Positions 1 through 46,975 of a stretch of DNA of 46,975 bases are shown here, piece by piece. The stretch is from the NCBI GenBank assembly GCA_030683155.1, contig JAUXMV010000071.1:1-46975 (forward strand), read 5' to 3'. The position numbers and the translations under genes were made by a program. The notes under the pieces were generated by a model, which worked only from the letters and a program-made list of their open reading frames with translations, did no database searches and was not told the DNA's origin. The stretch's first letter is position 1, and every line of letters begins with the position of its first letter. The stretch is from Bacteroidales bacterium (lineage in GTDB: Bacteria > Bacteroidota > Bacteroidia > Bacteroidales > F082).

Positions 1-985
1 GCGAATAGCGTCAAGATAAATACCAGCTAAATAAGCCCATGTAAAAGCAAAAATAATCAGAGCGAGCATTTTGCTGATACGGTCAATATCTGTAAGGTGC
101 GTGTCTTCAATATTAAATCCGCTTGATTTTAGGGCCTTAAACGCCGACTCAATCTGCCATCTTTCTTTGTATAATGATTGAGCTTCTTCGGGTTTATTAA
201 AAGAAACGATGATCTGAAGTTCAGGCTGCCCTTTGTGATTCTTCACTTTTGAGGCCGATAGATAGCAAAGCTGACCATTAATGCTAACAATACCATGATG
301 AAACTCAAATTGATTAATTGACAAATTGTTAAACAGCCAGGATGCTTTTACCCGATGACCATTTCGCGGAATATCAACCCAAAAATTCTCTCTTATTCGT
401 ATATGATAGCGAATCTGATTGGAATTAAGGTATGCCAGCCATTTTTGGCCAACAAACTCACGATCCGCCAGTAAACAATCAATGCATTGGAGTCCAAAAA
501 GTTCAATAAACTGATCTACTAATCCAATTCTTTCTGCTGTAGACGAATTGCCAAACTTTGGCATCATTTTATACAATAGAGGAAATGCAACCCCTATGTA
601 AACTACAGCAAGTACCAGTATGTTAATGTTAGTTTTCCCATCCCGATAGCTATCGGGACCAATTTGTCCTGTCCATGGTTAAGCGATATGGCCCTTTGTG
701 TGACAACATCGAGAATACAAACCTGGCGATTAGCTTGGTATCCAGCACATATTCAGACATGAAACGCTGGATTCTTCGAAGTGAGGATTCAACTTTTGCA
801 TCTGTGCCAAAGGCAGTAGCGAGTTTTTCAAAACAAACTGTCTGTACTTTGCAAAGCGCGCAAATAAATAAGCCAAAGAACTTTATTCGGGCTAAATTCA
901 TTTTATCCCCGAAAATTTCTGATAAAGTTGAAAGTAATATACTATTTTTACTCTCAATACTGGTGTTCATGTATCTTGGTGTCAT
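1..985 (-). pseudogene. IS4-family transposase, disrupted and cut by the window edge
   Basis: This is a DDE transposase of the IS4 type, no longer intact. From about 985 down to 650 the frame reads normally and ends in the first catalytic Asp region (LTMDRTNW). An 18-nt palindrome at 641-658 then brings in a stop and shifts the frame. Below it the homologous frame resumes as GKTNINILVLAVVYIG, followed by the second Asp (CLLADREFVG). The IS4 signature Y-(2)-R-(3)-E-(6)-K is visible in YKERWQIESAFKALK near 135-175. The reading continues through position 1, so the 3' end lies outside the window. The start is uncertain; an ATG at 985 or 970 is likelier than the TTG at 1006. Confidence 0.85.
641..658. 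repeat. 18-nt perfect palindrome inside the transposase
   Basis: TCCCGATAGCTATCGGGA reads the same on both strands. It sits exactly where the transposase frame breaks, between MDRTNW and GKTNINIL. The 19 bases between TGG and GGG appear to replace about six expected bases, which accounts for the frameshift. No second copy was seen in this window. It could be a mobile palindromic repeat; that is inference. Confidence 0.7.
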
Positions 986-1170
986 ACCTGCTAGTATTTC
1001 TTCCAAGATACTGAATATCAGTATATTAAATCATTTAAATACAAAATGTTATTACCAAGTTATTAACATATTTAATTGATTATCAAATGTTTATATTTTT
1101 TGTCATGTACTAAGTAAAATCTATTAAATTAATTCATTTTCAGGTTCGATCAAAAACAAACAAAACAAAA

Positions 1171-3675
1171 ATGAAAAAGTCACTGATTATTGGTCTAACT
1201 CTCACTGTTGCCATGTTGGTATTGAGTTGTAGAAAACATACTGATGAGCCGGATTCAGCCATTAAGATGGAAAATCTGTCTGTTTCATCATCTTTTGACT
1301 GGGAAACATCGCACAATGTTGAGTTTGTTATTACCGCAGATGAATCCAAAATGGTAAGGATCGTTTCCGAAAATGGGAAAATTGTCTTCCACCAGGGATT
1401 TTACAGCTCCCTGCCAGAGCCCTATACAATCAAACTTAATCTCCCAAAAATTGTAACCAAGGTTATGGTCAATGGTAGGCTTACCGACATAACTTCCAAC
1501 ACGGTTTCTGTGCAGCTTTCAAAATTTCAACAAAAAGAATCAAATTTCTTTGCATTGACGAATGTACCTGAACCGGCTGTTTTCTGGAAGTTTAATGAAT
1601 CGCAAGGAAATATAGCAAGTGATGCAATGGGATTGCTGGAAGGGACTGCAACAGGCAATAAATGGGTTGCTGGAATAAATGGAAATGCAATTGAATTTGA
1701 CGGAGTGACCGGACATGTGAAGATTACTAACAGCGGGGTTTTTAATCCTGTGAATGATCAGATCAGTTTTGCATTTTGGTTTAAACAGAATAAGGTCGGT
1801 ACTTCTGGCACTTTTCTTTTTCACAACACAAAATATTTTCTAAAAATTGATGCATAGGGCAGACTTACATTTGCGCTTTACATACCAACCTACAAAGATG
1901 TTGTAATGGCATATTCAGATCGAATTCTCGATACTGACTGGCATCAGATGATTAGCACTTATGACGGCACTGTCATGAAATTGTATTTGGATGGTAAGCT
2001 AATGGCTTCAAAAATTGTCAGTGGCAGTTTGAATGCAAGCAATGCTCCTATTTTAATTGGCAATCAAAACACCATTAACTTCTTTAATGGTCAAATGGAT
2101 GAGGTGCAGATATTTGGTTCAGCATTAACAGAAGTAGCTATAAATGAACTCTATATGAACTCACAGAATCCAGGTAACGGGAAAGAAAATCTTATTTCTC
2201 AATGGAGTTTGAATGAGAATCAAGGCATTATCGCAAATGATCAAAAAGGAAGCAACCATGGGACAATCAGTAATGCAAGCTGGGTTCCCGGAATTTCAGG
2301 AAGTTGTTTGTCCTTTAATGGCACCAACAGTCATGTTAGCATACCAAATCACACTTCTTTAAATCCGGTAACATCAATAACCATGATGGCTTGGGTGAAA
2401 ACAACGGTAAACTTAACGACAAAAATTGTCCAGAAAGGTGACTGGGACGGACATGGACTCGGCCAAGGCAAATGGGATTGCTGGAACGCACACATAAGAA
2501 TGGCTGATAATGTGAGTCATTCACTTCATTGGCTGGGCGGACTTCCGGTTCTAAATGAGTGGTATCATTTGGCCATGACATATGATGGAGAAATGTTTTT
2601 GTTTTATGTGAACGGGCAATTACGAAACAGCAAAGCTTTGACTGGTGAAATGAAAGTAAACGGGCGAAACGCTTCAATCGGCTCTGACAATGGTGCTCAA
2701 AAGTTTTTTACAGGAGAAATTGATGAAGTAAAAATATTTGCATCAGCCCTGAGTCAAACAGAGATTCAGACAAATTATTCAACAACAGGTGTGTCAAATG
2801 ATCAGGATGGCGATGGCATTGCTGATCAGGATGATGATTACCCTAATGACCCTGCAAGGGCTTTTAACAATTATTTTCCTGCAGAAGGATTTGGAAGTCT
2901 GGCATTTGAAGATTTATGGCCCAACAAAGGTGATTACGATTTCAACGATCTTGTTGTTGATTACAGATTTAAAATTGTTACAAATGCAAACAATAAAGTG
3001 TCCGATGTAATTGGAGATTTTGTTATTAAAGCAATTGGCGCAGGATTTGAAAATGGATTTGACTTTCAGCTTGACAATAATGCAATCAACCCTGACGACA
3101 TCCTTGTTGAAGGACATGTAATCAGCAAAAATTTTATACAATTGAACGGCAACGGGACAGAAGCAGGTCAGGAAGAGCTAACAATAATTGTATTTGACAA
3201 CGCCAACAAAATCATGGTTCCAACAACTGGTTTTGGCGTGAATGTTTTTCCTGATCAACCTTATATTGAACCAGATACGGTTAGACTTAACATTGGATTT
3301 AAGACAGATCGGTACTTGATCAATGATTTGAGTATTCATAATTTCAATCCATTTATCATTATCAATAAGGAACGCGGAAAAGAGGTACATCTACCTAACC
3401 GCAAACCAACAAGTTTAGCTGCAGTCGAATTTTTTGGACAAGGCCAGGATGATTCAAATCCCTCAACAGGCAAATATTACAAAACCGCTGAAAATTTGCC
3501 CTGGGCTTTGAATATTTCTTCAAGTTATGACCATACAATCGAAAGCTTTCAGATTACCAGCGCACATTTGAAATTCGCTGCCTGGGCAGAATCCTCAGGA
3601 GTTCAGTTTCCTGACTGGTTTTTGGATCTAACTGGCTATCGCGATAAATCGAAAATATATAAGCCGTCCAGATAA
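1171..3675 (+). pseudogene. LamG / LruC-domain surface lipoprotein with an in-frame amber codon
   Basis: A signal peptide with lipobox (VLSC, Cys at about residue 20) predicts an outer-membrane lipoprotein. Two concanavalin-A/LamG-like domains follow, each opening with an (F/L)NE(S/N)QG stretch and ending in a DEV(Q/K)IF motif. Next is a calcium-binding DQDGDGIADQDDDYPNDP segment and a C-terminal LruC (DUF4842-type) domain beginning FNNYFPAEGFGSLAFEDLWP. A TAG at 1855-1857 interrupts the frame inside the first LamG domain. The homologous sequence continues in the same frame on both sides (KIDA, stop, GRLTFALYIP), so this is one nonsense change rather than two genes. Either the gene is recently inactivated or the base is a sequence error. 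LamG and LruC domains suggest glycan binding or adhesion at the cell surface; the ligand cannot be told. Confidence 0.8.
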
Positions 3676-3804
3676 AAATATTCAGATAAGTCTTTCGCTG
3701 TTTGGCTTTTATAGGTAAATCGGACAGGATTTATCTATTGAGGATGTGTTTCCAGTTTCGGTAATTTGCTGAACTCTGACAAAAAATCATTTGCTGGCTT
3801 TGGC

Positions 3805-5046
3805 TCAAAAAATAGCTGCATGCCTGATCTTCGTTGTGTCGACTTCTTTGTAAGTAATGCAATCCCAGACAGGACAGACATGCTTGCAAAGCATACATCC
3901 AACGCAGCGTTCCTCATCAACAGAAGCTTTTCTGGATATCTTGTCAAATATCATTGCTTGATTTGCACCATCCTGACAAGAAATATAACACTGACCGCAA
4001 CCAATGCACTTTGCTTCATCCACCATTGAAATTGCCTGAAACCGCGTGTTGAATTCGGATGGATCGACAATCTTCTGAGCTGCTTTACCAATGATTTCGG
4101 ACAAAGACTGGATATTACGTTCAATCATAAAATCACTTAAGCCTTCGATCATATCTTCTACAATCCTATAGCCATAACGCATGATTCCTGTAGTTACCTG
4201 CAGATTTGTAGCGCCAAGCAGCAAAAAGTGCAATGCATCAATCCAGGTTTCAATGCCACCGATAGCACTTACAGGCAGATTGAGGGGCTTGGAATTGTAA
4301 AGTTCAGAAACAAAACGCATGGCTATAGGTTTAACCGAAGGACCTGAAAAGCCTGTTGGTGAAGAATGGCCATGGATATTTGGTAGTGGCGTGAAATTAT
4401 TGATGTCTATTTCGGTGATAGCCCGCATGGTGTTGATGGCCGAAATAGCATCAGCACCACCTCTTTTTGCTGCCAGCGCAACAGGAATCATATCCGTAAT
4501 ATTGGGTGTCATTTTGGCTATCACAGGAATTTTGCAGGATTTTTTGACTATTTCTGTAAAAGCCTCCACAGCATGAAAATCCTGACCTGTTCTGTATCCT
4601 GCAGTTTTATGCGCCATTTGCGGGCAAGAAAAATTGAGTTCCAAAATATCCGCTCCTGCATCCTCCGACATTTTAGCCAATTCAGCCCAATCTTCATCAA
4701 CATAACCCATGACACTTGATATCAGTACCTTATGTGGAAAATTCTTTTTAAGCCACAAAAGATCTTTGATATTGTCCTTTATGGGTCTGTCGGTAATTTG
4801 TTCTGCATTCTGTAGTCCAACAAAACGTTTGTCGAAAACATTCAAGGTATTTAGGCGCGGAGAAGGCATTACAACGTTGAAGCTTCTTTCAAGACCGATC
4901 GTTTTATAGACGATGCCACTCCAGCCAGCATCGTAGGCTCGGGCGCACATTTCGGCATGATTTCCGACAGGGGAAGATGAAAGGCAAAAAGGATTTTCAA
5001 ATCTGACGCCACAGAATTCAATACTCAAATCGGCTTGTGCTTTCAT
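3805..5046 (-). CDS. preA: NAD-dependent dihydropyrimidine dehydrogenase subunit PreA
   Basis: 413 aa. This is the FMN-containing TIM-barrel subunit that reduces uracil and thymine to their 5,6-dihydro forms in reductive pyrimidine breakdown. The N-terminal region matches the dihydroorotate dehydrogenase-like fold, starting SIEFCGVRFENPF. The catalytic cysteine region is NFSCPQMAHKTAG, the counterpart of the SCP motif in animal dihydropyrimidine dehydrogenase. Two C-terminal 4Fe-4S clusters are read from CIGCGQCYISC and CVGCMLCKHVC. The start overlaps the preT stop by four bases (ATGA), indicating translational coupling. Length and domain order are normal. The operon lacks the hydrolase genes (dihydropyrimidinase, beta-ureidopropionase) within the window. 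Confidence 0.93.
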   Translation of the reverse strand: MKAQADLSIEFCGVRFENPFCLSSSPVGNHAEMCARAYDAGWSGIVYKTIGLERSFNVVMPSPRLNTLNVFDKRFVGLQNAEQITDRPIKDNIKDLLWLKKNFPHKVLISSVMGYVDEDWAELAKMSEDAGADILELNFSCPQMAHKTAGYRTGQDFHAVEAFTEIVKKSCKIPVIAKMTPNITDMIPVALAAKRGGADAISAINTMRAITEIDINNFTPLPNIHGHSSPTGFSGPSVKPIAMRFVSELYNSKPLNLPVSAIGGIETWIDALHFLLLGATNLQVTTGIMRYGYRIVEDMIEGLSDFMIERNIQSLSEIIGKAAQKIVDPSEFNTRFQAISMVDEAKCIGCGQCYISCQDGANQAMIFDKISRKASVDEERCVGCMLCKHVCPVWDCITYKEVDTTKIRHAAIF

Positions 5047-6386
5047 GCTTTATTTTCCCTATTCTTTAAGTAATTATCAATACTAAGTGCTGCCTTTTTG
5101 CCTTCGCCCACAGCCTGTACTACAGTGCTTCCGGCATTAACAACATCGCCGCCAGCAAAAACACCTTCTAAATTTGTTTCAAAAAGATCATTTACTTCAA
5201 TGATGCCTTTTCCCCTGGTTTGAAGACTTTTATGGAACCTACTTATTTCATAACCAGGTTTTGTTCCGATGGCCTGAACCACAAGATCAACATTCAGTGC
5301 AAATGTAGTGCCTTCAACCTTTCGGACATTGGATGGAGAGAAATTTTCGGGTTTAATCCATTCTACTTCCATACCTTTTAAGCCAGTGATTATTTTTTCA
5401 TTGGCATTAACATCGGTAATCTGGCAACCAGCTTTAAAAGTGATGTTCATTTCGCGGGCAAGCTCAATTTCTCCTTTGTCTGCAGGCAATTCATCCAAAT
5501 GCTCAAGGGAAATCAAATACACTTTGTTCGCACCACAAGCTTTGGCCGAAACAGCCGAATCAACTGCAACACTTCCGCCACCAATCACAGCTACGTTTTT
5601 GTTTTTGAGGTCAATATTGTTATGGTCAAATTTCACACTTCTTAAAAACGAAATGTAATCCAGTGCATTGATATAGTTATCGAACAAATCAATTTTGAGA
5701 GCTACTGAAAGTCCTGTGCTGATGAAAACAGCCATATAGCCTTCTGCCAAAAGCATTGATATGGCTTCATTATTTTCAATAGTTGCATTAAAACGAATGT
5801 CAACGCCCAAACTCAGAAGATTCTCAACGTCATAAGCTATTGCTTCTGCGGGCAGTCTGAACTCAGGAATATTCCATTTTGGAACACCGCCTGCCATGTC
5901 TTCACGCTCAAAAATTGTGACATCATAATTCATTTTTGCAAGTTCAGCTGCGCAACCCACTCCAGCAGGGCCACAACCAATAATAGCAATCTTACCCTGA
6001 TTCTTTTCGCTTTTTCTCAAAGGTTCAATTTGGAAATGTTTTCCATATTCTGTGGCAAAGCGCTGCAAACCGCTGATATTTATTGGGTCTTCAAGGGCTT
6101 TTACACTACAGGCTCTTTCACAAAGTTTTTCTACAGGACAAAGGAAAGCACATACACTTCCGAGGATATTGTGGTTACGGATGGTTCTGGCGGCACCCTT
6201 ATAATTATAGAATTTTATTTGCCTGATGAATTTTCCCGGATCAGTTCCTGCGGGACAGCCAGCACTACAAGGCGCATCAAAACAAAGTAAACATCGGTTT
6301 GATTCCCTGATGGCTGCCTGAAGCGTCAATGGCTCACGCATACTTTGAAATTGTTTAATTTTTTCAGTATCAATTGCTTTTTTCAT
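5043..6386 (-). CDS. preT: NAD-dependent dihydropyrimidine dehydrogenase subunit PreT
   Basis: 447 aa. This FAD/NAD(H)-binding subunit passes electrons from NADH to PreA and resembles the glutamate synthase small subunit. The N-terminal domain has paired iron-sulfur cysteine sets (CLLCFDAPCSAGCPAG and CAFLCPVEKLCERAC). The FAD Rossmann motif is IAIIGCGPAGVG at about residue 130, and the second dinucleotide motif is VAVIGGGSVAVD near residue 265. The C-terminal GVFAGGDVVNAGSTVVQAVGEG is the usual FAD-contacting stretch. It is first in a two-gene operon with preA. The upstream spacer to the divergent plus-strand operon is about 460 bp and AT-rich, so its promoter should lie there. Confidence 0.93.
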   Translation of the reverse strand: MKKAIDTEKIKQFQSMREPLTLQAAIRESNRCLLCFDAPCSAGCPAGTDPGKFIRQIKFYNYKGAARTIRNHNILGSVCAFLCPVEKLCERACSVKALEDPINISGLQRFATEYGKHFQIEPLRKSEKNQGKIAIIGCGPAGVGCAAELAKMNYDVTIFEREDMAGGVPKWNIPEFRLPAEAIAYDVENLLSLGVDIRFNATIENNEAISMLLAEGYMAVFISTGLSVALKIDLFDNYINALDYISFLRSVKFDHNNIDLKNKNVAVIGGGSVAVDSAVSAKACGANKVYLISLEHLDELPADKGEIELAREMNITFKAGCQITDVNANEKIITGLKGMEVEWIKPENFSPSNVRKVEGTTFALNVDLVVQAIGTKPGYEISRFHKSLQTRGKGIIEVNDLFETNLEGVFAGGDVVNAGSTVVQAVGEGKKAALSIDNYLKNRENKA

Positions 6387-6782
6387 GCTATATCTTTAAG
6401 GAAGTTCTTTTAATCATTCAAACGTATATACTTGATTATTTGCGTTTTAACCTTTATTGTTATTTTAAACTTCAAATGAAGTATAAAGTTAAGGCATGTA
6501 ATTGAATAATGAAGCTGTTATTGATGGAAATTACCTGCAACAGCACAATAAATAATAATTCTAAATAAAGTAATTAAACAATATCTTGGTAAACATCGTT
6601 GATTTCGTTTATTATCGGGTCGCTTGTTTTGTCTATGATCAACTTATGGTTCTAAGTGATTTTATGTGGAATTATTATACACTATTAGATTTTCCATCAG
6701 AAAAATAAATGTTTCTCACCAACTCTTTAAATAAAAGGAAAATAAAATGTAACTTATCTGATAAATAAATGTATAAATAGAA
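6387..6782. other. AT-rich divergent intergenic spacer
   Basis: About 400 bp between the divergent preT and the plus-strand lipoprotein gene hold no credible reading frame. The preT promoter must lie here, but I could not fix a clear Bacteroidetes -7 box on the minus strand. Confidence 0.5.
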
Positions 6783-6809
6783 TATATTTGCTTAATTGAT
6801 TAATCAATT
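6783..6809 (+). promoter_or_regulatory. Putative -7 box with adjacent palindromic operator
   Basis: TATATTTG at 6783-6790 fits the Bacteroidetes -7 consensus TAnnTTTG. A 16-nt perfect palindrome, AATTGATTAATCAATT, lies at 6794-6809, where transcription would begin. The start codon of the lipoprotein gene follows 39 bases later. No convincing -33 TTTG is present. A repressor binding here is plausible but inferred. Confidence 0.4.
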
Positions 6810-6848
6810 ATTGTTTTTTTCTGTTATGAAATGTAGTAGTTACTGATT

Positions 6849-8372
6849 ATGAAAAAAAATATAATATTACTTTTATATACTGTGCTCTTCTTTGGTTGTA
6901 TGAAAGATATGAATTTGAATCCGGACAACACTTTCTATTATAAAGGCGATTGGTCTGCCTCTGTTGTCAATGGCAGGATAGATCTGAAAAGTCTGGTGCT
7001 TAACAACGAAATGATAACTGCTGATCCCGATGGATTGTTGAGATTTGTATTTCGTCAGGATTCTGTTTTCACACAAAATGTTTATGATTATACCAAAATA
7101 CCTGATCAGGCGCCGTTTTTGGTGAAAGTGACGCTCGACAGTCCAGAATTTGAAACAGGAACCAATCTTGGAACTTTTGGTGGAGCAAAATTCAAATCGA
7201 TAAAAATTGCAAGCGGCACACTTCACTGGCAAGCAACAAATCCAACCTTTCAGCCTGTTGATCTGAGGCTTGAAATAAAAAATGCAGAAATCGATGGTGA
7301 ACCGCTTATAATTGATCTTGCTTGTCAGCCCGGACAGTCACAAAACTCAGTTTCTTTGGAAGGACTTAATTTTGATCTGACGCAAGGAGTTGGTAATTTG
7401 ACCTACAATAATCTTTCTTTCAAATTTACAGTATCAAGTAAAGCTGAAGTTAAAAAGGGAGAAGAAATTGACCTATCACTTACTTTAAATAATCTTACCA
7501 TTAATGGAGCAACTGGTTATTTCGGACAATACAATCTTGAGCTTCCAAGCGGCAAACTGCCAACAGATTTTGGCGTTTTAAGCAATATCGCAGAAGGTTT
7601 GTATTTGGCTAATCCCAGCTTTAAACTAATTACAAAATCTAATATTGGGTTGCCGGTAACTTTCACACCTGCCATCACTGGCATTAGCAAAAACGGCAGA
7701 GTAGTTTCATTAAACGCTGAGCCTTTTGTATTTGAAGGCTCTTCGACTATGGGAAATACTTATTCCTATGCCTATGAATTGAGCCCGGAAACTTCTAATC
7801 TGGACAATTTCTTAGCCAATGTGCCACGCCAAATCTTATACAATGGAGGTGTATTACTCAATCCTGAAGGTGAGACAGCTAACGACAATTTTATTGATCA
7901 GGACGGATATATAGTTATGGGCGTTGAAGCTGAATTACCTTTAGAGCTGAAAACAAAAAACCTTGTGCTTGAGCAAACATTTTCTGATCTTGATCTTGGA
8001 ATAGATGATGACGAAATTGATTATGTTGAAGCATTTACACTAGGTTTCAATGTTGAAAACGGCTTTCCACTTGATGCCGACTTTTACACTTATTTCATTG
8101 ATGAAAATGGAGCTGTGGTTGACAGTGCATATATTGCTATGTTTGATGCAGCTACAACAGATATATCCGGAAATGTGATTGCAGCTGCCTCTTCGGTGCG
8201 TTACCTTGAATTTACTAAAGGAAACATTAAAAATCTGTTAAAGAGCAAAAGCATCAAGGCCAGGATTGTTTTAAATACCAGTGGTGATGGCGATCAAATT
8301 GTGCGTATTCTGGATAGTTACTATTTTCAGATTTTAATTGGGACAAGGTTTAAACTTAATTACCAATTGTGA
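6849..8372 (+). CDS. Large lipoprotein, first gene of a three-gene envelope operon
   Basis: 507 aa. The N-terminus MKKNIILLLYTVLFFGC is a short signal peptide with a lipobox (FFGC, Cys at 17), so the mature protein should be membrane anchored. The rest is rich in alternating hydrophobic and polar residues (beta-rich), for example repeated L.L.NL..N patterns, with no motif I recognise. Its stop overlaps the next gene's region (TTGTGATAG), and the third gene is also a lipoprotein overlapping the second. Lipoprotein, barrel, lipoprotein suggests a cell-surface assembly. No enzyme activity can be assigned. Confidence 0.8.
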   Translation: MKKNIILLLYTVLFFGCMKDMNLNPDNTFYYKGDWSASVVNGRIDLKSLVLNNEMITADPDGLLRFVFRQDSVFTQNVYDYTKIPDQAPFLVKVTLDSPEFETGTNLGTFGGAKFKSIKIASGTLHWQATNPTFQPVDLRLEIKNAEIDGEPLIIDLACQPGQSQNSVSLEGLNFDLTQGVGNLTYNNLSFKFTVSSKAEVKKGEEIDLSLTLNNLTINGATGYFGQYNLELPSGKLPTDFGVLSNIAEGLYLANPSFKLITKSNIGLPVTFTPAITGISKNGRVVSLNAEPFVFEGSSTMGNTYSYAYELSPETSNLDNFLANVPRQILYNGGVLLNPEGETANDNFIDQDGYIVMGVEAELPLELKTKNLVLEQTFSDLDLGIDDDEIDYVEAFTLGFNVENGFPLDADFYTYFIDENGAVVDSAYIAMFDAATTDISGNVIAAASSVRYLEFTKGNIKNLLKSKSIKARIVLNTSGDGDQIVRILDSYYFQILIGTRFKLNYQL

Positions 8373-8377
8373 TAGAA

Positions 8378-9736
8378 ATGATTAGGAAGTTATTTTCTAC
8401 TTTTTTCGGATTGTTGCTCTTTTTTTCGGTTTTTTCGCAAAACTACACAATGCTTTATCAGTTTTCGGAAATAAATCAAAATCTGATGATCAATCCTGCG
8501 GCTTCACATCAATACAAAACTGTTTTAGGCATTCCAATCATTGGGCATGCGTCCGTAGATTATCAAAATACCATGTTTCAAGCAAAGGATTATTTCAACG
8601 ATAAATCGCTTAATTACAGAGTTGAAAATATTCTTGATAATATGCGCTCTTCAGAGAATATACTTATTAATCAGAATCTGGATCTTTTATTTGTTGGGTT
8701 TGCTATCAAAAAGACATATATTTCTTTGGGCGCAAGACAGATTAGTTCTGTCAATATGGCTTTACCCAGAGATCTGCTTAAACTTGCCTATTATGGAAAC
8801 TCAGAAACATTTGGCGATCTCTCCCTTTCACGAAAGGATATGAACATTGAAATCTTCGCAGGTCAGATCTATCATTTTGGTTTTCAGCATTCCTTTTTTA
8901 ACGACTCACTAATTATTGGAGCAAGGGTGAAGCGTATTTTTGGACTGGCACACGCTCAGGTGAGTAAGATGGATGTTGATCTTCAGCTTGATATGTTTAA
9001 ATGGCAGGTTGAAGCAGATATACTGATAGAAACAAGTGGTGAAGATTTTAAAGAAACCATGAAGGTGGGTGGATTACAAAACCTCATTCTTCCTAATAAC
9101 CGCGGATGGGGTTTTGATTTTGGCGCCACCTACAAACTTAAAAACCTTACATTGTCTGCCACTTTATTGAATGTAGGAAGCGTTACCTGGAAGAATGATA
9201 CAAAAATTTACACAAGTAAAGGGTCTTATGATTTCAAAGGGCTAACTTTCGATCAGGATTCAAAAAACCTAGATTATAAAAGCGTTCTGGATACTCTCGC
9301 GGCGGCATTCAATGTAAAAGACACTTCAGGCATTAGCTATAAATCAAAATTACCAGCGCATTTCCTTTCCGGCATAGACTTTACTTTGAATCCAAAACAC
9401 CGCCTGGGGTTGACCTATCAGGGTTCAGTCTGGGGCGATAAGCTGAACCATAATTTCGGCCTAAATTATGTCTTTTCTCCTGGGAAAAGATTTCAGTTAA
9501 TTCTTGCATATTCCTTGTTGTCAAGTAGGCTGAACAACTTTTCAATCGGCGTTTCAGGCGTTCTTGGCCCATTGCAACTCGTGCTACTCACTGATAATAT
9601 TTACGGCTTGGTTATGCCAGCAACACTCAAATCTTCCAGTTTAAGGGTTGGCCTTAATCTGGTTCTTTTCAAAGATCAAACAACTTCTAAATTACTTAAA
9701 GATGAAAACACTAAAACTATTCCTGTTAACAATTAG
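8378..9736 (+). CDS. DUF5723-like outer-membrane beta-barrel protein
   Basis: About 452 aa starting at the ATG at 8378, which gives a clean signal peptide (MIRKLFSTFFGLLLFFSVFSQ). A GTG at 8369 overlapping the previous stop is the alternative. The early motif NLMINPAAS, the many aromatic-ended beta strands and the glycine-rich turns match the DUF5723/PorP-like barrel proteins common in Bacteroidota. The C-terminal strands (LNFGLNYVFSPGKRFQLILAYS and similar) are barrel-like. It sits between two lipoprotein genes with overlapping ends, so the three products are probably co-produced and may act together in the outer membrane. Confidence 0.75.
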   Translation: MIRKLFSTFFGLLLFFSVFSQNYTMLYQFSEINQNLMINPAASHQYKTVLGIPIIGHASVDYQNTMFQAKDYFNDKSLNYRVENILDNMRSSENILINQNLDLLFVGFAIKKTYISLGARQISSVNMALPRDLLKLAYYGNSETFGDLSLSRKDMNIEIFAGQIYHFGFQHSFFNDSLIIGARVKRIFGLAHAQVSKMDVDLQLDMFKWQVEADILIETSGEDFKETMKVGGLQNLILPNNRGWGFDFGATYKLKNLTLSATLLNVGSVTWKNDTKIYTSKGSYDFKGLTFDQDSKNLDYKSVLDTLAAAFNVKDTSGISYKSKLPAHFLSGIDFTLNPKHRLGLTYQGSVWGDKLNHNFGLNYVFSPGKRFQLILAYSLLSSRLNNFSIGVSGVLGPLQLVLLTDNIYGLVMPATLKSSSLRVGLNLVLFKDQTTSKLLKDENTKTIPVNN

Positions 9737-10514
9737 CCTGATATTCCTTAGTATAAGCTGTGAGGAACTATCAGAACTTTGCGATATTCAGGAAGATGAC
9801 CTTCAGTTTGTAGAAACGTTCAATGCACAACTGAATCAGGCCATATTCATCTATCAGATTTCAGATAAAGCTCTACGGAGTGAAGAACTTCGAACAAATT
9901 TTTCTGCTATTATCGACAGTGCGCATTGCACACTCGTAAACGACTCAATCATCATTGATTTTGGGCTAGGAACTTTTTGTCCTGACGGAAAGCTACGTAA
10001 GGGAAGCATCAGGTTGCGCTTTGAAGGAGATTATATGAACAGTGGCGGCACTGCAGCAATAAGGCTCTTTTCATACAGCGTAAACGAACGGCCTTATACA
10101 GGAGATTTTGGGCTGGCTAACATCTCAAGCTTTGGCGGGAACACGGTTATTGGGCTTAATTTAATGTCGTTTACAACTGATACGAGTTCTATTTCTGGCA
10201 ATGTGAATGCAGAATGGCTTGATGGTTTCCATACGATCGACAGCACTCTGGACGACCGTTATCAATTAAGCGGAAATTTGGATATGGGTTCAACTATTTC
10301 AAGTTTTCTTTTAAAATGTGTTGTAATTCAGCCCATTGTAATTGATCAGGCTTGCCTCTATCTTTTTGAATCTGGTGTATTTTCCCTAAGTCTTCAGGAG
10401 GAAAACCTATCAGAAATTACCATAGACTTTATCGATGGCGATTGTGAGAATCTGTTTCAGTGTACCTTTGACTGCAACGATAATCTGGTTTCGTTTTTCT
10501 ATCCTATTCAATGA
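9702..10514 (+). CDS. Small lipoprotein, third gene of the envelope operon
   Basis: 270 aa from the ATG at 9702. This start is preferred over the upstream 9648 codon because it yields a good lipoprotein signal (MKTLKLFLLTISLIFLSISC, Cys at 20). The gene starts 35 bases inside the end of the barrel gene, indicating coupled expression. The mature part has several cysteines (CDIQED, CTLVND, CPDG, CVVIQP, and C-terminal CENLFQCTFDCND) that could form disulfides. No known domain was recognised. Its role is presumably tied to the two upstream envelope genes. Confidence 0.75.
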   Translation: MKTLKLFLLTISLIFLSISCEELSELCDIQEDDLQFVETFNAQLNQAIFIYQISDKALRSEELRTNFSAIIDSAHCTLVNDSIIIDFGLGTFCPDGKLRKGSIRLRFEGDYMNSGGTAAIRLFSYSVNERPYTGDFGLANISSFGGNTVIGLNLMSFTTDTSSISGNVNAEWLDGFHTIDSTLDDRYQLSGNLDMGSTISSFLLKCVVIQPIVIDQACLYLFESGVFSLSLQEENLSEITIDFIDGDCENLFQCTFDCNDNLVSFFYPIQ

Positions 10515-10671
10515 CAGAGTTTGCAACAAAGAAACGGAACATTTTTCGATTCTTCGAAATTAATGACCCCAAACAAAAAAACTTAGACCGATGGTTACCC
10601 GTAAATTATTGGTGGATAACAACCACTAGAACAGAACACTCTACTTGAAGAAAAATTAAAAATACTCAAGT
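10515..10671. other. Intergenic region before the tRNA promoter
   Basis: The 336 bases from the lipoprotein stop to the tRNA contain no credible gene. The first half shows no strong terminator. The only element I can suggest is the promoter listed next. Confidence 0.4.
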
Positions 10672-10701
10672 ATTGTCTTTAGTAATATTTGACTAATTTT
10701 G
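10672..10701 (+). promoter_or_regulatory. Possible promoter upstream of tRNA-Ser
   Basis: TAATTTTG at 10694-10701 fits the TAnnTTTG -7 box, and TTG at 10673-10675 lies 18 bases upstream as a -33 element. This would give a leader of about 140 nt before the tRNA. A TATAAT at 10814-10819 has no well-spaced partner. Confidence 0.35.
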
Positions 10702-10850
10702 CGGGCCGTTCTTTGACGACATAGCGCTGATGCAATGCAGGAATATTTATCTTTTTGAGCACACAATTCAGATGTTCTAAATGAGTTCAAGTTAGTTGGA
10801 TAATTTAAATTCCTATAATGTAATTCAGATAAAGTATTTTTATTTAACCC

Positions 10851-10939
10851 GGAGAGATGGCAGAGTGGTTGAATGCGGCGGTCTCGAAAACCGTTGTCCG
10901 CTTTACCGTGGACCGGGGGTTCGAATCCCCCTCTCTCCG
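10851..10939 (+). tRNA. tRNA-Ser (anticodon CGA, reads UCG)
   Basis: The 89-nt gene folds into a class II tRNA. The acceptor stem pairs GGAGAGA with TCTCTCC, with discriminator G at 10939. The anticodon loop CTCGAAA (10883-10889) places CGA at 10885-10887. A long variable arm (TGTCCGCTTTACCGTGGAC) identifies serine. The T arm is GGGGG-TTCGAAT-CCCCC. CCA is not encoded. Its 3' end next to an integrase gene makes it the likely attachment site of the downstream element. Confidence 0.95.
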
Positions 10940-10961
10940 CTGAGTAGGTTGAAAACCGAAG

Positions 10962-11001
10962 AAAACCACCGAAAACTAGACGTTTTTGGTGGTTTTTTTT
11001 T
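10962..11001 (+). terminator. Strong intrinsic terminator after tRNA-Ser
   Basis: AAAACCACCGAAAAC pairs with GTTTTTGGTGGTTTT over 15 bp with one wobble and a 5-nt loop, followed by a T run. It ends tRNA transcription and may insulate the integrated element. Confidence 0.85.
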
Positions 11002-11175
11002 GTTTTTGAGGTGTTTTGGAAGCAAATTAAAGCATTTAAAACAAACTTATTCGGTGCAGATTTCTCCCTTAAAAAAAACTGCTCCGAATAAGGTTCTTTT
11101 TCCTTGATTTGCAGCGTTTTGCTTCGTTGCTGTTTGCCAAATGAGTTATATATTGTCAAACAAAAAGCTAAGTCA

Positions 11176-12408
11176 ATGAAAAGATCAACGTTCAATGTGT
11201 TGTTTGTTGTTAACAGCACTAAAAAATTGAAAGACGGTTCCTTACCTGTTTATGTAAGGGTAACAATTAATGGCGAAAGGACAGAATTCGCATTGCAACG
11301 GACTATCCGGGAGGAAAGTTGGGTAAGTGAATCGGGACGCACCGATGGCAAAACAAAGCAAAATAAGGAGGTTAATTCTTATATCGATTTTGTCCGATCG
11401 AACTTACTGCTAAAAAAACGTGAGCTGGAAGAGCGAGGTATTCTGGTTACGGCAGAAGCTCTCAAAAATGCCTATCTAGGGATTGATCATAAAGTTCCTG
11501 ACGTGCTCGAACTGTTTAATGATCACAATGAAAAGTGTAAAAAATTGGAAGGTAAAGACTTTGCTCCTGGTACTGTGGTAAAGTATGCGACATGTTATAA
11601 TCATGTCGAGGCCTTTATTAAAATGAAATTTCACGCTAAAGACGTGAGGTTTATCGATATCAACCAGATGTTTTTGAAGGATTTTGAAATTTTCCTCAAA
11701 ACTGAAAGAGGTTGTCAGCACAATACCGCGATTAAGTATCTGGCTAACTTCAAAAAAATTGTCCGGATCGCTCTGGCAAATGGTTGGCTTAAAGCAAATC
11801 CTTTTGCCAATTATGCTTTTAAACTCGATGATGTTGATATGAATTATCTGGATGAAAAAGAGCTTACAATGCTCATGAATAAAGATTTTCGTATTGAAAG
11901 GGTACAGCAGGTTCGTGACGTGTTTTTGTTTTGTTGTTTTACTGGTCTGGCATTCAGCGATGTAAAAAGTTTGAATAAAAAAGATATTGTTGAAAAAGAG
12001 GGTCAACTCTGGATCGTCAAAAAACGTCAGAAAACAAAAAACTGGTGCAATATTCCACTTATGGAACCAGCATTGCAGATATTAGAGCGTTACGAAGAAC
12101 ACGCAGGATGCATCATACATAACAGGTTGCTACCCGTTTACAGCAATCAAAAGATGAACGCTTACCTTAAAGAGATAGCTGATTTGGCAGGGATCAATAA
12201 AAGCTTAAGTACGCACTCAGCAAGACATACTTTTGCAACCACAGTAACACTTACAAATCAGGTTTCTATAAAAGTAGTATCGAAGATGCTGGGGCATTCG
12301 AGTGTGAAAATGACTGAAAAGTATGCAAGGGTTGTAGATGACTTAATTATCAAGGATATGCAGCAGGTTAAGAATAAGTTTGGGCGCGCTGCACTATCAT
12401 CAAATTAA
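11176..12408 (+). CDS. Tyrosine recombinase (phage-type integrase)
   Basis: 410 aa from the ATG at 11176, which gives the standard Bacteroidetes integrase start MKRSTFNVLFVVNSTKKLK; the earlier start at 11104 is not needed. It has an N-terminal arm-binding region (residues 1-90), a SAM-like core-binding domain (about 100-200) and a C-terminal catalytic domain. Catalytic residues are visible in HSARHTFA (His and Arg), MLGHSSVKMTEKYARV (His and the Tyr nucleophile) and a Lys in VKKRQKTK. The first Arg position reads CFTGLAFSDV, with Ala in place of Arg, a variant I know from other Bacteroidetes integrases. The gene lies 237 bp from the tRNA-Ser 3' end and very likely catalysed integration there. 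Confidence 0.92.
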   Translation: MKRSTFNVLFVVNSTKKLKDGSLPVYVRVTINGERTEFALQRTIREESWVSESGRTDGKTKQNKEVNSYIDFVRSNLLLKKRELEERGILVTAEALKNAYLGIDHKVPDVLELFNDHNEKCKKLEGKDFAPGTVVKYATCYNHVEAFIKMKFHAKDVRFIDINQMFLKDFEIFLKTERGCQHNTAIKYLANFKKIVRIALANGWLKANPFANYAFKLDDVDMNYLDEKELTMLMNKDFRIERVQQVRDVFLFCCFTGLAFSDVKSLNKKDIVEKEGQLWIVKKRQKTKNWCNIPLMEPALQILERYEEHAGCIIHNRLLPVYSNQKMNAYLKEIADLAGINKSLSTHSARHTFATTVTLTNQVSIKVVSKMLGHSSVKMTEKYARVVDDLIIKDMQQVKNKFGRAALSSN

Positions 12409-12424
12409 AAGCAGGATATCTGAG

Positions 12425-12598
12425 ACTTTTGGGACTGGGAGACTTGAGCGAGGGAGCGACTTGAGCGAATTAAGCGACTTTAGCGAGGGTGAGGCTGCGG
12501 GACTTAGTGACTGAGAGAGTGAGAGATGAGAGATGAGAGATGAGAGCGAACTAAGCGAATTAAGCGAGGGGTCGGCTTAGAGACTTTAGCGATTGATA
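12425..12598. repeat. Degenerate GCGACTT/AGCGA low-complexity tract
   Basis: The tract behind the integrase is built from imperfect copies of gcgactt, agcgaatta, agcgaggg and gggact, plus three tandem gagagatg units near 12520-12545. No gene is present. The same words recur at 15809-15852, 23570-23702 and 28586-28660. Confidence 0.7.
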
Positions 12599-12605
12599 GA
12601 GGTAA

Positions 12606-12639
12606 AAAAAAAGCTACACGTGAGTGTGGCTTTTTTTAG
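12606..12639 (+). terminator. Intrinsic terminator after the integrase
   Basis: AAAAAAAGCTACAC pairs with GTGTGGCTTTTTTT around a GTGA loop, with one wobble, and ends in a T run. It is placed to end integrase transcription. Confidence 0.8.
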
Positions 12640-12647
12640 GGTTAAAG

Positions 12648-12695
12648 GGCGACGTTGTTGCAAACTAACGAACAGTTGGCGACGTAGTTGCAAAC
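12648..12695. repeat. Palindromic repeat array, left part
   Basis: One unit ggcgacgttgttgcaaacta and the first half of a second unit are seen before the IS. Each unit is about 30 bp with an imperfect inverted core (GTAGTT-GCA-AACTAC in the variant form). The array continues after the IS at 14285. Confidence 0.75.
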
Positions 12696-12808
12696 CATTG
12701 CCGTCAAGCTAAGGCCATTTATATAGTATTAAGGGGGATTATCGATCACTGGTAGAGAATTTCAAGACCACATTTTCTCATCTGATTGATAGTTCAAAAC
12801 TCATTAAG

Positions 12809-14098
12809 TTGGCACGGAAAAGCAAGTTTCTTGTGCGAATAAGTAAAATAACACCCGCCATGTTTCTTGACATGATGTTTAACGGCAATGGTTATGAGTC
12901 AAAGAGTCTGCGGTTGATAAGCTTTCATGCGAAACAAAAGCATTTGATAGAGCTTAGTAAACAAGCCATTGACAATCGCTTTTCAAATGCAAGCATCGAC
13001 TTTGCCAAGGCCTTGATAGAGGAAGCTTTGTCAACTCAGGTTCGGACCATGATAGCACCAACAGTATTAAATCTGTTCAGAACGGTCCGCATTAAAGACA
13101 GTACAATTTTTGGTATTGATGCCTCGCTTTCAGAACTTTTTGAAGGTTTTGGCAAAGGAGGTGGAAGAAGTTCAAAAGCAGCAGTAAGCATTCAATTTGA
13201 ATATGATCTAAAAACAGGCAATATACTCGATATTGATTTGCAGCCCGCTGTCGCAAGAGATACCAAGGACGCAATTTCGAAAAAAGACGACATCGAAAAA
13301 GGTGATCTGATCATCCGGGATTTAGGATATTACAGTGATAAAATGATTCAGCACTACATCAAGAAGGAAGCATTTTTCATCAGTAAACTATACCATAATG
13401 TTGCTGTAAGGATTAAGTCAGAAGAAGATAAGATTGATTTTAGAAATCTTTATGACCAAATGACAACAAGCGGACTTAGCAGGCAGGATATGGTTGTTTA
13501 CATTGGCAAAGCAAAAAGGGAAGTCAGGCTAATTGCTGAGTTGGTTCCGGAATCTCTTTACCAGCAACGCGTCAGGCGACGCAATCAGGAGAATAAAGCA
13601 TCGGGCTACAATACTTCTGATGAATTTAAAGCGCGGGCACATTTTAATCTATATATCTGTAATATTGAAACTACTGATTGTTCAATTGATTCCATTTTGA
13701 AGCTTTACCGCATGAGATGGCAAATAGAACTGATGTTTAAGATCTGGAAATCAATCCTGCACATTGATTTGATGCCTAAAATGAAAAAAGAAAGATTCTT
13801 GACAACTTTGTATCTGAAGCTATTATGGGTATTTCTGAACTGGCAACTTATTTCAGATTTACGAAACTATTTATATATTACTACCAATAAGCTCTTAAGT
13901 CCATACAAATGTTTTACGACCATCAAAGAAATGAAAGAACAACTGTATGATGCCATATTTGAAGACAAAGGAAATTTTAATGAAATTCTGGAGAAAATAC
14001 TTGAAAATTTGAGTGTTGGTAACTGGGCTGAAAAACGAAAAGGGAGATGTAATTTTTGTGAAATATTTGATCTAATATTTTGCAGTTCAATAAATTAA
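12809..14098 (+). CDS. IS4-family transposase
   Basis: At least 429 aa. The DDE catalytic residues are visible: Asp in IFGIDASLSELF, Asp in DLIIRDLGYYSD, and the Y-(2)-R-(3)-E-(6)-K signature in YRMRWQIELMFKIWK. The first in-frame start codon of the usual kind is TTG at 12809. The open frame extends upstream, reading YRSLVENFKTTFSHLIDSSK, which resembles the N-termini of relatives, so translation may start earlier at a non-ATG codon. It appears intact and is the only gene of the IS. Confidence 0.9.
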   Translation: MARKSKFLVRISKITPAMFLDMMFNGNGYESKSLRLISFHAKQKHLIELSKQAIDNRFSNASIDFAKALIEEALSTQVRTMIAPTVLNLFRTVRIKDSTIFGIDASLSELFEGFGKGGGRSSKAAVSIQFEYDLKTGNILDIDLQPAVARDTKDAISKKDDIEKGDLIIRDLGYYSDKMIQHYIKKEAFFISKLYHNVAVRIKSEEDKIDFRNLYDQMTTSGLSRQDMVVYIGKAKREVRLIAELVPESLYQQRVRRRNQENKASGYNTSDEFKARAHFNLYICNIETTDCSIDSILKLYRMRWQIELMFKIWKSILHIDLMPKMKKERFLTTLYLKLLWVFLNWQLISDLRNYLYITTNKLLSPYKCFTTIKEMKEQLYDAIFEDKGNFNEILEKILENLSVGNWAEKRKGRCNFCEIFDLIFCSSIN

Positions 14099-14197
14099 GC
14101 TTATATTTGAAGTGAAAAATGGCCTGCCTGATTAAGCCACAAGACAGACCTTAAATTAAAAACTAAAAGTTCATTGAAATGGCACAAAAAAAACTAA

Positions 14198-14227
14198 AAA
14201 ACCCCAATACTGCAAAGGATTGGGGTA
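14198..14227 (-). terminator. Terminator at the IS right end, minus-strand orientation
   Basis: ACCCCAAT (14201-14208) pairs with ATTGGGGT (14219-14226). On the minus strand the hairpin is followed by a T run; on the plus strand it is followed by A's. It would stop transcription entering the IS from the phage genes on its right. The orientation call is an inference from the T tract. Confidence 0.5.
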
Positions 14228-14284
14228 AAAAAAGTATTATTTTATTCATATTCAATTACTTACGTCCTTAGCTTGACGGCAATG

Positions 14285-14372
14285 GTTGCAAACTACGCCG
14301 AACAGGGGCGACGTTGTTGCAAACTAACGAACAGGTGGCGACGTAGTTGCAAACTACGCCGAACAGGTCGAT
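14285..14372. repeat. Palindromic repeat array, right part
   Basis: The array resumes directly after the IS with the second half of the interrupted unit, then one gttgttgcaaactaacgaacag unit and one gtagttgcaaactacgccgaac unit. Solo relatives with a CACAG loop are at 16167-16195 and 28532-28559. Confidence 0.75.
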
Positions 14373-14391
14373 ACTGAGGTTGAGGGAGATG

Positions 14392-14940
14392 CTATGGGGG
14401 TTTGCGTTTTTTGGTGAGGAGGAGAAGTTTGGAGAAGAGGCCGCTGAGGAGGGATTTCCAGAGGGCGGAGATGATGATGAGGGTGGTGAGGATCCAGGCG
14501 GCGTAGATTTGGGTGTGCTGCCATGGGGAGAGTTCGTTTTTGAATTCGAGCTTGATGATCTCTTTGCTTTGAGTGGTTGTGATGGTGTGATCTTTTATGG
14601 CATTTTGGATTAAGATGGCAATGGTGCTGTCTTTTTGGTGGAGCTGGTGGAGCAGTTTGCCGTCTTTGAAGTGGGCGAAACTTGTGGCATAGGGCAATGA
14701 AAGGTAGCTCTGTGCTGCATTTGAGATGGTGTCGAGCCAGATGGTGTCGTGGGTATTCAGGCCGGGCAGGAGGACTAAGATGGTGGTGTCGCGAAAGACA
14801 ATCTTTTCGATGTAGCTTGTACTGTCGGTGTTTGTTTGGGTGGCTGGAGGAAACCTCCGGCTGCAATAGTGTTTCATATTGCAGCCTGAGAGGATCGCCA
14901 TCAGGATTAAAAAACAAACGTGAAATGCTTGTCGTTTCAT
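14392..14940 (-). CDS. Lipoprotein with C-terminal membrane segment, candidate unimolecular spanin
   Basis: 182 aa from the ATG at 14940; a longer frame start at 15042 only adds unrelated residues from the upstream gene. It begins with a lipoprotein signal (ILMAILSGC, Cys at 20), then about 115 polar residues, then a transmembrane segment IYAAWILTTLIIISALW and a basic tail (TKKRKPP). An outer-membrane lipid anchor at one end and an inner-membrane helix at the other is the layout of unimolecular spanins, which fuse the two membranes in the last step of phage lysis. The start overlaps the upstream membrane protein by four bases (ATGA), and an amidase and a holin-like gene lie nearby. Function is inferred from topology and context, not from similarity. 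Confidence 0.6.
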   Translation of the reverse strand: MKRQAFHVCFLILMAILSGCNMKHYCSRRFPPATQTNTDSTSYIEKIVFRDTTILVLLPGLNTHDTIWLDTISNAAQSYLSLPYATSFAHFKDGKLLHQLHQKDSTIAILIQNAIKDHTITTTQSKEIIKLEFKNELSPWQHTQIYAAWILTTLIIISALWKSLLSGLFSKLLLLTKKRKPP

Positions 14941-15314
14941 TTGTAAGCAGCTGATTTGTTGCCTGCAAAGATTTTGTAGATGTCCCAGCCTTTGTTGGCA
15001 GAAAAGGCGGCAAGGATTCCATAGAAAAGTGCCATGTACCAAGGCATTGCGATAAAGATTCCGAGTTTGAAGAAGAAACCAATGAAGGCAATCAGCGGAC
15101 CGATGATCCAGCTTACAATTTCGGTGAAGATGCCTGTTGTGCCTAGGAAAGTTTTGAGCAGAGCTGTGATTGCGACCACCCCGGCAATGAGGGCTGACAT
15201 GGAGGCAAAGATTTCCATTGATTTGGGGTTAGGGGGATCACCGGTGTCGGCGAGGAGGATTACCGGCATTGCCAGCATAAAAACTGAGATCAGAAACAAG
15301 ATTGAATTTTTCAT
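14937..15314 (-). CDS. Small phage membrane protein of the lysis cluster
   Basis: 125 aa. It has an N-terminal hydrophobic signal-like segment (LFLISVFMLAMPVILLAD) and at least two further membrane spans (MSALIAGVVAITALL, and IIGPLIAFIGFFFKLGIFIAMPWYMALF, which may be two). It lies between the amidase and the spanin-like gene and is coupled to the latter by an ATGA overlap. A holin, antiholin or virion membrane role is possible. It could not be assigned to a family by eye; the 16202-16708 product resembles known holins better. Confidence 0.65.
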   Translation of the reverse strand: MKNSILFLISVFMLAMPVILLADTGDPPNPKSMEIFASMSALIAGVVAITALLKTFLGTTGIFTEIVSWIIGPLIAFIGFFFKLGIFIAMPWYMALFYGILAAFSANKGWDIYKIFAGNKSAAYK

Positions 15315-15347
15315 TTGATGAATGGTTTAAGTGAATGATTAAGAGAA

Positions 15348-15764
15348 TTATTTAGAGAGAATTTTATATTCTGCCTTTGCGTCGAAACAAGGGCACGCTT
15401 TTGTGACTCCGGGGAAATCGCGGTGACCGACTATTTCAGCATTTGGATAGCGGTTTTTGAGTTCTTTGAGCATGCCTATCATGGCAGCTTTCTGGTTAAG
15501 TGTTCGGTTGTCGAAAGGTTTGCCGGCAGCATCAATGCCACCGATATAACAGATGTTTATCAGTTTGCTGTTGTGACCGGCAACGCCATTAGAGGGCAAA
15601 GATTCGGGGTGAAGCTGTGTGATGTTGCCATTGGCTTCGATAATAAAATGATAGCCGGGAACTTTCCAACCAAGGACTTCCTTCCAGTATTTTTTGATGT
15701 TTTCAATTTTTGTGTTGTGATAGGTCGCTGTGCAATGGACGACGATGTGGGTTATGTTTCTCAT
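15348..15764 (-). CDS. N-acetylmuramoyl-L-alanine amidase (endolysin)
   Basis: 138 aa, the normal size for a single-domain T7-lysozyme-like Amidase_2 enzyme that cleaves the bond between muramic acid and the peptide stem. The start IVVHCTAT holds the first zinc-binding His, and GHRDFPGVTKACPCFD holds the other His and Cys ligands. The YHFIIEANGNITQLHPE and GIDAAGKPFDNRT stretches are typical of the family. No signal peptide is present, so it would need the holin for release. It is the clearest lysis gene of the prophage. Confidence 0.93.
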   Translation of the reverse strand: MRNITHIVVHCTATYHNTKIENIKKYWKEVLGWKVPGYHFIIEANGNITQLHPESLPSNGVAGHNSKLINICYIGGIDAAGKPFDNRTLNQKAAMIGMLKELKNRYPNAEIVGHRDFPGVTKACPCFDAKAEYKILSK

Positions 15765-15808
15765 TATTTTATTTGTTTAGTGTTTCCGCCACGGCGGACA
15801 AGTGTTGT

Positions 15809-15852
15809 TTGGCGACTTAAGCGAACGAAGCGAATGAGCGAATTGAGCGATA
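15809..15852. repeat. GCGACTT/AGCGA low-complexity tract
   Basis: A short run, ggcgacttaagcgaacgaag followed by cgaatgagcgaattgagcga, uses the same words as the tracts at 12425, 23570 and 28586. It lies between the amidase start and the structured repeat. Confidence 0.6.
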
Positions 15853-15867
15853 TGCTTTTGAAGCATT

Positions 15868-16150
15868 TGGAGACATTGTGGGCAGGATCAGGCTTTGGTT
15901 ACTATTTTTTCTTTTGTTTCGGCAAAAGAAACAAAACCATTTACCCAAACGATGGCTCACGCACTCTTTGAAAATACAAGAAATCCTGGCAAAAAAGTGG
16001 GCTCTCCTGCGTGCGAGCCCAAACGGCCTCCGGGCCGTTTTTGCCGGATTTCTATGTATTTTCAAATTCACAGGCTCAGCGGCACCGCGTTTGGGCGGGC
16101 TCACGCGCTTCATTGAACGGTCATTTTTCGTTGGATATATCATTTTTTTA
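15868..16150. repeat. Structured dispersed repeat, copy 1
   Basis: About 280 bp, highly similar to 20085-20350. The core at 15967-16066 folds as a long stem with two internal hairpins. TTTGAAAATAC pairs with GTATTTTCAAA, GAAATCC with GGATTTC, and GGCAAAAA with TTTTTGCC. Inside are GGGCTC/GAGCCC (15999-16020) and ACGGCC-TCCG-GGCCGT (16023-16038). A further small hairpin CTTTTG-TTTCGG-CAAAAG lies just upstream. Compared with copy 2, the outer stem and the first hairpin carry paired changes that keep base pairing, which suggests that structure is under selection. No gene is credible here. It fills the 437-bp gap between the amidase and the holin. Confidence 0.75.
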
Positions 16151-16166
16151 GATTGTTTGAGGTTTT

Positions 16167-16195
16167 GGCGACGTAGTCACAGACTACGCCGAACG
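16167..16195. repeat. Solo GTAGT-CACAG-ACTAC palindromic repeat
   Basis: A 29-nt element with inverted core GTAGT-CACAG-ACTAC followed by GCCGAACG, close to the holin 3' end. The same sequence occurs at 28532-28559 and a variant forms the array at 12648/14285. Confidence 0.75.
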
Positions 16196-16201
16196 CCGGT
16201 T

Positions 16202-16708
16202 TCATTGTTGTTTAGGGTTGAGGTTTTGGGTGACTTTCTTTTGCAGGATTTTGGTGATGCGGTTGAAGATGGGGTTATTGGTGATTTTTGAGAGGTTGGA
16301 CATGATTGAGGTTAACTCTGTCATGCATACGAGGACGGCGGCAAAGTTGGTGAAGCTGAAGGTGAAGGTGTCGTCTATGTTGATGGGTTCGATGTGGAGG
16401 ATGAATTTATCGAAGAGGAAAAATACGATCAGGGCAAGCACATAGAAGACCATCTTTTCAAGGGTGATCCTGAGCTTGCGACTTTCGATGGTAAGGAAGG
16501 CAGATTGAAGGCGAAGCCTGAAACCTGTCAATCCTTCGAGGCGGATTTTGATCTGAAAGTAGATGCTGGTGACGGCGTCGAGAACGAGCAGGAACAGCAG
16601 CAAGTGTATGACCACTGCCAAGGGCGCCAACATCGCAATGATCAAGGCAAAGAGCTTTGAAATGACGGAGGATTCTGAGGCGATGAAGAGAAGGTTTTTC
16701 AGGGGCAT
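16202..16708 (-). CDS. Phage holin-family protein
   Basis: 168 aa. Several membrane segments are visible: LFALIIAMLAPLAVVIHLLLFLLVLDAVTSIYF (two spans), MVFYVLALIVFFLFDKFIL, and FTNFAAVLVCMTELTSIMSNL. The ELTSIMSNLSKITNNPIFNRITKIL ending resembles the conserved end of the toxin-secretion/phage-lysis holin family (Phage_holin_4 type). Holins open the inner membrane so the endolysin can reach the peptidoglycan. It lies in the lysis cluster but is separated from the amidase by structured repeat copy 1. The 9-bp gap from the upstream 65-aa gene suggests co-transcription. Confidence 0.7.
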   Translation of the reverse strand: MPLKNLLFIASESSVISKLFALIIAMLAPLAVVIHLLLFLLVLDAVTSIYFQIKIRLEGLTGFRLRLQSAFLTIESRKLRITLEKMVFYVLALIVFFLFDKFILHIEPINIDDTFTFSFTNFAAVLVCMTELTSIMSNLSKITNNPIFNRITKILQKKVTQNLNPKQQ

Positions 16709-16717
16709 GACATCAAT

Positions 16718-16915
16718 TTATTGAGGATCATTAAAATCAGGTAGGTTTTCTACCTCATACACGATTTCATTTTCAATCAAATATTCATCGCGTTCGGCTT
16801 GTGTGGCAAAATCGATTATTTCTGCATCATCGTTTGTGAATATTGTTGCATTGTCTACTAATGAATAGACACCATCAACGAATAGTAGACCAAAATTTAC
16901 AAATTGATTTTTCAT
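16718..16915 (-). CDS. Small acidic phage protein downstream of the fibre gene
   Basis: 65 aa, acidic, ending NEIVYEVENLPDFNDPQ, with no recognised domain. The start overlaps the fibre stop by one base (TAATG), so the two are almost certainly translated together. Position right after a fibre gene is typical of small fibre-assembly or attachment proteins. That role is a guess from context. Confidence 0.65.
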   Translation of the reverse strand: MKNQFVNFGLLFVDGVYSLVDNATIFTNDDAEIIDFATQAERDEYLIENEIVYEVENLPDFNDPQ

Positions 16916-19476
16916 TATGCTACAAGTGTTACGGTGGTTATATTAGGTTTAGCTGCTTTGAGTACTGCTATGGCATCTACTACTGATTGAGGCGGGTTAC
17001 TATGATTAGCATAGTCGCCAATTACGCAACTGCTTGGGAGAGCTCCAACACGATTAGTCATTGAAGTGAGTAACGTAATTAATTCCTCATTTGTCATTTT
17101 TACTTGCCTGTAATCCTGAAGGTAGAATTGAGACAAATTGGATGTTCCACTCACATCAAGGATAGTCCAATTTAAGTTACTACCACTTAGATACAAATAT
17201 GTTAAACCTGTTGGAAGAGGACCATCATAAGTATAATAAACAGAATTTGAAAGAATTTGAATGAATGTTAGTCCTGTTGGAAGAGGACCATTATAAGTCC
17301 AATTACCACCTGTTGATTGAATAAGCAGGTAAGTTAGACCTGTTGGCAGTGCACCATTATAAGTCCATCTGAAACCAGCACCTTGAGCAGTTAAGGATGT
17401 TAAACCAGCAGGGAGAGCGCCATTATAAGCCCAAATGAAGTTTGTTGCTTGTAAAACTAAACTTGTTAAAGTGGATGGCATTGGGTTGCTGTTGTTCCAT
17501 GTAATGCCTGTAGCAGCTGTACCTCCAACAGTAATTAATTCCATTCCCTCATGAAATTCTCCCGTAAACTGCCAAATATTACTTGAATTAGCTCCCCAAA
17601 ACCTAAATATTTTTAATGTAGATGGAAATGCTTGAGCTGTAAATGTTCCACCCATTAGTTGATTCATTGATAACTCTACAAGACCTTCGTGTAAAGTGCC
17701 ATCATAAACACTCAATGCAATTAAATGTGTAACTATGGGTAATAAATTGCCAGTCAAAGTAAAATATTGAGGAATGCTAATTTTAGTAGCATTTGGAAAA
17801 GTATTTGCCGCAACAGTATGAATTCGAGTAGCTGATGCACCATAAGCAAATGCAACTTCAGTAATTTTAGATTTATCGGGAATGCCTAAAGTATCAGTGC
17901 CAGCAACGAGTTTAATATATTTTGTCCTAGCTGCACCGGGTTGTAAAATCCACATTTTACTTTCATCCAATAATCCTGTCCAATCAGAATAAAATCTTGT
18001 ATTACCATTAAATTTTACGATGGTCATTTCGGAAACAGTAAAACTAAGAGCCGTAGTTCCTGCACCGGCAGTAACATTTAATGTTGTAGGGTCAACAGGT
18101 TCAAGTTCCAAACCCATTGAGCCTATTTGAGATTCGTTAAGTATATGGTCGGAAAAGATTAGTTTTTTTGTAAGCCCAAGTGGGAGTGTATAAGGGTTTG
18201 GATTGCCAGCAGGAAAAAAATATAAATAATTATTCCAAACATACGATTTAAGGCCGGTTAATGGTACAGTAACAACATCTGCTGCGCGAGTACCATTTAC
18301 AAAAGAACTATAACCGCCAACTTCAAGCTGTGCAAAACTGACATCGCCCGAAATTGTAAGGGTTAAAGTGCCTGCTGCTGTTGGGCTGATTGTTGCCTGT
18401 TTCAATGAACCATCTGGATTACCAATGACAGTCTGACTACGAACACCAGAAAAAACAATTGTGCCTGAGCCTCTGAATTGTAAATAATGGCCAACATGAG
18501 CAACTTCAATGTCCTGCGTAACAGGATTGAGAGGGCTGACGATTAGATTTGTTGCTGCATTTTCAATTAAAAATCCGGCTATGCCTGTGCTATAATCAAG
18601 CATCAAGGTATTGACAGGACATTCAACAGGCAATCCATTTTTGCCAATTACTGTTTTAACAGAATTGCGACTAACAACCAAATCACCTGAGCCATCGGCT
18701 GGTAAAATTGAATAAATTTTACCTGCTTTGGAGGCAAATGGAAGCATCAAAAGTGAATGCGGAACGCTTTGCAATGCATCAAGTGCTTCATCAATAAGGC
18801 GCAAAGGTTGCTGATATTCTGCTTGCTCGTTGAAAACGCGCAAACGCAATGCGTTTATTTCGGGGTAAAAAAGGTAATTTGTTGCCATATCGAGGTAAAG
18901 TTGTTGGGCTGCAAGTAAAATATCATTGATTGCATCTTTGCCAGTGTTTGCGCTGGCTGCGCTAGCTTCGGCTGCAGCAGCAGCATCGATTGCTGATTGT
19001 GCGCTAGCAGCTGCGCCAATGAGCGCGGCAAGGTTGGCATAGATTTCTGAAAGTTCGGTAATATTGGTATGAATGCCAATGATAGAATGAATGTCAGCCT
19101 GAACATCAAGCAAAGCAGAAAGGTTTGTATAGATGGCTGACATGGCAGCAAGGTTGCCATGAATATCGGTCATTAATTCGACATTTTCCTGTACTTCAAG
19201 TATTTCGGTAAGTCCATCAACCAAAGGTTGTAGAGCTTCCAGAACTGCAACTGCGGCGGCTGCGTCAGCAGTGGTTGAAGCTGCGGCATCAGAAGCGGTT
19301 GAAGCTGCGGCGGCGGTAGCCAAAGCATCAGCAGCGACTTTTAAGCGGTGATGTTTTGCAGAATATTTGCCTGGTTCAACCTCAAAATCTTCATCAGCTT
19401 CGGCCCAAAGTTTGGCAAGCTGCGTGAGCGCAAGGTTTGGATAGAGGTTGAGCAGATATGATTTTGGAGTTGACAT
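16915..19476 (-). CDS. Phage tail-fibre-like protein with 22-residue C-terminal repeats
   Basis: 853 aa from the ATG at 19476; a TTG six bases upstream is the alternative. The N-terminal third is alanine-rich and predicted helical, with heptad-like repeats around NLSALLDVQADIHSIIG, consistent with a trimeric coiled coil. The middle is beta-rich and resembles receptor-binding domains. Near the C-terminus at least four 22-residue repeats of the form YNG(A/P)LP(T/A)GLT are spaced exactly 66 bases apart (about 17200-17430), resembling leucine-rich repeats. It is probably the host-recognition protein. The LRR-like part could change copy number by recombination. No chaperone or collagen-like segment was noted. 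Confidence 0.75.
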   Translation of the reverse strand: MSTPKSYLLNLYPNLALTQLAKLWAEADEDFEVEPGKYSAKHHRLKVAADALATAAAASTASDAAASTTADAAAAVAVLEALQPLVDGLTEILEVQENVELMTDIHGNLAAMSAIYTNLSALLDVQADIHSIIGIHTNITELSEIYANLAALIGAAASAQSAIDAAAAAEASAASANTGKDAINDILLAAQQLYLDMATNYLFYPEINALRLRVFNEQAEYQQPLRLIDEALDALQSVPHSLLMLPFASKAGKIYSILPADGSGDLVVSRNSVKTVIGKNGLPVECPVNTLMLDYSTGIAGFLIENAATNLIVSPLNPVTQDIEVAHVGHYLQFRGSGTIVFSGVRSQTVIGNPDGSLKQATISPTAAGTLTLTISGDVSFAQLEVGGYSSFVNGTRAADVVTVPLTGLKSYVWNNYLYFFPAGNPNPYTLPLGLTKKLIFSDHILNESQIGSMGLELEPVDPTTLNVTAGAGTTALSFTVSEMTIVKFNGNTRFYSDWTGLLDESKMWILQPGAARTKYIKLVAGTDTLGIPDKSKITEVAFAYGASATRIHTVAANTFPNATKISIPQYFTLTGNLLPIVTHLIALSVYDGTLHEGLVELSMNQLMGGTFTAQAFPSTLKIFRFWGANSSNIWQFTGEFHEGMELITVGGTAATGITWNNSNPMPSTLTSLVLQATNFIWAYNGALPAGLTSLTAQGAGFRWTYNGALPTGLTYLLIQSTGGNWTYNGPLPTGLTFIQILSNSVYYTYDGPLPTGLTYLYLSGSNLNWTILDVSGTSNLSQFYLQDYRQVKMTNEELITLLTSMTNRVGALPSSCVIGDYANHSNPPQSVVDAIAVLKAAKPNITTVTLVA

Positions 19477-19488
19477 AATCAAAAAGTA

Positions 19489-19899
19489 TTAGGCAAAAAG
19501 TATTGTGCATGCATTGATGACACCAAAAGAATTTGGTTCGTTTTCAAATTTGAAGCGAATATATTTCGCTAAAACACCTACGATACTGATCGTTGTTGTG
19601 GGCGATTGTGAAGCGATTGTAAAGAGTTCGGAATCAAAAGCAGGAACAGCAGCAAAGTTGACGCCATCAGAACCTTGCTCGATTGTGATAGTACAGGGAT
19701 CAGCAGCATTGTTGCCAATTGTGTGAAAGAACTGGATTGTGATATTTGTTGCATTTTGAGGTATTTCAATAGCAGGGCTGTAAGAAAGAGCAACAGAAGC
19801 AATAATATTTAAAGGCAGAAAAACAGTTTCAAAAGCTGGTTTTGAAATTATGTTTCCTGCAGGATTTGCTTTTGTACGAAAGCCGTTTATTCTGGGCAT
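19489..19899 (-). CDS. Phage structural protein of unknown function
   Basis: 136 aa, predicted mostly beta strand, starting MPRINGFRTKANPAGN. Segments such as TNITIQFFHTIGNNAADPCTITIEQGSDGVNFAAV resemble small virion decoration or tail-tip proteins, but I cannot place it in a family. It lies 12 bp upstream of the fibre gene on the same strand. It is the only gene between the fibre and structured repeat copy 2, where tail genes would normally be expected. Confidence 0.65.
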   Translation of the reverse strand: MPRINGFRTKANPAGNIISKPAFETVFLPLNIIASVALSYSPAIEIPQNATNITIQFFHTIGNNAADPCTITIEQGSDGVNFAAVPAFDSELFTIASQSPTTTISIVGVLAKYIRFKFENEPNSFGVINACTILFA

Positions 19900-19944
19900 G
19901 GTCTTTAGATTTTCGATTTATGATTTAGAGAGTTGTTTGCTTTG

Positions 19945-20350
19945 AAAGCACTTGGTACATTGTGGGTGGGATATGGCTTTGGCTATCATTTTTTCTTTTG
20001 TTTGGCAATGCCGAAAACATTCGGCAAGTAAACCATATGCCCAAACCATTGCTCGCGCACTCTTTGAAAACACGGGAAATTGTGGGTATGAATGGGCTTT
20101 GGTTATTATTTTTTCTTTTGTTTCGGCAAAAGAAAGAAAACCATTTACCCAAACGATGGCTCAGGCACTCTTTGAAAACACAAGAAATCCTGGCAAAAAG
20201 GTGGACTCTACTGCGTACGAGTCCAAACGGCCTCCGGGCCGTTTTTGCCGGATTACTAAGTGTTTTCAAATTCACAGGCTCATCGGCACCGCGTTTGGGC
20301 GGGCTCGCGCACTGCATTGAACGAATATTTTGCGTTGGATAAACCATTTT
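19945..20350. repeat. Structured dispersed repeat, copy 2 with duplicated 5' part
   Basis: The second copy of the repeat at 15868. Its 5' module (attgtgggtgggatatggct and the following T-rich run) is present twice, at about 19957 and 20080. The core at 20171-20270 folds like copy 1: TTTGAAAACAC pairs with GTGTTTTCAAA, and GGACTC with GAGTCC. Both differ from copy 1 on both sides of the stem so that pairing is kept. The ACGGCC-TCCG-GGCCGT hairpin is unchanged. One position is not compensated (GGATTAC against GAAATCC). It fills the 516-bp gap between the 136-aa gene and the portal gene. Confidence 0.75.
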
Positions 20351-20415
20351 TTTTTGAGTTTATAAAGTTGAAAGTTTATAAAGAGTTTAATACATTGTAT
20401 ATTAATTGATTATAG

Positions 20416-21696
20416 TTATGTATCGAGGGGTTTGGAGGCGTTTTTGTCGCGTTCGGTAACATCGTTGCCAGAACCGAAGGTGTTTCTGACCTGAATGACC
20501 AGCTGGCGTTGGATGGGATCGTTCTTGTCGAAATCAAGACCGCTGTCTCTTCTTACTTCCCAGACGAATTTGTATGGGTTGATTTTTTGAATGGGGGGTT
20601 CGTTGATGAAGTCAAGATCTGCAAGTGGAAAGTTGAAGTCAGCCAGAAGTTTGTAAATATGTTTCAAGAACATGTCCTGATGGGGACGAATGATTGATGC
20701 CATTGCCACCTCATACTCCGCAATGATGCGATTGGTGTCGAAACCTGCTTTGTCGTCTGAATAAGGTGTTAATGTTCTGAACCAATTATGAATTGTAATC
20801 AGGGACATTTCTGCCTGCTGGTGTAAACCCAGCCAGTTACCTTCTTCTTTTTTCAGGAAGTCGATGTATTGGGCTGCCTGAGAAGATTGTCCAGGGCCGA
20901 GGTCTGAGAGATATTGAATGATGATTTCGGATGCACTTTCGGAGAGGGCGCCCATGTGTTTCTGGAATTCTTCGTCGAGTGCGTTTGCGTCAGTATCGTC
21001 ATTGACGCCAGGGATGATCAAAAGCCCAGGCGCTGAAAATGATTTTTCGAGGCGCTTTTGATTCCAGACGTTTGTCAGACCTGTGATGATCACTGAGCGA
21101 AGGCCTGCGAAGTATGAGCAAAGGCCATAGTAGTAAAATTCTGGTTCATAGTCTTTTATGTGATAGACAGCATGATAGAGCTTGTCTTTTTGTTTTTTGA
21201 AGTCAGGGTAAAGCGGTAAAAAAGATGCATTAGGATCGTTTTTTCCTTTGAAATGCTCCCAATCAGGGTGGATGATAATGTTTTGGCCATCGGCTGCAAT
21301 TCTTACTTTGGAGGCATCGACATGGTAAACATAGAGGAAACTCATTTTTGCGTCAGTGACAACCTCAAGGTATGCATTGCCCTGGTTGAAATAATCGAAA
21401 ACAAGGCGTTTCACAGTGTTGGTCAGATCGGTTTCTGTGTTGTTTGGTTTTTTGATGAAAGCTGCAATGATGGGATTGTTGGAAGTGAGCCCCTTCCCGA
21501 TTACATAGTTGGTTTTTGAATTCAGGATTGCCCGGTGAATAGGCACTTCACGAGCTAGTTTGTTGAGTTGGGTAGGTAACATGTTGTCCTCTCCGAAAGG
21601 AATATAGACCTCAAAATTTGATTTCAAGTCAATGAAATCGGATTTTTTGAGGTTGAATAAGGGGGTGTAGTTGTAGGCGGAGAAGGAGGTTTTCAT
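20416..21696 (-). CDS. Phage portal protein
   Basis: 426 aa. Portal-like features are FGEDNMLPTQLNKLAREVPIHRAILNSKTNYVIGKGL at the N-terminus, VFDYFNQGNAYLEVV, and the FSAPGLLIIPG and helical C-terminal stretches. Portals form the twelve-part ring through which DNA enters the capsid. It is slightly short but otherwise complete. It is separated from the capsid gene by a 9-bp tandem repeat tract and followed by structured repeat copy 2. Confidence 0.8.
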   Translation of the reverse strand: MKTSFSAYNYTPLFNLKKSDFIDLKSNFEVYIPFGEDNMLPTQLNKLAREVPIHRAILNSKTNYVIGKGLTSNNPIIAAFIKKPNNTETDLTNTVKRLVFDYFNQGNAYLEVVTDAKMSFLYVYHVDASKVRIAADGQNIIIHPDWEHFKGKNDPNASFLPLYPDFKKQKDKLYHAVYHIKDYEPEFYYYGLCSYFAGLRSVIITGLTNVWNQKRLEKSFSAPGLLIIPGVNDDTDANALDEEFQKHMGALSESASEIIIQYLSDLGPGQSSQAAQYIDFLKKEEGNWLGLHQQAEMSLITIHNWFRTLTPYSDDKAGFDTNRIIAEYEVAMASIIRPHQDMFLKHIYKLLADFNFPLADLDFINEPPIQKINPYKFVWEVRRDSGLDFDKNDPIQRQLVIQVRNTFGSGNDVTERDKNASKPLDT

Positions 21697-21700
21697 AGGC

Positions 21701-21783
21701 GTGGAATCGTGGAACTGTGGAATCGTGGAATTGTTGAATCGTGGAATCGTGGAATTGTTGAATTGTTGAATCGTGGAATCGTA
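21701..21783. repeat. 9-bp tandem repeat (TGGAATCGT variants)
   Basis: About nine imperfect copies of a 9-bp unit (tggaatcgt, tggaattgt, tgaattgt) lie between the capsid and portal genes, just upstream of the portal start. No gene or promoter is obvious. The 9-bp period is shared with the gggacttgt tract at 23645. Confidence 0.8.
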
Positions 21784-21859
21784 GTTGCAGGCTGTGCTTT
21801 AGGAGACCGCCCGACATTTGAGAAAAATGGGAAAAAAGTTTGTCGGGCGGTTTAGTTTG

Positions 21860-23203
21860 TTAGTCTTTGAAGCCGGCGAGTACCATGAGTTCCTTGTGGA
21901 TGTAGGCTGTCTGGGCTTTGTATTGGACGCGGTAGCGTCGCATCTGGGCTTCCTGGTTGTACCATGTTTCGATCATTTCGGAATCGGCTGTGCCGTCGGT
22001 GGCAAAAAGCAGGTTCTTACTTGTTGTGAGCACTGCACGGTGAGGATGGATGCCGTTTTGAGCGGATGTTATCCATTTGTCCCAGTCGGGCCGGACGATG
22101 ATGGGGTAGCCTTCGTAGGTTTTGACTTTCAGACCGTTTTGCATCACAGCGTCGCCGAGGACGGTTTCGCGGTTTTTGAAGGTATGGACGAGGTTTCTCC
22201 ACATGGAGGAGGTGATCATGAAGTTGAGATTGAACTCATGCATCTCAGGTGTGACGGCATCCAACATCGCTTCGAGGGTGGTGTCGGATTCGTTGGCGGC
22301 AAGTTTGCCGGCTTTGGTAGCAGCGACAACGCCAGATGCTGCGAAAGTTCCGTTTCCGGTAACGGTAGCGGTGAAAGTGAACTCCTGTCCTTTAGACTTT
22401 GAAACAACTTTGATACCAGCACCGGTGGCGGTAACGATAACTCCGTTGATGTCGGCGCGGGCTTCAACAGCTGCTTTATGCGCTGTGAGCCAGTTTGCTA
22501 CTGTGGTGTTTGCATTTGAGGCATAGGCTTGAACGTAAGTGATGCCGTTGATGACGACGTTGATTGCGGTGTCTGTTCCTGCGGTGTAAGTCAGGATTTT
22601 TTCTGCTTTGACGGCAGCGACAGAAGAAGCAACCGGGATGTGCTGAGCAGCAGGAATTACGCCTGTTTGCGTGTCTTTCAGGAGCCATGACATGAAGCCG
22701 TTGTAGCCGGAATAGTTGTCGTCGATGGTACCGTTCGGGATGCCGCCTGCCATTACCTCAGCAAGCGGGTTGGCGAAAAACATCTGACGGATGAGGTCGT
22801 CCTGACCAGCTGTAGCGATGAGGGGCAGCATGATTTTGTTCCAGATATCAGGGCTTTTCATCTGTTCGATGTCGTCTTCCTTGTAGCCGGAAGCGAGGAG
22901 CTGTTCGATGATAGATCCCCAGAATTCGCGTGCATTTTGCTCGAACTCCATGGACATCGGTTTGACGGTGATATCTGTGTAGGTGAGATTGAAGCCTCCG
23001 GCAGGATTGAACCCGGGCACAGCCTTGGGTTTGGTCATCATGGAAGGTCTGCCGATACGGTTGAGGCGTTCGGTACCTTTGACATCGGTGCGGACGGTGA
23101 TGATACCGCGGATATCTTCAGCGGTGAACATCGGTTGAATGAAAAACTCATCGACTGCCTGTTTTAGGAATGGCGGTGAGGTTGTTTGGGTGAAAATGTT
23201 CAT
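21860..23203 (-). CDS. Major capsid protein (HK97-like) with an inserted domain
   Basis: 447 aa. The N-terminal part (PFLKQAVDEFFIQPMFTAEDIRGIITVRTDVKG) and the C-terminal part (TPEMHEFNLNFMITSSMWRNLVHTFKNRETVLG, then YEGYPIIVRPDWDKW and RAVLTTSKNLLFATDG) look like an HK97-fold capsid protein. Between about residues 190 and 300 lies a threonine/valine-rich beta segment (ILTYTAGTDTAINVVINGIT onward) that resembles an inserted surface domain. It lies directly downstream of the protease-scaffold gene, the usual order. There is no separate decoration gene, so the insertion may serve that purpose. Confidence 0.82.
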   Translation of the reverse strand: MNIFTQTTSPPFLKQAVDEFFIQPMFTAEDIRGIITVRTDVKGTERLNRIGRPSMMTKPKAVPGFNPAGGFNLTYTDITVKPMSMEFEQNAREFWGSIIEQLLASGYKEDDIEQMKSPDIWNKIMLPLIATAGQDDLIRQMFFANPLAEVMAGGIPNGTIDDNYSGYNGFMSWLLKDTQTGVIPAAQHIPVASSVAAVKAEKILTYTAGTDTAINVVINGITYVQAYASNANTTVANWLTAHKAAVEARADINGVIVTATGAGIKVVSKSKGQEFTFTATVTGNGTFAASGVVAATKAGKLAANESDTTLEAMLDAVTPEMHEFNLNFMITSSMWRNLVHTFKNRETVLGDAVMQNGLKVKTYEGYPIIVRPDWDKWITSAQNGIHPHRAVLTTSKNLLFATDGTADSEMIETWYNQEAQMRRYRVQYKAQTAYIHKELMVLAGFKD

Positions 23204-23232
23204 CTTATTAATGAATTAGAGGGTTTGAGAAA

Positions 23233-24420
23233 TTATGGTTGAGCAGCAATTAATTTGCGTTTGAGGTCTTTGGGCATTGATTTCAACATTTGTTTACCGG
23301 ACTCATCCTTTACAGGCTCTGAGAGGTTGACAGAAATCTGAGGATCTGTTACGTTGTGGGGGATTGTTGGTGCGGCTGCAAGTTTTGATTGAAGCATAGC
23401 GATCATTTTTTGAGCATCCTGCAATTGAAGTATGGTGGATTCAAATGAGGACAAAAGTGTTTCGGTCTGCTGTTCAACAGAAGCTGTTTCAGAAAGTTGA
23501 TCGGCTAAACCAAGTGTGACGAGGTTTTGAAGAGCGACAGAGATGGGGTGAGGATCAGGAGCTTGTGGGACTTCAGCGAGGGAGGCGACTAGAGCGAGGT
23601 CGGCGAATGAGGCGACTTCAGCGACTGGAGCGAGGTCGGCGGCAGGTGGGACTTGTGGGACTTGTGGGACTGGGGCGACCTCAGCGACTTCGGGGATTTC
23701 GGGGAGAGCTGGGTCGGCTAAGGAGAAGAATTTGAGGAAGTTTGCTTTGAGTTTTTCGGGTAAATTCATGTTGGAATTGTTTAGGTAATTGGATAAAAAT
23801 TCGATTACGTTTTCGGGTTTGGAGAAAATGAATTCAGCCAATGTGGGGTTTTCGTCAAGAAACTGGGTGGCCAAGCCAGGGATTGAGTCGGCTGAAAAGA
23901 GACCGTCGGTGGCGGCGGGTTCATCGACGATGTCGGTGGCGCGAAGCTCCTTCAATCTGAAATATTTGTTTTTTACTTTTTTGCCGTCTTCTTCTGTTTC
24001 AGTAACAGCAAATTCTGCGTTTTCAAAAACGATTGAGGCGCCAAACATGTCTGGATTTTTCTCTGCCATATCGAAGACATAGTCATAAAGATTTCCTGAT
24101 GGCGTTGATTTGGCTGATTCGTCAAGATGCAAGTCAGCAGTAACAGCGTTTCCGGTAAAAGCGTAATTGTGAAAGCGGCCTAAGTAGGTCCCAAGAGCTG
24201 TGGCACACATATTCGGATGGCCAAAACGCGCTTTGATCCCCTGCGGCCGGGTACTTGCAAGTTCCACAATTTGCAGTAAAAAAGTTTTGTCAATGTGACC
24301 TCCATGACCTTTCGCCAGGCCAATGCGTGAGATGGTGATCCCGCGAATGATCCCGTTTTCGCGGTCTATCTGTCCGGCAGGGGCATTGAAAACAGGTTGT
24401 GAAAGGTAGTATCGGTTCAT
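23233..24420 (-). CDS. Prohead protease-scaffold fusion
   Basis: 395 aa. The first ~200 residues look like a His-Ser prohead protease, with a candidate His in KARFGHPNMCATALG (about residue 68) and a candidate Ser in MFGASIVF (about 128). A proline/alanine-rich linker (about 245-290; VPQVPQVPPAADLAPVAEV) follows. The C-terminal part is helical (QQTETLLSSFESTILQLQDAQKMIAMLQSK) and should act as capsid scaffold. The linker DNA consists of the same GCGACTT/AGCGA words seen in three intergenic tracts. The start lies one base after the stop of the 41-aa gene. The protease assignment rests on motif spacing and gene order. Confidence 0.72.
   Translation of the reverse strand: MNRYYLSQPVFNAPAGQIDRENGIIRGITISRIGLAKGHGGHIDKTFLLQIVELASTRPQGIKARFGHPNMCATALGTYLGRFHNYAFTGNAVTADLHLDESAKSTPSGNLYDYVFDMAEKNPDMFGASIVFENAEFAVTETEEDGKKVKNKYFRLKELRATDIVDEPAATDGLFSADSIPGLATQFLDENPTLAEFIFSKPENVIEFLSNYLNNSNMNLPEKLKANFLKFFSLADPALPEIPEVAEVAPVPQVPQVPPAADLAPVAEVASFADLALVASLAEVPQAPDPHPISVALQNLVTLGLADQLSETASVEQQTETLLSSFESTILQLQDAQKMIAMLQSKLAAAPTIPHNVTDPQISVNLSEPVKDESGKQMLKSMPKDLKRKLIAAQP
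23570..23702. repeat. GCGACTT/GGGACTT low-complexity tract inside the protease-scaffold gene
   Basis: In-frame repeats including three 9-bp gggacttgt units and several gcgacttcagcga words encode the Pro/Ala/Val linker. Equivalent words occur outside genes at 12425, 15809 and 28586, so the coding use appears secondary. Confidence 0.75.
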
Positions 24421-24421
24421 C

Positions 24422-24547
24422 CTATTTCACGGTTGATGCCAGTTCTGCACCAGGTTTGAATCCGGGGCGGCGTGGTTTTGTTGGAATTGAAGCAAGCTGC
24501 TTAGGCGAGGTTGCTTTAGGAGTTGAAGGTTTTGGAGTTTTTGCCAT
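24422..24547 (-). CDS. 41-residue basic Lys/Pro-rich phage protein
   Basis: The frame starts MAKTPKPSTPKATSPKQLAS and ends ELASTVK, with nine lysines and eight prolines. Its stop (TAG) is one base before the ATG of the protease-scaffold gene, so coupled translation is very likely. A good minus-strand -7 box (TACTTTTG at 24574-24581) lies about 27 bases upstream of the start. It is first in the structural operon. A DNA- or capsid-binding role would suit its charge, but nothing in the sequence proves it. Confidence 0.6.
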   Translation of the reverse strand: MAKTPKPSTPKATSPKQLASIPTKPRRPGFKPGAELASTVK

Positions 24548-24573
24548 GATTTTAAGTTTTTTGAATGTGTTGG

Positions 24574-24665
24574 CAAAAGTACGTTTCACTTAAAGTAATA
24601 CTTTAGTATAAAGTGGCAATATCTTTGAATATCAATGATAAATAACCATTTTTGACGTAAGTTTG
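24574..24665. promoter_or_regulatory. Divergent promoter region with operator-like inverted repeat
   Basis: On the minus strand TACTTTTG (24574-24581) and on the plus strand TAAGTTTG (24658-24665) both fit TAnnTTTG, facing the structural operon and the terminase genes respectively. Between them lies TAAAGTA-A-TACTTTA (24591-24605) with a further related half-site TATAAAGTG. Neither promoter has a clear -33 element. A single regulator could control both directions. Confidence 0.45.
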
Positions 24666-24686
24666 TAGAAATATAAGTTTAAAGGA

Positions 24687-24920
24687 ATGGACGAGGAAAG
24701 AAAGTTGATCAATGATGTAAATGAAACAATAGGTTTCGATATTACAAACATCTATAAATCAGGACTTATAGAGATAAAACAGTTACGGAAATGGGTTGTG
24801 AAAGAGAAGTATTTTTCGCTTGCCAAGACCGGGAGGACCTATACGGACATAAAAAATCAGCTGAGCGAAGAGTACAATGTCAGCATCAGTGTGATTGAAA
24901 AAATGATTTACAGAAAATAA
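24687..24920 (+). CDS. Small phage protein with possible helix-turn-helix
   Basis: 77 aa, MDEERKLINDVNE to MIYRK. The C-terminal half (TYTDIKNQLSEEYNVSISVIEKMIY) looks like a helix-turn-helix as found in small terminase subunits and regulators. It is the first of three plus-strand genes, ahead of a second terminase-small-like gene. It could be a DNA-recognition helper of packaging or a regulator of the divergent promoters; the sequence alone does not decide. Confidence 0.6.
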   Translation: MDEERKLINDVNETIGFDITNIYKSGLIEIKQLRKWVVKEKYFSLAKTGRTYTDIKNQLSEEYNVSISVIEKMIYRK

Positions 24921-24949
24921 GCAACCCCAGGAATTAAGACAAAAAAGTT

Positions 24950-25357
24950 ATGGAAAACATCGACAAGGAAAAAGGAAAAGATTTGGGAGGCAGGCCAAAA
25001 AAAAATGTTGATTTACTGCCCGACCACTGGAATGAGGCAATAATTGAACTTTACACGCAGGGAGGATCAGACAAAGAAGTTAAAGCTTTGATCAATAGCT
25101 GGTTAGGTTCGTTTTCTAACGATTTGTGGGACAGATGGATGAAAGAGGAAGAGGGGTTTTCGGAAACCATAAAAAGGGGGAAAATGCTGAGTGAAGCCTG
25201 GTGGGAAAAACAAGGCAGGACGAGCCTGACTTCGTCAAATTTCAATGCTACACTTTGGTACATGAATATGAAAAACAGATTCGGTTGGGCGGACTCTCAA
25301 AAAGTGGATCATACCACAGCAGGCGAAAAAATAAATGTAATCTTCGAACGTGGATAA
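24950..25357 (+). CDS. Terminase small subunit
   Basis: 135 aa. The LGGRPKKN start and the helical region (ELYTQGGSDKEVKALINSW, then the RTSLTSSNFNATLWYMNMKNRFGW stretch) are characteristic of small terminase subunits in Bacteroidetes and related phages. It recognises phage DNA and recruits the large subunit. Its end overlaps the large-subunit start (GTG at 25350) by 8 bases. Confidence 0.8.
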   Translation: MENIDKEKGKDLGGRPKKNVDLLPDHWNEAIIELYTQGGSDKEVKALINSWLGSFSNDLWDRWMKEEEGFSETIKRGKMLSEAWWEKQGRTSLTSSNFNATLWYMNMKNRFGWADSQKVDHTTAGEKINVIFERG

Positions 25358-26519
25358 AAAAATCTTGTTCGGATATATTTTCACGGAAACTGAAAAAGCC
25401 ATAAATGAAGGTGAAAAAATCATCATTCACAAAGGGGGCACCGGCTCCGGCAAAACTTATGACTTAGTTTTATTTCTTGTATTTCTTGCAATGCAGTTAA
25501 AAGGTAAAGTGATAACTGTAGTCAGTGAGAGTAAGCCACACCTGGACATTGGCGCCATCAGGATCACTCAAAAAATCCTGATGGATCTTGATCTAAGTTC
25601 AACAGTGCAATACAACAGCACACGCGGAATTTTCACCTTCCCTTCAAAAAGTGTGATTGAGTTTTTTTCTGCAGACAGGATTGAGAAGGCTCTGGGAGCA
25701 CGGAGGTACCTGCTTTATGGCAATGAGATCAATACATTGAAATTTGAAATCTGGGATGAGTTGGCACGGCGGTCGGAAATTGTGATCGGAGACTTTAATC
25801 CGACGGCAGAATTTTGGCTGGAAAAATTCCTGTCGTTTTATGGAAAGCATAAAATAATAAAAAGCAACTATCTGAATAATAAATTTCTCCCGCCAGAAGA
25901 AGCAAGGCGAATTGAACTCAGGGCGAAGCTGGATGTTAATTTTAAGCGGACACATATAGACGTGGAATATGGCAGTCTGGAAGGGCTGATCTTCACCGAC
26001 TGGAAACAAGTGAATGAATTCCCTGAAGATTGCAAGTGGGTTACTTTTGGAATGGATTTTGGGTTTACGAATGATCCGACAACGCTGGTAAAGGTGGGGC
26101 TGAATGATGGTGAATTGTGGATTGATGAGTTGGAGTACAGAACCGGGCTCCTGGCGTCTGACCTGGTTGTTATCCTTCGGAAACTTGGTTTGGGCTGGCT
26201 GGATGATATTGTTGCAGACAATAAACCGGAGACGATTTATGAGTTGAGGCAGGCTGGGTTCAATGTCAGGGCTGCTTATAAGCCTGCGGGGAGCATCGTT
26301 TATGGCATTGACGTCATTAAGCAGTACAGGTTGAATGTGACGGCAAGATCACTGAATCTGATCAGGGAGTTGCGGAATTATAAGTGGAAAATAAATAAGG
26401 CCGGTGATCCTCAAAATGAGCCGGTGGACACCTACAATCATGCAATTGATGCACTGCGGTATGCCGTGATGGGAAGAAAGCTCGGGCGGAGACGGATGGT
26501 GAAGGTGAGCGGGGTTTGA
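25350..26519 (+). CDS. Terminase large subunit
   Basis: 389 aa with a GTG start overlapping the small subunit. The ATPase domain has the Walker A motif GGTGSGKTYD near residue 29 and a Walker B-like LLYGNEIN. The nuclease domain shows the Asp-containing GMDFGFTNDP near residue 233, then DNKPETIYEL and the C-terminal NHAIDALRYAVMG. It powers DNA packaging and cuts the concatemer. The protein appears complete, on the short side for the family. It is the last plus-strand gene of the phage part. A short direct-repeat tract (gtcttaaggtctgaag) follows at 26520-26560. Confidence 0.92.
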   Translation: MDKKILFGYIFTETEKAINEGEKIIIHKGGTGSGKTYDLVLFLVFLAMQLKGKVITVVSESKPHLDIGAIRITQKILMDLDLSSTVQYNSTRGIFTFPSKSVIEFFSADRIEKALGARRYLLYGNEINTLKFEIWDELARRSEIVIGDFNPTAEFWLEKFLSFYGKHKIIKSNYLNNKFLPPEEARRIELRAKLDVNFKRTHIDVEYGSLEGLIFTDWKQVNEFPEDCKWVTFGMDFGFTNDPTTLVKVGLNDGELWIDELEYRTGLLASDLVVILRKLGLGWLDDIVADNKPETIYELRQAGFNVRAAYKPAGSIVYGIDVIKQYRLNVTARSLNLIRELRNYKWKINKAGDPQNEPVDTYNHAIDALRYAVMGRKLGRRRMVKVSGV

Positions 26520-26577
26520 AAGTCTTAAGGTCTGAAGGTCTTAATGACTGAAGGTTTGAGAGTGACAGGAAGCAGAA

Positions 26578-26716
26578 AGGTCAACGGTTGGTACATGTTG
26601 TCGGGGCGGATTTCTAAGAGCGTGTCCTGTCCGAAGGACACGGAACGGCGAAGCGAGAATCCGCAGTTGGCGTACCACCGAACCCCGCCCTGCAATATGT
26701 ACATTGTTAGCGGTTC
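26578..26716. repeat. Large imperfect palindrome, attC-like or dispersed repeat
   Basis: TTGGTACATGTTG and GGGGCGGATT on the left face AATCCGC, CCCCGCCC and CAATATGTACATTG on the right. A central hairpin is GTGTCC-TGTCCGAA-GGACAC. It ends TGTTAGCGG. The layout recalls folded attC recombination sites of integron cassettes, but the conserved core heptamers are not convincing. It lies directly downstream of the 342-aa nuclease-like gene. Confidence 0.4.
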
Positions 26717-26721
26717 GTGTT

Positions 26722-27750
26722 TTATTCATATCTGAAATTCAAATATTTGATTAAACTATTATACCTGTTTTTGTCAATATTTGCCAATAAAGAAGAAGGT
26801 GTTATTATTTTGTATTTGTCTGGATTGATTAAGCATGATTTCCAAATTTCTTCCATGCTTCCTTTAGTAGTTCCATTCGAATAGGCTTTTCTTCTTCTGT
26901 TGGTTTTTAAATCATCTTTTAGCAAGTCATGATTTTCGATAGGAATTACATGAACATGAATGTAGTCGTCAGCTTGAATACTTTCATTAATTCTATTTTT
27001 TGCATTTATCATTTGCTCTGCCCACAGTGTCTGACGCATTAATTGATAAAACGGCTCGAAAAAATAAACAGAACTTTTATAGTCTTTTAATTTTATTCTA
27101 AGTTGGCTAGATTTGGTTATTAATTCAGAATAACGCGCTAATCTGATTTTTCCACTTTTCTGACTTCCTTTTTCATTGTCTTTACCGTCTTCTGTTGATT
27201 TATCCGTATTTCCATACCATTCAGTATATTTCCACTCAATAGGAATTAAAATAGTTTTTCCATTTTTGTGTTTAGCAACGATTAATGCATCGATTGAAGT
27301 ACAATTGTTACCACGTGTCGGATTTTGTCCATTTACACACTCATTCAAGTAATCTTTATCACTAACCGCTTCGAATGAAATAAAAGCTTTTGTATTATCT
27401 GTGTCATTAGCAATTTCTAATACATCATCTAAATCAGCGCATATCGTTTGGGCAAGACTTAAAACTGCATCTCTGTCAGTTCTAATTATAAACAAATAGT
27501 TTAAGCAAGCAATTTGAGAAGATAAAATATGTCCTGTTGGTTTTTTTCCACCCCACCAAGATATTTTATTATCGTCAAAATATGACAATATTAATTTGTG
27601 TGGTATTTCTCCAAAGAGATTATTTTTCCAGTTTAAAAGCACAAATTCTCGTGGTATTTTTCTATAAATTCCGCTGAAACTGTCATTATTAAAACATTTT
27701 CTTTTTGGAGCATTCTCCCGTTCATTCTCTTGATATTTACTCATCTTCAT
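26722..27750 (-). CDS. PD-(D/E)XK nuclease-like protein, possibly PGN_0703-type
   Basis: 342 aa. The central region TSIDALIVAKHKNGKTILIPIEWKYTEWY contains D followed by E-x-K in the spacing of PD-(D/E)XK nucleases, and its surroundings resemble the PGN_0703 family of putative restriction endonucleases. No methyltransferase partner is nearby. The gene stands alone between the terminase and the small-gene cluster, on the opposite strand, with an attC-like palindrome at its 3' end, so it may be a passenger gene. An antiviral role is possible but inferred. Confidence 0.6.
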   Translation of the reverse strand: MKMSKYQENERENAPKRKCFNNDSFSGIYRKIPREFVLLNWKNNLFGEIPHKLILSYFDDNKISWWGGKKPTGHILSSQIACLNYLFIIRTDRDAVLSLAQTICADLDDVLEIANDTDNTKAFISFEAVSDKDYLNECVNGQNPTRGNNCTSIDALIVAKHKNGKTILIPIEWKYTEWYGNTDKSTEDGKDNEKGSQKSGKIRLARYSELITKSSQLRIKLKDYKSSVYFFEPFYQLMRQTLWAEQMINAKNRINESIQADDYIHVHVIPIENHDLLKDDLKTNRRRKAYSNGTTKGSMEEIWKSCLINPDKYKIITPSSLLANIDKNRYNSLIKYLNFRYE

Positions 27751-27987
27751 TTATTTCATTTTGGGACTCTTTTAACATGACTGCCAACTCGCTGCTAAAT
27801 GCCATGCTTTTGTAATATGTTGAATTACAAGAATAAAGGATGGTACATTGTTGGTAAATGTGCTAAGCGTTTGTAAGCGTTTAAAAACGGATAGCGCCAT
27901 TGGGGAGTTGTGTTGGTTTCTTTTTCTTTCATCTGCCAAATTTAGGTTTTTTTGAAATATTAAGAGAAGATTTGGGTATATTTTGAG
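27751..27987. other. Intergenic spacer without a credible gene
   Basis: AT-rich sequence upstream of the nuclease gene. It holds the palindrome-like words gccaactcgctgctaaatgcc and tggtacattgttgg, which echo the attC-like element at 26578. No clear promoter was fixed. Confidence 0.4.
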
Positions 27988-28090
27988 TATATTTGTGGTG
28001 CATTTTAGGGATATATCACCCGAGCCCTCGGGATGATCCTAATTGGTTGGTTGTTTTAGAGGTACTCCGTGGTTGGAGTACCTCTTTTTT
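27988..28090 (+). ncRNA. Candidate small RNA with own promoter and terminator
   Basis: TATATTTG (27988-27995) fits the -7 box. A transcript starting near 28000 would contain the hairpin CCCGAG-CC-CTCGGG (28019-28032) and end in a perfect 11-bp terminator hairpin, AGAGGTACTCC with GGAGTACCTCT (28058-28085), followed by six T's. No reading frame is credible. The length would be about 90 nt. The -33 element is not clear. Confidence 0.45.
28058..28090 (+). terminator. Perfect intrinsic terminator, plus strand
   Basis: An 11-bp perfect stem with a GTGGTT loop and a T tract on the plus strand only. All annotated genes around it are on the minus strand, which points to a plus-strand transcript ending here. 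Confidence 0.85.
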
Positions 28091-28099
28091 GTTTGTGGG

Positions 28100-28513
28100 T
28101 TATAGGTTTTGCTGCCATTTGAGGTTTTTGAGCCATTGGTTGGCGAAGGATGTCATGTCGGCCTGGATGGGTTTGTTGAGGAGCCATTTGCCTTTTTGCA
28201 TGAAAAGTCCTTCGGAGTAGAACATGGGATTCTGGATGGTGAGGGGGTAGATGATGTCAGGGTTGTTGATGTTGACGGCAAAAGTCATGTCGGGGTCTGC
28301 AATGAGGTCTCCGCATTGTGTGTAGTAGTGGGCAAGGCTGTAAATCTGGTATTCAGTGCTCAGGATTTGAACAGGTTGACCAAGTTTTTCAACTATCAGA
28401 GGCATGATGCCGCTGTCAGGACCGTTGGTGTCGATTTTGAGGTATGTGTTTTCAGCAAGTTTAGCGATGATTTTCAAGAAGATACTGGTTGAGGATTTTT
28501 TGAGGGTTTTCAT
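28100..28513 (-). CDS. DUF6908-like protein
   Basis: 137 aa. The stretches SGIMPLIVEKLGQPVQIL, YSLAHYYTQCGDLIADPDMTF and IYPLTIQNPMFYSEGLF match the pattern I know for DUF6908 proteins, which are common in Bacteroidetes mobile elements and phages and have no established function. It is the last of a run of small minus-strand genes starting with the J-domain protein. A GTAGT/ACTAC palindrome lies just upstream of its start. Confidence 0.7.
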   Translation of the reverse strand: MKTLKKSSTSIFLKIIAKLAENTYLKIDTNGPDSGIMPLIVEKLGQPVQILSTEYQIYSLAHYYTQCGDLIADPDMTFAVNINNPDIIYPLTIQNPMFYSEGLFMQKGKWLLNKPIQADMTSFANQWLKNLKWQQNL

Positions 28514-28531
28514 GGGGTTTGGGGGTTTTAA

Positions 28532-28559
28532 GCGACGTAGTCACAGACTACGCCGAACG
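28532..28559. repeat. Solo GTAGT-CACAG-ACTAC palindromic repeat
   Basis: Identical in its 28 bases to the copy at 16167-16195. It lies between the DUF6908-like start and the low-complexity tract. Confidence 0.75.
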
Positions 28560-28585
28560 GGGTTAGGGTTATTTGTTTAGTGTTT

Positions 28586-28660
28586 GGGGACTTGTGGGAC
28601 TTTTGGGACGGGATCCGACGAAGCGCAGAGTACGTAGAGCGAGGGAATGGCGGGACTCCC
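28586..28660. repeat. GGGACTT/AGCGA low-complexity tract
   Basis: Contains tandem gggacttgtgggacttttgg followed by agagcgaggg words. It is the fourth site of the family also found at 12425, 15809 and 23570. It lies downstream of the 78-aa gene. Confidence 0.65.
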
Positions 28661-28897
28661 CTACCCTGTGTATGGGTAAAGGTTTCCAAGGGTGTCGTAT
28701 TTATAGCCTTTTGGTGCAAATTGGTACTCTTTCCATATTTGGGATTCACTGGAAGTAAAGGGAGTTTTATCCAGCATTTTGTCTTGGAGGTCCATCAGCA
28801 TATCCCAGCATGGGCCGGGTTGATAACCTGACCAGAGGTTAACTAAATGAGTGGGCTCCTGTGGGTTGTTGTTGGGGTAAAAAATTTCCAGTTGCAT
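28661..28897 (-). CDS. Small conserved-looking protein of the mobile-element cluster
   Basis: 78 aa with a distinctive SGYQPGPCWDMLMDLQDKMLDKTPFTSSESQIWKEYQ stretch. I do not recognise a named domain. Codon usage and the tight same-strand arrangement with neighbours support a real gene. No signal or membrane segment is present. Confidence 0.6.
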   Translation of the reverse strand: MQLEIFYPNNNPQEPTHLVNLWSGYQPGPCWDMLMDLQDKMLDKTPFTSSESQIWKEYQFAPKGYKYDTLGNLYPYTG

Positions 28898-28952
28898 ATT
28901 GATGGTGTTTTAAAAGTGCCGCAGGCAATATGCACGGGCAGCTGTGGATTAT

Positions 28953-29222
28953 TTAAGAAAATTTGAACGGTTTACAATTGTGAGGAATTGAATGAGCATC
29001 CAGCGCATGGATGATGGAATTGTATTTATGTGCGAGGGTTACGATGTTATCCCAGACTTCGAGTGCAGGATGTCCTTCATAATTTTTGATCAATGAATAA
29101 ATTGCCTCAAGGGTTTCAAGGGTTAGATCAAGGTTGATGGGTGGTCTTGCATTTGCGACGTTTACAAGGCGCCTAAGCTCGTTGTGAATCATGGCGGCGT
29201 TGATTTGTGAATGATATGACAT
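28953..29222 (-). CDS. Small helical protein, unknown function
   Basis: 89 aa, predicted mainly helical (SQINAAMIHNELRRLVNVANA; DLTLETLEAIYSLIKNYEG). No family is recognised. It lies 5 bp downstream of the 29228-29434 gene on the same strand, so the two are probably co-translated. Confidence 0.6.
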   Translation of the reverse strand: MSYHSQINAAMIHNELRRLVNVANARPPINLDLTLETLEAIYSLIKNYEGHPALEVWDNIVTLAHKYNSIIHALDAHSIPHNCKPFKFS

Positions 29223-29227
29223 AATTT

Positions 29228-29434
29228 TCAGTGTTTTGGGTTATGAATAAAAAAATCGGGTTCCCTGCCGTTTAAGGTTTTACCATCAGCCCAGGTAAGA
29301 CCGATGGCATGGTTGTTTTGCAGGCAGACAATAAAGTACTGACCTTTAGTGTCTCTTGTGACCTGATAAAGTAAGGATGACCAGTATACCACTTGCCCGG
29401 CTTTGATTGCGGTTTGAATTTCTGACAGTGTCAT
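29228..29434 (-). CDS. Small protein of Bacteroidetes mobile elements
   Basis: 68 aa from the ATG at 29434 (MTLSEIQTAIKAGQVVYWSS); an upstream ATG at 29455 is the alternative. The stretch LYQVTRDTKGQYFIVCLQNNHAIGLTW suggests a small beta-sheet domain. I have seen similar proteins in Bacteroidetes mobile elements but know no function. Confidence 0.6.
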   Translation of the reverse strand: MTLSEIQTAIKAGQVVYWSSLLYQVTRDTKGQYFIVCLQNNHAIGLTWADGKTLNGREPDFFIHNPKH

Positions 29435-29506
29435 AAGTTTGTTATTTAGAATCATTATAAATAGTGGGAATGAGTGCCCTGGCTGCTAAGCCAAGGCACT
29501 AGATTT

Positions 29507-29716
29507 TCAACGATATTGTGAATTATAAAATTCTTCATCCTGAGCGGATTCGATAAAATCCTGATAAGAATGAGTTCCGCAGGATTCGCAGAAAATCTTC
29601 CTGTTGGAAGGAAAATAGAAGGCGTCGGAGCCTTTAGGTAAATACTTGCCGCAGGTGCTGCATTTTGAAGCGAAGCGGGTCTGAAGGGGTCTGGGGTCGT
29701 TTTTGTATCTGTTCAT
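29507..29716 (-). CDS. Small CxxC zinc-ribbon-like protein, paralogue A
   Basis: 69 aa. Two CxxC pairs (CSTCGKYLPKG and CESCGTHS) flank FYFPSNRKIF, the usual layout of a small zinc ribbon. The neighbour at 29769 has the same architecture and sequence pattern, so the two are tandem duplicates. DNA, RNA or protein binding is possible. Confidence 0.7.
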   Translation of the reverse strand: MNRYKNDPRPLQTRFASKCSTCGKYLPKGSDAFYFPSNRKIFCESCGTHSYQDFIESAQDEEFYNSQYR

Positions 29717-29768
29717 GATTTTGGGGTTTTAAGCTCCCGAGCTGACAGGCCCGGGAGCGGGTTGATTT

Positions 29769-29978
29769 TTAGCGGTAAACTGGGGATTGATAATCTTCTT
29801 TTGAGGCTGCCAAAAGGAAATCATTGAAGCTGCATTCTCCGCAGTTGACGCAAAAGACCTTGAGCGTGGCAGGGAAATAAAATGCTTCGGTGCCTCTGTA
29901 GAGCGGGCGGTTGCATCGTGCACAATTTGAAAAAAGGTGAATTTTGATGATGCGGTAATTTTTTAATGGATTTTTCAT
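29769..29978 (-). CDS. Small CxxC zinc-ribbon-like protein, paralogue B
   Basis: 69 aa. CARCNRPLYRG and CVNCGECS provide two CxxC pairs around FYFPATLKVF. It shares length, cysteine spacing and ending (SPVYR against NSQYR) with the 29507 gene. Upstream is the 91-aa gene of the same operon. Confidence 0.7.
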   Translation of the reverse strand: MKNPLKNYRIIKIHLFSNCARCNRPLYRGTEAFYFPATLKVFCVNCGECSFNDFLLAASKEDYQSPVYR

Positions 29979-30032
29979 GATTTTGGGGCTTTGAGCGGCC
30001 AGGCTGCTAAGCCTAGCCGCGGGGTTATTTAA

Positions 30033-30308
30033 TTATGAATTGATTTTGTTAGCGAGGGCGATGCAGAATTTTGAGGCGTTGTCGCTGCTCAGGGCACCTG
30101 CAAAACGCAAGACTGCATTGGCAGAAGCAAAGCCTTCTGAATCGCAAAGTCCTTTGAATTTGGCTTTGAAATGCAGGTTCATGATTAGGTCCTCCGCAGG
30201 AGGCCAGGCGCTGTCGATGATTTCATCAGCGTTGAAGTTGTAAATTACGCGAAACATGCCGTAAAGCAGTTTTACGTCTTTTTCGAGGGTTTGGGTTTTT
30301 GTTGTCAT
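30033..30308 (-). CDS. Small helical protein, unknown function
   Basis: 91 aa from the ATG at 30308 (MTTKTQTLEKDVKLLYGMF). It is helical and includes FNADEIIDSAWPPAEDLIMNLHFKAKFKGL. No family is recognised. It sits downstream of the J-domain gene in the same direction with a 60-bp gap. Confidence 0.6.
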   Translation of the reverse strand: MTTKTQTLEKDVKLLYGMFRVIYNFNADEIIDSAWPPAEDLIMNLHFKAKFKGLCDSEGFASANAVLRFAGALSSDNASKFCIALANKINS

Positions 30309-30368
30309 GGATTTGAGGATTTGGGCTGACGCGGTGGGCACGGTTTGCAAAACCGCGCCAGCGGTGGG

Positions 30369-30848
30369 TTAAGCGAGTGATTTTTCTGTTTTGCGTTGTT
30401 CGATTTTTTCTGAGCCCCAGAAATCGCGGACATCGTCCAGGGAGCCCATTTTGCCGTTCTTTTTGCGGTATCCGCCAGCGTGCCAGTACCAGGCTGATTT
30501 TTGACGGGAGAACATGAAACCAGCGGATTTGATGGCTTCCTTGTTTGGGTAGGTGTTGCCGGTGAGCCATACCCAGGAGCCGATGATCTCGATTTCGAGT
30601 CCTGCAAGATTGATCACCATGTTGATGATCTCCTGAAGTTCTTCTGAAACCTGATATTCATAGTCTTTTCTGGCTTGGGTGAAGGTGCTGTCAGCATTGA
30701 TGAGAAGCTTTGAGAGGCGTTCAAACTCGTTGTTGATCCCCTTCATGGTTTCTTCATTTCCTCCCTTGTCTGGGTGGTTGAGCAGTGCCAGGCGATGGTA
30801 TTCTTTGCGCAGGTCTGCCAGTGTTTCGATGTTCTTAAAGTAGCTCAT
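30369..30848 (-). CDS. J-domain (DnaJ-like) protein of the mobile element
   Basis: 159 aa from the ATG at 30848 (MSYFKNIETLADLRKEYHRL). The first ~60 residues form a J domain with the HPD motif (LLNHPDKGGNEETMKGINNEFERL), which stimulates DnaK-type Hsp70 ATPase. The C-terminal part (GSWVWLTGNTYPNKEAIKSAGF, then SRQKSAWYW) is a separate small domain often attached to such J proteins in phages and mobile elements. It is the first gene of the small-gene run, directly downstream of a palindrome-rich control region. Confidence 0.88.
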   Translation of the reverse strand: MSYFKNIETLADLRKEYHRLALLNHPDKGGNEETMKGINNEFERLSKLLINADSTFTQARKDYEYQVSEELQEIINMVINLAGLEIEIIGSWVWLTGNTYPNKEAIKSAGFMFSRQKSAWYWHAGGYRKKNGKMGSLDDVRDFWGSEKIEQRKTEKSLA

Positions 30849-30925
30849 GTTTGACGTGTTTTTAATCAATTATTGAACACTTAAGATACTACATATCAAT
30901 GATTTAACCTAATTTTTTCGCATAT

Positions 30926-31010
30926 TTATCACGTGTTAAACGGATATAAGCGGTGTACACCGGATAAATATTTTCAACTATTTTTGACCGAAAGTGTCCG
31001 CTGGCGGACA
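30926..31010. promoter_or_regulatory. Palindrome cluster upstream of the J-domain operon
   Basis: CGGTGTACACCG (30951-30962) is a perfect 12-bp palindrome flanked by TTTATC and GATAAA. TGTCCGCTGGCGGACA (30995-31010) is a perfect 16-nt palindrome. They lie 80-160 bases upstream of the J-domain start and may be operator sites or a replication or nicking site. Confidence 0.4.
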
Positions 31011-31141
31011 TAGCAAACTAATTCCAAAAAAGGAATCCCGACGGCACGGCGGGAAAGTTATTGGTATATTTTTTTACATTTGAATGGGAGCCAAAGGGTG
31101 ACTTGTCAGCCTTTCTTCTCCCCTGCGCAGCAAATGCCTGA

Positions 31142-31225
31142 CCGCATTTTTTTGCTAATATGCAGCCGAAAAATAAAGTTGAAATACTTCCCAACTTTAC
31201 GCTCTGCATATTAGAAAAAAAGCGG
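31142..31225. repeat. Long hairpin with inner stem
   Basis: CTAATATGCAG (31155-31165) pairs with CTGCATATTAG (31204-31214). CCGC and GCGG extend it outwards across a T/A tract, and AAAGTTG/CAACTTT form an inner stem. Confidence 0.75.
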
Positions 31226-31436
31226 AACAACCGAAGGGCGCTAGGGTTATGCGTCAGCCTCTTGCCGCTATTTTGCTTATAAATAAAAGAAAAGACCTCA
31301 GACCTATGATGCAAAATTGGGGCACATTTCTGGCAACCTTGTGATAACAGGGTTGTTTACTTTAGCAATCTAGCAAGAATGTAGTTTTCGGAGGATTGAG
31401 GATCAAAGTGATTCTGTCAATCCAGGCGTCAAAGGA

Positions 31437-31512
31437 GCTTTTGGCACGTCTTTTTGTTTGGCACCACTTGGTCGCTTTAGCGTTTACATGCCACAAAAAG
31501 CGTGACAAAAGC
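31437..31512. repeat. Motif hairpin 1 (CTTTTGGC / TGACAAAAG)
   Basis: GCTTTTG-G-CACG pairs with CGTG-A-CAAAAGC, leaving one G-A mismatch. The stem continues with CTTTTTGT/ACAAAAAG and GGCA/TGCC, and the tip has CGCT/AGCG. Confidence 0.75.
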
Positions 31513-31611
31513 GGGAAAAGGTACATCTGAAAAGCAATTGAAACCCAATATAAAGAGATCATGAATAAATTAACAAGTGTTGGGAAAAAAATAAAATAAA
31601 GATGCAGTACT

Positions 31612-31661
31612 GCTTGGGCGAAATTAATCGAATAAAGATTAAAAATATGGAATGCCCAAGC
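31612..31661. repeat. Two-part hairpin
   Basis: GCTTGGGC pairs with GCCCAAGC (8 bp), enclosing TTAATC-gaataaa-GATTAA. Confidence 0.65.
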
Positions 31662-31684
31662 TGTGCTGCTCCAATTTTTGCTAA

Positions 31685-31814
31685 GCCTGCTTGCAAGTTG
31701 AGAGGATGGGAGCAAGCGAGTGCTCCGCAGCATACCTGTCTGACGAGGCACGAGGAAAGCAGGGGATGCAAGGGCACGAAGCTTTGCGGACAGCAGGACA
31801 TCTTGCATGCAGGC
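31685..31814. repeat. Branched inverted repeat
   Basis: GCCTGC-T-TGCAAG pairs with CTTGCA-T-GCAGGC, closing a 130-nt domain that contains GGAGCA-AGCGAG-TGCTCC and a CCGCA/TGCGG arm. The outline, an outer stem with two inner arms, resembles the repeat at 15967-16066. Confidence 0.65.
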
Positions 31815-31915
31815 TGGGTTTGGTGAGTAATTTTGTAACTTGTGGCGGGCAATGAATGCGTTTGCGTGATTTCGGAGGTTCATTGGCCGGCACAAGTTTG
31901 GATGAAGGTAGGCAA

Positions 31916-32066
31916 TTGGCGTGGGTTTTTCATAGGGGAGGCTAATTGCAGCAGCGCTATAAAGCAATTAAGGCTTTGGCGTGGGTTTTTGTCTGACCTC
32001 CAAAAACCATGACAAAGCCGTAAAATTCCAATTGCGCTGCGGTGCTGGGTGAGAAAACCATGCCAA
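31916..32066. repeat. Nested motif hairpins 2 and 3
   Basis: The outer stem TTGGCGTGG...TTTTTC pairs with GAGAAAACCATGCCAA. Middle stems GCAGC/GCTGC and GCAATT/AATTGC follow. The inner hairpin at 31972-32019 pairs GGCTTTG-G-CGTGG...TTTTTG with CAAAAACCATG-A-CAAAGCC and keeps the G-A mismatch. In the outer stem that position is a G-C pair. Confidence 0.75.
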
Positions 32067-32154
32067 GCCGGTTTAGAACACTTATTTCATGTTAATTTGA
32101 GCAGAACAATATATTTTAGAATGGTGATGCTATTTTAGTAAGCCCATCAAAGTA

Positions 32155-32218
32155 GCTTTTGGCGTGGTTTTTTGATTGGGTTGACGGTCTACGGAGGGTC
32201 AAAAACCATGACAAAAGC
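32155..32218. repeat. Motif hairpin 4
   Basis: GCTTTTG-G-CGTGGTTTTTTGA pairs with TCAAAAACCATG-A-CAAAAGC, with the same single G-A mismatch as the other motif hairpins. Confidence 0.75.
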
Positions 32219-32309
32219 GGCGGTTTTACATTAATGTATTCAATCGATCGATGTTGAAATATGTCGATGATATTTCTTTGGGTGGTTGGGGGTGGGATAT
32301 AATAAAAGA

Positions 32310-32401
32310 TGCTGCTGTGCCTGACGGATGATGGGGCCTAGCTTTTAGGTTAGCATTTTCGGGGAGGAGCTATGCGCCCTCAGCTGGCAGGCTTAGCAGC
32401 A
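32310..32401. repeat. Long-range inverted repeat
   Basis: TGCTGC-tgt-GCCTG pairs with CAGGC-tta-GCAGCA, enclosing the small CCTA/TAGG hairpin. Confidence 0.5.
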
Positions 32402-32520
32402 CAGCTTCCTGGCAATGTGGTTGGATAGACAAGATGGCTTGATGGCTGGCGAACGGTAACAGGCTTATCATTAACCTGCGAAGCATTTATATGCCTGACC
32501 GGTCGACAGACAGCGAGACA

Positions 32521-32545
32521 GCTGGCTATTTGAACCACAGCCAGC
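32521..32545. repeat. Short hairpin
   Basis: GCTGGC pairs with GCCAGC around a 13-nt loop. Confidence 0.5.
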
Positions 32546-32721
32546 AGATGTTTTTCGCAAGTGCAATGAATGACAATCGGAGGACAACTAAAAAGCTAAC
32601 GAGTGGCAATCAGGGATGTCATTTACACATAATGTGATTATCAAACAGTTTTCAAATAATTTAAGTGGCGTAGCCTAAACTGTTGGATAATACCACATTA
32701 TGTTAAATGGCTGGGCGAAAA

Positions 32722-32864
32722 AACTTTGGCGCATATTTTTGTTTTAAGCAGACAGGAGCAAAAAAACAAATGGGCTGCTACAGAGAAGTTTAAAATTGAG
32801 GATCATGTTAACGCAGCTCTTTTGTTTTTTTGTGGATGGCTGCCACAAAAATTGTGACAAAGTT
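32722..32864. repeat. Motif hairpin 5
   Basis: AACTTTG-G-CGCATATTTTTG pairs with CAAAAATTGTG-A-CAAAGTT, again with the G-A mismatch and one bulged T. An internal hairpin, TTTTTGTGG-ATGGCTG-CCACAAAAA, lies inside. Confidence 0.65.
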
Positions 32865-33137
32865 TTTTTCGCGACGAGTGAGCTTGCCCCTGCTAAATCT
32901 TCTAAAAAACGATATGGGCGGCTGAGGGTGGGATATAAAGGCCTCATACCGCTTCTCTAAAAAGCTAACCGGCAAAAAAAGACAGTCGCGTGCCTTGCTT
33001 TTCAATAATAAAAAATTCCGCTGAATGCAAGGCTATGGATTTTTTTGCCGCTCGTTCTTCTAAAAAGCTAAAGAAGTTGGTTTGGAATTGGGTGTAATTT
33101 TCGCAAGAAACTGTCTACTGCCCTACTCAGTCTGCAA

Positions 33138-33201
33138 GCAAAAAAAGTGGAGCAGCGTTAGTGCCTGGAGCGCCAGGCGCTCGCTGATCCTGCTTTTTTG
33201 C
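33138..33201. repeat. GC-rich hairpin with A/T-tract base
   Basis: The GCAAAAAA/TTTTTTGC base leads to CAGCG/CGCTG and to GCCTGG-AGCG-CCAGGC at the tip. It could terminate transcription in either direction. Confidence 0.65.
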
Positions 33202-33480
33202 GACCCAGATAGTTAAGGTTGAGGTTGAGGTGAAGGGACAGTCAAGTTGTGAGAGTGTCAAAGATATGTAATCTTTAGCCAAAAGGAATATTATAAACTA
33301 CCCTAAAAGTTCATCCATGATTCTAAAAAGACCTCCGAAGTCAAACCCGTAAATATGATCCTGCCCATTTTAATGGTGGGGTTCTATATCCCGGAATTTG
33401 TAACAGTATGATACGGAATTTACTCTTTGAATAATTGACCTACTGTAAGTAAGTCAATATCATTTGAACTTGTATTAAAA

Positions 33481-35556
33481 TTAGAAGATCTTCTCATGAA
33501 ATAATTTAAAGAGTTTGGTTGACATAAGATCTTCCCTTACTTCAAAGTCCTGGAATATTTTACCATAAAAGTTAGTATTTAATGTTTCATTGTTATTAAT
33601 TTCACTTACGATTAGATCAAACATATTGATGATATCAGAGTACATAACTTTTACGTCTGATTTTATCATAGTTTGTAATTGAGTTATTTTACTGCTAGTT
33701 TCTTGTGCCCAAATATAGCTCTCAATTCCCTTTAAAAAATCTACAATTACTTCAGAATCTTCTTGGCTAATAATTAACATATCATCATTAATATTTGTGA
33801 GAAATTGAATTTCTTCATATAATAATTCAAAATTGGTATCAATAGAGTAATCAAATTTATTGGGCAATTTAAGGTCTTTAATAAAACCCCAATTTGAGTT
33901 GAACAAAGAGTGGCTATATTCCCTTCGTTTGTTTTCTACTTGTAGATCAAATTCGATTTCGCTTTTAAAGATATCATCTCCTTTTTCAAAATACTTATGA
34001 TTAAAATAAATAAATATATCCATATCTGAATATTTCCAACTTTTTAGCATTAGAAATAATCTTCTGTAAACAAGAATTGTTTCTCTGAATAAGTTCAGCA
34101 TTTTATCAGGATTGTCTTCCTTATTAAAAGAGGGTTGCAAAACATACTCTTCAGGGAAATATTGTAATCTAAGTAGTCTATCTACTTTAAGGTTGATTTT
34201 ATTTTCAGCGTCAACATAATCATTTGATTCTATGTGTAATTTATATAAAATTGAATAATTAAAATTTACATTAACCCTTTTTGCAACACCATTTTTCCAT
34301 CCCCCAGTTCTTGGAATAGAATGCTTTTTAAAAAACGAATCACCAGCTACTTCTACAATACGCTGACAAAAAATATTAAACGAAGCCTCCTCTCCAGCCA
34401 ATACATCGGCCTTATTAAACCAAAGTATTGGGAATTTTGATTGCTTCTTAATATATTCTTCAATAGTCCCCTTTTTGCTAGTCAGCATTACATAAGCATA
34501 ATTCGATTTGAGGTTTTTACCAGAGTTAATGCGATTTAAAATTTGATAACCTTGTATATCCTGCCATTTTCCCGTCTCACTTTTCCCATCCAAATATAAA
34601 CGAAAATCAGTTATAATCAGAGAAATAACTTTTGGACCAGCTTCATCCACTCTTAATAGAGCAAATGCATCTTCTGCGTTTTGTGCAGTTTGACAAGTGA
34701 TTCCATTACGACGAAAGTGCTTTTCAATGACATTGCAACAGTATTGTTGATCGTCAACAAACAAAACCTGCCAACGTTTTCTGGTCACCTGTTCTTCACT
34801 TGGTTTTTCTTCTAGTGATGGCAATAAGTTGTAAAATTGATTGTTTAATCCCTCTAATGGGCTTCTAAGTTTTTCAGGTGAGAAATCCTTTCGCTCTATT
34901 GTAATTTCTATTTGATCATTTATTTCATTTGTAAGTTTATCAAATTCAGTCATTTTTTCCGGTAGAATTTGTTGCTTAAAGATCTGTAATTGTTCAATTA
35001 AATAATCTTTAACAACCTTCTTTATATTATTTTTATCATATTTATTGTTATTTTTTTTTACGTTATAAGCCAATTCAGGACAACGATTTTTGATATTGTG
35101 TACTAAGTCGTATACAAGCTTTTTGCTATTAGTTAGGTAAATGTTGATATCTTCGAGAATATCACGATCAAGATATTCGTAATTATTTAAAAATGGCTTC
35201 TCTAATGGCAATTGGAGGTGGTAGTGCCCAGGATAATTTAAAATTTCTGATTCTGGCTTTTTTATGTTAGACATGCAAGGCATAAATGAATAAAAAATAA
35301 TTGGGCAGAGGATTTTCTTATTTAGACGTAAATCTTTTGCTAATTTAAATCCATAAAATTCAGTCCTACGAATAGGATTCCATTTTAATTCGATTAAAAT
35401 GTAAATTCGATTAAATTCAGAAAAATTGGTCTCATCATAAGTTGTTTGATCAAAAACAATTTTATTGCATTTGCTTAAAAAAGATTGAGGATAATTCTCA
35501 TTATCCCAAATCATGCAGCAATTGTATTCATTATCTATGTAAGTTATTTTTTTCAT
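33481..35556 (-). CDS. Receiver-domain protein with long helical C-terminus
   Basis: 691 aa. Residues 1-140 resemble a degenerate receiver domain (KKITYIDNEYN start; RIYILIELKWNPIRRTEF; IIFYSFMP; HYHLQLPLEKP). A canonical receiver lies at about 263-390: acidic pair in VLFVDDQQY, phospho-acceptor Asp in LIITDFRLY, Thr in VMLTSKKG, Lys in FNKADVL. The C-terminal 300 residues are helical and unassigned. It is the last gene of the six-gene operon, starting two bases after the stop of the receiver-HEPN gene. It probably receives phosphate from the upstream kinase. The output function is unknown. Confidence 0.75.
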   Translation of the reverse strand: MKKITYIDNEYNCCMIWDNENYPQSFLSKCNKIVFDQTTYDETNFSEFNRIYILIELKWNPIRRTEFYGFKLAKDLRLNKKILCPIIFYSFMPCMSNIKKPESEILNYPGHYHLQLPLEKPFLNNYEYLDRDILEDINIYLTNSKKLVYDLVHNIKNRCPELAYNVKKNNNKYDKNNIKKVVKDYLIEQLQIFKQQILPEKMTEFDKLTNEINDQIEITIERKDFSPEKLRSPLEGLNNQFYNLLPSLEEKPSEEQVTRKRWQVLFVDDQQYCCNVIEKHFRRNGITCQTAQNAEDAFALLRVDEAGPKVISLIITDFRLYLDGKSETGKWQDIQGYQILNRINSGKNLKSNYAYVMLTSKKGTIEEYIKKQSKFPILWFNKADVLAGEEASFNIFCQRIVEVAGDSFFKKHSIPRTGGWKNGVAKRVNVNFNYSILYKLHIESNDYVDAENKINLKVDRLLRLQYFPEEYVLQPSFNKEDNPDKMLNLFRETILVYRRLFLMLKSWKYSDMDIFIYFNHKYFEKGDDIFKSEIEFDLQVENKRREYSHSLFNSNWGFIKDLKLPNKFDYSIDTNFELLYEEIQFLTNINDDMLIISQEDSEVIVDFLKGIESYIWAQETSSKITQLQTMIKSDVKVMYSDIINMFDLIVSEINNNETLNTNFYGKIFQDFEVREDLMSTKLFKLFHEKIF

Positions 35557-35558
35557 AA

Positions 35559-37853
35559 TTAATTGATTTTTGTTGCATTAATTGCATAATAATTAGGAGG
35601 GTAAGTTGTCTTTATTGATAAATTAAACTTGATAAAGTCACCTTTTTCAATATTCACATTTTCTAATTGAGGATTATTGTTCGGTCTTGCATCCATAATT
35701 ATATTTGACAAACCGCATAATAAATTCAAATTTGGATTTCTTAAATAAAAACGAGTTGAATAATTTTTATCAATTTTTTCAACTACTGTAATATATTCTT
35801 TGCCGTCTATTGGTTCTTTCAAATCAACAATCACTTTTAAAATAGAATTATAATCAGATAAATAAACAAACAAATGATCTACAAAATCAACCATCTCATA
35901 AAAGGAACAATTATTATCATGGACTGCCCTGTTTCGTATATCAAGCATCTCAATCCTGGGCTTCAATGCATTGCTAAATTGATCCCTTAATTTACTGCTT
36001 AATGATATTCTGCCTGTCTCACTATATGGATCATCTGTTTGATGTATGTTTTCAAGAACACTCGAAAGTTGCGTGATAATAGCCGATGGCAAATGTTCTG
36101 TTGAAATATTCTGTGACTCCTGTAATTTTAATCTGAAAAAATCTTCAATTACACATATGGATTGAGTGAAAATAGAAAAAATTTCTTCCCTATCAATTAT
36201 TTTTGTTTTAGGATAAATATGCTGATCTGACACCCAATCATTATGCTGCCACCAAAATTCTTCTTTCTGAGTTTTTAGTTGTTGGAGCGAGACTTTCCAA
36301 TTCTTAAGCTTTTTAAATTCTTCCGATTGAGTCAGGATATAAACAATTTCTACAAATCGGATATAATTCTCAATACTAAATCTTATGTCTCTGTTTTCAT
36401 CAAGGCCTTCTTTTATCCAAAAAGCAAGTGCGCCATTTTTAAATGTTTCTTTATAGGACCAAATTTTATTTGATGCCGTTGTAATTAAAACGGGACAAGT
36501 TAATCTCTGTGAAAGCATTTTCAGAACCTGAATCCCTGAAAGGTTAGAAATATTTGTTGTAAGCCCAATTTCTCCTTTTAACCTAAGATCAAGAATAATC
36601 AAATCTGGTTCATATCTTATCACTTGTTGGAGAATGTCACTTGAAGTTTTATCTATTGAATCATCTTTTTCAGGTTTGATCACATGAAACGATTCACTCA
36701 AACCTTCATAAATCATTTGTTGAAAAATAAATCCCCAACCATCATCTGCCTGATCATCAATAAATAAAATTCTAGGTGCAGCCACTTTAAGTCTCTCTCT
36801 CAGTACGGTAACGCTTAGATTTTTGTTTGAAAATATGTTCATGCCTTCTATTTGGTGCATGATTCGAACGATTTCTAAATTCAATCGATTATTTTCTTTC
36901 TCGATATTAATTTTTTCCTCTTTTATAAGTGAGTCAAGTTCAATATATTCCTTTAATATAGTAGCCTCATCTTCTGTGTTTGCCTGCGCTATTACTAATT
37001 GATTAATTTTTTTTGATATTGGTTCGGAAATCATTTTTAATTTTTCCAATACTGACTGAAATATTGTTTTTGCTCCTTCATCAATAAGAGCTTCATTTAG
37101 TATCTCAATCTTCTGTGCAATTATACTTAATTCACCAATTTTCTGATCATAAACTTTAATGAACATACCAATTTCTTCATTCCTTTTCCCGAATCGTTCT
37201 ATCTGATTTTGTTGCAATTGCTTTAGATGATCTTCAATATTCTTTTCCTTTTCTCTATATAGGTACCTTGCTAATAATCCTTGATATGAATTCATCTCCT
37301 TTATTGAGATTGTAAATGAATTCTCAATTTCTGTTGTCATAGCGATGCCGGCATCATGAAGCTGTGCCTTATGTACTTTCCAAAGTTGCAAAACTCCCCA
37401 CCAATTTGCAAAAAAATGTCTATCATCTGGCATTATTGTTTCCGCTTTAAAAAATGCTGAAAGATCTCTTGGAGCAGTTTTTTTGACCAATTCATCAAAT
37501 TTTAGCTTTACCATATCATCTGGAAGTCGCAAAAAAGTTAAACCATCTGAAAAAACAATTAGGTTCTCAGGGTTTTGTAATAATAATTGTTCTCGAGACA
37601 AAAAAGAGAAAATAACACAGTGTTGATTCAAATTTTTTAATCTCAGGTATTTAAGCAGAATAATTCCAGGATTTTGTGAACGACGAATGTTTTCTGCTTT
37701 ATAATTAATATTGATAACAAATAAGTCGTAAGAGGAATAATTTTTATAAATATTTTGACTTATGAGCTCTGGGGATTCAAGTTTATTTAATACTGTTAAA
37801 TAATCTAGCTTTGAAAAGAGCGTGTTTTGATCGTCAATTAGAAGTGTCTTCAT
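35559..37853 (-). CDS. Pseudo-receiver, receiver and HEPN-like fusion protein
   Basis: 764 aa. The N-terminus MKTLLIDDQNTLF and the IFSFLSREQ and LTFLRLPDD stretches look like a receiver domain lacking the acceptor Asp. A coiled-coil region (about 195-350) follows. A canonical receiver at about 358-480 has FIDDQADD, LIILDLRLKG, LITTASN and FWIKEGLD. The C-terminal helical region holds IRNRAVHDNN; RNRAVH at residues 640-645 is the RX4H signature of HEPN ribonucleases. The protein could be a phosphorylation-controlled RNase, by analogy with HEPN effectors of toxin-antitoxin and defence systems. The HEPN assignment rests on the motif and its helical setting only. Confidence 0.72.
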   Translation of the reverse strand: MKTLLIDDQNTLFSKLDYLTVLNKLESPELISQNIYKNYSSYDLFVININYKAENIRRSQNPGIILLKYLRLKNLNQHCVIFSFLSREQLLLQNPENLIVFSDGLTFLRLPDDMVKLKFDELVKKTAPRDLSAFFKAETIMPDDRHFFANWWGVLQLWKVHKAQLHDAGIAMTTEIENSFTISIKEMNSYQGLLARYLYREKEKNIEDHLKQLQQNQIERFGKRNEEIGMFIKVYDQKIGELSIIAQKIEILNEALIDEGAKTIFQSVLEKLKMISEPISKKINQLVIAQANTEDEATILKEYIELDSLIKEEKINIEKENNRLNLEIVRIMHQIEGMNIFSNKNLSVTVLRERLKVAAPRILFIDDQADDGWGFIFQQMIYEGLSESFHVIKPEKDDSIDKTSSDILQQVIRYEPDLIILDLRLKGEIGLTTNISNLSGIQVLKMLSQRLTCPVLITTASNKIWSYKETFKNGALAFWIKEGLDENRDIRFSIENYIRFVEIVYILTQSEEFKKLKNWKVSLQQLKTQKEEFWWQHNDWVSDQHIYPKTKIIDREEIFSIFTQSICVIEDFFRLKLQESQNISTEHLPSAIITQLSSVLENIHQTDDPYSETGRISLSSKLRDQFSNALKPRIEMLDIRNRAVHDNNCSFYEMVDFVDHLFVYLSDYNSILKVIVDLKEPIDGKEYITVVEKIDKNYSTRFYLRNPNLNLLCGLSNIIMDARPNNNPQLENVNIEKGDFIKFNLSIKTTYPPNYYAINATKIN

Positions 37854-37922
37854 AGATTAATCAATTTAGAAAATTACTGAATTATGGAAACTCCAAATTA
37901 TTTTTTTATTAGAATAACTATA

Positions 37923-40649
37923 TTATTGAGTCAATTTTTTGGTTTCGAAATTAAAAGGGTCGCTAGGCCTGTTATTATGCATGATACGAGCAATGCAATT
38001 GAAATTAGGCAGGTTTATAATCTCTCTGGCTGTAAACTCCGGTTCAACAAAATGTCTGATTTTATTAATGTCGTTAATCCCTGTCCTGAAAAAAGCTGTT
38101 GATCCTACATTTCCCAATACTGATTGTATTAAAAAATCATCTAACTGACCAATGGTTTGATTTGCCAGCACAAGACCTACATTGTACTTTCTAACTTCAC
38201 TGAGGGCACTACCAATATCTCCATGCATGAAATTCTGAAACTCATCTATAAAAATAAAAAAGTCTCTTCGTTTAGCGATAGGTAATTCCGTGCGTGACAT
38301 TATAGAGGATATCATGTTATTGAGAAACAGCATACCAACCTTAGCAAGATTTGCCGGACCAATACATCCTTTCTCCATCCTTACGAGTAAAATCTGACCA
38401 TTATCCATAATCTCCCTGAAATTTAAGGTTGGTTGATTATTGTCGAACATAACACTTATATACTCGTTATCAACAAAAAATTTAAGTTTCGAATAGATAT
38501 AAGGCCTTATTGTATCCCAATCATGATCGCCCTTACTTTTTAAAGCATTCTTAAAAACCAAATCTAGTTCGGATGTATTTATTTTATCGGTTAAATAGTC
38601 CTCTGCAAGCGAAATTGGTACAATTTCGTCTTTTACGAGTGACAATAAATGATCTAAAAAATCAGGAATGAGAAGTGCTTTGTATGCCAACTTTATAGTT
38701 GGAGCTTTAAAAATCTCAACTATTTTAGGCTGCATAATTAAATTTAATACAGATTTAAAATAGGTTTCAAACATAGGGCCGCCAACTATTTTATAATCAT
38801 ATTCCATTGAGAGAATACGTATCAGCTCATCAATCAGCATACTTGGTTTGACAAAGACCTCTGGATTTAATAGATTAAGTTTTGCTGAGGTATCGAGCTT
38901 GTTGGTATCAAACCAAACAATATCTTTTTTACGGAAATCAGGGATCATCTTTTCAACATCCTCTATTAGATCCCCGTGAGGGTCAATAACACAAAATCCA
39001 TGATGACCTGAAATGGCATCGTGAATCATCGATTTTAGTAAGGTTGTTTTGCCGGTACCTGTCTGACCCAGAACGTACATGTGTTTTTTTAGTGAATCCG
39101 TATCGATCCGAATTGATCTTGTTTCTGCACCTATTTTTTTTTCGCCCAACAATAAACCGGTCTCAGCCAGATTGCCTGGAATAATTTGAATACTTGCATT
39201 TTGGTAAGGCAGTCCTTTCACCGGTTTTGCAACAGGTTCAGGGAGACGAAATAAAAATGCGACTTCCTTGCTTGCTTTGGCAAAGGATAAGCGGGAAAGT
39301 TTCATGTGCTTGTCGATACTGAAAAGATTGTCGAATAAACCCTTCTGAAGGGTAAATTTCACATTCGAGCCTTCTGAGTAAAAATGTCTTTTTATTTCAA
39401 TATCCAGTGGTTTTGGAATTAAGGAGTGGATATCTGAAATGTATCTTACTTCAAATAAAAAATGATTTGGAGGTGATGATTCTATACTTTTATATTTTGT
39501 GATGTATTCGTTCACTTTTTCTTCAGGTAAATCGACTGATGGCAGTACCTCCCCATCAATGATCTTTTGTACAAATTCTTTCTCATTATTTCGCAATCTG
39601 AGTGGCTGAATATGAATAGACAAATGGGAAGTGCCAATGGAGGAAAGCAATGAGAGGGCCAATAGGTTATAATTAGAATAAAGTTCACCCGAGTATATCT
39701 TTGGAAGAAACTCAGCACTCAATGACTGTATTCCATCATTCATATCCAGATTATAATCAGCAGGATCACCCCAACAAATTGGTTCGCTATATAACCTCAC
39801 AGCAGGATTGACGAAATTAGGATATAAAATTTCCTTTAATGTTTCAATATCAATTATAGGTTCAAAAACGTAGGGATGAGATGGTGATTCATGAATTGAT
39901 AAAACGTAAGGTTCGACAGCCGCAATAAACTCATTCGCAAGCGCAATCAAATTTTCATTATTTGACTCATATAAGCTAAAAACCAGGTAAAAATCGATTT
40001 GGGCCTTAGAACTATTTTTAACCATGAATAAACTAGGCATCGCGTATTCATGGTAAGATGAGGTTATTATGTGTAATAAGTTGTAATGCCAGCGATAAGA
40101 AGCTCTTAATATACTATCCAGCAACACTGTATCCGATTGCATTGAAATGCTGGTAAGTTTATATGCAAACTGACAAAGTGGTTCTTCATTTTGGAACAGT
40201 AAGGAAGGGGTAGTTAAATCTGCATCAGATTTTGATTTCTTTGGGATACGTTTTTTTAATTTTGCCTGGTTGATGGCATTTCCTAATACATGAAAAAGAT
40301 GGGTTGGATCCAATGAAGTTTTTCCCATGAAGTCGTAGGCGCCATTTTTAATACACCTTATCGCTGTTGGAGTATTGTCGTAACTTTCGGTAAGTACAAC
40401 AACCGGAATATTGGGGTATTTATTCCGCAATTCACTTAACGCCTCTTCGCCTTGGGTTGGCTGACCGGTAAAAAGTAAATCGAGTACCACAGCATAAATG
40501 TTGACGCTGTTTTTATCAAGTTCATGAAATCCTTTAGAAACCTGATCAGCATAAATTACATTTAGTCCTTTTGCTTTTGCAGCAACATCCAGAACGGGCT
40601 TTAAGGGATCGATATTATCGTCAATGAAAAGAATGTATTCAGGTTCCAT
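37923..40649 (-). CDS. Receiver-HerA/TraG-type ATPase fusion
   Basis: 908 aa. Residues 1-125 are a canonical receiver domain (YILFIDDNID, AVVLDLLFTG, VVVLTESYD, DFMGKTS). A middle region of about 370 residues, unassigned, precedes a P-loop ATPase of the HerA/VirD4/TraG group. Its Walker A is LGQTGTGKTTLLKS (about 528), Walker B-type VIDPHGDLIEDV (about 555), and the second acidic motif FFIFIDEFQNFMHG (about 801), followed by VLANQTIGQLDD. Such ATPases are hexameric DNA or protein pumps in conjugation and in HerA-based defence systems. No transmembrane segment or relaxase gene was found nearby. It overlaps the 256-aa gene by 11 bases. The receiver suggests that phosphorylation gates the motor. 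Confidence 0.82.
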   Translation of the reverse strand: MEPEYILFIDDNIDPLKPVLDVAAKAKGLNVIYADQVSKGFHELDKNSVNIYAVVLDLLFTGQPTQGEEALSELRNKYPNIPVVVLTESYDNTPTAIRCIKNGAYDFMGKTSLDPTHLFHVLGNAINQAKLKKRIPKKSKSDADLTTPSLLFQNEEPLCQFAYKLTSISMQSDTVLLDSILRASYRWHYNLLHIITSSYHEYAMPSLFMVKNSSKAQIDFYLVFSLYESNNENLIALANEFIAAVEPYVLSIHESPSHPYVFEPIIDIETLKEILYPNFVNPAVRLYSEPICWGDPADYNLDMNDGIQSLSAEFLPKIYSGELYSNYNLLALSLLSSIGTSHLSIHIQPLRLRNNEKEFVQKIIDGEVLPSVDLPEEKVNEYITKYKSIESSPPNHFLFEVRYISDIHSLIPKPLDIEIKRHFYSEGSNVKFTLQKGLFDNLFSIDKHMKLSRLSFAKASKEVAFLFRLPEPVAKPVKGLPYQNASIQIIPGNLAETGLLLGEKKIGAETRSIRIDTDSLKKHMYVLGQTGTGKTTLLKSMIHDAISGHHGFCVIDPHGDLIEDVEKMIPDFRKKDIVWFDTNKLDTSAKLNLLNPEVFVKPSMLIDELIRILSMEYDYKIVGGPMFETYFKSVLNLIMQPKIVEIFKAPTIKLAYKALLIPDFLDHLLSLVKDEIVPISLAEDYLTDKINTSELDLVFKNALKSKGDHDWDTIRPYIYSKLKFFVDNEYISVMFDNNQPTLNFREIMDNGQILLVRMEKGCIGPANLAKVGMLFLNNMISSIMSRTELPIAKRRDFFIFIDEFQNFMHGDIGSALSEVRKYNVGLVLANQTIGQLDDFLIQSVLGNVGSTAFFRTGINDINKIRHFVEPEFTAREIINLPNFNCIARIMHNNRPSDPFNFETKKLTQ

Positions 40650-41409
40650 AATTTGAGTTTAATGATTTATCAATTTCTTTAAACCCACGGATTAACTCAT
40701 CTATTTTTTTTATCATTTCGTTTTCATTTAAATGTGTGAGGTTCTTCGCATTGGTAATTAATGCATTTAGGTCATAAAAAAACATATGAATTTTTCTTTC
40801 CATATCACTTTTCCCTTCAAGTTTTTCCGAGTCATTTTGAATAGATTTAATCAAAGGTGATTGCCAATAATTAGAGATGTGTTCATCTATTATTTGATTT
40901 ACGACACTAATTTTCTCTTCAATATGCACATCTAACAGTAGCGCCATCCGAAGTGGAACTAAAACAATGTTCAAAAGTTCATTGGATTTTCCATGTTGTA
41001 AGTTATTCCAAGACATGCAAACACTTTCAAAACACAATTGATGTTGCATCTGCCTGAATACCAAATTATCTGGATCTTTAATGGATTCAGTACAAACAAA
41101 TATTTGTTGAGGACTAAATGGCAATCGCATAAAATATATTCCTTCAGTAGGGAAAAGAAGATGACTTAAAGTATTAGACTCAGTTTGAAACGAAAGTAGA
41201 ATAACTGGATTGAAAGTACCAGTTCGACGCAGCAAATTAAGGTTTTCAAGCCAATATGTGGTTTTATCAGGATGCCAGGCTGATAAAATAATGCAATGAT
41301 TTTCATTCAGCGCATTTTGTGTATATTCCTCAAAATGAATATTGCGCGATATAAAAAATTCCAATATCTGTGAAGGACAATTAATTAGAAATGGAGTCCA
41401 TTTTGGCAT
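40639..41409 (-). CDS. Small protein with receiver-like N-terminus
   Basis: 256 aa. The first ~115 residues (PKWTPFLINCPSQILEF, NPVILLSFQTESN, IYFMRLPFSPQQI) follow the same strand and motif pattern as the degenerate receivers of the two downstream proteins, without acceptor Asp. The rest is helical (DVHIEEKISVVNQIIDEH; NENEMIKKIDELIRGFKEID). The 3' end overlaps the ATPase gene by 11 bases, indicating coupled production. It may be an adaptor between kinase and ATPase. Confidence 0.6.
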   Translation of the reverse strand: MPKWTPFLINCPSQILEFFISRNIHFEEYTQNALNENHCIILSAWHPDKTTYWLENLNLLRRTGTFNPVILLSFQTESNTLSHLLFPTEGIYFMRLPFSPQQIFVCTESIKDPDNLVFRQMQHQLCFESVCMSWNNLQHGKSNELLNIVLVPLRMALLLDVHIEEKISVVNQIIDEHISNYWQSPLIKSIQNDSEKLEGKSDMERKIHMFFYDLNALITNAKNLTHLNENEMIKKIDELIRGFKEIDKSLNSNYGT

Positions 41410-41468
41410 AATAAAAATCTTTTAATGCACGTTGAATTTATTCATTTTTGATAAAATGTTGGGCCGTA

Positions 41469-42146
41469 TTATTCAGCGCTTTCTAAGATAGCATCTCTTA
41501 ATTCAGCAAGTGCCTCAATATATCCCTTATCCTGTAAATTGCTTGGCAGGGCAATCAAGAGGCTATTTGTTTTAGAATTTGATAATTCTGCTGGTACCAC
41601 TTTCGGTTTGCTGATTAAACATTCGTGTAAGAAATCTAAGGCCTTTTCCAACCTGGTATTTCCATGAAGATTATTTTCTTTAAGAAACTGATTAAAGGTT
41701 AACTTTTTATCATTGCCAATAAATAATACCAATTTGTAGTATAGAGAATACTGTCCTGTTAATTGAGTCTTCCTTTCTTCATTATCCTCTTTCATTGTAA
41801 TATAAAATGGATTATTCGTTAAATAATTTAACATAGCCACAGGAGCACTGTGTTTGATAATAATAAAAATATCTTCAGGCAAATAGCTAATATCAGTGTT
41901 ATCAGGCATCATAAGTATAGATGCATTACTTGCTTTATTTTGATCAAAAGAACCTGCTTCAAATCCTCCATTTTCATCAATATAGATAATGCCATTCGGA
42001 ATATTGGAATTAAAGTACACCAAGTCTCTGTTACCATCTTCATCAATTACATAATGGGAGAACAGATTTTTAAAATCATCATTTAAACCATTTAGATTTA
42101 ATAGAGTTTTAAATGATACAAGATTAAAGAATACAATTAGTTGCAT
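41469..42146 (-). CDS. Protein of unknown function, second gene of the signalling operon
   Basis: 225 aa. It starts MQLIVFFNLVSFKTLLNLNG, has an acidic beta-rich first half (GNRDLVYFNSNIPNGIIYIDENGGFEAG) and a helical C-terminus (KALDFLHECLISKPK). I recognise no domain. It starts 18 bp after the kinase stop, so the two are co-transcribed. The first strands could be receiver-like, but I could not confirm it. Confidence 0.6.
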   Translation of the reverse strand: MQLIVFFNLVSFKTLLNLNGLNDDFKNLFSHYVIDEDGNRDLVYFNSNIPNGIIYIDENGGFEAGSFDQNKASNASILMMPDNTDISYLPEDIFIIIKHSAPVAMLNYLTNNPFYITMKEDNEERKTQLTGQYSLYYKLVLFIGNDKKLTFNQFLKENNLHGNTRLEKALDFLHECLISKPKVVPAELSNSKTNSLLIALPSNLQDKGYIEALAELRDAILESAE

Positions 42147-42164
42147 AATTTTAATTTTATAAAT

Positions 42165-45100
42165 TTATAAAGATTTTCTGCTATCATAGAGTATTTGAAC
42201 CAAACGAAATTTATCGAAAGTAGTTTCAATGGCATTTTGAACCAAAGAAATTGGTACATAAGAAACATCTTGCGACACATTGTTCGCTTTCCCTCTGCCT
42301 GAAGTAATTACAACCTTTTTACTGTTTGCTTCGCCGGAAATTATTTCATTTAGGATTAAATCTATTGCGGTATCGCTTTTTTCATTTTTGTCAATAAGCA
42401 ATTTCTCAAGAATACCAAGATGAATAACAACAAAGGAGGATCTATCAATATATCTTTTAATAAATTCCACAATTTTTCCTTTCTCTTCCATTAAGTTTTT
42501 CTTATTAAGATCAGGATCAATGTCGTTTCGTAAAGGAATAAATATGCCCATTTGCTTGAAATAAGTAGCAAATGGGATTTTGTCAGCATATTTTTTTTTA
42601 TGAATTACTATGCTTTTTTGAATCCTTTCATCAATAATAATAACATTTGTGAAAATAGTTTCTAAGTATGGTTCAGCATATTTGGATTCGTTAAATAAAC
42701 CAGGCTCCAAATCAGGTCGTAAATGATTTTTTGTCCAATGATGACCACATATCATTTCATGATAACTGCCATCTTCTAATTTGTTAATTATTTCCTCATC
42801 CGTCTTCATTGTAAGGCCATCATGGTGGTTATATAATTTCACATTTATATAGGCATTATCAATTTTTTGTTCAGGAAAAACTAGATTTTCATCATGTGCA
42901 TCACATGATAACAAATTTACAGACTTTTTATATTGCTTTGCCCAGGAACACCAACAAGCATCAATAAATTTCATGCGATTATCAAATGATTGTTCCACTT
43001 CAAAATAAATTTGTCGCTTTGGTAGGGAAGCTGTAAGTGAGATAGAGGCATCTTGAAATTTTCTGAAATCATTTTCACTGCCCATATATACCAAAAATTT
43101 ATGGTTGAATGTATCTGTCTGTGTATCGTCTGGTTCAATAAACTCGATTCCATATTTTAACAACGCTTTCCTGTCATTATTCTTAATTAATACATTATTG
43201 CTCAGCAGATCAGCTTGATCACACACAACGAGAACCTCCTTTGGCTTACTTAAATAAAACTTGTACCCCAATGCGAATAAATCATCCTTATTACCCACAT
43301 CATCTTTTGGCTGCTCATAAGCATACATAATCATGGGTATGTTTACTTTCTTCTCTTTATCAAAATATGGGTCACCGTTTTGATAAACGTCATTATTGAA
43401 TAAATTATATTTTGGGTTTACAACCTCAGTTACCGGCAATTTACGCAAGTAGGCGGCACAAGTTGCCATCTCAATAGTCCCCAGACTGTTATCGCGTAAC
43501 CTGCTTTCATCTTCTTCATGCCATATTGAATCATCAAAAGATAAGTTTCTTTTTTCTACCAGATTACCAATAATTGACTTAGGCCTGTATACCTCAGAAA
43601 AAAACCTTACTTCGTAAAAATCATGATTTTGAATATAATCTTGAATCATTATTTTCAATGTAAGTTCATTTTCTTTCTCCGTCAATTCACCATGCTTTAC
43701 AGTATTTCTTATTACGTTACTCCAAATAATGTACATCGCCTGGCATCCTAATACATCGTTAGGTACTGCAATAGGCAAGTCATACTCATCATTCAACTCC
43801 TCTTTGTCTTTAAATATTTTAAATTTATACCAAAGTGTACTATCCTCAATGCCGGAAATACGGTTGTTGAAAATAAGGTTGTTATTAAAAGGAACAAATA
43901 TATCCTGATAAAAATCAAGTGTTGTTAATGAATTAGGGTCGGTTGTTGCCACATCTGCCCTGAAGTCCATACGGGTTTTTAGGAATCGGTTAAAATATCC
44001 CATTAGATTAGGGTAAATCGATCTTTCATTATTGTTAGAGTTTTTAAAGGTGAATTTCTCCAATAATTCTTTCCCTTGTTGCCCTATGTTTAGATTTTCT
44101 TGCTGAAGATTTGAATTTGGAATAAATTTATATTGGCCATCGGTTTCATTAAAAGAAAAGTCGTCAATTGATTTGTAGGCATCAAGTACATGTCCCAGAT
44201 CATGACTATCAGTGCGCGCATATAACTGTGATAATGCTGCTTTGGCATTGCTCTTAATTGCAGACTTATTCATATTTGCAAGCTCAATATCCTTCTCTTT
44301 AAGAATCGATACAGCTTCAGCTTCTATACTAATTAATTGATCTTTCTGTTCACGAATTTCCTTATCTTGATTGTGTATATGAGCATTCTTATCTCTAATT
44401 GATTCCTCCATTGCTCGTGATTGTGATTCTAATCTTTCTTGCTTCTTTGCACTCTTCTTTAATTTCTTCCTGTAAATAGTAAAATTCAATATTGTAACGA
44501 TAAGTAAAAATACAAAAACAAACCATGCAACATTTCTTGCTCTTCTAGCGATTGTTAGTTTTCCTTTTGCATCTTCTAATAATTCATTGGTGCTACCAAG
44601 TATTATATTGGCCTTTATTAGAGTGTCCTGAGTATTTTTGATTGTTTGCTTCAGTTTGTTATAAAATATACTATCATTAAATACTTTCGTCCTTAGTGTA
44701 TCAAATTTTTTTAATTGGATACTATATTCATATCTCAGTGAGTCAAAAATGTATTTTTGATATTCGATTTCACGCTCATAAAAGTCAATATTTTTATAAT
44801 ATTGGTCAGCTAAATTATTATGTTTAATTTCATTCAATTCATTGATTTCATTGGTATGAAAATTAATGTTTCTAAAATATCTTCCGGCAAAAATATCTGC
44901 AGAATCGTTATATTTTTGTAATCCTTCTTTTTCAAATAGACCACTATATAATAAATATGCAATATAGTTTCCTCTATTTAAATAAAAATCACTTACTTCT
45001 TTGTTTTTGAATCCCTCACGTACACTTAATAATCCTTCATTAAACTTTCCAAGTCTTCTATACAAATTACCTTTTTCAAATAAGTAAAAAGAATTGAGCC

Positions 45101-46535
45101 AATTTAATTTGAACATTCTACTTATTTCAACAGCTCTGTTAATATTGTGGATTGTCTCTTTTTCATCATTTATTTTTTCATAGTCATAAGCAAGCCATTG
45201 AAATCCATTTGAAAAGTTAACAATATCTTTTATCGAATTATTGTCAAATGCAGCAATTATACATAATTTATTAAAATAAATGGAGAGAAAAGCATTTCGG
45301 GTTTCATAATAATTTGCTAATCCTTTAAATAAATAGTAATCTTCCCTTTGCATATAGATGTTATTACAAAAGTGTTTGAAACCATCATCAAAATAGCCTT
45401 TTAAAGTATCAACTTCATCCTCCATTAGATTTAAATGCGATTGATTAATCAGATAGAAGGTTATTTGTGATTCGCGTATTTTGGAATAATTTTGTTTCAT
45501 TATATTATTGACCAGTGAATAGTAATAAGCTGAATTTTGAAAGTGAGGTAGCGATTTTTCATCGTAGAGGTTATTACTCCGGCCTAAATAGTTCAATCCT
45601 ATTTTATATTCAATCCTGCCGGCCTCGTTAAATAAACTATTCTTCGTAGCAATATCAAGCGCTTGAAAGTAGGTGCTTAAAGCTAAGGTCAGATTTTCTT
45701 GGGATTTTAAAAAATCTCCAATAAGCTCTAAACTTTTAATTTGGCCTAATACAGAACCATACGAGGTCTCACCATTACTGACATCTACTATTGTTTCAAT
45801 ATCTTCATTTTTTAATTCATTCGTATCCAAAGCAATACCCATGTATTTATGTAATATAACAGATACTTGCTGCAGTGAATCCTTATAGGCCAAATCATAA
45901 GCTTCATCTATGTAATCCTTAAAAATTAAATCACTAGTATAATAGTAAATCACACGAGACTTGAAAAAGTCTGGGGTGGGATCATTTTTAGCATTAGAAT
46001 AATCAAACATGTAAAAAAAGTGTTTCCCAAAATACAGCAAACAATATATTTTTTGGTTCTTATACTTAAGGTTAGAAATTTGGTTACTGATGACTTGAGC
46101 TTCAGTTGAATAATATGAAGATAAATACACAGGTAAGGAATCTATATTATCGATTATGGTTTTGAATAGTTCATCCGTATTATACCAAACTGAAAAGTTT
46201 TCATTTGAAAAAGAATATTTAGGTACTCCTTTCATTAAAAATTGACCGTACAGCGTATCAATTAATTTATCAAACTCATTATAATGATAAATTGTATTGT
46301 TGTATAAGAGGTCAAATTGCATATATGTAGTGTCCAGATATGAGCCATCATAATATTGACGCTCTTTATTTTCAGGAGTATAAGCCGCTCTATCGTTTTT
46401 CTTTATAATACGTATTTTATTCTTAAAAGAATAATTTTGATTAAGAGTATCTGGAATAGATGCCTGGATATTAGAGGAAATTCCAAAAATGAAGAATAAC
46501 AATGTTAGTATCATTAACGTCTTTAATTGGCACAT
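42165..46535 (-). CDS. Large membrane histidine-kinase-like sensor, first gene of the operon
   Basis: 1456 aa from the ATG at 46535; a TTG six bases upstream is possible. A signal peptide (LKTLMILTLLFFIFGISSNIQA) precedes about 640 periplasmic residues made of TPR-like helical repeats. A transmembrane helix (VAWFVFVFLLIVTILNFTIY, about 670-690) and a coiled coil (about 690-770) follow. The likely phospho-acceptor is in DSHDLGHVLDAYKS (about 777). WSNVIRNTVKHGEL (about 940) is an N-box of a GHKL ATPase, and SLGTIEMATCAAYLRKLP a G-box-like stretch. The last ~400 residues form an unassigned domain containing YHEMICGHHWTKNHLRPDL and VVITSGRGK. Three receiver proteins are encoded downstream in the same operon, so it is the obvious phosphate donor. 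Confidence 0.8.
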   Translation of the reverse strand: MCQLKTLMILTLLFFIFGISSNIQASIPDTLNQNYSFKNKIRIIKKNDRAAYTPENKERQYYDGSYLDTTYMQFDLLYNNTIYHYNEFDKLIDTLYGQFLMKGVPKYSFSNENFSVWYNTDELFKTIIDNIDSLPVYLSSYYSTEAQVISNQISNLKYKNQKIYCLLYFGKHFFYMFDYSNAKNDPTPDFFKSRVIYYYTSDLIFKDYIDEAYDLAYKDSLQQVSVILHKYMGIALDTNELKNEDIETIVDVSNGETSYGSVLGQIKSLELIGDFLKSQENLTLALSTYFQALDIATKNSLFNEAGRIEYKIGLNYLGRSNNLYDEKSLPHFQNSAYYYSLVNNIMKQNYSKIRESQITFYLINQSHLNLMEDEVDTLKGYFDDGFKHFCNNIYMQREDYYLFKGLANYYETRNAFLSIYFNKLCIIAAFDNNSIKDIVNFSNGFQWLAYDYEKINDEKETIHNINRAVEISRMFKLNWLNSFYLFEKGNLYRRLGKFNEGLLSVREGFKNKEVSDFYLNRGNYIAYLLYSGLFEKEGLQKYNDSADIFAGRYFRNINFHTNEINELNEIKHNNLADQYYKNIDFYEREIEYQKYIFDSLRYEYSIQLKKFDTLRTKVFNDSIFYNKLKQTIKNTQDTLIKANIILGSTNELLEDAKGKLTIARRARNVAWFVFVFLLIVTILNFTIYRKKLKKSAKKQERLESQSRAMEESIRDKNAHIHNQDKEIREQKDQLISIEAEAVSILKEKDIELANMNKSAIKSNAKAALSQLYARTDSHDLGHVLDAYKSIDDFSFNETDGQYKFIPNSNLQQENLNIGQQGKELLEKFTFKNSNNNERSIYPNLMGYFNRFLKTRMDFRADVATTDPNSLTTLDFYQDIFVPFNNNLIFNNRISGIEDSTLWYKFKIFKDKEELNDEYDLPIAVPNDVLGCQAMYIIWSNVIRNTVKHGELTEKENELTLKIMIQDYIQNHDFYEVRFFSEVYRPKSIIGNLVEKRNLSFDDSIWHEEDESRLRDNSLGTIEMATCAAYLRKLPVTEVVNPKYNLFNNDVYQNGDPYFDKEKKVNIPMIMYAYEQPKDDVGNKDDLFALGYKFYLSKPKEVLVVCDQADLLSNNVLIKNNDRKALLKYGIEFIEPDDTQTDTFNHKFLVYMGSENDFRKFQDASISLTASLPKRQIYFEVEQSFDNRMKFIDACWCSWAKQYKKSVNLLSCDAHDENLVFPEQKIDNAYINVKLYNHHDGLTMKTDEEIINKLEDGSYHEMICGHHWTKNHLRPDLEPGLFNESKYAEPYLETIFTNVIIIDERIQKSIVIHKKKYADKIPFATYFKQMGIFIPLRNDIDPDLNKKNLMEEKGKIVEFIKRYIDRSSFVVIHLGILEKLLIDKNEKSDTAIDLILNEIISGEANSKKVVITSGRGKANNVSQDVSYVPISLVQNAIETTFDKFRLVQILYDSRKSL

Positions 46536-46631
46536 ATTCAATAATATTTAATGGTAAAGGTAAAAATTTAATGGACTTAATAAAAAATTTTATAAAAAAT
46601 TTATTTTCGGCTAAATTATACACCTGTAAAC

Positions 46632-46700
46632 TATCAAAAAGTATCAAAATCAAAGCTTCAATATCTGAAATTAGCCAAACTCAATTTTTTGATACTTTTT
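46632..46700. promoter_or_regulatory. TATCAAAA repeats upstream of the signalling operon
   Basis: TATCAAAA occurs at 46632-46639 and 46642-46649, ten bases apart, and inverted as TTTTGATA at 46687-46694. The longer arms AAAAAGTATCAAAA and TTTTGATACTTTTT are a perfect 14-bp inverted repeat 37 bases apart. They lie about 100-165 bases before the kinase start, as expected for a regulator site. No clear -7 box was fixed on the minus strand. Confidence 0.5.
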
Positions 46701-46825
46701 CACTGGTGTCTATTAAAAAATGTTATACCGATGCTGAATGATTTTGCGAGAAATTAACATCTGCCTGTTGAAAAAATAAATATTTGAATGTTTTATTCAA
46801 AAGCTAGTTGGATTTACTTTGCATC

Positions 46826-46975
46826 ATGTCAAATTTCTTAACACATAAGGAAATCTTGGATCTCAAATTGAGACACCGTAAGGCAGATCGGAAAACTGCG
46901 GACAAGATCAAGACTATATTGATGTTGGATCAGGGATATTCCTTCGAAGAAATAGCAAGAGTGCTGTTAGCGGAT
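46826..46975 (+). CDS. IS630-family transposase, N-terminal fragment cut by the window edge
   Basis: The first 50 codons run from MSNFLTHKEILDLKLRHRK to EEIARVLLAD without a stop. The LRHRKADRKTADKIKTILML segment and the following SFEEIARVLL are the N-terminal helix-turn-helix of IS630-type transposases. The catalytic part lies beyond the window. Whether this is a whole element cannot be seen. Confidence 0.75.
   Translation, partial: MSNFLTHKEILDLKLRHRKADRKTADKIKTILMLDQGYSFEEIARVLLAD

Follow-up and report, generated by a model that had tools for sequence, protein, structure and literature searches.

A rare Bacteroidota operon in which a membrane sensor kinase appears to drive a putative receiver-HEPN ribonuclease and a receiver-HerA motor

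We describe a rare six-gene cluster in a Bacteroidales bacterium (GTDB lineage Bacteria; Bacteroidota; Bacteroidia; Bacteroidales; F082) in which a membrane sensor kinase appears to switch on, by phosphorylation, a predicted RNA-cutting enzyme and a DNA motor. Relatives of the receiver-HEPN protein are wired to genes of known phage-defence systems, and the cluster is therefore probably a new form of bacterial self-protection, although a role in phage defence is inferred from sequence and gene context alone. The operon is located at one end of a stretch of 46,975 nucleotides (assembly GCA_030683155.1, contig JAUXMV010000071.1, positions 1 to 46,975), which is referred to as the window. Other loci and genomes in the comparison are designated by L and G numbers, respectively.

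Gene order and domain architecture

Six open reading frames on the minus strand, P1 to P6, encode proteins of 691, 764, 908, 256, 225 and 1458 aa (Table 1). They are separated by 2, 69, -11 (overlap), 59 and 18 bp, such that they have the appearance of a single co-transcribed unit, and open reading frames of this size with homologues are not chance. The observation made in the first-pass annotation, that is, a compact six-gene operon combining a sensor kinase with receiver-HerA and receiver-HEPN proteins, was confirmed, including gene order and spacing. The end assigned there to the kinase gene, 46535, is an ATG located two codons inside the longer frame that starts with TTG at 46541.

Table 1. 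Features of the six-gene operon (all on the minus strand of the window) and the observations supporting their assignment
Feature	Position	Residues	Description	Supporting observations
P6	42165..46541	1458 aa (from TTG 46541; ATG at 46535)	Membrane sensor histidine kinase: signal-like N-terminus, predicted extracytoplasmic TPR-like region of about 640 aa, one TM, divergent HK, C-terminal receiver-like region	40% identity over 1501 columns to the kinase of L123; no significant Pfam or PDB hit
P6 transmembrane helix	44475..44531	aa 671-689		Kyte-Doolittle mean 2.57
P6 H-box	44190..44216	aa 776-784	H780 the likely phosphoacceptor	R776, H780 and H784 invariant in 6 of 6 aligned kinases
P6 N-box	43692..43733	aa 937-950	N942, RN945-946, KH949-950	Invariant in 6 of 6
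P5	41469..42146	225 aa	Small protein, proposed pseudo-receiver with an invariant His (H99) at the end of a strand-like stretch	H99, L170, L173 and R217 invariant in 8 of 8 aligned; 44% identical to the L123 copy; best Pfam hit E 0.22, not significant
P4	40639..41409	256 aa	iREC-like N-terminal domain	hhalign to the P1 N-terminus E 4e-6 and to the P2 N-terminus E 1.7e-5, with a 3-row profile whose L075 row is assigned by position only; BLAST homologues next to P3 in L074 and L126
P3	37923..40649	908 aa	Receiver fused to HerA/TrwB-type motor	Full-length homologues in L074, L126 and L075
P3 receiver	40299..40634	aa 6-117	D10, D11, D57, T87, K110	Five residues invariant in 4 of 4; PF00072 35.1 bits, above cut-off
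P3 motor core	37950..39116	about aa 512-900	Walker A GQTGTGKT 528-535, Walker B ending DE802-803	PF10412 (38.8 bits), PF01935 (37.1 bits) and PF02534 above cut-off; PADLOC mad8 50.8 bits
P2	35559..37853	764 aa	iREC-like N-terminus, HxxxN segment, receiver, C-terminal HEPN motif	12-sequence alignment; 55% identity over 651 aa to the L123 copy
P2 receiver	36384..36773	about aa 361-490	D366, D367, D422, K481	Conserved in 12 of 12
P2 HEPN motif	35919..35936	R640-N-R-A-V-H645		R 12 of 12, N 11 of 12, H 11 of 12; the only columns at 11 of 12 or better after aa 500
P1	33481..35556	691 aa	iREC-like N-terminus, helical segment with invariant H153, receiver, C-terminus without assignment	H153, D269 and D317 in 9 of 9; PDB response-regulator hits over aa 252-352
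P1 iREC-like region	35221..35430			Only PF22563 match listed for the whole genome, 17.7 bits, E 0.011, below the cut-off of 27

The receivers of P1 and P2 score below the Pfam cut-off (20.3 and 26, respectively, against 30.2), but their key residues are conserved. The acidic pair, the phosphoacceptor aspartate and the lysine are present in all P2 sequences aligned, while position 459 is Thr in nine and Ser in three of them. In P1, K382 is conserved in a smaller set of five sequences.

The HEPN motif of P2 is real. It conforms to R-x(4-6)-H, and is the only strongly conserved feature of the C-terminal part of the protein. The one homologue lacking the histidine at the equivalent position has it two residues further on, so that a histidine follows within 5-7 residues in 12 of 12 cases. 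P2 from L126 carries Gly in place of the HEPN Asn. AlphaFold models of P2 and of the P6 C-terminus were unusable (pLDDT 42.4 and 34.7, respectively), so that the HEPN fold rests on the motif; one relative has a match to PF18735 at E 0.041, which is below the cut-off.

The alignment underlying the conservation of the H- and N-boxes in P6 did not include the kinases of L018, L125 and G640. As P6 yields no significant Pfam hit, its description as a GHKL-type kinase in the first-pass annotation holds only in the sense of a divergent form, and the proposed TPR nature of its sensor region rests on reading the sequence. The signal-like N-terminus and the single transmembrane helix are supported by hydropathy.

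Not recognized in the first-pass annotation was that P4 and the N-termini of P1 and P2 look like inactive-receiver (iREC-type, PF22563) domains. The N-termini of P1 and P2 align with each other at E 1.1e-9, and PF22563 is matched above the cut-off in P2 homologues from four genomes, whereas no match was listed for P2 or P4 of the window and that for P1 is below the cut-off. The prophage that had been placed near the operon is only roughly near, with terminase and weak portal matches at 20.4-26.5 kb, and the IS element was recognized only by visual inspection.

Recurrence of the gene set and exchange of its partners

Absence of co-occurrence in other genomes had been named beforehand as an observation that would refute the first-pass reading. 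Contrary to this condition, the set recurs in three other genomes: L074 and L126 have the same core order, each with one extra gene, while L075 is rearranged and its P4 and P5 are assigned by position only. Of 10 loci with a P1 homologue, nine have the P6-type kinase, seven have P2 and four have P3. The tenth, L124, is a 5.6-kb contig with P1 at its edge. L125 and G640 lack P2. In the nearest sibling, the slot of P4 and P3 is taken by genes for tyrosyl-tRNA synthetase and tyrosine decarboxylase.

All 12 P2 genes lie within five genes downstream of a kinase, which is of the P6 type in seven cases and of the Pfam "HisKin-conflict" type (PF22561) in five; for L100, the kinase was assigned from its close L099 copy and not from its own scan. 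Next to the PF22561-type kinases, the same type of P2 is wired to retron-class reverse transcriptases in four loci (L022, L070, L099 and, by the annotation of the record, L100) and to ZorA/ZorB-like genes, with a ZorE-like region on the kinase, in one (L072). The general picture is that the receiver-HEPN protein is an exchangeable effector, and that the operon described here is its REC-HerA variant with a predicted extracytoplasmic input. Type I restriction genes lie next to the L020/L021 and L099 copies and a methyltransferase is found about 13 kb from the L126 copy. No full-length P2 relative was found in the eight other genomes of the genus, which fits horizontal acquisition.

Six of the 10 P1 loci carry ABC importer genes, and a metabolic enzyme is encoded beside them or fused to the kinase. 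The importers are Liv-type in L018 and L020/L021; L074 has an SBP like that of L020 plus an ABC ATPase (its permeases, in L128, were read by eye); L126 has a BPD_transp_2 permease plus ATPase (an SBP-like gene just upstream, in L136, was read by eye); L075 has BPD_transp_1 plus an ATPase; and G640 has an Opp-type importer with SBP_bac_5. Alongside are PALP/SDR, radical SAM (in L126 a SPASM domain on the kinase itself) or methyltransferase genes, while genes for TyrRS/tyrosine decarboxylase stand in L123 and L125. The two kinases with signal sequence plus TM are those of the window and of L123. In 16 kb upstream of the L123 kinase no importer gene was seen, although only the starts of the open reading frames were read. 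The window operon has no such enzyme, and upstream of P6 only 434 bp remain on the contig.

Proposed mode of action and alternative explanations

The explanation that we favor, with moderate confidence, is a phosphorelay-gated effector system of the biological-conflict type. In this view, P6 would sense an extracytoplasmic or envelope cue through its predicted TPR-like periplasmic region and autophosphorylate on H780, phosphate would pass to the receivers of P3, P2 and P1, and P4, P5 and the iREC-type N-termini would serve as docking, buffering or threshold elements. Phosphorylated P2 would be activated as an HEPN RNase cleaving cellular or phage RNA, and phosphorylated P3 would be released as a HerA/TrwB-type motor acting on DNA. 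The joint result would be growth arrest (dormancy) or abortive protection rather than transcriptional control, since no transcription-factor DNA-binding domain was found in any of the six proteins in our profile searches. While the order of the genes, the domain residues and their conservation, the recurrence of the set and the modular exchange of inputs and effectors were established by our analysis, every phosphotransfer step, the RNase activity, the stimulus and the protective outcome are inferred. The importer and enzyme genes do not look like direct phage sensing and make an extracellular cue as plausible an input as phage.

The interpretation given in the first-pass annotation, a signal-gated stress or defence module, is thus supported in part: the co-transcribed appearance of the genes, the combination of a kinase with receiver-HerA and receiver-HEPN, the recurrence of the set and the defence-type wiring of the same receiver-HEPN protein speak in its favor, whereas the idea that nothing like it has been described is not supported as stated, because a phosphorelay-driven defence system, Detocs, exists and Pfam already contains a "Histidine Kinase domain observed in conflict contexts" and an "Inactive Receiver domain". 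A system in which one kinase drives both HEPN and HerA was not found in our literature searches. If our reading is right, defence sensing and killing are joined by a phosphorelay that can be rewired like a plug, the same type of receiver-HEPN protein being served by a reverse transcriptase, a Zorya-type motor, an importer or a membrane sensor. It would provide a case of one kinase controlling an RNase and a DNA motor together, and it raises the question whether some bacteria arm such effectors in response to signals from outside the cell.

An extension of this reading, which we regard as unlikely on present evidence, is a general phosphorelay chassis for bacterial immunity, in which one exchangeable receiver-HEPN effector, with its kinase, takes its trigger from whatever input is plugged in (retron-type RT, Zorya-type motor, ABC importer or membrane sensor) and can add a second effector (REC-HerA). 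In the branch of the window the trigger would come from outside the cell, so that a small molecule or modified peptide from neighbors could switch on RNA cleavage and a DNA motor before infection, as a colony-level alarm.

Among the alternatives, a cell-to-cell or environmental signalling switch survives best, albeit as a tentative possibility. Here, an imported or periplasmic small molecule or modified peptide would trigger the kinase, and HEPN and HerA would enforce dormancy, competition or kin discrimination rather than phage defence. The importer and enzyme genes described above speak for it. The wiring of the same P2 to retron-type RT and Zorya-like genes and the absence of such an enzyme from the window operon speak against it.

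A conventional stress-response two-component system, whose outputs happen to be RNA and DNA enzymes without any role in conflict, is improbable. Periplasmic TPR-type sensor kinases are common regulators in Bacteroidota and three ordinary receivers are present. However, the system is rare and patchy, with P1 homologues in 3 of 343 other genomes of the order and 2 of 394 others of the phylum draw and with P2 not found in the eight other genomes of the genus, no transcription-factor domain was found, and restriction genes lie near some copies. Membership in a conjugation or type IV secretion cluster with P3 as the coupling protein is very unlikely: although P3 hits TrwB, T4SS-DNA_transf and, in the PDB, DotL, no relaxase, mating-pair or other transfer gene was found among the 16 window proteins scanned with Pfam, a subset of the window's open reading frames, P3 is fused to a receiver and stands with P1, P2 and the P6-type kinase in 4 of 4 full-length loci, and the seven motor-only loci annotated show no BLAST match to those partners.

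Relationship to described systems

In outline, and at the level of gene composition, Detocs (defensive two-component system, DtcA/DtcB/DtcC) works the same way as is proposed for the operon: a histidine kinase, a small phosphate-buffering protein and a response-regulator protein form a defence operon (PMC11249213; PMC11728103). Detocs comprises three genes, and the best described system uses a PNP effector that cleaves ATP (PMC11249213). The operon reported here has six genes, two candidate effectors (HEPN and HerA) and a predicted extracytoplasmic sensor; a kinase and a receiver-effector are present, and its stand-alone small proteins, P4 and P5, have no recognizable active receiver.

Conflict systems with HisKin-conflict (PF22561) and iREC (PF22563) domains, for which Burroughs and Aravind (2020) is likely the founding paper, are linked to the operon through the P2 homologues, which stand beside PF22561 kinases in L022, L070, L072 and L099. 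P6 itself is not matched by PF22561: no match was found in the window contig even at E 10, while the cut-off of 27 bits was exceeded in G573, G657, G639 and L099. Profile comparison of five P6-type with five PF22561 kinases by hhalign also failed (probability 0.4, 36 columns), so the two kinase types may not be homologous over the catalytic part. P6 has classical H- and N-boxes, the RT and Zorya-like inputs are replaced by a membrane sensor, and REC-HerA, P4 and P1 are added.

Kinase or receiver parts are also joined to RNA-targeting defence in a Schlafen RNase fused to a minimal histidine kinase near BREX (PMC12839542) and in CoCoNuT type I-B with a receiver domain (PMC11090510); no HEPN-HerA pair under one sensor kinase is described in the passages concerned. 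The relationship to Zorya is through the shared effector only. In L072, a ZorA2 gene (344 bits), an OmpA/MotB_plug gene and a kinase with a ZorE-like N-terminal region precede the same receiver-HEPN type, but none of the six window proteins matches ZorA or ZorB. Similarly, the RTs fused or adjacent to the kinase in L022, L070 and L099 score 313-407 bits against PADLOC RT models of classes XI, XII and I-C, class names that denote retron types, with the P2 homologue located downstream, while no RT is present among the six window proteins. With respect to HerA-based defence (SIR2-HerA and others) and MADS, no SIR2 or DUF4297 effector and no mad2 were found among the six proteins. The motor of P3 belongs to the same superfamily, its best PADLOC match being mad8, and its partner here is a fused receiver and an inferred phosphorelay.

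Operon architecture and predicted domains

The window spans a whole contig of a 4.74-Mb genome in 111 contigs. Six open reading frames on its minus strand form the cluster, named P1 to P6, with P6 the first in transcription order and with gaps of 2, 69, -11, 59 and 18 bp. The coordinates of the features discussed here are collected in the table below. P3 carries a receiver and a HerA/TrwB-type motor, both above the Pfam cut-off, and its best match in PADLOC is the mad8 ATPase (50.8 bits). The receivers of P2 and P1 score below the Pfam cut-off, but response regulators in the PDB match P1 over residues 252-352, and the catalytic acidic residues are retained in 12 of 12 P2 and in 9 of 9 P1 sequences. 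In P2, the only alignment columns beyond residue 500 that are conserved in 11 of 12 sequences or better are R640, N641 and H645, which make up the HEPN motif. It is motif conservation, not structure, that carries the assignment as a predicted HEPN protein. Structure predictions for P2 and for the C-terminus of P6, made from three-row alignments of sequences from the window and the related loci L074 and L075 (here, L numbers denote loci and G numbers genomes), were both too poor for a fold search.

P6 has a hydrophobic, signal-like N-terminus and a single transmembrane segment (residues 671-689), followed by an H-box (H780) and an N-box (N942, RN945-946, KH949-950) that are invariant in the six kinases aligned. 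Nothing significant was matched in Pfam, NCBIfam, PADLOC or the PDB, the latter searched with a P6 profile, and the TPR label for the N-terminal part, also applied in the first-pass annotation, rests on reading of the sequence and on no search result. In the same six P6-type kinases, the C-terminal part contains an invariant H1374 and a T-S-G-x-G motif (T1413-G1417). Its likeness to the small P5 proteins of related systems with reverse transcriptases (RT) is weak (E 2.7e-4), and the window-type P5 shows no profile match to these proteins.

A relative of P2, encoded at locus L022, carries the Pfam iREC (inactive receiver) domain at its N-terminus (57.4 bits), and a search of seven genomes revealed iREC above cut-off in the P2 homologues of four of them. 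In the genome containing the window, the only listed match is the N-terminus of P1, at 17.7 bits and below the cut-off. Profile comparison joins the N-termini of P1 and P2 (E 1.1e-9) and places P4 with both (E 4e-6 and 1.7e-5). P5 has an invariant histidine (H99) in 8 of 8 sequences, and it is inferred to be a pseudo-receiver. We also considered that the HxxxN segments of P1 (H153) and P2 (H146/N150) might be phosphotransfer helices. Although the histidines are conserved, nothing shows that they are phosphorylated, and this idea was not adopted.

Coordinates of the operon, of related loci and of neighbouring features
Feature	Location	Strand	Observation
Six-gene operon	window 33481-46541	-	P1 to P6
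P1	window 33481-35556	-	Last in transcription order
P6	window 42165-46541	-	First in transcription order
C-terminal part of P6	window 42165-42700	-	Invariant H1374 and T-S-G-x-G motif
Inverted repeat	window 46636-46649 and 46687-46700		Perfect, 14 bp, 37 bp between the arms; between the start of P6 and an ORF at the contig end; possible regulatory site or IS end
Start of an ORF running off the contig	window about 46826-46975	+	Read by eye as an IS630-like transposase N-terminus
Prophage-like genes	window 20416-26519		Terminase and weak portal match
Terminase	window 25350-26519		PF17288, 58.9 bits
Portal-like gene	window 20416-21696		Weak match, below cut-off
Tyrosyl-tRNA synthetase plus tyrosine-decarboxylase-type gene	L123 13156-14367 and 10292-12793	-	In the slot of the REC-HerA pair
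Tyrosyl-tRNA synthetase plus tyrosine-decarboxylase-type gene	L125 2028-6509		In the slot of the REC-HerA pair
Zorya-like genes with phosphorelay genes	L072 2735-8760		ZorA2-like and OmpA/MotB_plug genes, kinase with ZorE-like N-terminus, small protein, receiver-HEPN protein
Kinase with SPASM domain	L126 2486-7882		1798 aa; SPASM domain in its N-terminal part, so a radical-SAM-type region fused to the kinase
92-aa ORF	L123 333-611 of the reverse complement		Just upstream of the kinase

Distribution and gene order of related loci

Searches with the whole of P6 gave only short hits in 6 of the 197 other genomes of the order, and we therefore used P2 and then P1 as queries. When P2 was searched over 395 genomes of the phylum, 4 matches were obtained including the window. 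A P2 profile run over 294 genomes of another class matched 259 of them, nearly all by the generic receiver; only the top four rows (47.3 bits and above, one of them the query's own genome) were kept as P2 homologues, i.e., three further true homologues, while the remainder (37.6 bits and below) were dropped. With the P1 profile, 3 genomes besides the window's own were found among 344 of its order, 2 besides it in the draw of 395 from the phylum, and 3 among the 294 of the other class. In the 8 other genomes of the genus, the P2 profile returned only generic receiver matches of 25.1 bits or less. The system is thus rare and patchy.

Scans of viral contigs with P2 (two queries), with the RT-kinase and with a P6-type kinase gave nothing, while P3 retrieved four motor-only loci, three of which were annotated. 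A plasmid search with P3 yielded 51 records, none covering 80% of the protein, and the two that were inspected show no response-regulator or kinase annotation. The plasmid search gave no record with a P6-type kinase and two with P2, both of the RT type. A phage search with P3 gave one weak record. A scan of the genome collection returned at least 19 loci, of which 10 (L074-L083) were annotated, and absence elsewhere does not follow from it.

Ten loci with P1 were read: the window, L018 (genome G479), L020/L021 (G236), L074 (G751), L075, L123 (G930), L124 and L125 (both G052), L126 (G090) and L133/L134 (G640). This sample is small and stems largely from draft or metagenome-assembled genomes. 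The P6-type kinase is present in nine loci, the exception being L124, a 5.6-kb contig with P1 at its edge; in L018 the kinase reads as two overlapping frames, and in L125 it is cut by the contig end. P2 is present in seven loci, absent in L125 and G640, and unknown in L124. A full-length REC-HerA protein P3, preceded by a small gene, is present in four, namely the window, L074, L126 and L075. L074 and L126 keep the core order kinase-P5-P4-P3-P2-P1, with one extra gene between P3 and P2 in L074 or between P2 and P1 in L126. In L075, P2 stands before the P4-position gene, P3 and P1; its P4- and P5-position genes have no BLAST match to the others and are assigned by position only, whereas its P1 matches that of L126 (26% over 323 aa, E 4e-19). 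In L123, the nearest sibling (kinase 40%, P5 44%, P2 55% and P1 49% identical), the P4 plus P3 slot holds a tyrosyl-tRNA synthetase, a 113-aa gene and a tyrosine-decarboxylase-type protein. L125 has the same kind of replacement.

Genetic environment and links to defence systems

In six of the ten loci, ABC importer genes precede the kinase. They are Liv-type in L018 and L020/L021; an SBP and an ATPase, with permeases read by eye, in L074/L128; a permease and an ATPase in L126, with an SBP-like gene upstream (L136) read by eye; BPD_transp_1 with an ATPase in L075; and Opp-type with SBP_bac_5 in G640. Beside them are PALP/SDR, radical SAM or methyltransferase genes, or a SPASM domain on the kinase itself. 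The kinases of the window and of L123, by contrast, carry signal-like N-termini and a transmembrane segment. In the 16 kb upstream of the L123 kinase we saw no importer gene when the ORFs were read by eye without a profile scan, but ORFs on the other strand, 10-16 kb away, that read like type I restriction genes. For the window, only 434 bp upstream of P6 exist. The hydropathy scan found no transmembrane segment in the L074 and L126 kinases but marginal or strong segments in those of L075, L021, G640 and L018, so that "soluble kinase with importer, membrane kinase without" is a tendency, not a rule.

P2 homologues without P1 stand behind PF22561 "HisKin-conflict" kinases that are either fused to a reverse transcriptase (L022 and L070) or located next to one (L099, a plasmid of Chryseobacterium balustinum, and L100, a plasmid of C. 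oryzae, the latter by annotation and similarity to L099). The order in these four loci is RT, HisKin-conflict kinase, small protein and receiver-HEPN gene in a row. The RTs of L022, L070 and L099 score 313-407 bits against PADLOC RT models whose class names are those of retron types. In L072, the kinase has a ZorE-like N-terminal region (57 bits) and follows a ZorA2 gene (344 bits) and an OmpA/MotB_plug gene, giving an apparent Zorya with a phosphorelay effector. Type I restriction genes lie next to the L020/L021 system and on the L099 plasmid, and a methyltransferase about 13 kb beyond L126. Of a set of 10 proteins compared with PADLOC, 6 matched defence models (four restriction genes, one ZorA2 and one primase-type protein) and 4 did not. 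Of the 12 P2 genes, which lie within five genes of the kinase, 7 are thus found with P6-type and 5 with PF22561-type kinases. P6 itself is neither matched by PF22561 nor alignable to it by hhalign, so the effector is shared but the kinase type is not shown to be.

Proposed mechanism and relation to published work

The most economical reading of these data is a phosphorelay in which a cue would lead to autophosphorylation of P6, transfer to the receivers of P3, P2 and P1, and then to RNA cleavage by the predicted HEPN protein and action of the HerA motor. None of the six proteins shows a transcription-factor domain in the searches made, so the output is probably direct. P1, with its iREC-like N-terminus, invariant H153 and receiver, may act as a phosphate hub or buffer, as DtcB is described for Detocs (PMC11728103). 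Gene order, conserved residues and recurrence are observed, whereas the phosphorelay, the activities ascribed to its components and the role of P1 are inferred from sequence. We favor a conflict-type phosphorelay effector system with moderate confidence. A cell-to-cell or environmental switch using the same machinery appears possible but clearly less likely, and the remaining alternatives are less likely still.

Searches of an open-access literature library listed no paper that, judged from titles, beginnings of abstracts and term counts, describes a kinase driving both HEPN and HerA, although prior description in Burroughs and Aravind (2020) or Rousset et al. (2023), the papers most likely to anticipate this, cannot be excluded. 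The texts consulted were PMC7159879, PMC8195603, PMC13092281, PMC3710099, PMC7824862, PMC10952713, PMC11249213, PMC12839542, PMC9503650, PMC10889362, PMC9966839, PMC11090510 and PMC11728103. Among them, receiver domains have been noted in conflict systems without histidine kinases (PMC8195603), Schlafen RNases occur fused to a minimal histidine kinase near BREX (PMC12839542), a receiver domain is present in type I-B CoCoNuTs (PMC11090510), and TPR, HATPase and REC are listed among the domains of predicted defence systems in a figure legend (PMC13092281).

In the sibling locus L123, the 92-aa ORF just upstream of the kinase matches the last 45 residues of P6 at 62% and is perhaps a remnant of a second copy.
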